Assembly: GCA_937958875.1 (NCBI GenBank)
Contig: CALGMJ010000215.1
Coordinates: forward strand, 1-38,980
Reading direction: 5' to 3'
Source of the DNA: an uncultured Verrucomicrobiales bacterium
GTDB taxonomy: Bacteria > Verrucomicrobiota > Verrucomicrobiia > Verrucomicrobiales > Akkermansiaceae
DNA length: 38,980 bases
Shown here in pieces: positions 1 to 38,980 of this stretch. Below the pieces are notes generated by a model that worked only from the letters and a program-made list of their open reading frames with translations, was not told where the DNA came from and did not search any database. How positions within the stretch are numbered: the first letter of the stretch is position 1; every line of letters starts with the position of its first letter. A program made the translations under genes and the position numbers.

Positions 1-39
1 GAAAGCGTTCAGTCGCAATCCTTCAGTGTATCTGTGAAA

Positions 40-3000
40 TTAACGGTTTGGTTCTGCGAAGACTCGAATGAACTTTTTCGGGAGATCGTCTGTGGGGATT
101 TCGAGAACCTGTTCGAAGCTTTCGTCTGAATTCATGATGATCGTAGGCTCTGAGGCGAAGTTCAGTGATGACCAATCAGTTTCTTTCAGAGTAGAAGATT
201 GTTGTCGCATGAAGCGGATACCTGAGACGCTAGGCGGGACGGGATGAGAAAGGGTGACTGTCCCGTTTGTTCCTGCAGTGAGGATTGGTGGTGTTGGTGT
301 CTGAGGTGAGCGAGGATCGCCAGAAAAGGCATATTCCGCGAAGAGGTTATATCCATCCCCATCTTCATCATCACTGATGAGTGAACCTGTTTGGCTCAGC
401 GCTTGATTTACGAGGAAGTTAGAGTAACCCTCAAGCCGGACATTGTCGATGAAGCCACGGTTTAGCCCACTGCGTCCATTCGCATCTCGACTAAAGATCC
501 AGCTTACTTGATGGAGGCCGGAAGGAAGGTCCAGAGAATAGGTAGTCCAAGGTAGGTCACCGCTAATGCGCTCGATGAGGTCTGCATTTAATCTCAGCTC
601 TAGAAAATCCCGGCCTAGTTCTGACGAAACAGACCAGTCAAAGATGAGCCGACCAGGGCCTTGTACGAGAGTGCTCATTTCGGAATCTCTTCCATCTGAA
701 ACATTGCCGGAACCTACCTCATTACCACCTTCGCGGTCGGCAGCAATACTGGCAGTCCAACGGCTGGATGGGGTGTTAAAAAAGCGGATATTTTCATTAT
801 CGAGAGCCTCTGCTAATCTGGGGTCAGGAGCAGCAACATCTAGAATAATGGGTAGAGTTGAGACTCCGACTACGTTCTCAGTCTGAGCGGTGATGAGATA
901 ATTTCTACGGACTGGAGGAGTGCCAGTGAGGCTCAGAGTTTCTGGGTTCCAGCTCAGCCAGGTGGGGAGATCACTAAAGGTGACTTCGCCAAACTCGTTG
1001 AGAATTTCCATCGCATAGATGAATGGTTCATTTTGAATTGCGAGTGGATTTGAGTCGGCCCGGAAGAAGGGTAGTCTCTCGGAGGCCAGTGAAATCTCAT
1101 CAACCCATCCCGCATCTTCTCCTACGCTAATTGCAGCATTTTTAGAATATTCCCATTCAAGAAGATGACGTCCTGCTGGGATTGGAACGTGGACACGTCG
1201 CCATCCTCTTCTCCCAGAAATGGCGAATTGGGTTTGACCGTCGATTTTAAATGAGAGCTCGTCAAAGCTGTCTTCGCTGTCGACTCTCCACCAGAAGGCT
1301 ATCTCATCAGGACCAGTTACCTCAGTTTTTAAACTGGTTGATTCAGAATGTCTGATACGGCCGCTTTGTAGGGCGTCTTCGAGGTCGTGAGTGATGAGTG
1401 ATTGGCCTCGCCACGATTGTGGGCCTTCTAAGGTCCAAGTGAGATTTTCTGAGTCGAGATCATCTTTGATTTGTTCTGAAATAAGAAGTCTCAAACGTTC
1501 AGATACTACCGAGGAATTTGAACTCTGCGCGATGATATCGACATCAGAGTTTAAAAAGGTGTTGAGTACCCCTGAGATAGTACGGTCTCCATCGAAGGTG
1601 AGGCCTTCGGGTAAATTTGAGACGGAGAACATAGCATCAGGGTCAACTGATTGAATGACGTAGCGATAAGGTTCATTCATGATTACCGTCTCTTGTAGGG
1701 GACTAATAATAGTGGGAAGGCCACTATTTTTAGCAAAGGTGATTTCATCGACCCAGGCGCGATCGCTGCCACTGGCATTCGTGTCATCTTTTCGATAGGT
1801 CCACTTGAGTAGGTGGGAGCCTTCGGCAATAGTTACCGATTTTTTTTCCCAGTTTGTCTGGCCGGAGATACTTGAGATCTCCTGCCCATCGACACTGAAG
1901 ATAAGGAAGTCATAGAGAGCTTCTGAATCAACACGCCAGGCAAATTCTACCAAGTCTGGGCCTTCTGCAGTAATTGTGAATGAGGCTTCTTCATTATTTT
2001 CAATCGGGCGTGATTCTGCGGCATCTTCTCCGTCCTGATGGATTGTGTTTTGAGTGAAAAAACCTGGGTTCGAATTGTTGACAGGAACATTTATCGGGAG
2101 GTCGAGAGCAAAGATGAGTCCATTCTGCACAACTACGATTTCCAGGCTCGCAGTGCTTTCACCGGCTGGGTTCGCTGCTACGAGGTCGACTGTGAAAGTG
2201 CCTTCTTCTTGGGGGATCCAGCTGATGAGGCCATCAGTGTCGACTGTCATGCCATCTGGAGCATTTTCGATACGGTAGCTGCGGGGACTATTTGCAGCGG
2301 TAATTTGGTATTCAAAAATGTCCTGCGCCGGGGTGGCGACTGGATCTAGATTATTGAACTCAGGTAAAATATAATCGTCATTGAGAATCGTGACTTCGGC
2401 ACGACTTTGAGGGCCAGGCCCAATTCCGTTTCCTTGGCTGAGAAAAATGGTGAACGTTTCATCTTCTTCGGGTTCATCGTCAGCTAGGATTGTAATATTT
2501 ACAGTCTGCTCGAGGCTTCCTGCAGGAAAGGTAACTTCTTCGTTCACAGGGAGAAAATCAAAGCCAGCAATGGCGCTACCGGATTCGGTTCTAAAACGAA
2601 TCGTGGAGGGGATAGCTGCTTCTTCTCTCAGGGTAATTCTGACGGCCAAGGTGGTGTTTACATCATCTGACTCTGAGATATTTTCTGCGCTGATGTTTGC
2701 CGGGATAATACTACTTAGGCCGGGGAGTTGTTCGATGCCTGAGCTTTCGGGGTCTAGCCAGTCGCGCAATCGAGTCTGAGGTGATCCGCCTCCGTTCCAG
2801 GATGTGAATATTCTGCCGTACCAATCTGGCAGATTATTGCCACATGCAGAAGCACCACCATGGAGCTGGCCTACGATGAGTCCTGCAGGGCTAAAGAGGG
2901 GGGAGCCGGATGATCCTCCCTCAGTGGCACCGAATTCCCAGTTGCCAATTCGAAGATGGGTGCCGTTCGGGGCAATGGGATCACGAAATAAATTGGTACG

Positions 3001-4182
3001 TCGCGGGCTATCTAAGTCGAAGGAAATTCGCTTTTCAGACACGCCAGGGTGGTGAATGGCAACGGTGTTCGAGGGGAGCACATCTCGACGGTCCCAGCCG
3101 GCGAAGTAGATTTCAAATTGAGTGGGCACGGCGTCATCAAGTTCGACGAGGCAGAAATCAGATGGTTCACTGGCTGCACGAAAGATGGCTCCACTGTTAA
3201 ACTGATTGATAGGGCCATCTCCATTTCCTCCACTAGCAGCACTGCCCGGGGTACGGCATCGACTATTTTCGAAGTTCCAGAACACAACCATTGAAGATGC
3301 ATTCTGGGGAGTGATACCGCAGTGGTCTGCTGTCAGGAAAAAGGGCCGCCGGTCATTACGCGCATTATTAATGAGAACTCCACTACAGGTATCAATGCCA
3401 AGCAGAGTGTAGGCTGCTACCGAGCTGATTTGATCGCGGTAGAGGTCGATGAGGGGGCCGAAGTTCGAATTGTCTGCTGCCGAGCAGATGACATCGATTT
3501 GGCAGGCTTGGGAGCGGGAATTACCGATTTTCTCTTTAATCGGATTGGCATCGCGGAATCCGTGATTCACTTTCGTCAAATTAAGAGCGAGTGCATTTTC
3601 AAATTCGGTCGGGATTTTAAGGTCAATGAGCAAGCGGTCTGTTCTCAGAATGGGGGTCCAGAGTTCATTGTGGTCTTCGTTATCTTGATCAGAGAACTCG
3701 AGGGGAGTCCCTTTACCGCGAGAATCGGAAATTGTTAGGACCCCGCCTGGAGGCATTTTATAGGTCTCAAAGCCAAGGTTGAGTGATACTGCGCCGCGGC
3801 TTTCAACCTCTAGCTTCCATTGAGATAGGCCATCTTCTCGGCTCCATTCACCGGCATTCTCTGGGCTGAGATTTACTTCGCGAGGAACAGCGAAACGGAA
3901 CCGTCCACTCGCCTTACTATTAATTGCCTCGGTGAGATGTCGGCTATGGTCTAGCTCGCTGAGCTGAATGATTTTTTCTCCACCTTTAGCAAGGGGGCTA
4001 TTTGACCTGTGATCTGGAGTATGGTTGAGGCGAGTCTCTACAGTTGTTTGTTCGGGAGAATGATTCGAAGCTTGCTTATCAGCAGCTTGAGTTTGGCTAT
4101 CGCTTTGCGAGCGATTTTGATTCGCTTGATGCAGAGTGAAGGCAAGAGTTAGGAGCAGGAGACCGAGGAGAAATCGTTTCAT
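40..4182 (-). CDS. Secreted lysyl-endopeptidase-like serine protease with Calx-beta and repeat modules
   Basis: A predicted exported S1-type serine protease of 1380 residues. The ATG at 4182 is preferred over an upstream one because it opens directly into a signal peptide (MKRFLLGLLLLTLAFTL). Counting from the upstream Met (13 residues earlier), the triad is visible as TADHC (His about 300), SDFCLVEL (Asp about 356) and GGSSGSPLF (Ser about 438), followed by GQLHGG, the pattern of Achromobacter-type lysyl endopeptidases. After the protease come a Calx-beta domain (about 505-620, ending ILNDD), putative Ig/He_PIG-like segments, and three copies of a module of about 110 residues, recognisable by FxWRVDSE or DWSVSSE, ISGxxxW and GWVDEI or GFIDNV. 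The end carries a DDEDGDGYNLFAEYA stretch and a beta-rich tail common in verrucomicrobial secreted proteins. It lies divergent from the sigma-factor gene. Cleavage after Lys is inferred from family resemblance only. Confidence 0.85.
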   Translation of the reverse strand: MKRFLLGLLLLTLAFTLHQANQNRSQSDSQTQAADKQASNHSPEQTTVETRLNHTPDHRSNSPLAKGGEKIIQLSELDHSRHLTEAINSKASGRFRFAVPREVNLSPENAGEWSREDGLSQWKLEVESRGAVSLNLGFETYKMPPGGVLTISDSRGKGTPLEFSDQDNEDHNELWTPILRTDRLLIDLKIPTEFENALALNLTKVNHGFRDANPIKEKIGNSRSQACQIDVICSAADNSNFGPLIDLYRDQISSVAAYTLLGIDTCSGVLINNARNDRRPFFLTADHCGITPQNASSMVVFWNFENSRCRTPGSAASGGNGDGPINQFNSGAIFRAASEPSDFCLVELDDAVPTQFEIYFAGWDRRDVLPSNTVAIHHPGVSEKRISFDLDSPRRTNLFRDPIAPNGTHLRIGNWEFGATEGGSSGSPLFSPAGLIVGQLHGGASACGNNLPDWYGRIFTSWNGGGSPQTRLRDWLDPESSGIEQLPGLSSIIPANISAENISESDDVNTTLAVRITLREEAAIPSTIRFRTESGSAIAGFDFLPVNEEVTFPAGSLEQTVNITILADDEPEEDETFTIFLSQGNGIGPGPQSRAEVTILNDDYILPEFNNLDPVATPAQDIFEYQITAANSPRSYRIENAPDGMTVDTDGLISWIPQEEGTFTVDLVAANPAGESTASLEIVVVQNGLIFALDLPINVPVNNSNPGFFTQNTIHQDGEDAAESRPIENNEEASFTITAEGPDLVEFAWRVDSEALYDFLIFSVDGQEISSISGQTNWEKKSVTIAEGSHLLKWTYRKDDTNASGSDRAWVDEITFAKNSGLPTIISPLQETVIMNEPYRYVIQSVDPDAMFSVSNLPEGLTFDGDRTISGVLNTFLNSDVDIIAQSSNSSVVSERLRLLISEQIKDDLDSENLTWTLEGPQSWRGQSLITHDLEDALQSGRIRHSESTSLKTEVTGPDEIAFWWRVDSEDSFDELSFKIDGQTQFAISGRRGWRRVHVPIPAGRHLLEWEYSKNAAISVGEDAGWVDEISLASERLPFFRADSNPLAIQNEPFIYAMEILNEFGEVTFSDLPTWLSWNPETLSLTGTPPVRRNYLITAQTENVVGVSTLPIILDVAAPDPRLAEALDNENIRFFNTPSSRWTASIAADREGGNEVGSGNVSDGRDSEMSTLVQGPGRLIFDWSVSSELGRDFLELRLNADLIERISGDLPWTTYSLDLPSGLHQVSWIFSRDANGRSGLNRGFIDNVRLEGYSNFLVNQALSQTGSLISDDEDGDGYNLFAEYAFSGDPRSPQTPTPPILTAGTNGTVTLSHPVPPSVSGIRFMRQQSSTLKETDWSSLNFASEPTIIMNSDESFEQVLEIPTDDLPKKFIRVFAEPNR

Positions 4183-4271
4183 CGTGATGAATTGGTGTAA
4201 TTTACACAGCAGTGTTATCATAATAAGCGTCGTGCGCTAAAAGAAAGGTTTGGAATTTCGCAAAGAAAAAT

Positions 4272-4286
4272 TTGGAATATTTCCAA
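4272..4286. promoter_or_regulatory. Perfect palindrome in divergent promoter region
   Basis: TTGGAA-TAT-TTCCAA is a perfect inverted repeat in the 148-base gap between the divergent protease and sigma-factor genes. A related half, TTTGGAATTT, occurs at 4249-4258, so the TTTGGAAT unit is repeated 23 bases apart. It could be an operator or part of a sigma-factor-dependent promoter (ECF -35 boxes often contain GGAA), but no matching -10 was recognised. Confidence 0.3.
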
Positions 4287-4330
4287 GTCATGTAGGCTCT
4301 AACCACCAGTTACACAAAACAGGACGGATT

Positions 4331-4876
4331 ATGGATGAATTTCAAGAACTTGTAGACGCTCATTATCAGGGGCTCTACCGCTTTGGCTTTTCGCTGGCCA
4401 AAGATCCAGATCGGGCCGCTGATCTGGTGCAGCAGACATTCTGCATCTGGGCTTCAAAAGGGCACCAGCTAAAGGACCGGAGTAAGGCCAAAACCTGGCT
4501 TTTTACCACTCTCTATCGAGAGCATCTCGGAAATGCGCGTCGAACTCAGCGCTACCCTGAGACCGAGCTCGGTGATGCGGAGCATGAGATTCCAGGGACA
4601 GAAGATGCTGCAGATCGGAAAATGGACGCTCAGCGTGCGATCGACCTCTTAGGTAAGCTGGACGAAACCTTTAGGGCTCCTCTAACGCTCTTTTACCTAC
4701 AGCAACATAGCTACAAAGAAATCGCCGATATTTTAGAGATCCCGATCGGGACCGTGATGTCTCGGATCTCACGCGGCAAAGAACAACTACGTAAAAAAAT
4801 GACCGAGGAGCCTGCAAGTGCTCCTAAGAAGATTCTCGAATTTGAACCGGAGGCAATCAGACAAAATAATGGATAA
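4331..4876 (+). CDS. ECF-type RNA polymerase sigma factor
   Basis: A 181-residue sigma-70 family factor of ECF size. Region 2 is at the N-terminus (YQGLYRFGFSLAKDPDRAAD, then LVQQTFCIWA and KTWLFTTLYR). Region 4 is near the C-terminus (LTLFYLQQHSYKEIADIL, then PIGTVMSRISRGKEQLR), a typical helix-turn-helix. The ATG at 4331 is chosen because AGGA (4321-4324) lies six bases upstream and homology begins there; the frame stays open upstream to 4250 but that extension does not look like sigma factor. It overlaps the next gene by eight bases (ATGGATAA), which points to translational coupling with a membrane-anchored partner, the usual arrangement for a sigma/anti-sigma pair. The regulon is unknown; the divergent protease is a possible target by position only. 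Confidence 0.92.
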   Translation: MDEFQELVDAHYQGLYRFGFSLAKDPDRAADLVQQTFCIWASKGHQLKDRSKAKTWLFTTLYREHLGNARRTQRYPETELGDAEHEIPGTEDAADRKMDAQRAIDLLGKLDETFRAPLTLFYLQQHSYKEIADILEIPIGTVMSRISRGKEQLRKKMTEEPASAPKKILEFEPEAIRQNNG

Positions 4877-5765
4877 GGAAAAGGCAAAATTTATTCTTCA
4901 GAGCTTTCGCCCAGATGGGGCAGACGCTGGTGATCCTGATTTCGCAGAAGCCCTAGAATTGGCTGCGGCAGATCGTGATCTCGGAAATTGGTTGGCACGT
5001 GAACGTGCTCAGGATGCCGCTTTTGCTGCTGCTTTGAATAATGTTTCAATTCCTGAGCATCTCCGAAGCGCCATTTTCGAGGTGCTTGACCCTAAGGAAG
5101 TCGAATCTGTCGTATTTGATGCAGACTTTATTGGCGCTCTCGCCGCAGTCCAGCCACCGGACGGTCTGCGCGATCAGATCCTTAATGCAATGGAAATTGA
5201 GCAAAAGGTCGTCCGTCCTGCGAAAGGCTGGGGCTGGCGTAAGCTCTCCTCAATCAGCGCCGCCGCCGCTGCGGTGATGATCGGATTATTCGTGACTTTC
5301 GGCACTGGTGGGAACGCAATTGCTAGCGCTGCTGTGAGCGATGTCCATGAATCTGCGATCGCGATGCTGAGTGCTCCTCTTTTTTCTCTTGATCTGAAAG
5401 AGAAGCGTCAGGCTGAAATCTTTGATTGGCTTCAGAGTAAGGAGCTTCCTTCACCAGAGCAGATCCCCAGCGGTCTGCGTAATCTCGACGGGGTTGGTTG
5501 TAAATATCTCACAGTCGGCGACGAAGATAAAGATGCTAAGGGGTCATTGATTTGTTTCCGCAAGAATGAGGACACCATTGTTCACCTAGTCATGATGAAG
5601 AAGGAAGATCTTGGTGAAGAACTTCAGGACATTCAGCAGGCTGAAGATCTATGTCAGGCTTATGTTGAGAACGATGGCTGGTCTGTGACCCAGTGGTCAG
5701 ACAGTGAGCATGCGTTCTTCCTCTTCGCGAAGATGAATCCTGTTGAAATGGCCGCGCTTTTCTAG
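4869..5765 (+). CDS. Putative membrane-anchored anti-sigma factor
   Basis: A 298-residue protein with one likely membrane segment at about 126-145 (SSISAAAAAVMIGLFVTF). The cytoplasmic N-terminal part holds two copies of a short motif: AALNNVSIPEHLRSAI and GALAAVQPPDGLRDQI, about 35 residues apart. The segment after the membrane helix has a C-terminal domain with FLFAKMNP near the end. It starts inside the last codons of the sigma gene, and the ATG at 4869 is the first Met consistent with that coupling; a GGAGG at 4849-4853 is 15 bases upstream, rather far. Position and topology support an anti-sigma role, but there is no recognisable zinc-finger (HxxxCxxC) anti-sigma motif, so the function is inferred. 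A strong terminator follows. Confidence 0.7.
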   Translation: MDKEKAKFILQSFRPDGADAGDPDFAEALELAAADRDLGNWLARERAQDAAFAAALNNVSIPEHLRSAIFEVLDPKEVESVVFDADFIGALAAVQPPDGLRDQILNAMEIEQKVVRPAKGWGWRKLSSISAAAAAVMIGLFVTFGTGGNAIASAAVSDVHESAIAMLSAPLFSLDLKEKRQAEIFDWLQSKELPSPEQIPSGLRNLDGVGCKYLTVGDEDKDAKGSLICFRKNEDTIVHLVMMKKEDLGEELQDIQQAEDLCQAYVENDGWSVTQWSDSEHAFFLFAKMNPVEMAALF

Positions 5766-5796
5766 AAGCTCGATTGCTTTTAAATTTCAAAGAAAC

Positions 5797-5834
5797 ATGA
5801 GGCGCTCTGTAAAAAGAGCGCCTCATTTTGTTTA
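5797..5834 (+). terminator. Strong Rho-independent terminator
   Basis: A perfect 12-bp stem (ATGAGGCGCTCT with AGAGCGCCTCAT) and a six-base loop, followed by TTTTGTTT. It ends the sigma/anti-sigma transcript. Confidence 0.9.
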
Positions 5835-5924
5835 AGCGGATGTGGTGACTTTAGGGGAGGAGAGTGCGTTATTTTACCCGATTTTTTTCGCATCAATGGT
5901 GAAATTTTGGTGTATCTCCCTATT

Positions 5925-6236
5925 ATGTCCTCTGAAATTGCAACTCTTCAACTTTCTGATTTTGAGCCTCTGGTTGATTCCTCATTTACTCTTTCTCTGG
6001 AAGGGGTCGAGGGGACGGCTGAGGCTGTTTTAAGCGAGGCTAAAGTTTCACCTGCTGGTAAGTATGCACAAGAGGCTCGTGATCCTTTTGTGTTGCTCTT
6101 CCGTCTGCCGCAGGAGCTAAAGCTTGAGCAAAGTCTCTACCAGATGGAGAACGATAAATTAGGAAAGATCGCGTTATTTTTAGTGCCCGTAAAAAATGAC
6201 GAGACTGGGCATTATCTGGAGGCTATTTTTAGTTAA
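5925..6236 (+). CDS. DUF6916-like small protein
   Basis: A 103-residue soluble protein without signal peptide. The pattern LSDFEPLVDSSFTLSLEG near the start, DPFVLLFRLP in the middle, then YQMENDKLGKIALFLVP and a short aromatic end matches the DUF6916 family as I remember it: a small all-beta protein often found beside phage-tail-collar (MdpB-like) genes. Start: the ATG at 5925 is taken; the frame is open upstream through GTG/TTG codons at 5907-5912. The gene lies 11 bases before the sulfotransferase and is probably co-transcribed with it and the tandem-GNAT gene. No molecular function is known for the family. Confidence 0.65.
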   Translation: MSSEIATLQLSDFEPLVDSSFTLSLEGVEGTAEAVLSEAKVSPAGKYAQEARDPFVLLFRLPQELKLEQSLYQMENDKLGKIALFLVPVKNDETGHYLEAIFS

Positions 6237-6247
6237 ATCCAGTTGCG

Positions 6248-6820
6248 ATGATGCTTTCACGTGAGCATCGTCTTCTCTTTCTGCATACGAGTCGCACGGG
6301 AGGGACGACGATACGAGAGCTACTGCGTATGGCCCTGCCAGATACGGAAGAGCGTGTGGGACAGCATCGATCTGCCCTAGAGGCACGCGATGAGTTAGGG
6401 GTGTTTTTTGACGAGAGTTTTCGTTTTGCCTTTGTGAGAAATCCTTGGGGTCGGCTTTGGTCATGGTTTGCGATGAGTCGGAACCTGATACAAAATGAAG
6501 AGAGGGATTTTGATGCTTTTTTAAGAGATTGGGTGCCGGATGAGGGCGAGTTGATTCTGCCGAATCAATGTGAAGCGCTTTCTGATCAAGATGGGCGGCT
6601 TTTGGTCCACGAGGTAGGGCGGTTTGAGCGCTATGAGGATGAAGTGAGGCGGATTTTTAAGGTCGCAGGTGTTTCTCTGGGAGAGGAACTCCAGCAGTTA
6701 AATGCGGGCGGTTATGTTGGAGGCTATGCTCAATATTACTCTGTGGAAGGTCGCGAGCGGGTCGCAGCAGCTTACCGTGCGGATCGAGAATTTTTTGATT
6801 ATGAATTTGAGGAGGTATAA
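6248..6820 (+). CDS. Sulfotransferase family protein
   Basis: A 190-residue cytosolic sulfotransferase-like protein. The 5'-phosphosulfate loop is seen as LLFLHTSRTGGTTIREL (about 9-25), and the 3'-phosphate-binding segment as FRFAFVRNPWGRLWSWF (about 58-74, Arg64). This order and spacing fit the Sulfotransfer_2 (heparan-sulfate sulfotransferase-like) group, which transfers sulfate from PAPS to a hydroxyl or amine of a sugar or protein. Two adjacent ATGs (6248, 6251) are possible starts; neither has a clear Shine-Dalgarno. It sits between the DUF6916 gene (11 bases upstream) and the tandem-GNAT gene, whose start overlaps its last 20 bases. The acceptor is unknown; surface polysaccharide or a protein of the collar locus are both possible. 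Confidence 0.75.
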   Translation: MMLSREHRLLFLHTSRTGGTTIRELLRMALPDTEERVGQHRSALEARDELGVFFDESFRFAFVRNPWGRLWSWFAMSRNLIQNEERDFDAFLRDWVPDEGELILPNQCEALSDQDGRLLVHEVGRFERYEDEVRRIFKVAGVSLGEELQQLNAGGYVGGYAQYYSVEGRERVAAAYRADREFFDYEFEEV

Positions 6821-7748
6821 TGAGTCTGATCGCTCTTTTTTTTATGAGCTTTTTGTGGCAACACATCAGCGCATTTTTGCGCAGATGCCTTTGGCCCCAG
6901 CTCAGCTGGAACCGCTGATGAAGCAGCAATTTGAGTCTCAGTGGCAGCGGCTAATGAATGGATTTTCTGAAGAAGATTACTGTGTCATTGAAATCGATGG
7001 GGAAGCGGTGGGACAATGGTTTACGGGAGAAAGGGATGGGCAGGTGGAGATTGTTTACGCAGCGCTGATGCCAGCCTGGCAGGGCCAAGGTCTGGTGGCG
7101 CAGTTGACGCGTGATCTTGCTAAAAAGACTCTGGCGGAAGGGCGCCGGTTGCGGGCTTTTGTGGAGTGCTCAAACCCGGCGCGATACATATGGTATCATT
7201 TGGGATTTGAGGTCATAGAGGAGAATGGAGCACACGAGCGGATCGAATATTTTGATCCTGAGCGAAAGTACGATGATTTTCGGATAAGAAAGGTTCAGCT
7301 AGACGATGGTCCATTTCTTTTCGAGTTATTCTGTCAGATGCGGGCTGATATTTTTGGAGCAATGGAGATTTCTCCTGATCAGTTAGAGTCTCTTCAGAAG
7401 CAGCAATTTTCGTTATGGAATAGTGGGAATGCACGTAGCTATCCACAGGCAAAATCATTTTTGGTGATTCGAAATGGACGGCGGGTCGGAGCCTGGAGTT
7501 ATAGTGATGGAGAGGATGGGATCTATATTCTGAATGCAGGGCTGGTTCCTGAAGTTCGAGGGGTGGGCATTTCAGCGAAACTACACCGAGCTTTATTTCG
7601 ATATGCTGACGGTGAGGGGAAGGTCGTTTCCTCACACGTGGGAATAGGGAATCCAGCAAAGGAAATTTTAGAACACCTAGGTCTCCGTGTCGTAGGGGAG
7701 GCTGGCGCTTATCATGAGCTGATGCGGCTCCCTTCCACTGAGAATTGA
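6801..7748 (+). CDS. Tandem GNAT-domain acetyltransferase
   Basis: A 315-residue protein made of two GNAT folds in a row. Domain 1 (about 1-150) begins MNLRRYNESDRSFFYELF and has an acetyl-CoA loop WQGQGLVAQL; domain 2 (about 157-315) begins FRIRKVQLDDGPFLFELF and has VRGVGISAKL. Both contain the same N-terminal signature (QLEPLMKQQF and QLESLQKQQF), which recurs in the single GNAT protein at 7773-8255. The ATG at 6801 is chosen because domain 2 has the same opening; the frame is open further upstream inside the sulfotransferase gene. The loops are less canonical than in the single-domain relative, so one half may be catalytically weak. The strongest Shine-Dalgarno nearby (GAGGAGG, 6809-6815) lies inside the gene. 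Substrate unknown. Confidence 0.8.
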   Translation: MNLRRYNESDRSFFYELFVATHQRIFAQMPLAPAQLEPLMKQQFESQWQRLMNGFSEEDYCVIEIDGEAVGQWFTGERDGQVEIVYAALMPAWQGQGLVAQLTRDLAKKTLAEGRRLRAFVECSNPARYIWYHLGFEVIEENGAHERIEYFDPERKYDDFRIRKVQLDDGPFLFELFCQMRADIFGAMEISPDQLESLQKQQFSLWNSGNARSYPQAKSFLVIRNGRRVGAWSYSDGEDGIYILNAGLVPEVRGVGISAKLHRALFRYADGEGKVVSSHVGIGNPAKEILEHLGLRVVGEAGAYHELMRLPSTEN

Positions 7749-7772
7749 AGCCTGTGAGAAAGAGGCGAATCC

Positions 7773-8255
7773 TTAAACGACGAGGCGAAAATTTTTCCAA
7801 CTCATCAGGACCGAGAAGTCTGTCTCTAGACCTGGAGTGAAGTCAAAACGGTGGTAGAAATTGAGAGTGCGAGGTTTGAATTTATGGACGTAAACGGAGA
7901 GTGTTTTTCGCGATTCACGGGCCTCCATCATAAGTGTTTCCAAGAGGCGAGTGCCGATGCCCTGACCGCAAAACTGGGGGGAGATAGTGAGGTCTAGAAT
8001 ACGGATTTCATCAGCTCGGCGGTCACAGTACAGGCGGCCACAGGCTTCGCCATCGATGAAGATTAAATCATAGTTAGCCTCAGGGAAATCACTCTCATAA
8101 GAAGATTTTTGTGCTTCAAACTGTTGTTTTAAAAACTGGTTCCATTGATGAGCGGGCCAACCCGTTTGGGCCGCTTCCAGCGAACGAGAGTGGGCATAGA
8201 GCTGGAAGAGGAAGTCTTCGTCTGAAGGGGTTTTGTGACGTAAAGTGATATCCAT
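7773..8255 (-). CDS. GNAT N-acetyltransferase of the tail-collar-associated subfamily
   Basis: A 160-residue single-domain acetyltransferase. Seen in order: NQFLKQQFEAQ (about 45-55), FPEANYDLIFIDGEACGRLY, RRADEIRILDLTISP, the acetyl-CoA loop FCGQGIGTRLL (Q/R-x-x-G-x-G/A), and a C-terminal YHRFDF that commonly packs on CoA in the fold. The combination of the QF-AQ motif with DGE-GRLY-RR-DEIRI-D is characteristic, from memory, of GNAT genes found beside MdpB-like collar genes in Proteobacteria and Verrucomicrobia. It converges with the tandem-GNAT gene (24 bases between stop codons), and its start faces the Tat-signal gene at 8345. The substrate is not known; a collar protein is a natural candidate because of the recurring linkage. 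Confidence 0.85.
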   Translation of the reverse strand: MDITLRHKTPSDEDFLFQLYAHSRSLEAAQTGWPAHQWNQFLKQQFEAQKSSYESDFPEANYDLIFIDGEACGRLYCDRRADEIRILDLTISPQFCGQGIGTRLLETLMMEARESRKTLSVYVHKFKPRTLNFYHRFDFTPGLETDFSVLMSWKNFRLVV

Positions 8256-8290
8256 TTGAATTTGTTAATCGTCGTGGAGGTGGGGCGAAA

Positions 8291-8336
8291 TATAACAGTA
8301 ATTTTAAGTCGTCAAAAGGGGAGAAGTAATGTTATA
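8291..8336. promoter_or_regulatory. Inverted repeat in divergent promoter region
   Basis: TATAACAGTA (8291-8300) and TAATGTTATA (8327-8336) are inverted copies with 9 of 10 pairs, separated by 26 bases, between the divergent GNAT (starts 8255) and Tat-signal (starts 8345) genes. It may be a two-site operator controlling both; no regulator gene is adjacent. Confidence 0.3.
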
Positions 8337-8344
8337 TCCGGCGC

Positions 8345-8695
8345 ATGACTCCCTCACAAAATACCCGCCGTTCTTTTTTAGCAACTTTAGGTCTAACGAC
8401 AGGATATGCCGCTGCCGAAATGACATCCGCTTCATTACCTGGTGTTCAGTTAACAAGCCACACTTGCCCTGAGCGTGATGTTCTCTCAGTGGTTTCCAAG
8501 TACGGGGCTTGTCTGAAAACTACCCGCGAGGAAGGAAAGGTTGAGTATCTTATCCAGATGTCTGATGCAGAGAAATTTGTGAAAGTGTTCAACCCAATGA
8601 AGGCTCTGCCATTTGATGAAATTCAAGTGAGTGAAAATAACACGCTCGCTTTCACTCATCAGGGAGTCAGATTTACCCTGAATCACGCCAGCTAA
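8345..8695 (+). CDS. Small protein with twin-arginine signal, unknown function
   Basis: A 116-residue protein not recognised by family. It opens with a plausible Tat signal: NTRRSFLATLG followed by a short hydrophobic/Ala stretch (TTGYAAAEM), so it is probably exported folded. The mature part is about 85 residues, mixed alpha/beta, with two Cys (TCPERD and YGACLK). Start: the ATG at 8345 places the RR pair at residues 8-9, but there is no Shine-Dalgarno at the right distance; GGGGAG at 8318-8323 is too far. It is transcribed away from the GNAT gene and toward the collar operon, ending in a perfect hairpin. Its position inside the collar locus suggests a linked role, which is inference only. 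Confidence 0.6.
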   Translation: MTPSQNTRRSFLATLGLTTGYAAAEMTSASLPGVQLTSHTCPERDVLSVVSKYGACLKTTREEGKVEYLIQMSDAEKFVKVFNPMKALPFDEIQVSENNTLAFTHQGVRFTLNHAS

Positions 8696-8710
8696 GTTTG
8701 CTGGCGTGAT
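8682..8710. terminator. Perfect hairpin between convergent genes
   Basis: An 11-bp perfect stem (ATCACGCCAGC / GCTGGCGTGAT) with a seven-base loop that contains the stop codon of the Tat-signal gene. It lies 22 bases from the stop of the last collar gene on the other strand. There is no T-run on either side, so it is an atypical terminator or an mRNA-end stabiliser. Confidence 0.55.
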
Positions 8711-8732
8711 GTTCTAGAAGGCTGAGGTATTT

Positions 8733-9299
8733 TTAGCTTCTAGAAGGGAATATTCCAGTCAGGGCGATGATGAAATTCACCGCCTGAAAGGGGGCCATAT
8801 TATTAACAGGCGAAGAGTTTCCAGCGATATTGATATTGAGCGATAAGTTGAGCGCACCCGCTCGCACGGTTGTGTCTGCCGTGTCTGAATAGAGATTGGG
8901 CGTGCCGGCAAAGTCTGTGGAGTCTGCCGGGAAATTATTGATCGGGCTGGTGGAAGTGGCTGGGCCACCCCCTCTAGGCGCAATGGAGAGGTCTGCGCTG
9001 ACTGTATGTGAATGGGAAGGGAGATTTCTCAATGAAAGAGTGTTCGTTTCTGTTCCTGTTCTCGTACCTATACGACGAGAAGTGAGCCCAGGGCCATTTC
9101 CTTGATGGATGGGAGCGCGACCACGTAAGTCTGGTAACGCAAATGTAGTCCGTCCATCACCACCGTAAATGGTGCCGATAATGGAGAAGAGCGCGGAATT
9201 TTGTGCGATAGCGATGAGCTGGCCATCACAAAAGGCGTAACCTCGGGGGGCGAAGTTTCCACCAAACATGATAATTTGTCCTAAGAATGGGTTTGCCAT
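8733..9299 (-). CDS. Phage-tail-collar (MdpB-like) protein, third in operon
   Basis: A 188-residue protein of the phage tail collar domain family (PF07484-type; cellular relatives are called microcystin-dependent protein MdpB). Seen: PFLGQIIMFGGNFAPRGYAFCDGQ at the start region, IYGGDGRTTFALPDLRGRAPIH (about 45-66), then LRNLPSHSHTV and a variable Gly/Ser/Thr-rich middle, and a conserved end IIALTGIFPSRS. No signal peptide or membrane helix. It is the last of three paralogues on this strand, 31 bases after the second. The variable middle (about 110-150) is probably the exposed part, by analogy with tail fibres. No phage structural gene is nearby, so a cellular role is likely; what it binds is unknown. 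Confidence 0.9.
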   Translation of the reverse strand: MANPFLGQIIMFGGNFAPRGYAFCDGQLIAIAQNSALFSIIGTIYGGDGRTTFALPDLRGRAPIHQGNGPGLTSRRIGTRTGTETNTLSLRNLPSHSHTVSADLSIAPRGGGPATSTSPINNFPADSTDFAGTPNLYSDTADTTVRAGALNLSLNINIAGNSSPVNNMAPFQAVNFIIALTGIFPSRS

Positions 9300-9330
9300 T
9301 GTTCTGTGAGTTTGAAGTGAGTGAGGGGGG

Positions 9331-9897
9331 TTAGCTTCTTGAGGGGAAGAGGCCTTGGATGGCGATAATGAAAGTGATGGTCAGTGATGGCTGCATATTC
9401 GTGTAGGGGAGGCTTGTGCCCGTGGGAAAGGTTTGTGGGGCAATGCTTTCGCTGAATCCGGCCATAGTTCCTGTTGGGGTGCTAGTATAGAGATTCCCAT
9501 CTGGGGAGGGGCCCATGGAGTGATCGGAGGAAGGCGTTGATTCGTCTTCATTATCATTACCACAGGGAATGACGAGTGAGCTGTTTCCGGTACTCACCGT
9601 GTGGCTGTGAGCGGGTAGGTTTGCCAAAGTAAGAGTCGTGTCTTCATTACCAGAGCGCTGACCAAGAGCGAAATCTTGAGAGGTGCCAATGGCGCGTCCT
9701 GGGTGAATCGGGGCCCGTCCTCTTAGGTCTGGTAACCCAAAAGTGGTACGGCCATCTCCTCCATAGCTCGTCCCTAGGAGGCTAAAGAGGGCTTGATTCT
9801 GGTTAATGGGTAATATTTGGCCGTCACAAAGGGCCCAGCCGCGTGGGGCGAAGTTGCCGCCAAACATAATGATCTCGGCTAGAAATGGTTCAGACAT
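9331..9897 (-). CDS. Phage-tail-collar (MdpB-like) protein, second in operon
   Basis: A 188-residue collar-domain paralogue. It keeps EIIMFGGNFAPRGWALCDGQ, SYGGDGRTTFGLPDLRGRAP, LANLPAHSHTV and the end IIAIQGLFPSRS. Its middle differs from the other two: it is acidic (CGNDNEDESTP) and then Gly/Thr/Pro-rich. It lies 45 bases after the first paralogue and 31 bases before the third, on the same strand, consistent with one transcript. Similarity between the three is concentrated in the first 80 and last 40 residues, as expected after old duplication with divergence of a surface-exposed insert. Confidence 0.9.
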   Translation of the reverse strand: MSEPFLAEIIMFGGNFAPRGWALCDGQILPINQNQALFSLLGTSYGGDGRTTFGLPDLRGRAPIHPGRAIGTSQDFALGQRSGNEDTTLTLANLPAHSHTVSTGNSSLVIPCGNDNEDESTPSSDHSMGPSPDGNLYTSTPTGTMAGFSESIAPQTFPTGTSLPYTNMQPSLTITFIIAIQGLFPSRS

Positions 9898-9942
9898 GGT
9901 TGTTTTTTTGGGGTAGAAGTTTTCAGTGAATCGAGCTCGAAT

Positions 9943-10515
9943 CTAACTGCGAGAAGGGAAAGTTCCGAATAGGCAGATGATGAAATTGACCGCTAGCGAA
10001 GGTTGGCGATTCGGAATGGCTTGAGGGGCTGGGCTACCAGCGGATGATGTGTTAACATTGGATAGAGTTACTGGGGTTAGCCCGAAACTTCCCGAAATTT
10101 CTTCCGAGTAGAGATCCTCTTCGCCAGATGAGGCGGGATATCTTCCGATGGGGCTGGACTGAGTGCCTGCTGAGGTCGAAGCCTGTTGAGCTGGTGGAAT
10201 GTTTTGAGGTTGGGAAACGATGTGTGAGTGAGCCGCCATCGTGTTGGTGTTAAGGGTGACCGATTCACTGCCTGAGGATTGGCCAAGTGTTCTAGTAGTG
10301 AGCCCGGGGCCTCTACCAGGGTGAACCGGGAAGCGGCCCTGTAGATTTGGGAGGCCCATGGTGGTGCGGCCATCTCCGCCATAGGTAGTACCTAGAATGG
10401 AAAATAATGCGGTATTTTGTGCGATGGGGAGAAGCTGGCCATTACAGAAGGCCCAAGAGCGCGGAGCGAAGTTGCTGCCAAACATTACAATTTCTCCAAT
10501 AAAGGGATTCGACAT
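9943..10515 (-). CDS. Phage-tail-collar (MdpB-like) protein, first in operon
   Basis: A 190-residue collar-domain protein and the first gene of the triplet. Seen: EIVMFGSNFAPRSWAFCNGQ, TYGGDGRTTMGLPNLQGRFP (with Asn/Gln where the others have Asp/Arg), AHSHIVSQPQ and the end IICLFGTFPSRS. The middle is rich in Ser, Ala, Gln and Thr. The ATG at 10515 follows the 295-base divergent promoter region shared with the large secreted protein at 10811. The three genes probably form one operon that ends near 8733. Confidence 0.9.
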   Translation of the reverse strand: MSNPFIGEIVMFGSNFAPRSWAFCNGQLLPIAQNTALFSILGTTYGGDGRTTMGLPNLQGRFPVHPGRGPGLTTRTLGQSSGSESVTLNTNTMAAHSHIVSQPQNIPPAQQASTSAGTQSSPIGRYPASSGEEDLYSEEISGSFGLTPVTLSNVNTSSAGSPAPQAIPNRQPSLAVNFIICLFGTFPSRS

Positions 10516-10810
10516 AATAATTTAGATTAAGGGGATTTTAGAGCGATCTTATTAGAGCAATTGGTTAAGCAGATCCTGGGAATGGGTCGCCTACAAATAG
10601 GATTCTCTTCGTGAATACACCTTTTGGAATAGTGCGTTTCAAAAAAATACACGATATGAAATAAAATCGATTTTTTTAGAACTCGATCGAAATAACGGGG
10701 TAATCACTTAACTGAGGGGCAATTTCACGAGTTGTCGTTCTCTTCTTCGAATTGATTCTATATCTAAAATAATTACGCAATCTGTGTACGAATGATATCC
10801 TGATAATCTA
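10516..10810. other. Divergent intergenic region, AT-rich
   Basis: 295 bases between the collar operon (minus) and the large secreted protein (plus). It must hold both promoters. I see AT-rich tracts (for example around 10640-10675) but no convincing -35/-10 pair, riboswitch or operator, and no small ORF with coding character. Confidence 0.5.
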
Positions 10811-13570
10811 ATGAAATTTCCCCAATTCCAATTTCCCTCTCAATCTCTTAGGTCTTTCGCTTTTTTTAGCTGTTTCATTCATCCCTTGGCAGCAGATGTC
10901 ATTATCACGGAGGATTTCGAGACTGATGGCCAAGGAGTTCGCTATCTTGGTTCGAATTTCACCGATAATAGTGACGTTTTTGATCGGCATAATTTTGGCG
11001 CTTCGAATCCTTACGTATCGCATGCCGATGCAATTGAAACTGAGGATTCGGCTGTAAATCATACGGAATGGGCTTACGTAGCAGAGGATATTTCAGATAC
11101 AGCAAACCCTTTATTTCCAGATGTGTATGCATCGACCGCGAATGCAGAGGCTTTTCTGCGGCTTGCAGATGTTGATGTGAGCGGGTTTAGCAATCTGCGA
11201 GTGACGGTGAGTTTTGCTGTATCTCGAGCGACTGGCACCTTCTGGGAAGATGATGAGTTCATCGCAGTCGAGTCTGCCTTTGATGCTGATAGTGGGGGGA
11301 TTTCAGACCCGCTGACGACGGCATTCTCAACGTCTAGAACGAGCCAATATACACGAATTGGAGCTTTTTTAGGAGCTGATTTTTCATTTTCAGGCTTACA
11401 GCAGGATGTGAATTTGGATGGCGTAGTGGATGGGCCTGCCCTCAATAGCAAGTTGACCCGCTACACGTTCCCGGTGATAGGCAGTGGTTCTTCTTTATCA
11501 GTACAGATTCGCCTGAGTCCTACAGATGGCTCCGAAGAAATCGTCTTTGATGAGATTATCATCGAAGGTGACCCAGTCATGACAAATCCGCCTGCTCTGG
11601 CAGGGATCGAGAGTTCTGCGATTGAGTTTACCGAAGGTGACTCGGCCACTCAAGTGACGGGTAGTATCACAGTGGCAGATAGTGATAGTCTCACTCTTTC
11701 GGCAGCACAGGTTTCGATTTCCTCGGGCTTTAGTTCAGGTGAGGATGTCTTGACTGTAACGCCAGCAGTTGGCGGGATTACGGCGAGTTATGCTCCTGCT
11801 ACCGGGGTTCTATCTCTGAGCGGAAATGCTTCGCTTGCGGATTATCAGACAACGTTGCGCTCAGTGACGTATCAAAATACAAATACAACGAATCCGTCGA
11901 CAGAACCGAGAGAGATTAGTTTTTTGGTGACTGATGAAGCTGCCATCCAGAGCAATATCGTAGAACGCGATGTCAATCTGACGGCAACGATCGGTTCCGG
12001 CACGATTCCCTTTACGGAGACCTTCGAGACAGATGGGGAAGGAGTTCGCTACCTATCCAATACGCATGATAATGGTGGGGACGCTCATTTTGAGAGACAT
12101 GATTTCGCAAATTCAGCGTCTCAGCATCCAGGCCATTTTGAAGCGGTCAGTGGGGTGGAAGGCGCTTTTGCGTGGGCTTCAGAATTCTCTGACGCGAATC
12201 CGAACCTAGGAAATCCTCTCGGGACTGGGGCGGGAACCCCCAATGTGATTCGATTTTATGATTTGGATGCGACTGATCTCGCAGATCTGCAAGTAGCAAT
12301 CAGCCTTGGTTCATCGATTCGCACAATGCCAGCGACGGTCTGGGAAACTACGAATCAGATCGAGATTCAGGCGGCATGGGATACTGATCGTGGAAGTGCG
12401 GTTGCTCCAGCGAATCCGACTTTACTTTCAGGTTCTTATACCACGGTCGGGCGTTTTATTGGCACTGGAGTTGCGGGCCAAAACCCGGTCGCAGATGCCG
12501 ATCTTGACGGCGTTGCCGATATGGGCGGGGCTGAGCTGAGTGAGGCGATGGGAGATTTTACCTTCGATATTTCGGGTGTGTCTGGACTAGCAGAGACTGG
12601 CTCGGTTCTGTCCGTTCAGATTAAACTGACCCATGGTGGGGGAGAGGAGATTGTCTTCGATAATATCAGAGTCACTGGAATAGTTCCGGACACGGAGGCT
12701 CCAACCGCAGCGCTGAGTAATCCGTCAGGCGGAGCTTTTCTCACGAGTGCTGCTGCAAATGCGCTCGGATTTATCGATGTGACTTTTTCAGACACTGGCG
12801 GCAGTGATTTAGATTTAAATTCGATCATTGATGCGGCGAGCGAGATCTCCCTCTCTGGTACTGGGGTAGGCACTGCGAGTGTTTCTGGGCCTGGAGTTCT
12901 CCAGAGTGGAACAACTTACCGCTATCCCATCACCGGCACATTTTCGCCGGGAACGGTAAACGTGGATTACATCGCAGGTTCCTTCGCGGACAATGACGCC
13001 AATTCTAATATTGCATCTTCAGAGAGCTTCACGGTTACGAATTTGAGTCCGACTGCTGGGCCAGATACGATCACGAGAAACCCTGGCGGCAGCGTTAAGG
13101 TGTCTCTTGCTTTTCTCCTGGGTAACGATAGTGACCCAGAAGGAACGAACCTAACGATCTCCTCTGTATCGGCAACAGGAGGAAATGGCGCCACCGTTGT
13201 GATTGTGGGCGATTTCGTCTTCTACGCGCCGAATGGACATACCGGAGATGATACCTTCGAATATACCCTCGTAGATGAAGATAGTGGCACTGCGACCGGA
13301 GTCGTCTCCGTAGATGCAGTTCAGAGTTCGGGAGTTTCTTCTAACTTAGTTGATGTGGAGACTGGAGTGCCTTTAAGCGGAGGAGGAACGGGAGATATCG
13401 CGCGTTTCGTGGGAATTCCTGGACGGAGTTACACGGTGCAGACTTCTGAGACCATGGCTCTAGGTTCTTGGAGTTCTGGGGATGTGATTGAGGCCGATGC
13501 TCAAGGATGGATTACTTTTGAGATCGCTTCACCTCCAGCGACGCTCTTTTTCCGAGCACTCATTGAGTGA
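10811..13570 (+). CDS. Large secreted beta-rich repeat protein (cadherin/Ig-like)
   Basis: A 919-residue predicted exported protein, signal peptide roughly residues 1-29 (SFAFFSCFIHPLAAD). Two copies of a module of about 230 residues begin DFETDGQGVRYLGSNF (about 36) and TFETDGEGVRYLSNTH (about 403); each has an RHxF motif, a Trp in ATxWExxxxI and an EEIVFDxIxxxG end. Between them is a beta domain with EGDSATQVTGSITVAD. After residue 627 comes an Ig-like segment (DTEAPTAALSNP) and then a cadherin-like segment (about 744-835; GNDSDPEG, GDDTFEYTLVDEDSGTATG). The tail (YTVQTSETMALGSW to FFRAL) resembles the ends of other secreted proteins here. No catalytic motif is seen. It is read divergently from the collar operon and could be a surface adhesin or scaffold; that link is positional. 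Confidence 0.8.
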   Translation: MKFPQFQFPSQSLRSFAFFSCFIHPLAADVIITEDFETDGQGVRYLGSNFTDNSDVFDRHNFGASNPYVSHADAIETEDSAVNHTEWAYVAEDISDTANPLFPDVYASTANAEAFLRLADVDVSGFSNLRVTVSFAVSRATGTFWEDDEFIAVESAFDADSGGISDPLTTAFSTSRTSQYTRIGAFLGADFSFSGLQQDVNLDGVVDGPALNSKLTRYTFPVIGSGSSLSVQIRLSPTDGSEEIVFDEIIIEGDPVMTNPPALAGIESSAIEFTEGDSATQVTGSITVADSDSLTLSAAQVSISSGFSSGEDVLTVTPAVGGITASYAPATGVLSLSGNASLADYQTTLRSVTYQNTNTTNPSTEPREISFLVTDEAAIQSNIVERDVNLTATIGSGTIPFTETFETDGEGVRYLSNTHDNGGDAHFERHDFANSASQHPGHFEAVSGVEGAFAWASEFSDANPNLGNPLGTGAGTPNVIRFYDLDATDLADLQVAISLGSSIRTMPATVWETTNQIEIQAAWDTDRGSAVAPANPTLLSGSYTTVGRFIGTGVAGQNPVADADLDGVADMGGAELSEAMGDFTFDISGVSGLAETGSVLSVQIKLTHGGGEEIVFDNIRVTGIVPDTEAPTAALSNPSGGAFLTSAAANALGFIDVTFSDTGGSDLDLNSIIDAASEISLSGTGVGTASVSGPGVLQSGTTYRYPITGTFSPGTVNVDYIAGSFADNDANSNIASSESFTVTNLSPTAGPDTITRNPGGSVKVSLAFLLGNDSDPEGTNLTISSVSATGGNGATVVIVGDFVFYAPNGHTGDDTFEYTLVDEDSGTATGVVSVDAVQSSGVSSNLVDVETGVPLSGGGTGDIARFVGIPGRSYTVQTSETMALGSWSSGDVIEADAQGWITFEIASPPATLFFRALIE

Positions 13571-13606
13571 TCATTTGTTCTCCCTTGTATAATTTTATTA
13601 TAATAA

Positions 13607-14175
13607 AAATCCCCCCCTAGTTTAGCGATTCCTGATGGGGATCCCAGCGGTTTGGTGGATGTCCAAAATATCACCTCAACCATTTTGCAACCCACTTCCA
13701 TCAGAGTGGGCTGGGGATTACTGGTGAATTCACCGGTGATCTTTATGTGTCTCTTCAGCATGATTCTGGCTTTAGCGTGCTGTTGAATCGGGTGGGGCGG
13801 ACTTCGTCAAATGCTCTTGGCTATGCTGATACTGGGATCGATGTAACTTTTGATGATGTCGCTTCAGAGAACATTCACCTTTATCAAGAGGTGCCAGCGA
13901 CTGGCACTCCATTGGTCGGCATCTGGCAGCCTGATGGAAGAAATGTAGACCCCTCAGTGGTCACAGATGCCTCGTCAGTGACTGCTGGGCTTTCCTCACT
14001 CTTAGGAAGTCCTTCCTCTGGGGACTGGACGCTTTTTGTGAGTGATGTGGTCTCGGGATCGACTCATACGCTCGATACTTGGAGTCTTTCGATCACGGGT
14101 GATACCGTGCCGGAGCCTTCCAGCGTGATGTTGAGTTTATTGGCGTTGGGTGTGTTTTTGGGTCGCCGCCGTTGA
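13607..14175 (+). pseudogene. Truncated, frameshifted P-domain PEP-CTERM protein
   Basis: Two frames encode consecutive parts of one protein. From about 13625 one frame reads AIPDGDPSGLVDVQNITS and continues to IRVG near 13710. The next frame continues from about 13711 with LGITGEFTGDLYVSLQHD and runs to the stop at 14175. Joined, they form a proprotein-convertase-type P-domain (LLNRVG, SGDWTLFVSD, LDTWSLSITG) followed by a PEP-CTERM tail (VPEPSS, hydrophobic stretch, GRRR). One missing base around 13708-13711 explains the break. The 5' end is also absent: in-frame stop TAA at 13604-13606, no Met and no signal peptide. A run of seven C (13611-13617) lies at the start. A GTG at 13747 could start only a partial domain. 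An assembly error could explain the shift but not the missing N-terminus. Confidence 0.75.
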
Positions 14176-14187
14176 TTTCAGATAAGA

Positions 14188-15066
14188 TCAGACGAATTCA
14201 TCGAGAACTCCGAGCGTAAATTTAAACCGTTTTCCCTGAGAATTTACTCCGATGACAGGATACTTCCGGTTTCGAGGTTTAAAGGCGATTAAGCGGTAAA
14301 TTTTTCCACCAGCGCCTCGGAATTCTCGTTGATAATCCTCCGCGCTGAGGCCGAAAATTGGAGCGAGAAGAGCGAATTCCTTTTCAAGAGGGTCGACGCC
14401 GTCTTCAGGTTTGATGGAGAATCCTAGCGAGAGATTGTATTCCAGCGTGTTATAGCTTCCTTTTAGTGCCTGAGCGTTGACACCATACTTGTCTGATACG
14501 GCTTGAACTGCAGTCATGATTTCATCCCGAAATTGATCTAGAATAAAGGGGTCAAATTGTTCAATCGCCCCTTCCGGGTAGATTTTTGGGTTGAGCCGAA
14601 CTTCCAGTTTTCCGAGCGTTTCCGTCTTTCGCCCGCGGATCCATACTTCTGAAAAATCCCGTTTAGGACGGCGTTGGTAGCTCGAAAAAATCTCCCCAGT
14701 TTCTCGATGACAAACGACCCAGGGCGCATCGGGGGAAATCACCTCTTCATCATCGTAGCAGCGTTCAGGACGCGCTCCGATCCGTCGGCAGATCGCTTTC
14801 CAGCGTTCATCGTGTCCGCAATTTTCTCCAAATTCTTCCCAGGCGAGGGCGTGAGCAATCTCGTGAAGGATGGTGTCACGGACTTCGCTCTCAGGATTTA
14901 GAATCGTCAGTGGTTGGCTGATGGAAATTTCCTTGTGTTTACTGCCATAGCGACAAACCCCGAAGCGCCGCTTCGCATTATCAAATTTTCCGATCCAGCC
15001 GCGTTCGATGAGCTGATGTTGCTGCATTTCCGTCTTCAGGAGGGTATTTGCTTCGGCTAAGTCCAT
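14188..15066 (-). CDS. SprT-like zinc metallopeptidase with extra C-terminal domain
   Basis: A 292-residue protein. The N-terminal half is SprT-like: HEIAHALAW (HExxH, His68 and His72) followed by GHDERWK (third zinc ligand His85), then CRRIGARPERCYDDEE. A segment with VCHRETGEIFSSYQRRP corresponds to the usual zinc-ribbon position but keeps few cysteines. Residues about 175-292 form a second region with YNTLEYNLSLGFSIKPEDG and a basic end (RLIAFKPRNRKYPVIGV, GKRFKFTLGVLDEF) like short beta domains that follow SprT or occur alone in phage proteins. It is cytosolic. SprT-like proteins cleave proteins or DNA-protein crosslinks (SPRTN in eukaryotes); the bacterial role is poorly known. It converges with the PEP-CTERM pseudogene and is divergent from trpE. 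Confidence 0.8.
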   Translation of the reverse strand: MDLAEANTLLKTEMQQHQLIERGWIGKFDNAKRRFGVCRYGSKHKEISISQPLTILNPESEVRDTILHEIAHALAWEEFGENCGHDERWKAICRRIGARPERCYDDEEVISPDAPWVVCHRETGEIFSSYQRRPKRDFSEVWIRGRKTETLGKLEVRLNPKIYPEGAIEQFDPFILDQFRDEIMTAVQAVSDKYGVNAQALKGSYNTLEYNLSLGFSIKPEDGVDPLEKEFALLAPIFGLSAEDYQREFRGAGGKIYRLIAFKPRNRKYPVIGVNSQGKRFKFTLGVLDEFV

Positions 15067-15192
15067 GGACGGTTCTTAGTTTGAAAATATTGGGTCGGCT
15101 GCGCAATGCTGAATCGGTGGTGTGGGAATAGTTTTCCGCGAATTTAGCTCCGCACTTGCCACTGGCCCTGCGTGAGACACACTACGCGCTGC

Positions 15193-16713
15193 ATGATGAA
15201 TGCCCCGGTGAGACCAAATGCGGATGAATTTATGACTTTAGCAAAGTCAGGAAATGTGGTGCCCGTTTACGCGCAGCTTGCAGCGGACTTTGAGACTCCG
15301 ATCTCAGCTTTCCTGAAGATGCGTGATGGGAAGCATGCGTTTCTGTTTGAAAGTGCGGAAAGTACGGATGCCAGTGGCCGCTGGTCGATCATTGGGAGCC
15401 AGCCGAAATGGGTTTTTCGATCTCAGGGGACTCAGGTTACGATTACTCGTGGCGCTGAGGTCGAACAGCGCGAGCGGGAAGGGGATGTTCTTCATGAAAT
15501 CGAGCGCCTGATGGCTGGCTACGAGCCCGTGACCCATGGTGATGCGCCGCCGTTCTTTGGCGGAGCGGTGGGCTACGTGGGATATGATGCGGTGAGCCAG
15601 TTCGAGCCCGCTGTCAGTGAGTCTCCAGAGGATGATTTGGGCCTTCCAGAATCGATCTTTTTCCTTGCTGATACTCTGGTTGTCTTTGATCACAAACTCC
15701 GCCGATTGTTAGTCGTCTCGAACGCGCTTTTGGATGAACATGATTCTCCTGCTGAAGCCTATGCCGTCGCTCGTGGAAGGATTGAGGAAACGATGAGTCT
15801 GCTAGACCGGCCTCTCCATGTTTCCGCTCTGAATGGTCTTGCTGAAATCGAAGCTCCCGAGCCACGGAGCAATACCACGCAGGAGGAATACGAAGGTATG
15901 GTCACGCAAGCGCAGGAGTATATTAAGGCTGGTGATGCGTTTCAGATCGTTCCTAGCCAGCGTTTTGAAGCGGACTTCGAGGGGGAGCCGATCGATCTTT
16001 ACCGAGCGCTGCGTCATATTAACCCGTCACCTTACATGTTTGTCTACGAAACGCCGGACTTCTGTCTTGTAGGCAGTTCTCCAGAGGTTCACGTCCGGGC
16101 GATTGATGGGCGTATCGATATCCGGCCCATCGCAGGGACCCGCTGGAGAGGAAAGACTCCTGAGGAAGATGATGCTCTTGCCGCTGACCTCCTCGCGGAT
16201 GAAAAGGAATGTGCGGAGCACGTCATGCTCATCGACCTTGCTCGAAATGATGTTGGCCGGATTTCTGAACACGGTTCCGTATCAGTCGATGATCAGATGA
16301 TTGTCGAACGATATAGCCACGTCATGCACATCGTCTCTAATGTCAGTGGACGTTTATCACCTGAGCATAGCTCGTACGACGTTCTTCGTTCTACCTTTCC
16401 AGCTGGGACTGTGAGCGGGGCTCCTAAGATCCGGGCCATGCAGATCATCAATAGTCTCGAGAAAAATAAACGAGGGACTTACTCGGGCGCGGTGGGATAC
16501 TTCGGCTGGAATGGAAATCATGATTCCTGTATCGCGTTAAGGACCTGTCTGGTGAAAGACGGTAAGGTTTACATCCAAGCTGGGGCAGGAGTAGTGGCTG
16601 ACAGCGTGCCTACCTACGAGTATAATGAAACGGTCAATAAAGCAGCTGCGATGATGCGTGCGGTAGGATTAGCTAAAACACTGTCTAAGAAGCCGGATGA
16701 AGGAAATTTTTAG
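15193..16713 (+). CDS. trpE: Anthranilate synthase component I
   Basis: A 506-residue chorismate-binding enzyme that, with the glutaminase TrpG, makes anthranilate from chorismate in tryptophan synthesis. The N-terminal TrpE domain includes PVYAQLAADFETPISAF. The catalytic part shows SSPEVHVR, RPIAGTRWRGKTPEED (about 308-323), DEKECAEHVMLIDLARND, RYSHVMHIVSNV and FPAGTVSGAPKIRAMQII (about 400-417), with GAVGYFGWNG and QAGAGVVADS near the end. It is more like TrpE than PabB because of the full-length N-terminal domain. Start: the ATGs at 15193 and 15196 are adjacent; a GTG at 15172 is also in frame. trpG lies two genes downstream in the same operon. Confidence 0.95.
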   Translation: MMNAPVRPNADEFMTLAKSGNVVPVYAQLAADFETPISAFLKMRDGKHAFLFESAESTDASGRWSIIGSQPKWVFRSQGTQVTITRGAEVEQREREGDVLHEIERLMAGYEPVTHGDAPPFFGGAVGYVGYDAVSQFEPAVSESPEDDLGLPESIFFLADTLVVFDHKLRRLLVVSNALLDEHDSPAEAYAVARGRIEETMSLLDRPLHVSALNGLAEIEAPEPRSNTTQEEYEGMVTQAQEYIKAGDAFQIVPSQRFEADFEGEPIDLYRALRHINPSPYMFVYETPDFCLVGSSPEVHVRAIDGRIDIRPIAGTRWRGKTPEEDDALAADLLADEKECAEHVMLIDLARNDVGRISEHGSVSVDDQMIVERYSHVMHIVSNVSGRLSPEHSSYDVLRSTFPAGTVSGAPKIRAMQIINSLEKNKRGTYSGAVGYFGWNGNHDSCIALRTCLVKDGKVYIQAGAGVVADSVPTYEYNETVNKAAAMMRAVGLAKTLSKKPDEGNF

Positions 16714-17020
16714 ACATCATGACATCACGCGGGTGAACTATTGCCGCGAACTCCTCGAGGCGGCTGGTATTCCTACCATGCTGCGGAATGAGCACTTGGT
16801 GCATGGCGTGATCGAGATTCCTATTCCCGAATTTTATCCGAATCTCTGTGTCATGAAGGACGCCGATTATGAACGAGGGTGGAAGATTTTAAATGAGGAC
16901 GCTAAGGCGAGTGAGAAAGATCCCGGTCCTGATCTAGCTTGTCCTCACTGCGGCGAAATGAACCCTGGAAATTTTGCCGCTTGTTATTCCTGCGAGAAAC
17001 CGTTGCTGTCCCCTAAGTAA
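16697..17020 (+). CDS. DUF2007-like protein with C-terminal zinc ribbon
   Basis: A 107-residue protein. The first 65 residues match the DUF2007 (putative signal-transducing, PII-like fold) pattern: a start with ARE-type strand (EIFRHHDITRVNYCRELLEAAGIP) and a later LCVMKDADYERGWKIL. The C-terminus is a four-cysteine ribbon, CPHCG and CYSCE (Cys82, 85, 96, 99). It starts 17 bases inside the end of trpE and stops three bases before trpG, so it is translated within the anthranilate synthase operon. Its role is unknown; the placement suggests co-expression with TrpE/TrpG rather than a proven link to tryptophan. Confidence 0.7.
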   Translation: MKEIFRHHDITRVNYCRELLEAAGIPTMLRNEHLVHGVIEIPIPEFYPNLCVMKDADYERGWKILNEDAKASEKDPGPDLACPHCGEMNPGNFAACYSCEKPLLSPK

Positions 17021-17023
17021 GCC

Positions 17024-17587
17024 ATGCTAGTCGTCATCGATAACTACGATTCATTCACCTACAATCTTGTGCAATATTTTGGCGAGTTAGGTGCTGAAAT
17101 GAAGGTCCTGCGGAATGATGCCGCTACCGTTGAAGAAATACGGGCACTCAAGCCTTCCCGCATTTGCATCTCTCCGGGACCATGTTCACCGAACGAGGCT
17201 GGGATTTCCTGCGAAGTCATTGAGGCATTTGGTGGGGAGATTCCGGTCTTCGGGGTGTGTCTCGGCCATCAATCCATCGGGCAAGTTTATGGGGGGGATG
17301 TGGTGCGTGCAGACCAGCTCATGCATGGAAAAACTTCCATGATCCACCATGAGGGAAAAAGTGTTTTTAAAGGCCTTAGTAATCCCTTTGAAGCAACGCG
17401 CTACCACTCACTTATTGTGAAAAAAGAGACCCTGCCAGATTGTCTCGAAGTGACCGCTTGGACTGATGATGGTCTCATCATGGGGTTGAAGCATAAGGAG
17501 CTCAATGTGCATGGTGTTCAGTTTCATCCCGAATCTATTTTGACGAATGAAGGGAAGCAGCTGCTGAAAAATTTCTTGGAGCTGTAA
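17024..17587 (+). CDS. trpG: Anthranilate/aminodeoxychorismate synthase glutaminase
   Basis: A 187-residue class I glutamine amidotransferase. The catalytic triad is visible: Cys79 in VFGVCLGHQ, His168 and Glu170 in GVQFHPES. Other family motifs are [14 protein letters not shown] at the start and [11 protein letters not shown]. It releases ammonia from glutamine for TrpE; in bacteria with a single copy the same subunit often also serves PabB in folate synthesis, so PabA activity is possible. Length and spacing are normal. It is the third gene of the trpE operon, and the ATP-grasp gene follows 54 bases later. Confidence 0.95.
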
Positions 17588-17641
17588 TTCGAGAAAGGTT
17601 CCGATATATTGACGGGCCCATCTCTCTTCTAGTCCGGTTCC

Positions 17642-18538
17642 ATGACTCCACCACTCATCTTATTTCCTCACGAGCCTTTCTCTCCGGGTAAAATTGATTC
17701 TGAATTTACTGAGGAGTATGAAGCGGCCCGATTGATTGGCTTTTCCACAGGATTTTATGACCATGAAATGGTCGAGTCCCATGAGCCGGTAGAAGCACTC
17801 AAGTGGTTAGCTGAATCTAATGGAAAGCAGAGAGTGATTCTCCGCGGATGGATGTTGCCTGGAGAGATCTATGCTGAGCTACATGCGGAATTACTGAAGA
17901 AGGGTTATATGCCGGAGACTTCGGTAGAGGGTTATGAGCAGGCTCATTACCTCCCACTTGCTTACCCATTAATCGAAGGTCAAACTTCACGAAGTGCGTG
18001 GATCAGTGGTGACGATACCGATGCCGCATGGGAGATGTATCAAGACTTCAGTTCGGCTCAAGCGATTATCAAAGATTGGGTGAAGTCAGCTAAAACTCGT
18101 TGGAAGGAAGGGTGTTACATTCCTCCTGAAACGAATGAGGCCGGTTTTCGCGAGATTTACCGAGTGTTTCGTGAGGAAAGGGGAAAGCTGTTTAATCGGG
18201 GAGTGGTCTTACGGGAGTTTCTACCCATTGTTGAGCGCGGGAGTGACATTCACGGGCTCCCTGTGATCGAGGAGATCAGGCTCTTTTTTTGGAAAGGAAA
18301 GCTGCTTGCTCGTCCAGAAGAGAAAAAACCGTCACCGATGGATGAGTTGTCACGATGGGAGGAGATTGCAAAGCGCTTTAGTTCTCCCTTCGTTACCATC
18401 GATGTTGCTTATCTCACCGATGAAACATGGAAAATTATCGAGGTGGGAGATGGCGGGGTTTCCGGTTTACCAATGTGGTTAGAACCTGAGAGGTTTTTCG
18501 CTAGTCTTTGGAACCACACCTTGGGTGAGCATGTTTGA
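17642..18538 (+). CDS. ATP-grasp protein, R2K (DUF4343) type
   Basis: A 298-residue soluble protein that resembles the R2K clade of ATP-grasp enzymes. Seen: an N-terminal Rossmann-like half (LILFPHEPF to RVILRGWMLP), then IIKDWVKSAKTRWKEGCYIP (about 140-160), GVVLREFLPI, IEEIRLFFWKGKLLA, and a C-terminal VTIDVAYLTDETWKIIEVGDGGVSGLP (about 255-280), which gives the acidic Mg-ATP residues and the glycine loop. ATP-grasp enzymes join a carboxylate to an amine or thiol through an acyl-phosphate. R2K members are described in peptide-tagging, RNA-repair and immunity contexts; this one has no toxin or RNA-repair neighbour. It follows trpG by 54 bases and ends before a terminator. Substrate unknown. 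Confidence 0.7.
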   Translation: MTPPLILFPHEPFSPGKIDSEFTEEYEAARLIGFSTGFYDHEMVESHEPVEALKWLAESNGKQRVILRGWMLPGEIYAELHAELLKKGYMPETSVEGYEQAHYLPLAYPLIEGQTSRSAWISGDDTDAAWEMYQDFSSAQAIIKDWVKSAKTRWKEGCYIPPETNEAGFREIYRVFREERGKLFNRGVVLREFLPIVERGSDIHGLPVIEEIRLFFWKGKLLARPEEKKPSPMDELSRWEEIAKRFSSPFVTIDVAYLTDETWKIIEVGDGGVSGLPMWLEPERFFASLWNHTLGEHV

Positions 18539-18566
18539 TGGGACATAGACATGTGGACAGGTTAAG

Positions 18567-18591
18567 AAATCATCAATGATGATTTTTTTTT
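18567..18591 (+). terminator. Rho-independent terminator (AT-rich stem)
   Basis: AAATCATC-AAT-GATGATTT followed by six further T. The stem is perfect but AT-rich. It ends the trpE-to-ATP-grasp transcript. Confidence 0.65.
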
Positions 18592-18610
18592 GATAGGGTA
18601 GTAATTAGGA

Positions 18611-19234
18611 ATGTCGTTCATCAGTCATTGGCTTAGCTCAAAAAAAATACGCTATCTTGTCGTGGTTCTCTTTTTTTCTGCGGCTTGTTTCGTGTTGATG
18701 GCGTTCAAGGGTGGCTCGGAATCCGATTTCGACACCACTCGGGTGACTCCTCATGGAGAACCAATTTTGCGTGTTTCTACGGACTCGGTCACAGCCCGGA
18801 TAGCACTGAGTGACTGGACTCTGAGTGATTCATTAAAATCAGTGGCGGCACTTGCTCCTCTGTCTGTTGAAGGACATCAAGAGATCTCACTTTCTTATCA
18901 TCAAATTCTGCGAGAAGAGCTAATCAAGAGGATCGTATTCTTATCTCGTGCTACTTTGGTAGAGCGCCGTGCCCTTAAATCACGAGTCTCAGATGTTCTA
19001 GATAAGATGGCGTTATTGAATCGTGTCGATCAGACCCATGGAATTAGTCATACAAGCGCGCTTGTGAGAATTCATGAAATGAAACCTGAATTTTTAGAAA
19101 TTCAGAAAATCTGGAGCAAAGATCATCGCTTTGCGACACAGGTGGATCAACTTTTAGCTCAATACAATTTTTTAAATTGTGAACATTTTCCTGAACTTAT
19201 TGAGCAATGGAACTTAGGTCCATTCATTCAATAA
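18611..19234 (+). CDS. Membrane-anchored protein of unknown function
   Basis: A 207-residue protein I do not recognise. It has one N-terminal membrane segment or uncleaved signal (YLVVVLFFSAACFVLMAF, about 15-32), then a short linker with Ser/Asp, and a largely helical extracytoplasmic region with likely coiled coil (SYHQILREELIKRIVFLSRA and following, about 100-140). No catalytic motif or lipobox (the Cys sits mid-segment). The start ATG at 18611 has AGGA directly against it, too close to be a normal Shine-Dalgarno. It stands alone between a terminator and the large propeller/cytochrome gene 21 bases downstream, so the two may be co-transcribed. Confidence 0.55.
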   Translation: MSFISHWLSSKKIRYLVVVLFFSAACFVLMAFKGGSESDFDTTRVTPHGEPILRVSTDSVTARIALSDWTLSDSLKSVAALAPLSVEGHQEISLSYHQILREELIKRIVFLSRATLVERRALKSRVSDVLDKMALLNRVDQTHGISHTSALVRIHEMKPEFLEIQKIWSKDHRFATQVDQLLAQYNFLNCEHFPELIEQWNLGPFIQ

Positions 19235-19255
19235 AAACACCTTACTCATCTCAAT

Positions 19256-22200
19256 ATGATTTCCCGTTTGTTCTTAGCTTTTTTGCTATCATATATCACC
19301 CCAATGGGGGCTATCCATGCCGCCTTGTTATTTGAAGAATCTTTCGATTATCCCGGATCTGTTTTTTTAAATGGCCGACAAAATTCTGATACCGGAACAC
19401 AATGGTCTTTCGCAGCTGGTAATAGAGATGCCTTCATTGCGAATTCTTTTGATGGCTCAGCTTTAAGTGGGCTCGCGGTAGAAGGAGTGGCAGTGTCGCA
19501 GTTTTCTCAGAATCGAATCACGCTAGATCTTTCTACCCTGGCACAAATCGTAAATCCAACTCCTGGCACTTCTCTTTATATTTCTTTTGCCCAATTCTTT
19601 AATGATTTGAATTTAGATCAATCTCGGACGATTGAATTTCGCCGAGGAAACGGCATAACGGACGTAAACACGGTCTTTACATACGGAACCGACACCTTTG
19701 GCGGTGGTGCTGGATACGGTCTGCTTGTTGAGAAAGGAGATCCTGGTGCTGTTCGGGTCCCGGCCGGACCGATCAGTGTCGGCGCTCAGCTTATTGTGCT
19801 TCGTATCGACTATGGATTAGCTGGAACACCTGATTCGATTAAGGTTTATCGAAACCCAATAAACGGGACCACAGAGCCTGAGCAGCCTACTGTAGTCTAT
19901 GAAAACTCGGCAGGATTTGATTTATCCTTCGATCGTATTGGGCTGGCAGTTTTTCAGGGTGGAAGACAAGAGGTAGACGAAATACGAATCGCGACCACAT
20001 TTGCGGAGGCCGTTCCGGGTCTGTCTCAGAGGTTGGTTCCCGGTGAGCCTCTTATGGAGGAAAGTTTTGCTTATCCGTCTGGTAGTCTTATTGGGAATAC
20101 AAATGCCGACTCTCAATCAGCATGGATGAATGTTGTTGGAGGGGGGAATACCTCAGTTGCTGGAGATCAAAGTTTGGTGCCAGTTGATTTCGCGGGTCTC
20201 CGTACTTCAGGGGGGACAGTCACTCAGGAGGCTAGTGCTCGTGCTTCTTTGAATCTGAACTCAATCAGCGAAATTGATGATCCAGAAAATAGTTCTACTT
20301 TATACATTAGTTTCATTCAGAAATTTGGTGATAGTTCTCCTGGGAATACTAAGATAGTGGAGTTTTGGGAGGGTTTGCCAGGTGATGGGAATGTTGTTTT
20401 TTCTTTCGGGAAAGATACGAATCCTATCGCTCCAGATTATGGCTTGCTGATTGGGAAAGGTCAGTCCAATGCAATGGCAATCAGTGCTGGAGCTCCTAAT
20501 ACTGCATCTAATTTGGTGGTCTTGCGGATTGATTATGGGAATTTTAACAGGTCTGACGCGATGAGGGTTTACATGAATCCTGGTAGTGTAGAGCCGAGTA
20601 TCCCAGATGCGTTTGCCCTGAATGAGGAGGATTTCAGTTTGGAATTCGATCACATTGGATATGGCGCTTTTCAAGGGGGGATGCAATTTATCGATGAACT
20701 GCGGATCGGGCAGACTTATAGCAGCGTCGTTCCAGCGAGGCCGACTCTTCTAGTAGATGGGGTGATTTCAGGAGTCGATTCGGCAGCCGTTGCTTCAGTT
20801 TCAGCAGCAGAAGTCTCCGGGGCGAAAGTGGCAGATTTTCTCCTGTTGAACGGTTCAGGAGAGGAGGTTTTAAACTCGATGTTCTCCTTAGTGGAAGGAA
20901 TGGGCGATGATGAGAATTCTCTTTTTGAGGTAGTCGGTAGTGAACTTTTTGTCGCAAATGATCTTTCATCCCGCGTGGGAGAAACTGTTTCGGTAAGATT
21001 TCGTGGCGAAGATGAAGACGGAAGTTTTGCTGAGCAGACTTTTTTGATTCAGGTGCTATCTCCTGCAGATCTTCCGGCGTCAATAGATCCAGCAAGTGTT
21101 GGTAAGTTTCTAGACGGTTTTCTGCCACAGGTCATGCCAGCTCCAGGGAATGGTGCCTTCTTAACCGTCGATGCATTTCCGAGCTTAGATTTCGGTGAGC
21201 TGATTGGTCTTACGGTGGAGCCTCGCTCCGATCATCTTTTTATTCTTGAACGTGATGGGGAGATTTATCGGGTGGCTAATGATTCGACGACGACAGAGGC
21301 TACTCGAGTCTTTAATACTTCAGTTTCTCAAAGATCAAATGGGGGAATGAGGAGCATGATCTGCCATCCAGAATTTAATGACCCGAATTCTCCTCATCAA
21401 AACGACGCCTTCATCTTTTACTCGACGTCTAGTTCGGGGCAATTCGTCTATCGCCTTTCCCGGATTACTCGTGGTTCTGACGGTCAGTTCGGCAATGAGC
21501 AAGTTATGATTCAGCAGCGGGCGGTCACGGCAGGGGAGCACTTTGGAGGCTCGCTCGCTTTTGATGAAAATGGATTTCTCATTGTTGGAATTGGTGATCT
21601 CGAAATCACTCTTTCTCGAAATGGAGGAGTGCCTCTTTACCAAGATGCCCAGCGAATTGACCGAATTTTCCAGAGCGCAATTTTACGGCTCGATGTCGAC
21701 ATGCAGGGTGGATCTATCAGTGCGCCAGCTCCTCGGACGTTACAGGGAGGCATGGTGAATGGGATTTCGACAAGCCAAAGTTGTCTTCCCGGTCATCCTT
21801 ATTTCAGTAATCAGAATTTCTCAGGCATTGGCTACTTCATCCCTGCGGATAATTATTTTGTGTTAAACCCACCGAGCTCTGGTGTGGGTGGAACTAATCC
21901 TGACTACCCGCCACACGGTGATGCACTTCAAGAATACCAGGCTCTTGGTGTGCGTAATCCATGGCGGATCGCAGTCGATCCAGTTGATCATGATCTTGTC
22001 TGGTTTTCGGTCGGTTCGAATGGCAGTGAGAGATATGAGGAGATTGATCTCCTGCGTGCCGGAGGGAACTATGGCTGGCCATTTGCGGAGGCTATCTTTT
22101 CTGATTCAGCGGAAACGGAGCGTTTCACTCCTCCATCCGTCTATGCTCCGATTTACTTAGGAGAGAGTGAAAATACCTCTCCTCGCCAGATTGATCCGCT

Positions 22201-23869
22201 CTATTTTTATCAATCGATTAACACCGGGGACCGGGCTATCGCAGGAGGAGTTTTCTACCGAGGAACTCAGTTTCCGGACCTAGTCGGGAAGTTGATCTAC
22301 GGAGATGCCGCTTCTGGGCGGATTTGGGCGCTAGATTATAAAGATAAGGCACCAGCAGATATTAGCAATGAACTCATCGTCGACTCTTCCGTGCTCGTGC
22401 GCCAGATGATGGCGGGACCGCAGGGGGAAAAGATCTATCTCGTTGATGGCAATGGGGTCTATCTTTTGAGCCAGAACGTAGATGGAAATCCAGAGCCTCC
22501 CGCTCTGCTGTCTCAAACTGGAGCGTTCACGGATTTAGCGAGTCTGACTCCGCATGCGGGCCTCATCCCATACACTCCGGGGTCACCGCTTTGGTCAGAC
22601 CGGGCCGTCAAGCGACGGTGGGTAGCTTTACCCAATGATCAAGGGATTCCCGGTGAGTTCGATCTTGATGAAGAAAAGATGGTGTTCTCGGCGGACGGGA
22701 ATTGGACGTTCCCGATTGGCACCGTTTTTGTGAAGCATTTTGAACTCCCCACAGATGAACGTGATCCAGAAAATAATTTGATTCGATTAGAGACGAGATT
22801 TCTCGTACTTGGTGAAGATGATGTTTACTTTGCCTTTACTTACCGCTGGCGGCCAGATGGCTCAGATGCAGATCTTCTGAGTGATGGTGAGTCAGGGACC
22901 TTTGAGGTCATCAATACGGTGGGGCAGGTCACGCAGCAGACTTGGGACTATCCGAGTCGACAAAATTGTATGGAATGTCACCAACCTGACGTGAGGCCAG
23001 TGCTCGGGTTCCGGACTAGCCAGCTGAATAATACGATCACTTATCCGGGTGCTGGCTCTGCGAACCAGCTGGTGACTCTTCAAGCGCTTAATGCTTTCAT
23101 CGAACCTTCGATCGAAGTCAGCGCGATTTCCTCCTTTCGAAAGTCTGTTGATATCCTAGATGTCGCGTCGACCCTTGATCATCGAGTTCGTTCTTATCTC
23201 GATGTGAATTGTGCAATGTGTCACCAGCCTGGGGCGGAAGCGGGTCGGGCTGAATTCGATGCCCGTCTTCAGATTCCTCTGAATCTTACTGGGATGATTG
23301 ATGGGATTGCTCAATCGGGGGATTTAGGCATTGCAGGTGCTCGGGTGATTGTTCCTGGGGATCCAGACCGGTCTGTCCTTTACGTGCGCGACCGTATTCT
23401 CGGAAATAATCAAATGCCTCCAATTGCTCGGAATGTCGTTCACGGAGTGTATGTGGAAGAGCTGCGGGCGTGGATTCAGCAGTTGGCCTTAGATGAATAT
23501 CAGCAGTATGCGAGTGATGGCGGGCTTTTAGGCCGCTGGGATGAGGATGAAGATGGCGACGGTCAGGTGAATCTCATGGAATTCGTTGTCGGAACTGATG
23601 CCACTGCCCGCGAGAGCCATTTCCAGCCGAGTGTTACGAGCGACTTTTTCTATCGCTTCCCTGTGTCTGGAGCAGCGAGAACCGATGGGGTGAGAATTCG
23701 CCTCGAGGATTCTCCTGATCTTCAGCAGTGGTATGGTGCCGGAGAATTGAACAGTCGCACGACCATTCAGGGTGACAGTTCCAGTCCTGGGACGGACGGC
23801 ATGATTGAGCTCCTGTTTGATCTAAACGAACCGCAACGCTACATTCGGGCGCAAGTATCACCGCGGTAG
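19256..23869 (+). CDS. Secreted LamG/PQQ-dehydrogenase-like/di-haem cytochrome fusion
   Basis: A 1537-residue exported protein with signal peptide (about 1-23, LFLAFLLSYITPMGAIHA). Two similar LamG-like modules follow (about 24-255 and 262-500; ESFDYPGS and ESFAYPSG starts, LRIDYG, IGxxxFQGGxQxxDE ends). A cadherin-like linker leads to a glucose/sorbosone-dehydrogenase-type propeller (about 627-1070) with GLTVEPRSDHLFILERDG, GMRSMICHPEF, GVRNPWRIAVDP and AGGNYGWPF. Then comes a di-haem c-type region with CMECH (1238-1242) and CAMCH (1319-1323), like the SO2930 family. The tail has DEDEDGDGQVN (about 1428) and a short beta domain. The likely role is periplasmic or surface oxidation of a sugar or alcohol, passing electrons to attached haems. 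PQQ ligands cannot be confirmed by eye. Confidence 0.85.
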   Translation: MISRLFLAFLLSYITPMGAIHAALLFEESFDYPGSVFLNGRQNSDTGTQWSFAAGNRDAFIANSFDGSALSGLAVEGVAVSQFSQNRITLDLSTLAQIVNPTPGTSLYISFAQFFNDLNLDQSRTIEFRRGNGITDVNTVFTYGTDTFGGGAGYGLLVEKGDPGAVRVPAGPISVGAQLIVLRIDYGLAGTPDSIKVYRNPINGTTEPEQPTVVYENSAGFDLSFDRIGLAVFQGGRQEVDEIRIATTFAEAVPGLSQRLVPGEPLMEESFAYPSGSLIGNTNADSQSAWMNVVGGGNTSVAGDQSLVPVDFAGLRTSGGTVTQEASARASLNLNSISEIDDPENSSTLYISFIQKFGDSSPGNTKIVEFWEGLPGDGNVVFSFGKDTNPIAPDYGLLIGKGQSNAMAISAGAPNTASNLVVLRIDYGNFNRSDAMRVYMNPGSVEPSIPDAFALNEEDFSLEFDHIGYGAFQGGMQFIDELRIGQTYSSVVPARPTLLVDGVISGVDSAAVASVSAAEVSGAKVADFLLLNGSGEEVLNSMFSLVEGMGDDENSLFEVVGSELFVANDLSSRVGETVSVRFRGEDEDGSFAEQTFLIQVLSPADLPASIDPASVGKFLDGFLPQVMPAPGNGAFLTVDAFPSLDFGELIGLTVEPRSDHLFILERDGEIYRVANDSTTTEATRVFNTSVSQRSNGGMRSMICHPEFNDPNSPHQNDAFIFYSTSSSGQFVYRLSRITRGSDGQFGNEQVMIQQRAVTAGEHFGGSLAFDENGFLIVGIGDLEITLSRNGGVPLYQDAQRIDRIFQSAILRLDVDMQGGSISAPAPRTLQGGMVNGISTSQSCLPGHPYFSNQNFSGIGYFIPADNYFVLNPPSSGVGGTNPDYPPHGDALQEYQALGVRNPWRIAVDPVDHDLVWFSVGSNGSERYEEIDLLRAGGNYGWPFAEAIFSDSAETERFTPPSVYAPIYLGESENTSPRQIDPLYFYQSINTGDRAIAGGVFYRGTQFPDLVGKLIYGDAASGRIWALDYKDKAPADISNELIVDSSVLVRQMMAGPQGEKIYLVDGNGVYLLSQNVDGNPEPPALLSQTGAFTDLASLTPHAGLIPYTPGSPLWSDRAVKRRWVALPNDQGIPGEFDLDEEKMVFSADGNWTFPIGTVFVKHFELPTDERDPENNLIRLETRFLVLGEDDVYFAFTYRWRPDGSDADLLSDGESGTFEVINTVGQVTQQTWDYPSRQNCMECHQPDVRPVLGFRTSQLNNTITYPGAGSANQLVTLQALNAFIEPSIEVSAISSFRKSVDILDVASTLDHRVRSYLDVNCAMCHQPGAEAGRAEFDARLQIPLNLTGMIDGIAQSGDLGIAGARVIVPGDPDRSVLYVRDRILGNNQMPPIARNVVHGVYVEELRAWIQQLALDEYQQYASDGGLLGRWDEDEDGDGQVNLMEFVVGTDATARESHFQPSVTSDFFYRFPVSGAARTDGVRIRLEDSPDLQQWYGAGELNSRTTIQGDSSSPGTDGMIELLFDLNEPQRYIRAQVSPR

Positions 23870-23974
23870 CAATGAAAAGGGCTGCATTAATAACACAAGG
23901 GCGAGCTTCAGCGCGCAGGCAGCGCGTAACCGGAGGCAGTAGCGAAAGAGAAACCACTGATTACCTAGATTCCT

Positions 23975-26221
23975 TTAACTCTTAGCGGGGTTTTTCTTAG
24001 CGCTGGAAGCTTGGCCATTTTCTTTGAGAGAAATGAGATCGCGGAGGATGGATAGTCCTTCGCGCTCAACGTGGTCAAGATCATTGGGCCACTCTGGGGT
24101 GTCGTCGAGGTCGCTAATTTCGTCTTTAGATTTACGGATATAGCGATTCTTCTCTAGGGTGCGATCAATTGGCGGGAGAGTCTTTGCTTTGATATCGTCC
24201 AAGGTGAGCCGAAAGGCAGAGAATTGAGCCTGATCAGTTTCTCTTAGTTTTGCAAAACGTGTGCGCATTTCTTTGAAACGCTTTTTACGGCGTTCTTCCC
24301 GCTCTTTGAGTTCAAGGTCCCGGGTGGTGCGGTTGAGTGATTGGCGGTTTTCTTCGCGGCGCTTTTTGATGCGAGCGACGTCTTCTTTGACGTAGTTGAA
24401 ATCCGGTGATTGTCTCATACGTTGGGAGCTCTTTTCCTTAAGGGTAGGAATGAAAAGATGATCTTCTTTTTTAGTCTGGAAGCCGCGTGCTTTCCGGATG
24501 ATATCGAAGGGAAGGGCATAGTCGGCGTATTGTTCTCCGATTTCGGAGCTATCCCAGCTGGAAGGGAGGATGATATTTGGGATCACGCCTTTTTGCTGAA
24601 CGGAGCCGCCGGACGCGCGGTAGTATTTTTGGATAGTATACTTGAGTTCTCCAGCCCGATCTCGGTCGGCAAAGATGGGCATGTGGCGGGCAATCTGATC
24701 TGGGGTCTGAACAGTGCCTTTTCCAAAGGTGGAGTATGAACCGACGACGACGGCACGATTGTAATCCTGAAGGGCGGCTGCAAAAATTTCGGTCGCGGAG
24801 GCACTGAATTTATTGGTGAGCAGGACGACTGGTTTGGTGAAGATCGGCTTACGAGGATTTTTCCCACCGAGCGAGGTGATGTGACCATTGGCCGACTTTA
24901 CTTGGACGACAGGGCCACGGCCGATAAATTGGCCCGCCATTTTAGTCACTTCTGGGAGGGAACCACCACCGTTACTACGCATGTCGATGAGGAGGCCATC
25001 GACTTTTTCCTCATTCATGCGTTTCAGAATTTTCTGGGTGTGAACCGAGACATTTCCAGAACGATTCTTCCGGTCGTAGTAAAATGAGGGAACGTGAAGC
25101 AGCCCGATTTTGAGTTCCTCTCCTTCGTTTTTAAATTGAAGGATTTCGCCCATGCTCAGGTCTTCCTTCATTTTGACGAGACCACGCGGGATGGAGATTT
25201 CCAGTGGGGTTTCTCCCTCGATGCGAAGGCCCACGGTGGTTTTTGGTTTTCCCTTGATGAGTTCGATCACTTTATCGAGCTCCATGAAGCGGGTATCGAC
25301 CCAGTCTTTCTTATTAAGTGGATCGACGGCGATGATACGGGCATCGAGAGGGAGTTCTCCCTGAGTATCGGCGGGACCACCGATTACGATTCCAGTGATA
25401 CGGGTAGTGCCATCTTCCTCTGAGACGAGGGTCGCTCCGATGCCGACAAGCCGGTTAGTCAGGCGGGTGTAAAACTGATCAGTTTCGCGGGCGGAGAAGT
25501 ATTCTGTATGAGGATCATGAGCGCGAGCTACAGCACTGAAGAGATAATTGGCGATGTCCTCGGTATCGTCTTTTTCGACCTTCTGGAGGATGCGTTCATA
25601 TTGGCTGATGAGTTTCTCGTATGCGGAAGGCTGATCCTTGAAAGGATCTGGTTTTCCCTGTTCTGTGGCTCGATGGCGAACGTCCTCACGGTAAATGAGT
25701 TCGTTAAGAAGGAGGCTTTCGACTTCTTCTTTCCACTGAGTCGTAGCGGCTTCATTTCCCTGAATCCATTTTGTCTCTGTGCGGTCGCGGGGAACGAAAC
25801 GTTCGCCACTGAAGGTGAAATGAGTGCCTTTTTCGCCATTTTTGACCTGTTGCCAGTCTTCTTTGAGTAGCTTCTGGGCGAGCATGATTCGCTCATTAGC
25901 ACGTTTTTGGAAGTGGGCGTGGATTTCCTCCGCAGCTTCCATGGCACGACCTTCAAGGAGTGCTTCGTGAAGGGTTCTACGGTATTTTCGGGAAAAATAG
26001 GAGACGTCCTGGGCGGTGAAGTAGAGGTGCTCAGGATCAAGGTCCTCGAGATAATCATCAAAAATACGTGCTCCCAGCTGTTTATTAAAGGGGAGACGGG
26101 CGTAGTGCGATTCCTGAAGCATGCGCGAGACCTCTCGTCCCACGAGGTCAAAGTCCGCCGCCGGAGCGGTGCAGGACGAGAATAGCAGCGCGACGGCGCC
26201 AAGGGAACTGAGCAACTTCAT
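23975..26221 (-). CDS. prc: Prc/Tsp-type carboxy-terminal processing protease
   Basis: A 748-residue S41A protease. The N-terminus looks like a lipoprotein signal (VALLFSSC, Cys17; the -3 residue is Phe, slightly off consensus). The helical N-terminal domain precedes a PDZ domain (about 252-345; VGIGATLVSEEDGTTRITGI, GGPADTQGELPLDARIIAVD). The protease core shows VDGLLIDMRSNGGGSL, TNKFSASATEIFAAAL (Ser nucleophile region; most relatives have SASASE) and GSYSTFGKGTVQ (catalytic Lys). The C-terminal region is a long charged helical DUF3340-type tail with many Lys/Arg/Glu. E. coli Prc removes C-terminal peptides from periplasmic proteins and degrades tagged or misfolded ones. It is monocistronic, convergent with the upstream large secreted protein. 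Confidence 0.93.
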   Translation of the reverse strand: MKLLSSLGAVALLFSSCTAPAADFDLVGREVSRMLQESHYARLPFNKQLGARIFDDYLEDLDPEHLYFTAQDVSYFSRKYRRTLHEALLEGRAMEAAEEIHAHFQKRANERIMLAQKLLKEDWQQVKNGEKGTHFTFSGERFVPRDRTETKWIQGNEAATTQWKEEVESLLLNELIYREDVRHRATEQGKPDPFKDQPSAYEKLISQYERILQKVEKDDTEDIANYLFSAVARAHDPHTEYFSARETDQFYTRLTNRLVGIGATLVSEEDGTTRITGIVIGGPADTQGELPLDARIIAVDPLNKKDWVDTRFMELDKVIELIKGKPKTTVGLRIEGETPLEISIPRGLVKMKEDLSMGEILQFKNEGEELKIGLLHVPSFYYDRKNRSGNVSVHTQKILKRMNEEKVDGLLIDMRSNGGGSLPEVTKMAGQFIGRGPVVQVKSANGHITSLGGKNPRKPIFTKPVVLLTNKFSASATEIFAAALQDYNRAVVVGSYSTFGKGTVQTPDQIARHMPIFADRDRAGELKYTIQKYYRASGGSVQQKGVIPNIILPSSWDSSEIGEQYADYALPFDIIRKARGFQTKKEDHLFIPTLKEKSSQRMRQSPDFNYVKEDVARIKKRREENRQSLNRTTRDLELKEREERRKKRFKEMRTRFAKLRETDQAQFSAFRLTLDDIKAKTLPPIDRTLEKNRYIRKSKDEISDLDDTPEWPNDLDHVEREGLSILRDLISLKENGQASSAKKNPAKS

Positions 26222-26326
26222 GATTTTAATCTACGTCAAAAGCGATTCGGTTTCGTCTTTTTTTCGAAAATGATTGGTTAGGGTGAATTTGAGCTTTTTC
26301 TATTCCCTGTAATGTAGTGCTCATTC

Positions 26327-26965
26327 TTAACGAGAGCCGTATTGTTGTAGCTGTTGCCAATTTTGGTAGGCCATGAAGCCAAGGATGATTGAGAAAAAGA
26401 GCATAAATCCGGACAATAAGCCTGCTACACCAACAAATATAGCAATGCCGATGCTGATTTTATGAAGAAGTGGGGCGCGCTGTGGTCCAATGATGGCACC
26501 TAACATTTGACCACCATCAAGGGGCCAGACTGGAAGAAGATTCAGGATAGCCCAGAAGAGGCTGATCGTCATGAAGATCGAGACGAAGTCGATGACGCCG
26601 GGGGGAAGTTGGGCAAAAAATATCCCCGCAAGTGCGATCAGTCCAAAGAGGATCTGAATACCTGGCCCAGCTGCGGTGACTAGGAAGTTTTCTTTACGAT
26701 TAAAGCGTGCCCCGGGGAATAATGCCACGCCACCCATCCCGTGTAGAATGATCTGAGGGTTGGGTGCTCCGTATTTTCTGCCGACTAGGGCATGCCCCAT
26801 TTCGTGAATTACAATAGAGAAAAATCCGGCCACCATAAAGAGGAGCACGTCAATCAGGTCTTTACGAGATTCTAAGCCGTTACCTGCGCTGCCAAGAATT
26901 GCGAGAATGACCCAATGAAAAGGCTCTACCCGAATGGGGATACGAAACAGAGTGAATTCAAACAC
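26327..26965 (-). CDS. M50 (site-2-protease-like) membrane metalloprotease
   Basis: A 212-residue integral membrane protein with about five hydrophobic segments. The zinc site is seen as IVIHEMGHAL (His54, Glu55, His58) in an early membrane segment and NLLPVWPLDGGQ (Asp150) in a later one, the standard pair of site-2-protease motifs. There is no PDZ domain or CBS domain, so it belongs to the short, rhomboid-sized SpoIVFB-like group. These enzymes cut substrates within the membrane, often to release transcription factors. It is read in the same direction as prc, 105 bases upstream of it, and is divergent from rodA. No anti-sigma substrate is adjacent. Confidence 0.88.
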   Translation of the reverse strand: MFEFTLFRIPIRVEPFHWVILAILGSAGNGLESRKDLIDVLLFMVAGFFSIVIHEMGHALVGRKYGAPNPQIILHGMGGVALFPGARFNRKENFLVTAAGPGIQILFGLIALAGIFFAQLPPGVIDFVSIFMTISLFWAILNLLPVWPLDGGQMLGAIIGPQRAPLLHKISIGIAIFVGVAGLLSGFMLFFSIILGFMAYQNWQQLQQYGSR

Positions 26966-27126
26966 AACGCAAGATTAGGGCATCCGGCGGAACTAGCAAT
27001 CATGGCTTTTTTTCTGAGTGATACTTATTGCCTCTAGTCTTAGTGGGCTGGGCTGCTTTTCCGTAAAATTTCTACTTTGTTAGCTTTCCTGAAGGGGTGG
27101 GATTCGCGAGGGTGCGGGACGGCACC

Positions 27127-28305
27127 ATGACTCCGCTCCTTCGAAAAATCCTGGGTATGAACTGGGTTCTCATTTTAACCATGTATGGGCTCTTGGTGTT
27201 TGGGCTTTTCGCGATCGAAAGCGCAGCGCGTCATTTACCAGCTCCTGATGGTATGACGGGTGGTGAACTCTACGCAGGAAAGCATAAGATGTGGATGGGG
27301 GTGGGGACTTTCGTTTATTTCATGACGGCTCTCATCGACTACCGCTGGGTCCGCTATCTGGGCGTGCCGATGTATGCGGTGGGGCTGGTGCTAATGGTGA
27401 TGGCGATGAATGTGGATGATGATGTTCACCGGCTGACTTTCGGTCCGATCAGTTTTCAACCGGCCCAGATTGCTATCGCAGCGGGGATTATCACCATTGC
27501 GACTTTAGCGCAGGATTTACCTAAAATTCATCGCTCCTTAGGGGCCCCTTTTGTGAGGGTGTTACTGGTGGCAGTGCTGACTGGGATTCCTTTTCTCATG
27601 GTGGTGAAGCTGGGTGATATGGGATCGGCTTTGGTCTGGGTTCCGGTCGCAGTGGTAGCGCTTTTAGTGGGGGGAATTCCTTGGCGCTATTTGATCTTTC
27701 TGACTGCAATGGTGGTGGCGATTACTCCAATTGCCTATTTCATCGTGCTGCCATCCGTTTCTGAACGGGGGACGAAGCGGATTGAGACCTATCTCGAAAG
27801 TGTGCAGAGCGGGAAGGTGGAGAAAAATGATGATACCTGGGCTTCCTACTGGGTTACCACTGCAGTTGGTAAAGCTGGCTGGAAAGGGCTCGGCTGGGGA
27901 GCTACAGAGGAACGTGGCTCGCTCCATGCGAAACGTTACATTCCGTGGAAGACCGCGCATAACGATTACATTTTCGCTGTTATTGCAGAGGAGCAGGGAT
28001 TTCGTGGGGCGATTCTTCTGATCAGTGGCTTTGGATTGCTGTTGATTCAGTGCCTTTTTATCGCTTTTTACAGTCGAGATCTTGCCGGGCGAATCATTGC
28101 CGGGGGAGTCGTGGGCTTATTTTTTGCCCACGTTTTTGAGAATATCGGGATGTGTATTTTACTGACGCCGATTACCGGGATCCCGCTGCCCTTGGTGAGT
28201 TACTCGGGGACTTTTGTCGTGATCTGTATGTTTTTACTCGGTCTGGTGCAGAGTGTCTGGCTGCATCGTGGGCGAGTGAAAGAGCCGGAGGCGAAGAAGG
28301 CTTAG
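27127..28305 (+). CDS. rodA: Rod-shape-determining SEDS glycosyltransferase RodA
   Basis: A 392-residue polytopic protein of the SEDS family (FtsW/RodA/SpoVE) that polymerises lipid II into glycan strands with a partner class B PBP. Seen: hydrophobic segments throughout, MVVKLGDMGSALVWVPVAV, the large periplasmic loop with WKGLGWG and KTAHNDYIFAVIAEEQGF (Asp280, matching the essential Asp of RodA), and the C-terminal PLPLVSYSGTF. The start is taken as the ATG at 27127; a GTG at 27097 is also in frame. It reads away from the M50 gene. No mreBCD or PBP2 gene is in view upstream, so the gene is separated from the usual cluster or that cluster lies elsewhere. Confidence 0.9.
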   Translation: MTPLLRKILGMNWVLILTMYGLLVFGLFAIESAARHLPAPDGMTGGELYAGKHKMWMGVGTFVYFMTALIDYRWVRYLGVPMYAVGLVLMVMAMNVDDDVHRLTFGPISFQPAQIAIAAGIITIATLAQDLPKIHRSLGAPFVRVLLVAVLTGIPFLMVVKLGDMGSALVWVPVAVVALLVGGIPWRYLIFLTAMVVAITPIAYFIVLPSVSERGTKRIETYLESVQSGKVEKNDDTWASYWVTTAVGKAGWKGLGWGATEERGSLHAKRYIPWKTAHNDYIFAVIAEEQGFRGAILLISGFGLLLIQCLFIAFYSRDLAGRIIAGGVVGLFFAHVFENIGMCILLTPITGIPLPLVSYSGTFVVICMFLLGLVQSVWLHRGRVKEPEAKKA

Positions 28306-28539
28306 GGGAGCTCCGTGGAGGAACTAGAAATATTGACACAGATTCTTGCCTGCGAGATGGGCATAATCATGGAGCTTAAGACTTATGGGGCTCGATTTTA
28401 CTAGAGAATCGATAGGAAGGCATTCGTGGCATTCGCGGCTATTCGTTTCAGAATTCGCGCTAAAAATCACCCTCTAGCATCCCCATCGCAAGCCGACATC
28501 TGGATCCTCTTAACACGAATCTCATCTAGCTGGGGAAAT

Positions 28540-28581
28540 CTGTGTTAAAAAATTCTGCAGTATTTTTATTCCTTAACACAG
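28540..28581 (-). terminator. Possible terminator/inverted repeat at end of fur
   Basis: CTGTGTTAA (28540-28548) and TTAACACAG (28573-28581) form a perfect 9-bp inverted repeat with a 24-base loop that overlaps the last codons and the stop of fur. The loop holds a smaller CTGCAG-centred palindrome. The 28306-28539 stretch before it shows no gene. Confidence 0.4.
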
Positions 28582-28994
28582 CTCGGACAGATCCCAAAAA
28601 ATTCCAACTCGTGATAGAGGTTTTTAAACCCAGTTTCTTGGCGAATTTCTTCCTCAAGTTGGTGGACTGGGCAGGGCGCATCAATGGCCTCAATACTCCC
28701 GCACTCAGTGCAGATGAGGTAATCTCGGTGGATCCCCGGAATCAGAAGAGTGAAGTATGCTGCACGTTCGTGTAGGCCGAGCCGGCGGACCATCCCTTTA
28801 TCACTGAGGCGTTGGAGGAGTCGGAAAACGGTGGCCTTGTCGCATTGTTCTGCAAGATGGCCGCAGCTTGAGAGCTCGGCCAAAGTCATTGGGCGATTAT
28901 GCTCCGAGAGGCAGGAAAGTAGAGCTTCGAGTGCTTTGGTGCGGCGTAGTCCGGCAGCGCGGGCTTTGGCGAGGAGGTCGTCGTGAAGAGCCAT
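28566..28994 (-). CDS. fur: Fur-family metal-dependent regulator
   Basis: A 142-residue Fur/Zur/PerR-type repressor. The winged helix includes RRTKALEALLSCLSEHNRPM, CDKATVFRLLQRLSDKGMV (recognition helix) and RAAYFTLL. The metal domain has HRDYLICTECGSIEAID and the two zinc CxxC pairs (Cys95/98 and Cys136/139). Start: the ATG at 28994, four bases after the ruvB stop, gives normal Fur length; an in-frame extension upstream to 29162 overlaps ruvB and looks non-coding. It is probably translated from the ruvB message. The metal (Fe, Zn) cannot be assigned from sequence alone. No iron-box was recognised nearby. Confidence 0.85.
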   Translation of the reverse strand: MALHDDLLAKARAAGLRRTKALEALLSCLSEHNRPMTLAELSSCGHLAEQCDKATVFRLLQRLSDKGMVRRLGLHERAAYFTLLIPGIHRDYLICTECGSIEAIDAPCPVHQLEEEIRQETGFKNLYHELEFFGICPSCVKE

Positions 28995-28998
28995 TGAT

Positions 28999-30024
28999 TT
29001 AGAGAAGGTTTTGTTGAGCGTCAGAGTTGGTAGGGAGTTCGGCGCCGATTTTTCCAAAAGCGGCAGGCATCGCGACCCGGCCACGCGGGGTGCGTTTGAC
29101 AAATCCCTGCATGATGAGAAAGGGTTCGTGAACTTCTTCAAGAGTGGAGGCGTCTTCGCCAATGGCCACTGCCAGTGAGGATAGGCCTACGGGACCACCA
29201 TTAAACTTATAAATCATCGCTTCAAGAATGCGCTTATCCATTTCATCGAGACCATCTTCATCGATTTCGATCATGGTTAGGGCGTTTACTGCCACTTCTG
29301 AGTTGATTTTACCGTCGGCTTTAACTTGGGCAAAGTCACGGACCCAGCGCAGTAAATTATTGGCAATTCGTGGAGTGCCACGTGAGCGGTCAGCGATTTC
29401 GAGAGCACCAGGAGAGTCGATGTCTAGGTCGAGAATTTTTGCGGAGCGCTCGATAATTACGGCGAGCTGTTCGCGGGTGTAGTAGTCTAGACGGTTAATG
29501 AGGCCAAAGCGTGAGCGGAGAGGCGAGGTCAGCATGCCTGAGCGGGTGGTCGCACCGACGAGGGTGAATTTTGGGAGCTGAAGCTGGATCGAGCGGGCAG
29601 AGGGGCCGGAGTCGATGATGATATCGAGCCGAAAATCTTCCATGGCAGGATAAAGGTATTCCTCAATCGCTGGGTGAAGGCGGTGAATTTCATCGATGAA
29701 AAGGAGGTCTCCACGCTGAAGATTCGTGAGGATTCCAGCGAGATCTCCCGCTTTTTCAATCTGAGGACCAGAAGTGGTGTGCAAGGTGGAGCCTACAGCT
29801 GTGGCTACGATGTTTGCGAGGGTCGTCTTTCCAAGACCTGGAGGGCCAGAGAGGAGCACGTGTTCTAAGACGTCGTCGCGCTGTTTTGCGGCCTGCACCA
29901 TGAGCATGAGACGCTCAGTAACTTTTTCCTGCCCATGGAAGTCTTCAAACCCCGGTGGGCGCAAGGTCAGATCCTCAGGCGTGACAGCAGCGGTATTAGC
30001 TTCTTGGAAATAGGATTCGGACAT
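28999..30024 (-). CDS. ruvB: Holliday junction branch migration ATPase RuvB
   Basis: A 341-residue AAA+ motor. Seen: [12 protein letters not shown] at the N-terminus, Walker A GPPGLGKT (about 60-67), Walker [11 protein letters not shown] (Asp111, Glu112), sensor 1 GATTRSG, the arginine finger region SPLRSRFG, and the winged helix with [13 protein letters not shown] and [16 protein letters not shown]. RuvB forms hexamers that, with RuvA, migrate Holliday junctions. The ATG at 30024 is preferred to a GTG at 30042. fur follows four bases downstream; ruvA and ruvC are not in the window. Confidence 0.97.
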
Positions 30025-30149
30025 GAGCGACGACGTGGGCACGGTGGACCATGATGCGAGGGGAAGGAACTCGAAATTTTCTAAAGAACGGGCTTTACAT
30101 GAAGTATTTCATCTCTAGTCTCCCGCCCTCCACGAAATCCCTGATCTCT

Positions 30150-30314
30150 ATGAAAGTTCTTTCCTCTCTCGGTTCCGCTAAGCGTCGTCACGCTGATTGT
30201 CAGGTCGTCAAGCGCGGCGGTACCCTTTACGTGATCAATAAAACGAATCCTCGTTTTAAAGCCCGCCAGGGAACCACTAAAGGCACTAAGATGTCCAAGA
30301 AGGGCGTCAAGTAA
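30150..30314 (+). CDS. rpmJ: 50S ribosomal protein bL36, zinc-free type
   Basis: A 54-residue ribosomal protein of the alternative bL36 type (like E. coli YkgO): [20 protein letters not shown], then [18 protein letters not shown] and a basic tail. The zinc-binding set of classic bL36 (three Cys and one His) is missing: only the Cys in ADCQ remains, and the usual second Cys is Asn in VINKTNP. The ATG at 30150 is chosen because it opens directly into the family start; upstream in-frame sequence does not resemble it. It is 13 residues longer than most. It stands alone with its own terminator. Confidence 0.93.
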
Positions 30315-30339
30315 GACCTATTTTTCTCAATTTTTCTTA

Positions 30340-30376
30340 AAAGCGCTTCCGAGTTCATCGGGAGCGCTTTTTTTTT
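30340..30376 (+). terminator. Rho-independent terminator after bL36
   Basis: AAAGCGCTTCC and GGGAGCGCTTT pair over 11 bp (one G-U) around a nine-base loop, followed by six more T. Confidence 0.92.
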
Positions 30377-30417
30377 CATCCCCGAGCCTCTGCGTTAGAT
30401 TGTACAGGCAGTGTTGC

Positions 30418-31272
30418 TTACTTCGGGAGGAAATAGCCTTTTTGTTTCTCCGAAATCGGGAGCTTCATCTTTTCCATGACGGCGAGCATGTCTTCCCAGA
30501 CCTTCCGTTTTTCGCTGAGGCCTTCCTGTTTGTGGAGAAGATAGGAAGGGTGAAAGGTGACGCGGAGAGGGATGCCTTGAAACTGATGCCACTCGCCGCG
30601 TAGCCGGCCGACGGGTTGATTACTTTCCAGAAGTCCTTCGGCAGCAGTGGCGCCCAGGGCGATGATGACGCTGGGCTTTACGACGTCGATCTCAGCGCGG
30701 AGAAAGGAAATGGTGGAAGCCATTTCTTCAGGGGAGGGCTTTCGGTTCCCGGTGGTTTGATTTTTGATGGCAGGCCGGAACTTGCAGACATTTGAGATGT
30801 AAATTTCGGGGCGAGAGAGACCCATCGCTTTCAGGATGGCATCGAGTTTCTGCCCTGCGGGCCCGATGAAGGGTTCGCGTTGGCGTTCCTCTTGGTAGCC
30901 GGGAGCTTCTCCGACAAGCATGAGTTCAGCTTCTGGATTTCCGGTAGAAAATACCATGATATCTCGCAGCGTCCCGAGGTTACGAGCTGGTTGCCATTGT
31001 TCACAGAGAGTTTTGAGGGAAGAGATTTTTTCGGCTGCGTTGTTTCCAGTGGCCTTGATCTCAGTGGTTGCAGGGGTGGGGGATGGGACGGCTTCAGGTG
31101 ATGGAGCCTGTGTCTGTGTGGTTGAGGGAGATGATGTGGATTGAGCTGGCTGAGCAGCTCCTCGGCGGTAAAATTCACGCAGGATTTCCCGGGCCTGATC
31201 ATCCACTTCGACATGGGTGATGCCTTTTCGCTGGAGTTGTTCCAAGTAATCGATGACAGTCACTTCAGGCAT
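30418..31272 (-). CDS. Uracil-DNA-glycosylase superfamily protein lacking Fe-S cysteines
   Basis: A 284-residue protein whose C-terminal 200 residues match family 4 uracil-DNA glycosylases: ELMLVGEAPGYQEERQREPF (motif A), FIGPAGQKLDAIL, YISNVCKFRPA, IIALGATAAEGLL and the HPSYLLHK motif. An N-terminal segment (about 1-40) and a Pro/Ser/Thr-rich linker (about 45-80) precede it. The whole protein has only two Cys (TLCEQW and NVCKF), while family 4 enzymes use four Cys for a [4Fe-4S] cluster; the third position (normally ExxxCxxFL) reads EMASTISFL. Start: the ATG at 31272, seven codons inside the longest frame. It is probably a cluster-free variant that removes uracil from DNA. Confidence 0.85.
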   Translation of the reverse strand: MPEVTVIDYLEQLQRKGITHVEVDDQAREILREFYRRGAAQPAQSTSSPSTTQTQAPSPEAVPSPTPATTEIKATGNNAAEKISSLKTLCEQWQPARNLGTLRDIMVFSTGNPEAELMLVGEAPGYQEERQREPFIGPAGQKLDAILKAMGLSRPEIYISNVCKFRPAIKNQTTGNRKPSPEEMASTISFLRAEIDVVKPSVIIALGATAAEGLLESNQPVGRLRGEWHQFQGIPLRVTFHPSYLLHKQEGLSEKRKVWEDMLAVMEKMKLPISEKQKGYFLPK

Positions 31273-31403
31273 GGCGATAGAGGACCATAGCAAGGCTTCA
31301 TCCGCAAGGTTGAGGAAGTTTCCGATGTGAAAAAGAAAGAATCGGCTTGACCAAATGCCTTATTTCTCTACTTCTCCCCGCCCACCAATCCAATTTTCAT
31401 TTT

Positions 31404-31667
31404 ATGTCCAGAGTTTGCAGCATCAGAGGGTCCAAAGTTCGTGTCGGACGTAAGATTCACCGTTCGGGTCTCGCCAAGAAAAAAGGCGGTATCGGTCGTC
31501 ACGTTACCAAAACAGTTAAGCGTAAGGTTTCTCCAAACCTTCAGACCAAGCGTGTCTGGGTTCCCGAGCTTGATAAGTATGTCCGCGTGAAAGCTTCCGC
31601 GAAGGCCTTCCGCACCATCAATAAGAATGGCGCGTATGTGACCCTGAAGAAGGCTGGCTTGATCTAA
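31404..31667 (+). CDS. rpmB: 50S ribosomal protein bL28
   Basis: An 87-residue bL28. Seen: a start MSRVCSIRGSKVRVGRKIHR, then a basic run (TKTVKRKVSPNLQTKRVW), and KASAKAFRTINKNGAY before a short end. The ATG at 31404 is set by homology; the in-frame upstream part (31347) is not ribosomal in character. It is a single-gene transcript with its own terminator. Confidence 0.95.
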   Translation: MSRVCSIRGSKVRVGRKIHRSGLAKKKGGIGRHVTKTVKRKVSPNLQTKRVWVPELDKYVRVKASAKAFRTINKNGAYVTLKKAGLI

Positions 31668-31694
31668 GCTTCCCCGGATTCACAAAAAATTTCT

Positions 31695-31725
31695 AAGCCA
31701 CTTCTTTCGGGAAGTGGCTTTTTTA
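31695..31725 (+). terminator. Rho-independent terminator after bL28
   Basis: AAGCCACTTC and GAAGTGGCTT pair perfectly over 10 bp with a six-base TTTCGG loop, followed by TTTTT. Confidence 0.95.
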
Positions 31726-31774
31726 TATTCCTCGGGGATTGTCACGTCGGGGGCAAAGCCTTACTTCCTGTGAC

Positions 31775-33760
31775 GTGATTTCCCTTGGCGAACATGGCCC
31801 GCGCTTTTATGACGAGATTCGCCACGTCTTTAGCGAGACAGGGCTACTCTCGAAGTCGCCTGATTTCGAATATCGTGCTGAGCAGCAGGAGATGGCAGGG
31901 GAGGTGGCTTCGGCACTCGAGGGGCAGCGTCCTCTAGTAGTGGAGGCGGGCACGGGCGTTGGAAAATCTTTAGCCTATCTCATCCCGGCGGTGAAATACG
32001 CGCTCGAGAATGATAAAAAGGCCGTCATTTCTACTCATACCATCAATCTACAGGAGCAGCTGATGGGGAAAGATCTGCCTATTGTGCAGAAATTACTGGG
32101 GCTAGATTTTCACGCAGCTCTCCTGAAAGGGCGGCAAAACTACGTCTGTCCACTACGGCTCCGGCGAGCGATGGATCAGGTCGGCGACCTTTTCACCACG
32201 AGCGAGCGAGAGGAAATCAAAGCGATCTGGGATTGGGCTGAAGGGACTAGGGATGGCACCCGCAGTGATCTTGACTTTGAGCCCTCACTGAAAGTGTGGC
32301 TTCAGGTTTGTAGTGAATCACATATCTGCACGCAGCGGACTTGCGGGCCGCGGGGAAATTGCTTCTTCCAGGAAGCACGTAAGAAGGCGCAATCGGCCAC
32401 GGTGTTAGTCGTGAATCATAGTCTCTTTTTTTCCATGCTAACGCCAGAGGAGGAAAAAGAGGGTGATGATGAAGGCTTCCTAGTGCCGAATGATTTTGTC
32501 GTTTTTGATGAGGCTCACACGCTGGAAAGTGTGGCAGCCAAGGCGCTCGGTCTCAGGCTGAGCCAGGCTGGGCTACGTTTCGATCTCCAGCGCCTGTATC
32601 ATCCTAAAACTGGTAAAGGGCTGCTGAAAGCGATTCACGCTACGGATGCCATGGACGCTGCCAAGACGGTCATCGAGGCTACTGATGATTTTTTCGATGA
32701 AGTGGCCGAGGCCGTTACCTTCAATGACTGGGGGAGAGAATGCCGGGTCCATGAGACTGATCTCGTCGATAACACCCTCGCGGAGCCGCTCCGCCGCTGC
32801 TGGAAGGCCGTTGAAGAGGCCTCTGAGGACGTGAAAGATGAAACGCGTCGCAACGAGCTGAAAGACGGTGCACGGCGTCTCCGCGAGATGCATGGTGCTG
32901 TGAAAATGTTCCTCGATCAGGAGGATGAAGAAAGCGTTTATTGGGTCGAAAAAGGTGGTAACGAAGGCACCTCGCTCAGTCTCAATGCAGCTCCGATTAA
33001 TGTTGCTGATCGTCTGCGGCCCATTCTTTTCGGGCCAGAGAAGTGCTGCATCATGACCAGTGCGACTCTGGGTACTGGAAATCAGGATTTAAAATATTTT
33101 CGTGAGCGGGTGGGGGCGGAGCACGTGCAAGCGGTGCAGATTGGGAGTCCCTTTGACTATCAGAAACAGATGGCAATTTACGTCATCAAGTCCATGCCTG
33201 ATCCTCGCGATGATGGTTACGAAAAAATGCTCATCCACTGGATCGAGCGCGTGATTAAGAAGACGGAAGGAAAGGCTTTTGTCCTCTTCACCAGTCACCG
33301 GCTTCTGAGGTCGGTTGCAGATGCCATGGAAGATTTCTTTGAGAAATTCGGGTGGCGTCTTCTTGCTCAAGGGATGGGCATGCCACGGCAGAAGATGGTG
33401 GAGGAATTTCGCAGTGACGTAAACAGTGTCCTCTTTGGCACCGAGAGCTTCTGGGCTGGGGTAGATGTTCCCGGAGAAGCTCTTAGTAATGTCATTATTA
33501 CCCGAATCCCCTTCGCTGTGCCCGACCATCCACTTACCGCTGCGCGCCTAGAAGAAATCGAGGCCGGAGGGGGAAATGCCTTCATGGAATATTCGGTGCC
33601 CGAGGCCATCATCAAGCTGCGTCAGGGAGTGGGACGGCTCATTCGATCTGAGAAAGATGAGGGCATGGTCGTCATTCTCGATAATCGGGTGGTAACGAAG
33701 CGCTATGGCAAAAATTTCCTAGCAGCTCTACCTCCTGCGCCTGTGAAAATCGTCACTTAA
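31775..33760 (+). CDS. dinG: DinG/XPD-family Fe-S DNA helicase
   Basis: A 661-residue superfamily 2 helicase. Seen: FEYRAEQQEMA (Q-motif-like), Walker A EAGTGVGKSLAYL, THTINLQEQL, a cysteine cluster (VCPLRL, QVCSESHICTQRTCGPRGNC) for the [4Fe-4S] cluster, VVNHSLFFS, the DEAH box VVFDEAHTLE, MTSATLG, FTSHRLLRSV, FGTESFWAGVDVPG and motif VI QGVGRLIRS. Such enzymes unwind DNA 5'-3', including R-loops and forks. No ATG lies at the conserved start; a GTG at 31775 fits homology, with a TTG at 31739 as alternative. There is no 3'-exonuclease domain as in Gram-positive DinG. It begins 50 bases after the bL28 terminator. Confidence 0.92.
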   Translation: MISLGEHGPRFYDEIRHVFSETGLLSKSPDFEYRAEQQEMAGEVASALEGQRPLVVEAGTGVGKSLAYLIPAVKYALENDKKAVISTHTINLQEQLMGKDLPIVQKLLGLDFHAALLKGRQNYVCPLRLRRAMDQVGDLFTTSEREEIKAIWDWAEGTRDGTRSDLDFEPSLKVWLQVCSESHICTQRTCGPRGNCFFQEARKKAQSATVLVVNHSLFFSMLTPEEEKEGDDEGFLVPNDFVVFDEAHTLESVAAKALGLRLSQAGLRFDLQRLYHPKTGKGLLKAIHATDAMDAAKTVIEATDDFFDEVAEAVTFNDWGRECRVHETDLVDNTLAEPLRRCWKAVEEASEDVKDETRRNELKDGARRLREMHGAVKMFLDQEDEESVYWVEKGGNEGTSLSLNAAPINVADRLRPILFGPEKCCIMTSATLGTGNQDLKYFRERVGAEHVQAVQIGSPFDYQKQMAIYVIKSMPDPRDDGYEKMLIHWIERVIKKTEGKAFVLFTSHRLLRSVADAMEDFFEKFGWRLLAQGMGMPRQKMVEEFRSDVNSVLFGTESFWAGVDVPGEALSNVIITRIPFAVPDHPLTAARLEEIEAGGGNAFMEYSVPEAIIKLRQGVGRLIRSEKDEGMVVILDNRVVTKRYGKNFLAALPPAPVKIVT

Positions 33761-33826
33761 AAAAGGTGTATCTGTGAAAGGTGGTAAGTCCTCGCAGAGG
33801 CTTTGGGCGCATGCTATGACATTCTC

Positions 33827-34762
33827 ATGAAACTACTTTTAGCGACGATTTCTCCTCTTCTGTTTTTGACACCCGCATCAGCTGAGCAGGTGATTTTAAG
33901 TAAGGAGGCGGTGATGAATGGCTATCATGAGCATGCCGTGATGTCTCAGTTTTGTCGCTGGTTTCAGCTCTATGAGCGTGATGACACTCTTCTTAAAAAC
34001 CAGATCGATATCTTAGCTAAGGAAGTCGAGCTAAAATCCGGTCTCGGTGAGGCCAAGGGGCATGATGCTTACCAGGAGCGCTTCAAAAAGCTCCCAAAGG
34101 CTTGGGAAAATGCTCATTTTATCAAGTCATCGGAAGTGACCGTGAACGAGGATGGCACTTGTGCTCTTTCTGCCCAAGTCCACTACTTCAACCAAGGAAT
34201 GCTACCCGAAAATGAAATTCGGACTGCTAACCTCACTTATACCGCAATGCTCTCAAAAACAGAGGGAGAGTTACCCAAGTTCACCAAAATCGAGATCACT
34301 CCCAATAAGGAACAAAAGGCAGAGAAAGTCACCGAGTGGAAAGATGCGTACCCTGAAAATCGCCTTAAAAGTTTAGTTCACCAATGGCTCTACCTCATCG
34401 AAGATCCAGCTCGTAAATTTGAGCCCTTTAAAGAGTTACTCGCAGATGGATATGCTCTTCATTTCTCCTCTGGCAAAATCGAAACCTTCGAGGATTTTGA
34501 AAAATGGTTTCGTGGCCCGGCTTCATCAGTAAAAGCGAGCACACATCAGATTAAGGATTTTTCGTACGAAATTCTCGGAGAGAATAATTACGCTCTTCAG
34601 GCGAAATTTGATTGGCAGGGTATTTTTCCAAATGGAAAAGAGATGAAGGCGCAGACAGAACACAAATGGATCGTCATTGATAATCCTGCTGAGCGTTTTG
34701 CCCGCATTCGTGAAATCAAAGTTAAGGTCTTGAAGCCCTTCGCTCCCTTGACACGAGAGTGA
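33827..34762 (+). CDS. Secreted protein with two NTF2-like domains
   Basis: A 311-residue exported protein. The signal peptide is MKLLLATISPLLFLTPASA, likely cut after ASA. The rest divides into two NTF2/SnoaL-like halves: about 30-165 (HEHAVMSQFCRWFQLYERDD, then long strands ending FTKIEITP) and about 180-311 (RLKSLVHQWLYLIEDP, FEDFEKWFRG, HQIKDFSYEILG, IREIKVKVLKPF). The halves share the helix-then-curved-sheet order but little sequence. No catalytic residues could be picked, so it may bind a ligand or act as a chaperone-like periplasmic protein. The ATG at 33827 was selected because the signal peptide begins there. It ends 12 bases before the MITE. Confidence 0.65.
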   Translation: MKLLLATISPLLFLTPASAEQVILSKEAVMNGYHEHAVMSQFCRWFQLYERDDTLLKNQIDILAKEVELKSGLGEAKGHDAYQERFKKLPKAWENAHFIKSSEVTVNEDGTCALSAQVHYFNQGMLPENEIRTANLTYTAMLSKTEGELPKFTKIEITPNKEQKAEKVTEWKDAYPENRLKSLVHQWLYLIEDPARKFEPFKELLADGYALHFSSGKIETFEDFEKWFRGPASSVKASTHQIKDFSYEILGENNYALQAKFDWQGIFPNGKEMKAQTEHKWIVIDNPAERFARIREIKVKVLKPFAPLTRE

Positions 34763-34774
34763 TGTCTAAGGCAC

Positions 34775-34939
34775 CTAGTGCTCCGTCAAACCTAAGATTT
34801 TGGGTTTCTGCTGGTCTCTCGAAAATCTGGCCGCGTTGTCGATGCTAAGAGAATGCTCGATTCACTGATCATCTCCGCCTTGCCAGATTTCCGATATCCT
34901 TCGCACTTACCTGAAATCTTAGTCCTGACAAAGCACTAG
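34775..34939. mobile_element. 165-bp fold-back MITE with imperfect terminal inverted repeats
   Basis: It begins CTAGTGCTCCGTCAAACC and ends with the inverted form of CTAGTGCTTTGTCAGGAC. Over the outer 31 bases, 23 pair (including CTAGTGCT, GTCA, CTAAGATTT and GGT). An inner pair GAAAATCTGGC / GCCAGATTTCC extends the symmetry toward the centre, so the whole element can fold back. It has no ORF. A second copy starts at 38906. The CTAG at both ends may be a target duplication or part of the repeat. It fills the gap between two convergent genes and ends two bases before the stop of the NdpA-like gene, so it may also act as a terminator. Confidence 0.75.
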
Positions 34940-34941
34940 TT

Positions 34942-36033
34942 TTAAGCTAGGTCCTTATTGAAGTAGATCTTGATGTAGCTCTTCTTCTTTTCTTCATCGT
35001 AGCCTTTTTCGAGAACGGCATCAGGGTTGTTGACCACCTTGGGCTTGAGCTTGATTTCGACTCCAGTGTCCAGCTTCATGATGTTTTTCATGAGCTTCTT
35101 GGCTTTCACCACGTCTTTCTTAGAAATGTCGAAACCTTCCTCGATTTTGACGCCTTCTTCTTCCTCAAGACGCTGTTTTTCCTCTCGGAATTTAGCTTTT
35201 GCCTCGGGCGTACGTAGCGCTTGTTCTTCGAATTCTTGTAGGCTGAACTGCTTTTTATCGTCGAAGTAAGAAAGTGCCTCCTTGGCGGTGTCATTGACTG
35301 CCCAGGGAGGATTTTCAGAGCTGCTTGCTCCTTCCGTATCAGTGGACGGCTCTGGGGTAACGGCCTGCACCGCCATCTCGGCCACTCGCTTCGAGAGAAG
35401 CGAGGAGTCAGGAATAGGTGCGACTCCTAGGAAGTCGCGCACCCAGAAGCGGGACTCAGAGCCTGCTCGATCGAAGGTAAGGGAATAGTAGCCCTTACGC
35501 TCAAGATGATCGAGAATGAGGCAGCCCTTATCAATTTTTTCCGGATTGATACCATGCTCGGTGTTGAGCTGAAGGTCCCCTTCATGTGCAGAAATACTTA
35601 GAAAAGGGGAGACGCTTTCGGATTTCAGAATACAAATCCCGCGAACGGTCTGATCTTCGCCAAGATCGATCCCCTGCACGAGGGCGACGCAAAGATCTCC
35701 AGATTTGATGTTTGGATGGCTCGACTTTGAGTAAAGGCGCTGAGCGATGTCACAACCAGCGGACAGAAGGTTTTCAGTGTCTTCAAAGATTTTGCCAACA
35801 CAGGTATTGAGTTCGTGATTCGAAAGAGAGCTGTGGTGGCGGAAGCGATGTCCGACGAGGGAGAGGCTCTTGAATGGCCGCATGAAGATGCCCGAAAGCA
35901 TTGGTTGGTCAGCTTCCTCGACCTTGAAAATCTGTTTTGAGGTTTGAAGGGGTTCGTCGCGAGAAGGATTCCCTACTTTTGCAAGAACGAGCCCGTCGAT
36001 AGTGGCGTTTTCAAAGCTGACTTTCAGATTCAC
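34942..36033 (-). CDS. NdpA/YejK-like nucleoid-associated protein
   Basis: A 363-residue protein of the 37-kDa nucleoid-associated family (NA37). Seen: the usual start ATIDGLVLAKVGNPSRDEP, FRHHSSLSNHELNTC, SGDLCVALVQG, CILKSESVSPF, GCLILDHLERKGYY, SRFWVRDFLG, and a C-terminal acidic/basic helical part (LEEEEGVKIEEGFDISKKDV) before IKLKPKVVNN. NA37 members associate with nucleoid DNA; their exact activity is unclear, and some occur near mobile or defence genes. The start is a GTG at 36033; no ATG fits. A VapC remnant ends immediately upstream, and the MITE abuts its stop. Confidence 0.8.
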   Translation of the reverse strand: MNLKVSFENATIDGLVLAKVGNPSRDEPLQTSKQIFKVEEADQPMLSGIFMRPFKSLSLVGHRFRHHSSLSNHELNTCVGKIFEDTENLLSAGCDIAQRLYSKSSHPNIKSGDLCVALVQGIDLGEDQTVRGICILKSESVSPFLSISAHEGDLQLNTEHGINPEKIDKGCLILDHLERKGYYSLTFDRAGSESRFWVRDFLGVAPIPDSSLLSKRVAEMAVQAVTPEPSTDTEGASSSENPPWAVNDTAKEALSYFDDKKQFSLQEFEEQALRTPEAKAKFREEKQRLEEEEGVKIEEGFDISKKDVVKAKKLMKNIMKLDTGVEIKLKPKVVNNPDAVLEKGYDEEKKKSYIKIYFNKDLA

Positions 36034-36034
36034 A

Positions 36035-36327
36035 TCAGCGAAGTAGAGAGAAATAGCAGAATAAAAAAGCGCAAAGCGAGACAGATGTTGGAAGAGGCAT
36101 CAGTCTTGCCTGATACAGCCAGTTTTCTCGCGCGAGTCCTTCGATCCGCGCGAAATTGCGATGATTGATGGTGACGACGGTGAGGTCATGAGTGAAGGCA
36201 GTGGTTGCGCTGAGGAGATCGAGGTCTCTGGCCTTTTGCTCAACCTTCTTCTGGGGCGGTTTCGAGTGCTCAAAAGTGAATTTCCAGACGATCTTGAATA
36301 ACAGCTTTTCTGAAGTAGCTGTATCCT
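36035..36327 (-). pseudogene. Remnant of a VapC-type PIN-domain toxin
   Basis: On the minus strand an open stretch encodes KKVEQKARDLDLLSATTA, then FTHDLTVVTINHRNFARIEG and LARENWL. This is the C-terminal half of a PIN domain: D-LL-AATA, then LTVVTxNxRxFxRIxGL and NW, including the fourth acidic/asparagine region of VapC toxins. The N-terminal catalytic Asp part and any start codon are missing (stop just beyond about 36325), and no VapB antitoxin gene is next to it. The frame ends at a TGA (36035-36037) touching the start of the NdpA-like gene. It is a decayed toxin fragment. Confidence 0.6.
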
Positions 36328-36564
36328 ATGCCTAGGTTCAGAACGATTTGTGATCAATGTGGTAGTGTGAATTCGGGCCAGCGAGTCACAAAGGGCTCTA
36401 CCTTGGTTGAAGTCTCGTTATGGGGAGCAGGGGTGATGACCTTACCTTTTGGAGTAGGCCTTTTCTTTCTGGTGATTGGTCTGGGGTATAGTGTCTGGCG
36501 ATGCGGGACTTCTTTTTTGAGGTGTAGTGAGTGTCAGGGTGAAGTGCCGTCCCCTCAAAAATAG
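36328..36564 (+). CDS. Small zinc-ribbon membrane protein
   Basis: A 78-residue protein with CDQCG near the N-terminus (Cys8, Cys11), a hydrophobic segment of about 28 residues (VSLWGAGVMTLPFGVGLFFL and beyond), and CGTSFLRCSEC toward the C-terminus. The CxxC pairs on either side of the membrane region suggest one zinc ribbon split by a hairpin in the membrane, with both ends on the same side. No family name recognised. The ATG at 36328 has no clear Shine-Dalgarno. It sits alone in a region of gene remnants. Confidence 0.5.
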   Translation: MPRFRTICDQCGSVNSGQRVTKGSTLVEVSLWGAGVMTLPFGVGLFFLVIGLGYSVWRCGTSFLRCSECQGEVPSPQK

Positions 36565-36658
36565 TAAGCATGTGTTGATCATCATTTTTGATTCCTCCCC
36601 ATGTCTGGACTCGATCAATCACTCCCTCTTCTTCGAGGGATCGCCATTACTTGGGTAA

Positions 36659-36775
36659 TCAGTGGTTTTCTTCCGCTAATACCTCAGGTTTCGCCCTGCC
36701 TATAATCTTAATTTCTCCCTTATGTAGGGACCCTGCATCTCCAAACCACCGAATCGCTTCGGTATTATCTTTCAT
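36659..36775 (-). pseudogene. Short coding-like fragment, unknown, probably decayed
   Basis: A 38-codon frame on the minus strand starts ATG at 36775 and reads MKDNTEAIRWFGDAGSLHKG, EIKIIGRAKPEVLAEENH, then TGA. The same frame continues after two stops with WRSLEEEGVIDRVQTWGG. The composition is protein-like, unlike the other frames here. I do not recognise the family; it may be the wreck of a small gene. The rest of 36565-36805 shows nothing else. Confidence 0.3.
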
Positions 36776-36805
36776 CGGCGCAACACACGTAGTCTGCAGG
36801 GGGGC

Positions 36806-37480
36806 TTATCCACGTTTTCGCTCTAGCATGACCATCATCATGTAAGCGAGGATGAGTTTGAGTTCTTCTCTAGGGCTTAAATTTGCCGCTTTCTCAATTT
36901 GGAAGCGGCCTTCCCAGAAGGCTGGCTTTTTTTCCAACCGCATGGAGATTTCTCCCGCATTATTTGTGGCTCCATAAGAAGGATGAAATACGTAGCCGGT
37001 GAAAAAACCGATAATAGGAATCTGCCCGAAGATGCCATCTAATACTTTCGCCATCGCACTTTCCTCCTTGATGGAATAATCGACCGTGTCTGAGCCGGCT
37101 TCGAAGACTTCGTAATGAGCCTTCCAAATGCTGCGCCACCCTCGGCGTCCCACGCTTCCCAGATCCTTACCCTCGCCATCAGTAAAATTATAGCGGGCGG
37201 ACCAATCGATCACCTTGTTGGCTTTGATTTCGGCGAGAAGAACGCTGCGTGATTTGTCGGTATAAATTTCCACATGTTCGCGGAATTTAAACATCTTCTG
37301 TTTCGTGTAGAGAACCACCTTGCCATTGGCGTCGGTCACGGTGGCCTGACTTGCGAGAGCTAAAACCTTAAAGGAGAGTTGGAGGGGCCACTGAACCCCT
37401 TCCATTTGACGGCCGATATCATCGGTTGCTTGAGTGATAGCAGAGCTAGGGGCGGTATAAGGATTATCGCTTTCAGGCAT
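36806..37480 (-). CDS. LURP-one/tubby-like domain protein
   Basis: A 224-residue soluble protein. Residues about 33-200 look like the LURP-one-related (tubby C-terminal-like) fold: LSFKVLALASQATVTDANGK, VVLYTKQKMFKFREHVEIY, LLAEIKANKVIDWSARYNF, GKDLGSVGRRGWRSIWKAHY, then a hydrophobic stretch IFGQIPIIGFFTGYVF and ISMRLEKKPAFWEGRF. The opening NPYTAPSSA is a short motif often seen at the start of small planctomycete/verrucomicrobial proteins. The fold belongs to the scramblase/tubby superfamily and may bind membrane lipid; bacterial function is unknown. Confidence 0.6.
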   Translation of the reverse strand: MPESDNPYTAPSSAITQATDDIGRQMEGVQWPLQLSFKVLALASQATVTDANGKVVLYTKQKMFKFREHVEIYTDKSRSVLLAEIKANKVIDWSARYNFTDGEGKDLGSVGRRGWRSIWKAHYEVFEAGSDTVDYSIKEESAMAKVLDGIFGQIPIIGFFTGYVFHPSYGATNNAGEISMRLEKKPAFWEGRFQIEKAANLSPREELKLILAYMMMVMLERKRG

Positions 37481-37926
37481 GCTGGGGATCTATCAAAAGG
37501 TCATACTAGATCAGAGAAAAATCGACGCCCGAGGTGCTGATTTACCGAGAATTTCGATAATGAGGGTTCATGTAATCTAGGTCTTCTTACTGCTTTCGAT
37601 GTTTTCCGCGATGATGCACCTGTGAACGATATCTATAGGGGAAACGGACGGCCTGGTAGGAAACCATGGGTGTCCAAAAGTCATGAAGCTGGGTAGCTTC
37701 AGACATTGGCTAGTTCTCGCAGAGATTCAGGGTAAGGAACTCGACTTTTAAGCCATCCTTCAACCATCGAATCAACAATAGTGCTGCAGCTATCTCCTCA
37801 GTAATTCTGCACGAGTTTCATTCACGTAATAGTCTCACTAGACAGGGGTAGCGAGTCTCAATGGCGAACGTGGAGAGGGGAGGAAACACCCTTAGATTCT
37901 ACGGACAAGCCATTTCATGAGAGCGC
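37481..37926. other. 446-base gap without intact gene
   Basis: There is no complete gene. The minus strand holds a HEPN-like remnant (37710-37890). On the plus strand a 51-codon open frame (37541-37696) encodes FRDDAPVNDIYRGNGRPGRK, which faintly recalls transposase N-termini but cannot be assigned. The end of the gap meets the terminator of the PEP-CTERM gene. Confidence 0.5.
37710..37890 (-). pseudogene. Remnant of a HEPN-domain gene
   Basis: One minus-strand frame reads LSTFAIETRYPCLVRLLRE, a stop, then NSCRITEEIAAALLLIRWLK. This matches the C-terminal part of HEPN domains (aromatic-x-x-ETRYP, then a TEEEA-like helix with AL and W). One in-frame stop and the missing helices upstream mark it as a decayed fragment. 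HEPN proteins pair with MNT nucleotidyltransferases as toxin-antitoxin systems; no MNT is seen. Confidence 0.45.
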
Positions 37927-37960
37927 AAAAAAGTCGGGCCTCGCTTACGTGAAACCCGAC
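37927..37960 (-). terminator. Rho-independent terminator of the PEP-CTERM gene
   Basis: Read on the minus strand, GTCGGGTTTC and GAGGCCCGAC pair over 10 bp (two G-U) around an eight-base loop, followed by TTTTTT (37932-37927). Confidence 0.88.
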
Positions 37961-37992
37961 CTCTGAAATCAATCCTCGAACGGTGAAAAATC

Positions 37993-38688
37993 TTACCGCT
38001 TACGACGCGACACTAGTCCTACTGCACCGAGAGCTAGCAATGCTATTGATGAAGGCTCAGGAACAGCGCGGTAAGCGACGCCGATATAATCATTGCGGTT
38101 ATTGTTAGCGGTCGGATTGCCTGCCACATCGACAGAAAAGCTGGTCGTTGCCGCTGTTGTTCCCAGGCTAGCAATAGACAGAGACCAGACACTAGTTCCA
38201 TCGATCGATTCGGCGACGTTCGTCTGATCGTAGGTCGTGAATGCCGCCGACGTTCCGATTCGAGCATCGAGCGTTGCATTGTCGGCGATTCCGTCGTTGC
38301 GCGTAAGGTAAACCAAAAATATCTCATAGGGGGACGAGGGCAACATATCCACGGTCGTCCGTAAGGCGGGTGCATTGGCCCGGTCATCACCATTAATTTC
38401 GAATAGTCTGTCGTCTAAGCCAGAGGGCACAGTGATGCCAAAAGCCGAAATTGTACGTTCGCGCCAGAGATCATCAGTAGCGCTGCTGTCCGTACTGGTC
38501 CAAAAGTTGGCAGGATTGTTAACCTGAACCGTATTACCGGCTGTTCCTCCGCTAAGGAAGGAATCGGCTCCTACTGCCTCAAGGGTGGTTGAGCCAAAGA
38601 TAACGGTAGCAGCAGAAGCGCTTCCGATAATAGAGGATGCTGCTACCACAGTGAGTGTGATGGATGGGGTTTTCTTTAATGATTTCAT
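37993..38688 (-). CDS. PEP-CTERM sorting-domain protein
   Basis: A 231-residue exported protein. The signal peptide is about residues 1-26 (SITLTVVAASSIIGSASA). The body is a beta-rich domain rich in Thr, Ala, Asn and Asp (TVDMLPSSPYEIFLVYLTRN, DYIGVAYRA). The C-terminus is a PEP-CTERM signal: VPEPSSIALLALGAVGLVSR followed by RKR. Such tails are cleaved by an exosortase (XrtA/EpsH), which is not in this window, and the proteins end in the outer envelope or matrix, often with exopolysaccharide. It is monocistronic with a likely promoter at 38719-38748 and a clear terminator. Confidence 0.9.
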   Translation of the reverse strand: MKSLKKTPSITLTVVAASSIIGSASAATVIFGSTTLEAVGADSFLSGGTAGNTVQVNNPANFWTSTDSSATDDLWRERTISAFGITVPSGLDDRLFEINGDDRANAPALRTTVDMLPSSPYEIFLVYLTRNDGIADNATLDARIGTSAAFTTYDQTNVAESIDGTSVWSLSIASLGTTAATTSFSVDVAGNPTANNNRNDYIGVAYRAVPEPSSIALLALGAVGLVSRRKR

Positions 38689-38718
38689 AATGTATTAGCT
38701 TGATTGCTAAACCAGCGA

Positions 38719-38748
38719 TTATTAGATCAAGATGATTTTTTTAATCAA
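38719..38748 (-). promoter_or_regulatory. Possible sigma-70-like promoter of the PEP-CTERM gene
   Basis: On the minus strand TTGATT (38748-38743) and TAATAA (38724-38719) are 18 bases apart, ending 31 bases before the ATG. Spacing and boxes are acceptable but the sequence is AT-rich, so chance is possible. Confidence 0.35.
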
Positions 38749-38905
38749 GGTGAAATCTATATGTGTCATCAAAATTTTATGCCATAGTTTTATTCCCTTT
38801 GGAGCTAATGTCCCAAGCGTGCTTCGACTTTTTTGTAGCAGAGAATGAGGAATAGAGAGTAGGTAAGTTCATTAGCAGCACAATGTGTCGGTGCTAATGT
38901 AGCAT

Positions 38906-38980
38906 CTAGTGCTCCGTCAAACCTAAGATTTCGGGTCCCTGCTTGTCTCTCGAAAATCTGGCCGCGTTGTCGATGCTAAG
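38906..38980. mobile_element. Second copy of the fold-back MITE, cut by window end
   Basis: From CTAG at 38906 to the last base, 71 of 75 positions match the left half of the element at 34775-34939 (differences at the 27th base, two in GGGTCCC and one shortly after). The right half lies beyond the window. Same orientation as the first copy. The 217 bases between the PEP-CTERM start and this element hold only its promoter region. Confidence 0.75.

Follow-up and report, generated by a model that had tools for sequence, protein, structure and literature searches.

The question raised by this locus is whether three neighbouring bacterial genes for Collar proteins (PF07484), which are easily mistaken for phage debris under annotations such as "tail fiber protein" or "microcystin-dependent protein", belong to a phage or to the bacterium itself and, if the latter, what they might build together with the genes around them. 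The window (the whole stretch analysed, 38,980 nt) is contig CALGMJ010000215.1 of assembly GCA_937958875.1, from an uncultured Verrucomicrobiales bacterium (Akkermansiaceae). The original prediction had placed here three collar genes, GNATs, a sulfotransferase, a DUF6916 gene and a divergently read gene for a secreted-type protein, and Pfam searches find them all in place (Table 1), the three collars lying above the family cut-off of 24 bits. The answer that we propose, and which we judge about evenly balanced between right and wrong, is that the cassette encodes a heterotrimeric tail tip for display at the cell surface, the chains of which would be N-terminally acetylated by the GNAT.

Table 1. 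Features of the collar cassette and its surroundings (positions in the window).
Feature	Position	Strand	Evidence
12-bp hairpin, possible cassette boundary	5797..5826		terminator-like scan, 7 G-C among 12 pairs; consensus match only
DUF6916 protein, signal-less form, 103 aa	5925..6236	+	PF21880 80.2 bits (cut-off 27)
Sulfotransferase, putative accessory	6248..6820	+	Sulfotransfer_2 PF03567 25.6 bits (cut-off 22): weak, yet above cut-off
Tandem double-domain GNAT, cassette subfamily	6801..7748	+	PF00583 9.6e-12; subfamily domains 3.3e-30 and 1.8e-26
Single-domain GNAT, cassette subfamily, proposed to acetylate collar N-termini	7773..8255	-	PF13508 3.2e-9; subfamily HMM 8.6e-53 (trained on this protein itself and its neighbours)
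Small protein with twin-arginine-like signal	8345..8695	+	NTRRSFLATLG, by reading
Collar protein 3, transcribed third	8733..9299	-	PF07484 100.4 bits; N-terminus Met-Ala-Asn-Pro-Phe
Collar protein 2	9331..9897	-	PF07484 105.2 bits; N-terminus Met-Ser-Glu-Pro-Phe; HxH at residues 97-99
Collar protein 1, transcribed first	9943..10515	-	PF07484 98.5 bits; N-terminus Met-Ser-Asn-Pro-Phe
Divergent intergenic region, collar operon / secreted-protein gene, 295 bp	10516..10810		sequence read
Secreted-type protein, 919 aa, proposed surface partner of collar tip	10811..13570	+	Big_9 / Cadherin_5 / Cadherin_4
15-bp hairpin 3' of secreted-protein gene, possible boundary	13712..13745	+	consensus match only

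Some details of this inventory deserve comment. Both of the announced GNAT proteins are there, the first being a fusion of two GNAT domains, so that three GNAT domains stand beside three collars; this tandem protein is the sole such fusion among the 68 subfamily GNAT ORFs examined. Its ATG at 6801 precedes the stop codon of the sulfotransferase (6818-6820), and this 20-nt overlap fits the proposed coupling of the two genes; the sulfotransferase also matches phrog_3347 (galactose-3-O-sulfotransferase, 1.1e-8). The large protein is indeed of secreted type and divergently encoded, but with 919 aa and one Big_9/cadherin-like Pfam stretch it is not the giant that had been claimed, nor is it strongly repetitive. 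The assembly (77% complete) contains no collar other than the window's three, and the window copy of DUF6916 only.

Since the collars match PF07484 and PHROG tail families, one may ask whether the cassette is the remnant of a prophage, a tailocin or an injection system. We find this hardly credible: the assembly, at 77% completeness, has no match to tail-sheath PF04984 or Baseplate_J PF04865, PHROG reveals no tail family among the non-collar cassette proteins of the window, and, for 144 proteins encoded next to triplet loci, the 25 PHROG families listed out of 53 (many of the 25 nameless) include no named structural phage family. Moreover, the window's DUF6916 protein is found in none of 50,697 phage records (tblastn at E 0.01), and the same gene set is kept across phyla. 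At the sensitivity used, a phage remnant is thus disfavoured for the window, in agreement with the non-phage system first suggested. A phage tail, tailocin or contractile injection system as such was likewise rejected as a candidate, on the same lack of PF04984 and PF04865 in the assembly and of tail families beside the collars.

The gene set is not peculiar to this contig. In about eight phyla, bacterial PF07484 genes often stand in threes beside one GNAT subfamily and DUF6916, with a large secreted protein as a common further neighbour, so that the expected recurrence of collars, DUF6916 and this GNAT subfamily in unrelated bacteria is borne out. A single scan of bacterial genome contigs gave at least 587 relatives of these collars, and a conserved non-phage multi-gene system holds many of the best 80 of them. 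Exactly three collars are present in 43 of 64 well-flanked loci; the subfamily GNAT accompanies 39 of these 43 versus 3 of the 21 other loci (Fisher 2e-9), and DUF6916 accompanies 35 versus 2 (Fisher 4e-8), both values being uncorrected for the tree. Across 199 genomes there are 14 collar clusters of three, one of two and 23 singles, and among the 40 plasmid records listed, 32 have three collar places and eight have one. Within the window's phylum (387 genomes, sampled by family search), each of the eight genomes whose DUF6916 exceeds the cut-off has a collar no more than about 3 kb away. The refuting case named with the original prediction, independent occurrence of the components in relatives, was looked for in the genus (27 genomes): in all five that carry DUF6916 a collar gene lies at most about 2.6 kb away, and 22 have neither. 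In a more distant order, likewise sampled by family search, the linkage stands in 11 of 13 genomes (DUF6916 within 5 kb of a collar) but is broken in two. Sulfation, by contrast, is not supported as a core part of the original prediction: sulfotransferases are occasional neighbours (among 144 triplet-locus neighbours scanned with Pfam, three match Sulfotransfer_3 and two Sulfotransfer_1, groups that can overlap), and the enzyme would be an accessory outside the cassette core.

Why three? Three paralogue classes are present in 46 of 62 triplet loci, compared with a mean of 16 and a maximum of 23 in 300 best-partition shuffles, the clades used for the classes having moderate support (0.56 and 0.91). 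This suggests heterotrimers, for which a virophage offers a biochemically demonstrated case: in DSLV2, three consecutive PF07484 proteins assemble 1:1:1 into a heterotrimer able to bind Synechococcus cells, a type of triplet conserved in 45 virophages, according to the relevant passages of PMC12724248. Our triplets resemble those of DSLV2 in having three PF07484 genes in a row that are alike in size and fall into positional groups; the DSLV2 genes differ in being viral, in neighbouring a minor capsid gene and in the function suggested for them, attachment, and those passages (PMC12724248) mention neither GNAT nor DUF6916 nor a large bacterial surface protein. Two further observations are of interest. 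A nine-gene locus (L164) reads A-C-B three times over by class HMMs, although the tree partition puts all nine collars in one part, and five large ORFs (L156-L160) contain at least three collar stretches per chain, with a secretion signal at the start by eye. The remaining 16 triplets, the window's included, fail to split into three classes. The window triplet consists of three distinct consecutive collar genes, as in DSLV2, and is assigned B-B-B by class HMMs, with close scores, and A-C-A by the tree, rather than A-C-B; judged by its sequence, it is non-canonical.

The three collars might instead form three separate homotrimers with different specificities. The tip of T4 gp37 is a homotrimer, in the account given within PMC12724248, a title cited in PMC4949626 speaks of a trimeric metal-binding fold for gp12, and single-collar loci with a subfamily GNAT do occur. 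We consider this unlikely, in view of the clusters of exactly three, the three classes, the duplication in threes of L164 and the three-in-one chains, to which the virophage heterotrimer reported in PMC12724248 may be added. We retain a heterotrimer, in which three different collar chains would each contribute one HxH to a metal site.

The HxH motif of gp12 and gp37 binds metal. In bacterial collars it shows no variation across alignments of 31, 79 and 82 sequences, and is present in all triplet-locus members of each clade (77/77, 63/63 and 46/46) and in 204 of the 205 chains of a larger set; both histidines of window collar 2 are invariant in the alignments of 31 and 82. The collar domain is homologous to T4 gp12 by sequence (1ocy, 1.5e-5), and its best PDB match is the long tail fibre of cyanophage A-1(L) (8kec, 7.1e-11), where HxH aligns with LPSHQHG. 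The AF2 monomer is poor (pLDDT 68, pTM 0.44), and this low-confidence model retrieves 5iv5 (2.5e-4) and 1ocy (6.7e-4) with Foldseek. The A-1(L) fibre resembles the collar in sequence and in the aligned HxH but, unlike the cassette proteins, is a phage structural protein. Similarly, the T4 short tail fibre gp12 has a related receptor-binding domain and, to go by a title, a trimeric metal-binding fold; it is a fibre tip within a tail, whereas cassette collars are short free-standing chains in triplets.

A role for the GNAT is suggested by the N-termini of the collars. Residue 2 of the collars is Ser, Ala or Thr in 66 of 66 loci with the GNAT versus 4 of 30 loci without it, the collars of the latter mostly having Asp/Glu at this position or a Sec-like signal. 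The rule holds in Bacteroidota alone (13 of 15 collars with GNAT, 2 of 26 without), in loci of one or two collars (12/12 versus 2/31) and in eight of eight informative tree pairs, six further pairs being uninformative. There are exceptions: the GNAT-less loci L083, L089, L111 and L115, Ser in two more GNAT-less short loci (L037 and L048, with GNAT sought within 1.5 kb only), and three second-position chains with Asp/Glu in the nine-gene GNAT-bearing locus. Collars are also poor in lysine (0.8%, against 2.6% in their neighbours), which leaves the N-terminus as a main amine. RimI-type enzymes acetylate Ser/Ala N-termini, and RimI TIGR01575 is the best NCBIfam match of both window GNATs, at 29.7 bits and, for the single-domain protein, 30.9 bits, far under the cut-off of 86.4; the cassette GNATs, linked as they are to collar genes, may be likened to RimI by their proposed mode of action only. 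Acetylation of the collars, as originally predicted, is thus a likely task for this enzyme, which would be a dedicated N-terminal acetyltransferase capping the Ser or Ala bared by removal of the initiator Met.

It could be argued that the heterotrimer and the linkage are right and that the GNAT modifies something else, such as the large secreted protein, its sugar or DUF6916, with Ser/Ala at residue 2 reflecting no more than selection for Met removal or for expression in cytoplasmic collars. GNAT substrates are indeed hard to predict from sequence, the RimI match is far below cut-off, and sulfotransferase, formyltransferase and Asp/Asn hydroxylase genes lie near some collar loci, as when a larger protein is decorated. 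We find this somewhat improbable; residue 2 tracks the GNAT even in the short loci and within Bacteroidota, and the scarcity of lysine again points to the N-terminus. If collar acetylation is accepted, Met-Asp/Glu starts or Sec export would take its place in some Bacteroidota; a formyltransferase gene lies near Met-Asp/Glu-start collars in three loci.

How would such a tip reach the surface? Sec-like signals occur in eight collars of GNAT-less loci and in 0 of 177 collars of GNAT loci, and signal-less collars carry no export signal of their own. A Tat-signal form of DUF6916 exists and is frequent elsewhere, although a strict pattern test finds it in only 16 of 62 triplet loci; in five more, a different small ORF of Tat-like type lies no farther than 4 kb away. 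The window's DUF6916 gives a mostly beta AF2 model (mean pLDDT 89.8), and neither PDB nor BFVD yields a fold match to it at E 0.001. In the small ORF at 8345-8695, the twin-arginine motif was seen by reading and did not pass the strict test; the protein belongs to no family in Pfam, NCBIfam, PADLOC or PHROG. Of the loci searched, L028 (genome G021, same genus) alone has a clear relative of it, beside the cassette (E 1.7e-9); comparing profiles with the similar small proteins found in three other relatives gave no significant match. We suggest that DUF6916 takes part in assembly or export, and that its Tat-signal form, or another small Tat protein, may bring the folded trimer, which lacks a signal, through the membrane as a hitchhiker.

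The lack of Sec-like signals in GNAT loci could also mean that collars act inside the cell, for instance as decoys or lectin-like sensors, the large secreted protein being a co-regulated neighbour only; RhiA, encoded beside the collar gene rhiB, serves as a cytoplasmic marker in the experiments described in PMC2275737. This we regard as decidedly unlikely: related collars have Sec-like signals, in GNAT-less loci, or sit in signal-bearing large chains, DUF6916 occurs with a Tat signal, nine window proteins match no PADLOC defence family at E 0.01, and a collar protein is present in the R. pomeroyi exoproteome (PMC4949626).

In the proposed surface display, the trimer would be a receptor-binding or adhesive tip working with the large secreted protein encoded alongside. 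The 919-aa protein is homologous to ORFs of 2143 aa (L121, E 1.2e-136) and 1554 aa (L072, E 4.2e-38), both collar-adjacent, and five large partners scanned include one with SLH domains and one with a T9SS sorting domain. Single- and double-collar loci, too, have large ORFs nearby (11 of 17 with one of at least 1000 aa), so that this partner is not specific to triplets.

The nearest bacterial precedent is RhiB of Rhizobium leguminosarum, likewise a non-phage PF07484/COG4675 protein within a bacterial operon, for which a part in plant interaction is proposed (PMC13133039, PMC6969944). As described there, a single collar gene accompanies RhiA, RhiC and RhiD between quorum-sensing genes, and these descriptions mention no GNAT or DUF6916 for rhi. 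Among the matches listed from the open-licence PMC literature, none describes the cassette; as far as sequences can tell, the three-class triplets, the N-terminal rule and the Tat-signal form of DUF6916 are new here. More tentatively, as something possible rather than probable, we propose a domesticated heterotrimeric phage tail tip serving as a surface component in about eight phyla, with its own maturation pathway made of a Ser/Ala-reading acetyltransferase and a DUF6916 carrier co-exported by Tat. If the N-terminal rule is rightly read here, bacteria would possess a dedicated protein N-terminal acetylation pathway with a predicted substrate, DUF6916 would gain its first functional context, and the role of RhiB/MdpB-type collar proteins would become directly testable.

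Finally, the divergent region between the collar operon and the secreted-protein gene contains a single promoter-like site (10638-10667), in a scan whose overall yield does not exceed chance (10 sites, against a mean of 8.0 in shuffles, sd 3.3), and terminator-like sites in the region number 13 against a shuffled mean of 8.8. Sigma/anti-sigma-like genes are separated from the cassette by the first hairpin of Table 1.

The gene set described in the original prediction is indeed present in the window: DUF6916 (PF21880), a sulfotransferase, GNATs, a small Tat-like protein, three collar proteins (PF07484) and a large secreted-type protein. The parts are known families; a description of the assembled system was not found among the literature matches listed, nor were collar terms found in PMC5489592, PMC2953401 and PMC4545795. 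The suggested non-phage system, with collars that are acetylated, is for the most part borne out: by the association of the genes, by a rule at the collar N-termini and by the lack of matches to phage sheath (PF04984) and Baseplate_J (PF04865) families. That lack, and the 0 of 50,697 phage records matched by the window's DUF6916 in tblastn at E 0.01, make us disfavour the reading of the triplet as a prophage or tailocin remnant (the locus in PMC4727817 is a tailocin locus); the sheath and baseplate result refers to an assembly of 253 contigs, 77% complete, in which neither a collar outside the triplet nor a second DUF6916 was found. A known defence system was also considered, and gave no match. 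The ECF sigma factor, the anthranilate-synthase-type and GATase enzymes, the SprT-like protein and the R2K ATP-grasp protein, all among the scanned neighbours, are ordinary chromosomal genes. The window has three GNAT domains overall, counting the tandem one, a one-off arrangement, perhaps meaningful and perhaps not.

Features of the cassette and of its surroundings in the window
Feature	Position	Strand	Remark
Protein of 1393 aa, Calx-beta and He_PIG domains	40-4221	-	Pfam
ECF sigma factor	4250-4876	+	directly on the upstream side of the cassette
Anti-sigma-like ORF	4818-5765	+	by reading, no Pfam family; overlaps the ECF sigma factor gene
Cassette	about 5.9-13.6 kb
Hairpins on either side of the cassette	5797-5826 and 13712-13745
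DUF6916	5925-6236	+	Pfam
Sulfotransferase	6248-6820	+
Two-domain GNAT	6801-7748	+
One-domain GNAT	7773-8255	-
Small protein, twin-arginine-like signal	8345-8695	+
Three collar proteins	8733-9299, 9331-9897, 9943-10515	all -
Secreted-type protein of 919 aa	10811-13570	+	divergent from the collars
ORF of 142 aa, P_proprotein match and PEP-CTERM tail	13747-14175	+

The sigma/anti-sigma-like pair lies directly upstream of the cassette, with a hairpin in between, and a sigma-70/zf-HC2 pair is found about 2 kb from the cassette of Deinococcus (L070). Beyond the sigma factor, the 1393-aa Calx-beta protein is a second large surface-type protein. The P_proprotein ORF, directly after the terminal hairpin, is maybe a fragment of a longer gene.

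The association was examined in two kinds of sample, genomes collected by family search and not by cassette likeness, and loci collected by collar likeness; the genome counts use Pfam models and not home-made profiles. Among 58 relatives, collars are present in 12 and DUF6916 in 6, and in all 6 a collar gene is no further than about 2.6 kb away. A sample of 387 genomes from the same phylum (two of them, G000 and G032, shared with the first set) has collars in 48 and a DUF6916 above its cut-off in 8, with a collar at most about 3 kb off in 8/8; in a ninth, below cut-off, the collars are on a different contig. A third sample, 199 genomes (two of them seeds) from another order, the one to which Stappia (locus L079) belongs, has collars in 32 genomes and DUF6916 in 13; a collar lies within 5 kb in 11 of the 13 (one a weak match at 4.6 kb), while the other two have, respectively, a collar 46 kb off and no collar match.

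The 80 loci, taken with 31 aligned collars as the query, are the best 80 of at least 587 by likeness to the window's collar, so their copy numbers are not a random sample, and a triplet has three chances of detection. Sixty-four of them are flanked on either side by 2.5 kb or more, with three collars in 43, two in 6, one in 15 and more in none. The cassette's GNAT subfamily occurs in 39/43 of these triplets versus 3/21 other loci, and DUF6916 in 35/43 versus 2/21, in ORFs called mechanically; these presence calls are tuned, because both profiles were built from collar-adjacent genes and iterated over the same loci. No further core family emerged from a Pfam scan of the top 25 recurrent neighbour families of each list. 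Plasmid records of Ruegeria, Phyllobacterium, Deinococcus, Paenibacillus, Pontibrevibacter and Comamonas carry, in differing gene orders, three "tail fiber" genes together with genes for a GNAT and for a large protein of secreted type; a Spirosoma plasmid has the three genes, the large protein and a formyltransferase gene without the GNAT. DUF6916 was found in all these plasmid loci except those of Paenibacillus and Spirosoma, and an unannotated Pseudoalteromonas record has collars, GNAT and DUF6916. All three elements, triplet, GNAT and DUF6916, are combined in eight phyla (Acidobacteriota, Chloroflexota, Bacteroidota, Bacillota, Verrucomicrobiota, Pseudomonadota and Actinomycetota, as assigned from record titles, and Deinococcota), or seven without L151, the locus with the only actinomycete DUF6916, matched by our own profile and missed by Pfam. 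Sulfation, which the original prediction had placed beside acetylation, has to be demoted as a core step, since sulfotransferases adjoin few cassettes.

Evidence on the role of the GNAT comes from the collar N-termini, whose start sites were picked by aligning the chains to the collar model. Where a locus has the GNAT, collar residue 2 is Ser, Ala or Thr in 166/180 (Asp or Glu in 3, other in 11), and a Sec-like signal was found in 0/177 collars tested, a count from which the GNAT of locus L155 and some collars were lost to an overlap filter. In GNAT-less loci, 24/49 collars start Met-Asp/Glu, 8/49 have a Sec-like signal, 10/49 have Ser/Ala/Thr and 7 are other; on visual inspection, 7/8 of the signals stop at collar residue 2 or no more than about one residue from it, the eighth (L116) having a spacer. 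Counted per locus, Ser/Ala/Thr is found in 66/66 with the GNAT versus 4/30 without (L083 and L111, plus L089 and L115, both truncated at a contig end). With groups assigned from record titles, the rule applies in Bacteroidota (13/15 collars versus 2/26), in Alphaproteobacteria (31/36 versus 0/3) and in loci with one or two collars (12/12 versus 2/31), and therefore tracks the GNAT and not the triplet. Correction for the tree, by 14 non-overlapping pairs on the collar tree, gave 8 pairs in the predicted direction, none opposite and 6 uninformative.

Short loci of the same phylum, from the family search, have Ser/Ala/Thr in 18/21 chains whose GNAT is no more than 1.5 kb away; another of the 21 (L053) begins with Met-Ser, yet was flagged as a signal by our own pattern, and the other two, plus one more chain, have Asp/Glu and all come from the nine-gene locus of genome G329. 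Without a GNAT within 1.5 kb, Ser/Ala is seen in 8/14 chains, six of which (three each in L042 and L050) have a GNAT further out, the others being in L037 and L048. Collars are lysine-poor (0.8% versus 2.6% in neighbours), and the best NCBIfam match of both window GNATs is RimI, far under its cut-off. The initiator methionine is removed before small residues, and exposed Ser or Ala is acetylated by GNATs of the RimI/RimJ/RimL type. N-terminal acetylation of the collars would thus most likely be the job of the GNAT. Judged from sequence, the mechanism originally proposed can be sharpened to a putative three-chain tip, N-terminal acetylation and a DUF6916 in plain and Tat-signal forms.

Why three collars? 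The 199-genome sample has 14 clusters of three, 1 of two and 23 singles, and among the 40 plasmid records listed (33 more matched) there are three places in 32 and one in 8. "Three" is not absolute, given one four-collar cluster (G289) and the two-collar loci (6/64). In 46/62 triplet loci (37 of them with the same order), the chains are divided one apiece among three parts of the collar tree, versus a mean of 16 and a maximum of 23 loci in 300 shuffles with the partition re-optimised each time; the two clades defining the partition have supports of 0.56 and 0.91. The nine consecutive collars of G329 read A-C-B three times with class profiles trained on other loci, while the tree partition left them unsplit. 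The window triplet is an exception to the three-class rule: chain 1 (first in transcription order) groups with single collars of Bacteroidota (L080, L095) and chain 3 with the single collar of Akkermansiaceae locus L121, the two sharing a clade in which single or double collars predominate, and chain 2 groups with the third chain of L085, near third-position chains, with little deeper support. Elsewhere three collar domains stand in one chain, with five cases in ORFs of 1307-2262 aa (L156-L160) that open, judged by eye, with a secretion signal. Such tandem chains, of about 309 to 2262 aa (L156-L160, G443:C46:15484-16188, G541:C6:352315-353259), are natural three-in-one versions of the triplet.

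An HxH motif is present in 186/186 triplet-locus chains of the three tree parts (77/77, 63/63 and 46/46), and in 204 of 205 collars counted, 24 missed by the pattern being left out. The bacterial collar domain is related to T4 gp12, and the fibre of cyanophage A-1(L) aligns with the HxH motif. In gp12 and gp37 the HxH pairs of three chains bind metal. A precedent for a three-chain PF07484 complex is the heterotrimer of virophage DSLV2, three consecutive proteins of which co-purify 1:1:1 according to an excerpt of PMC12724248. The monomer prediction of the collar was too poor to use past part of its N-terminal half. The phage-tail-collar paralogues of Candidatus Solibacter usitatus have the top positive-selection statistic among the paralogue groups in a portion of PMC3174227, a result compatible with a binding surface that diversifies.

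The large protein had been proposed as a surface partner. Five large adjacent proteins were scanned, and have Ig-like, cadherin, Calx-beta and InlB-B-repeat domains among them, with SLH domains in Paenibacillus (L119) and a T9SS sorting domain in Dyadobacter (L136). Of the well-flanked triplet loci, 26/32 have an ORF of 1000 aa or more no further than 8 kb away, as do 11/17 others. A short Cys-Pro tail, possibly for docking or attachment, ends 13/28 ORFs of 500 aa or more that lie upstream of collars in the same direction, at up to 1.5 kb (L070, L079, L083, L084, L090, L096, L098, L100, L103, L107, L118, L138, L139), versus 41/1005 background ORFs of at least 250 aa; the window's large protein is without it.

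Triplet collars have no signal, and DUF6916 has a second form with a Tat signal. A strict pattern finds this form in 16/62 triplet loci, in 13 of these next to a signal-less copy, compared with 56/3434 small control ORFs, the upstream-extended DUF6916 ORFs being searched across a longer stretch; Tat and Sec calls are simple patterns of our own, not trained predictors. Pfam places 8/10 tested Tat-type proteins over the DUF6916 cut-off (L088 barely) and misses those of L107 and L151. The simplest reading is that a Tat-borne partner would carry the folded collar trimer across as a hitchhiker. The structure model of DUF6916 is confident, without a match below E 0.001 in PDB or BFVD; a likeness to a phage neck protein was weak and is not used. 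A profile comparison testing whether the Tat-type protein in the window is a hidden DUF6916 was negative, and another gave no significant homology between it and small proteins of genomes G010, G020 and G026.

Regarding surface location, a collar protein in the exoproteome of R. pomeroyi co-cultured with Synechococcus, in an excerpt of PMC4949626, may by analogy be a hint. By contrast, RhiA, encoded next to the collar protein RhiB, serves as a marker of the cytoplasm in a passage of PMC2275737. Other hints from outside are COG4675 proteins in a soil metaproteome (PMC5579227, in part) and the rhi genes, which one study found kept in almost every symbiotic cluster (an extract of PMC6969944).

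Finally, the genome of Sulfidibacter corallicola (G453, with locus L078) has 17 collar matches, five triplets and two singles. Formyltransferase genes, some of which may be housekeeping, adjoin the Met-Asp/Glu collars of GNAT-less loci (L072, L122, L154 and other, mostly Bacteroidota, loci), and the neighbours of one- or two-collar loci include an Asp/Asn beta-hydroxylase (PF05118) in 5/100 and T9SS-sorted proteins in 6/100.
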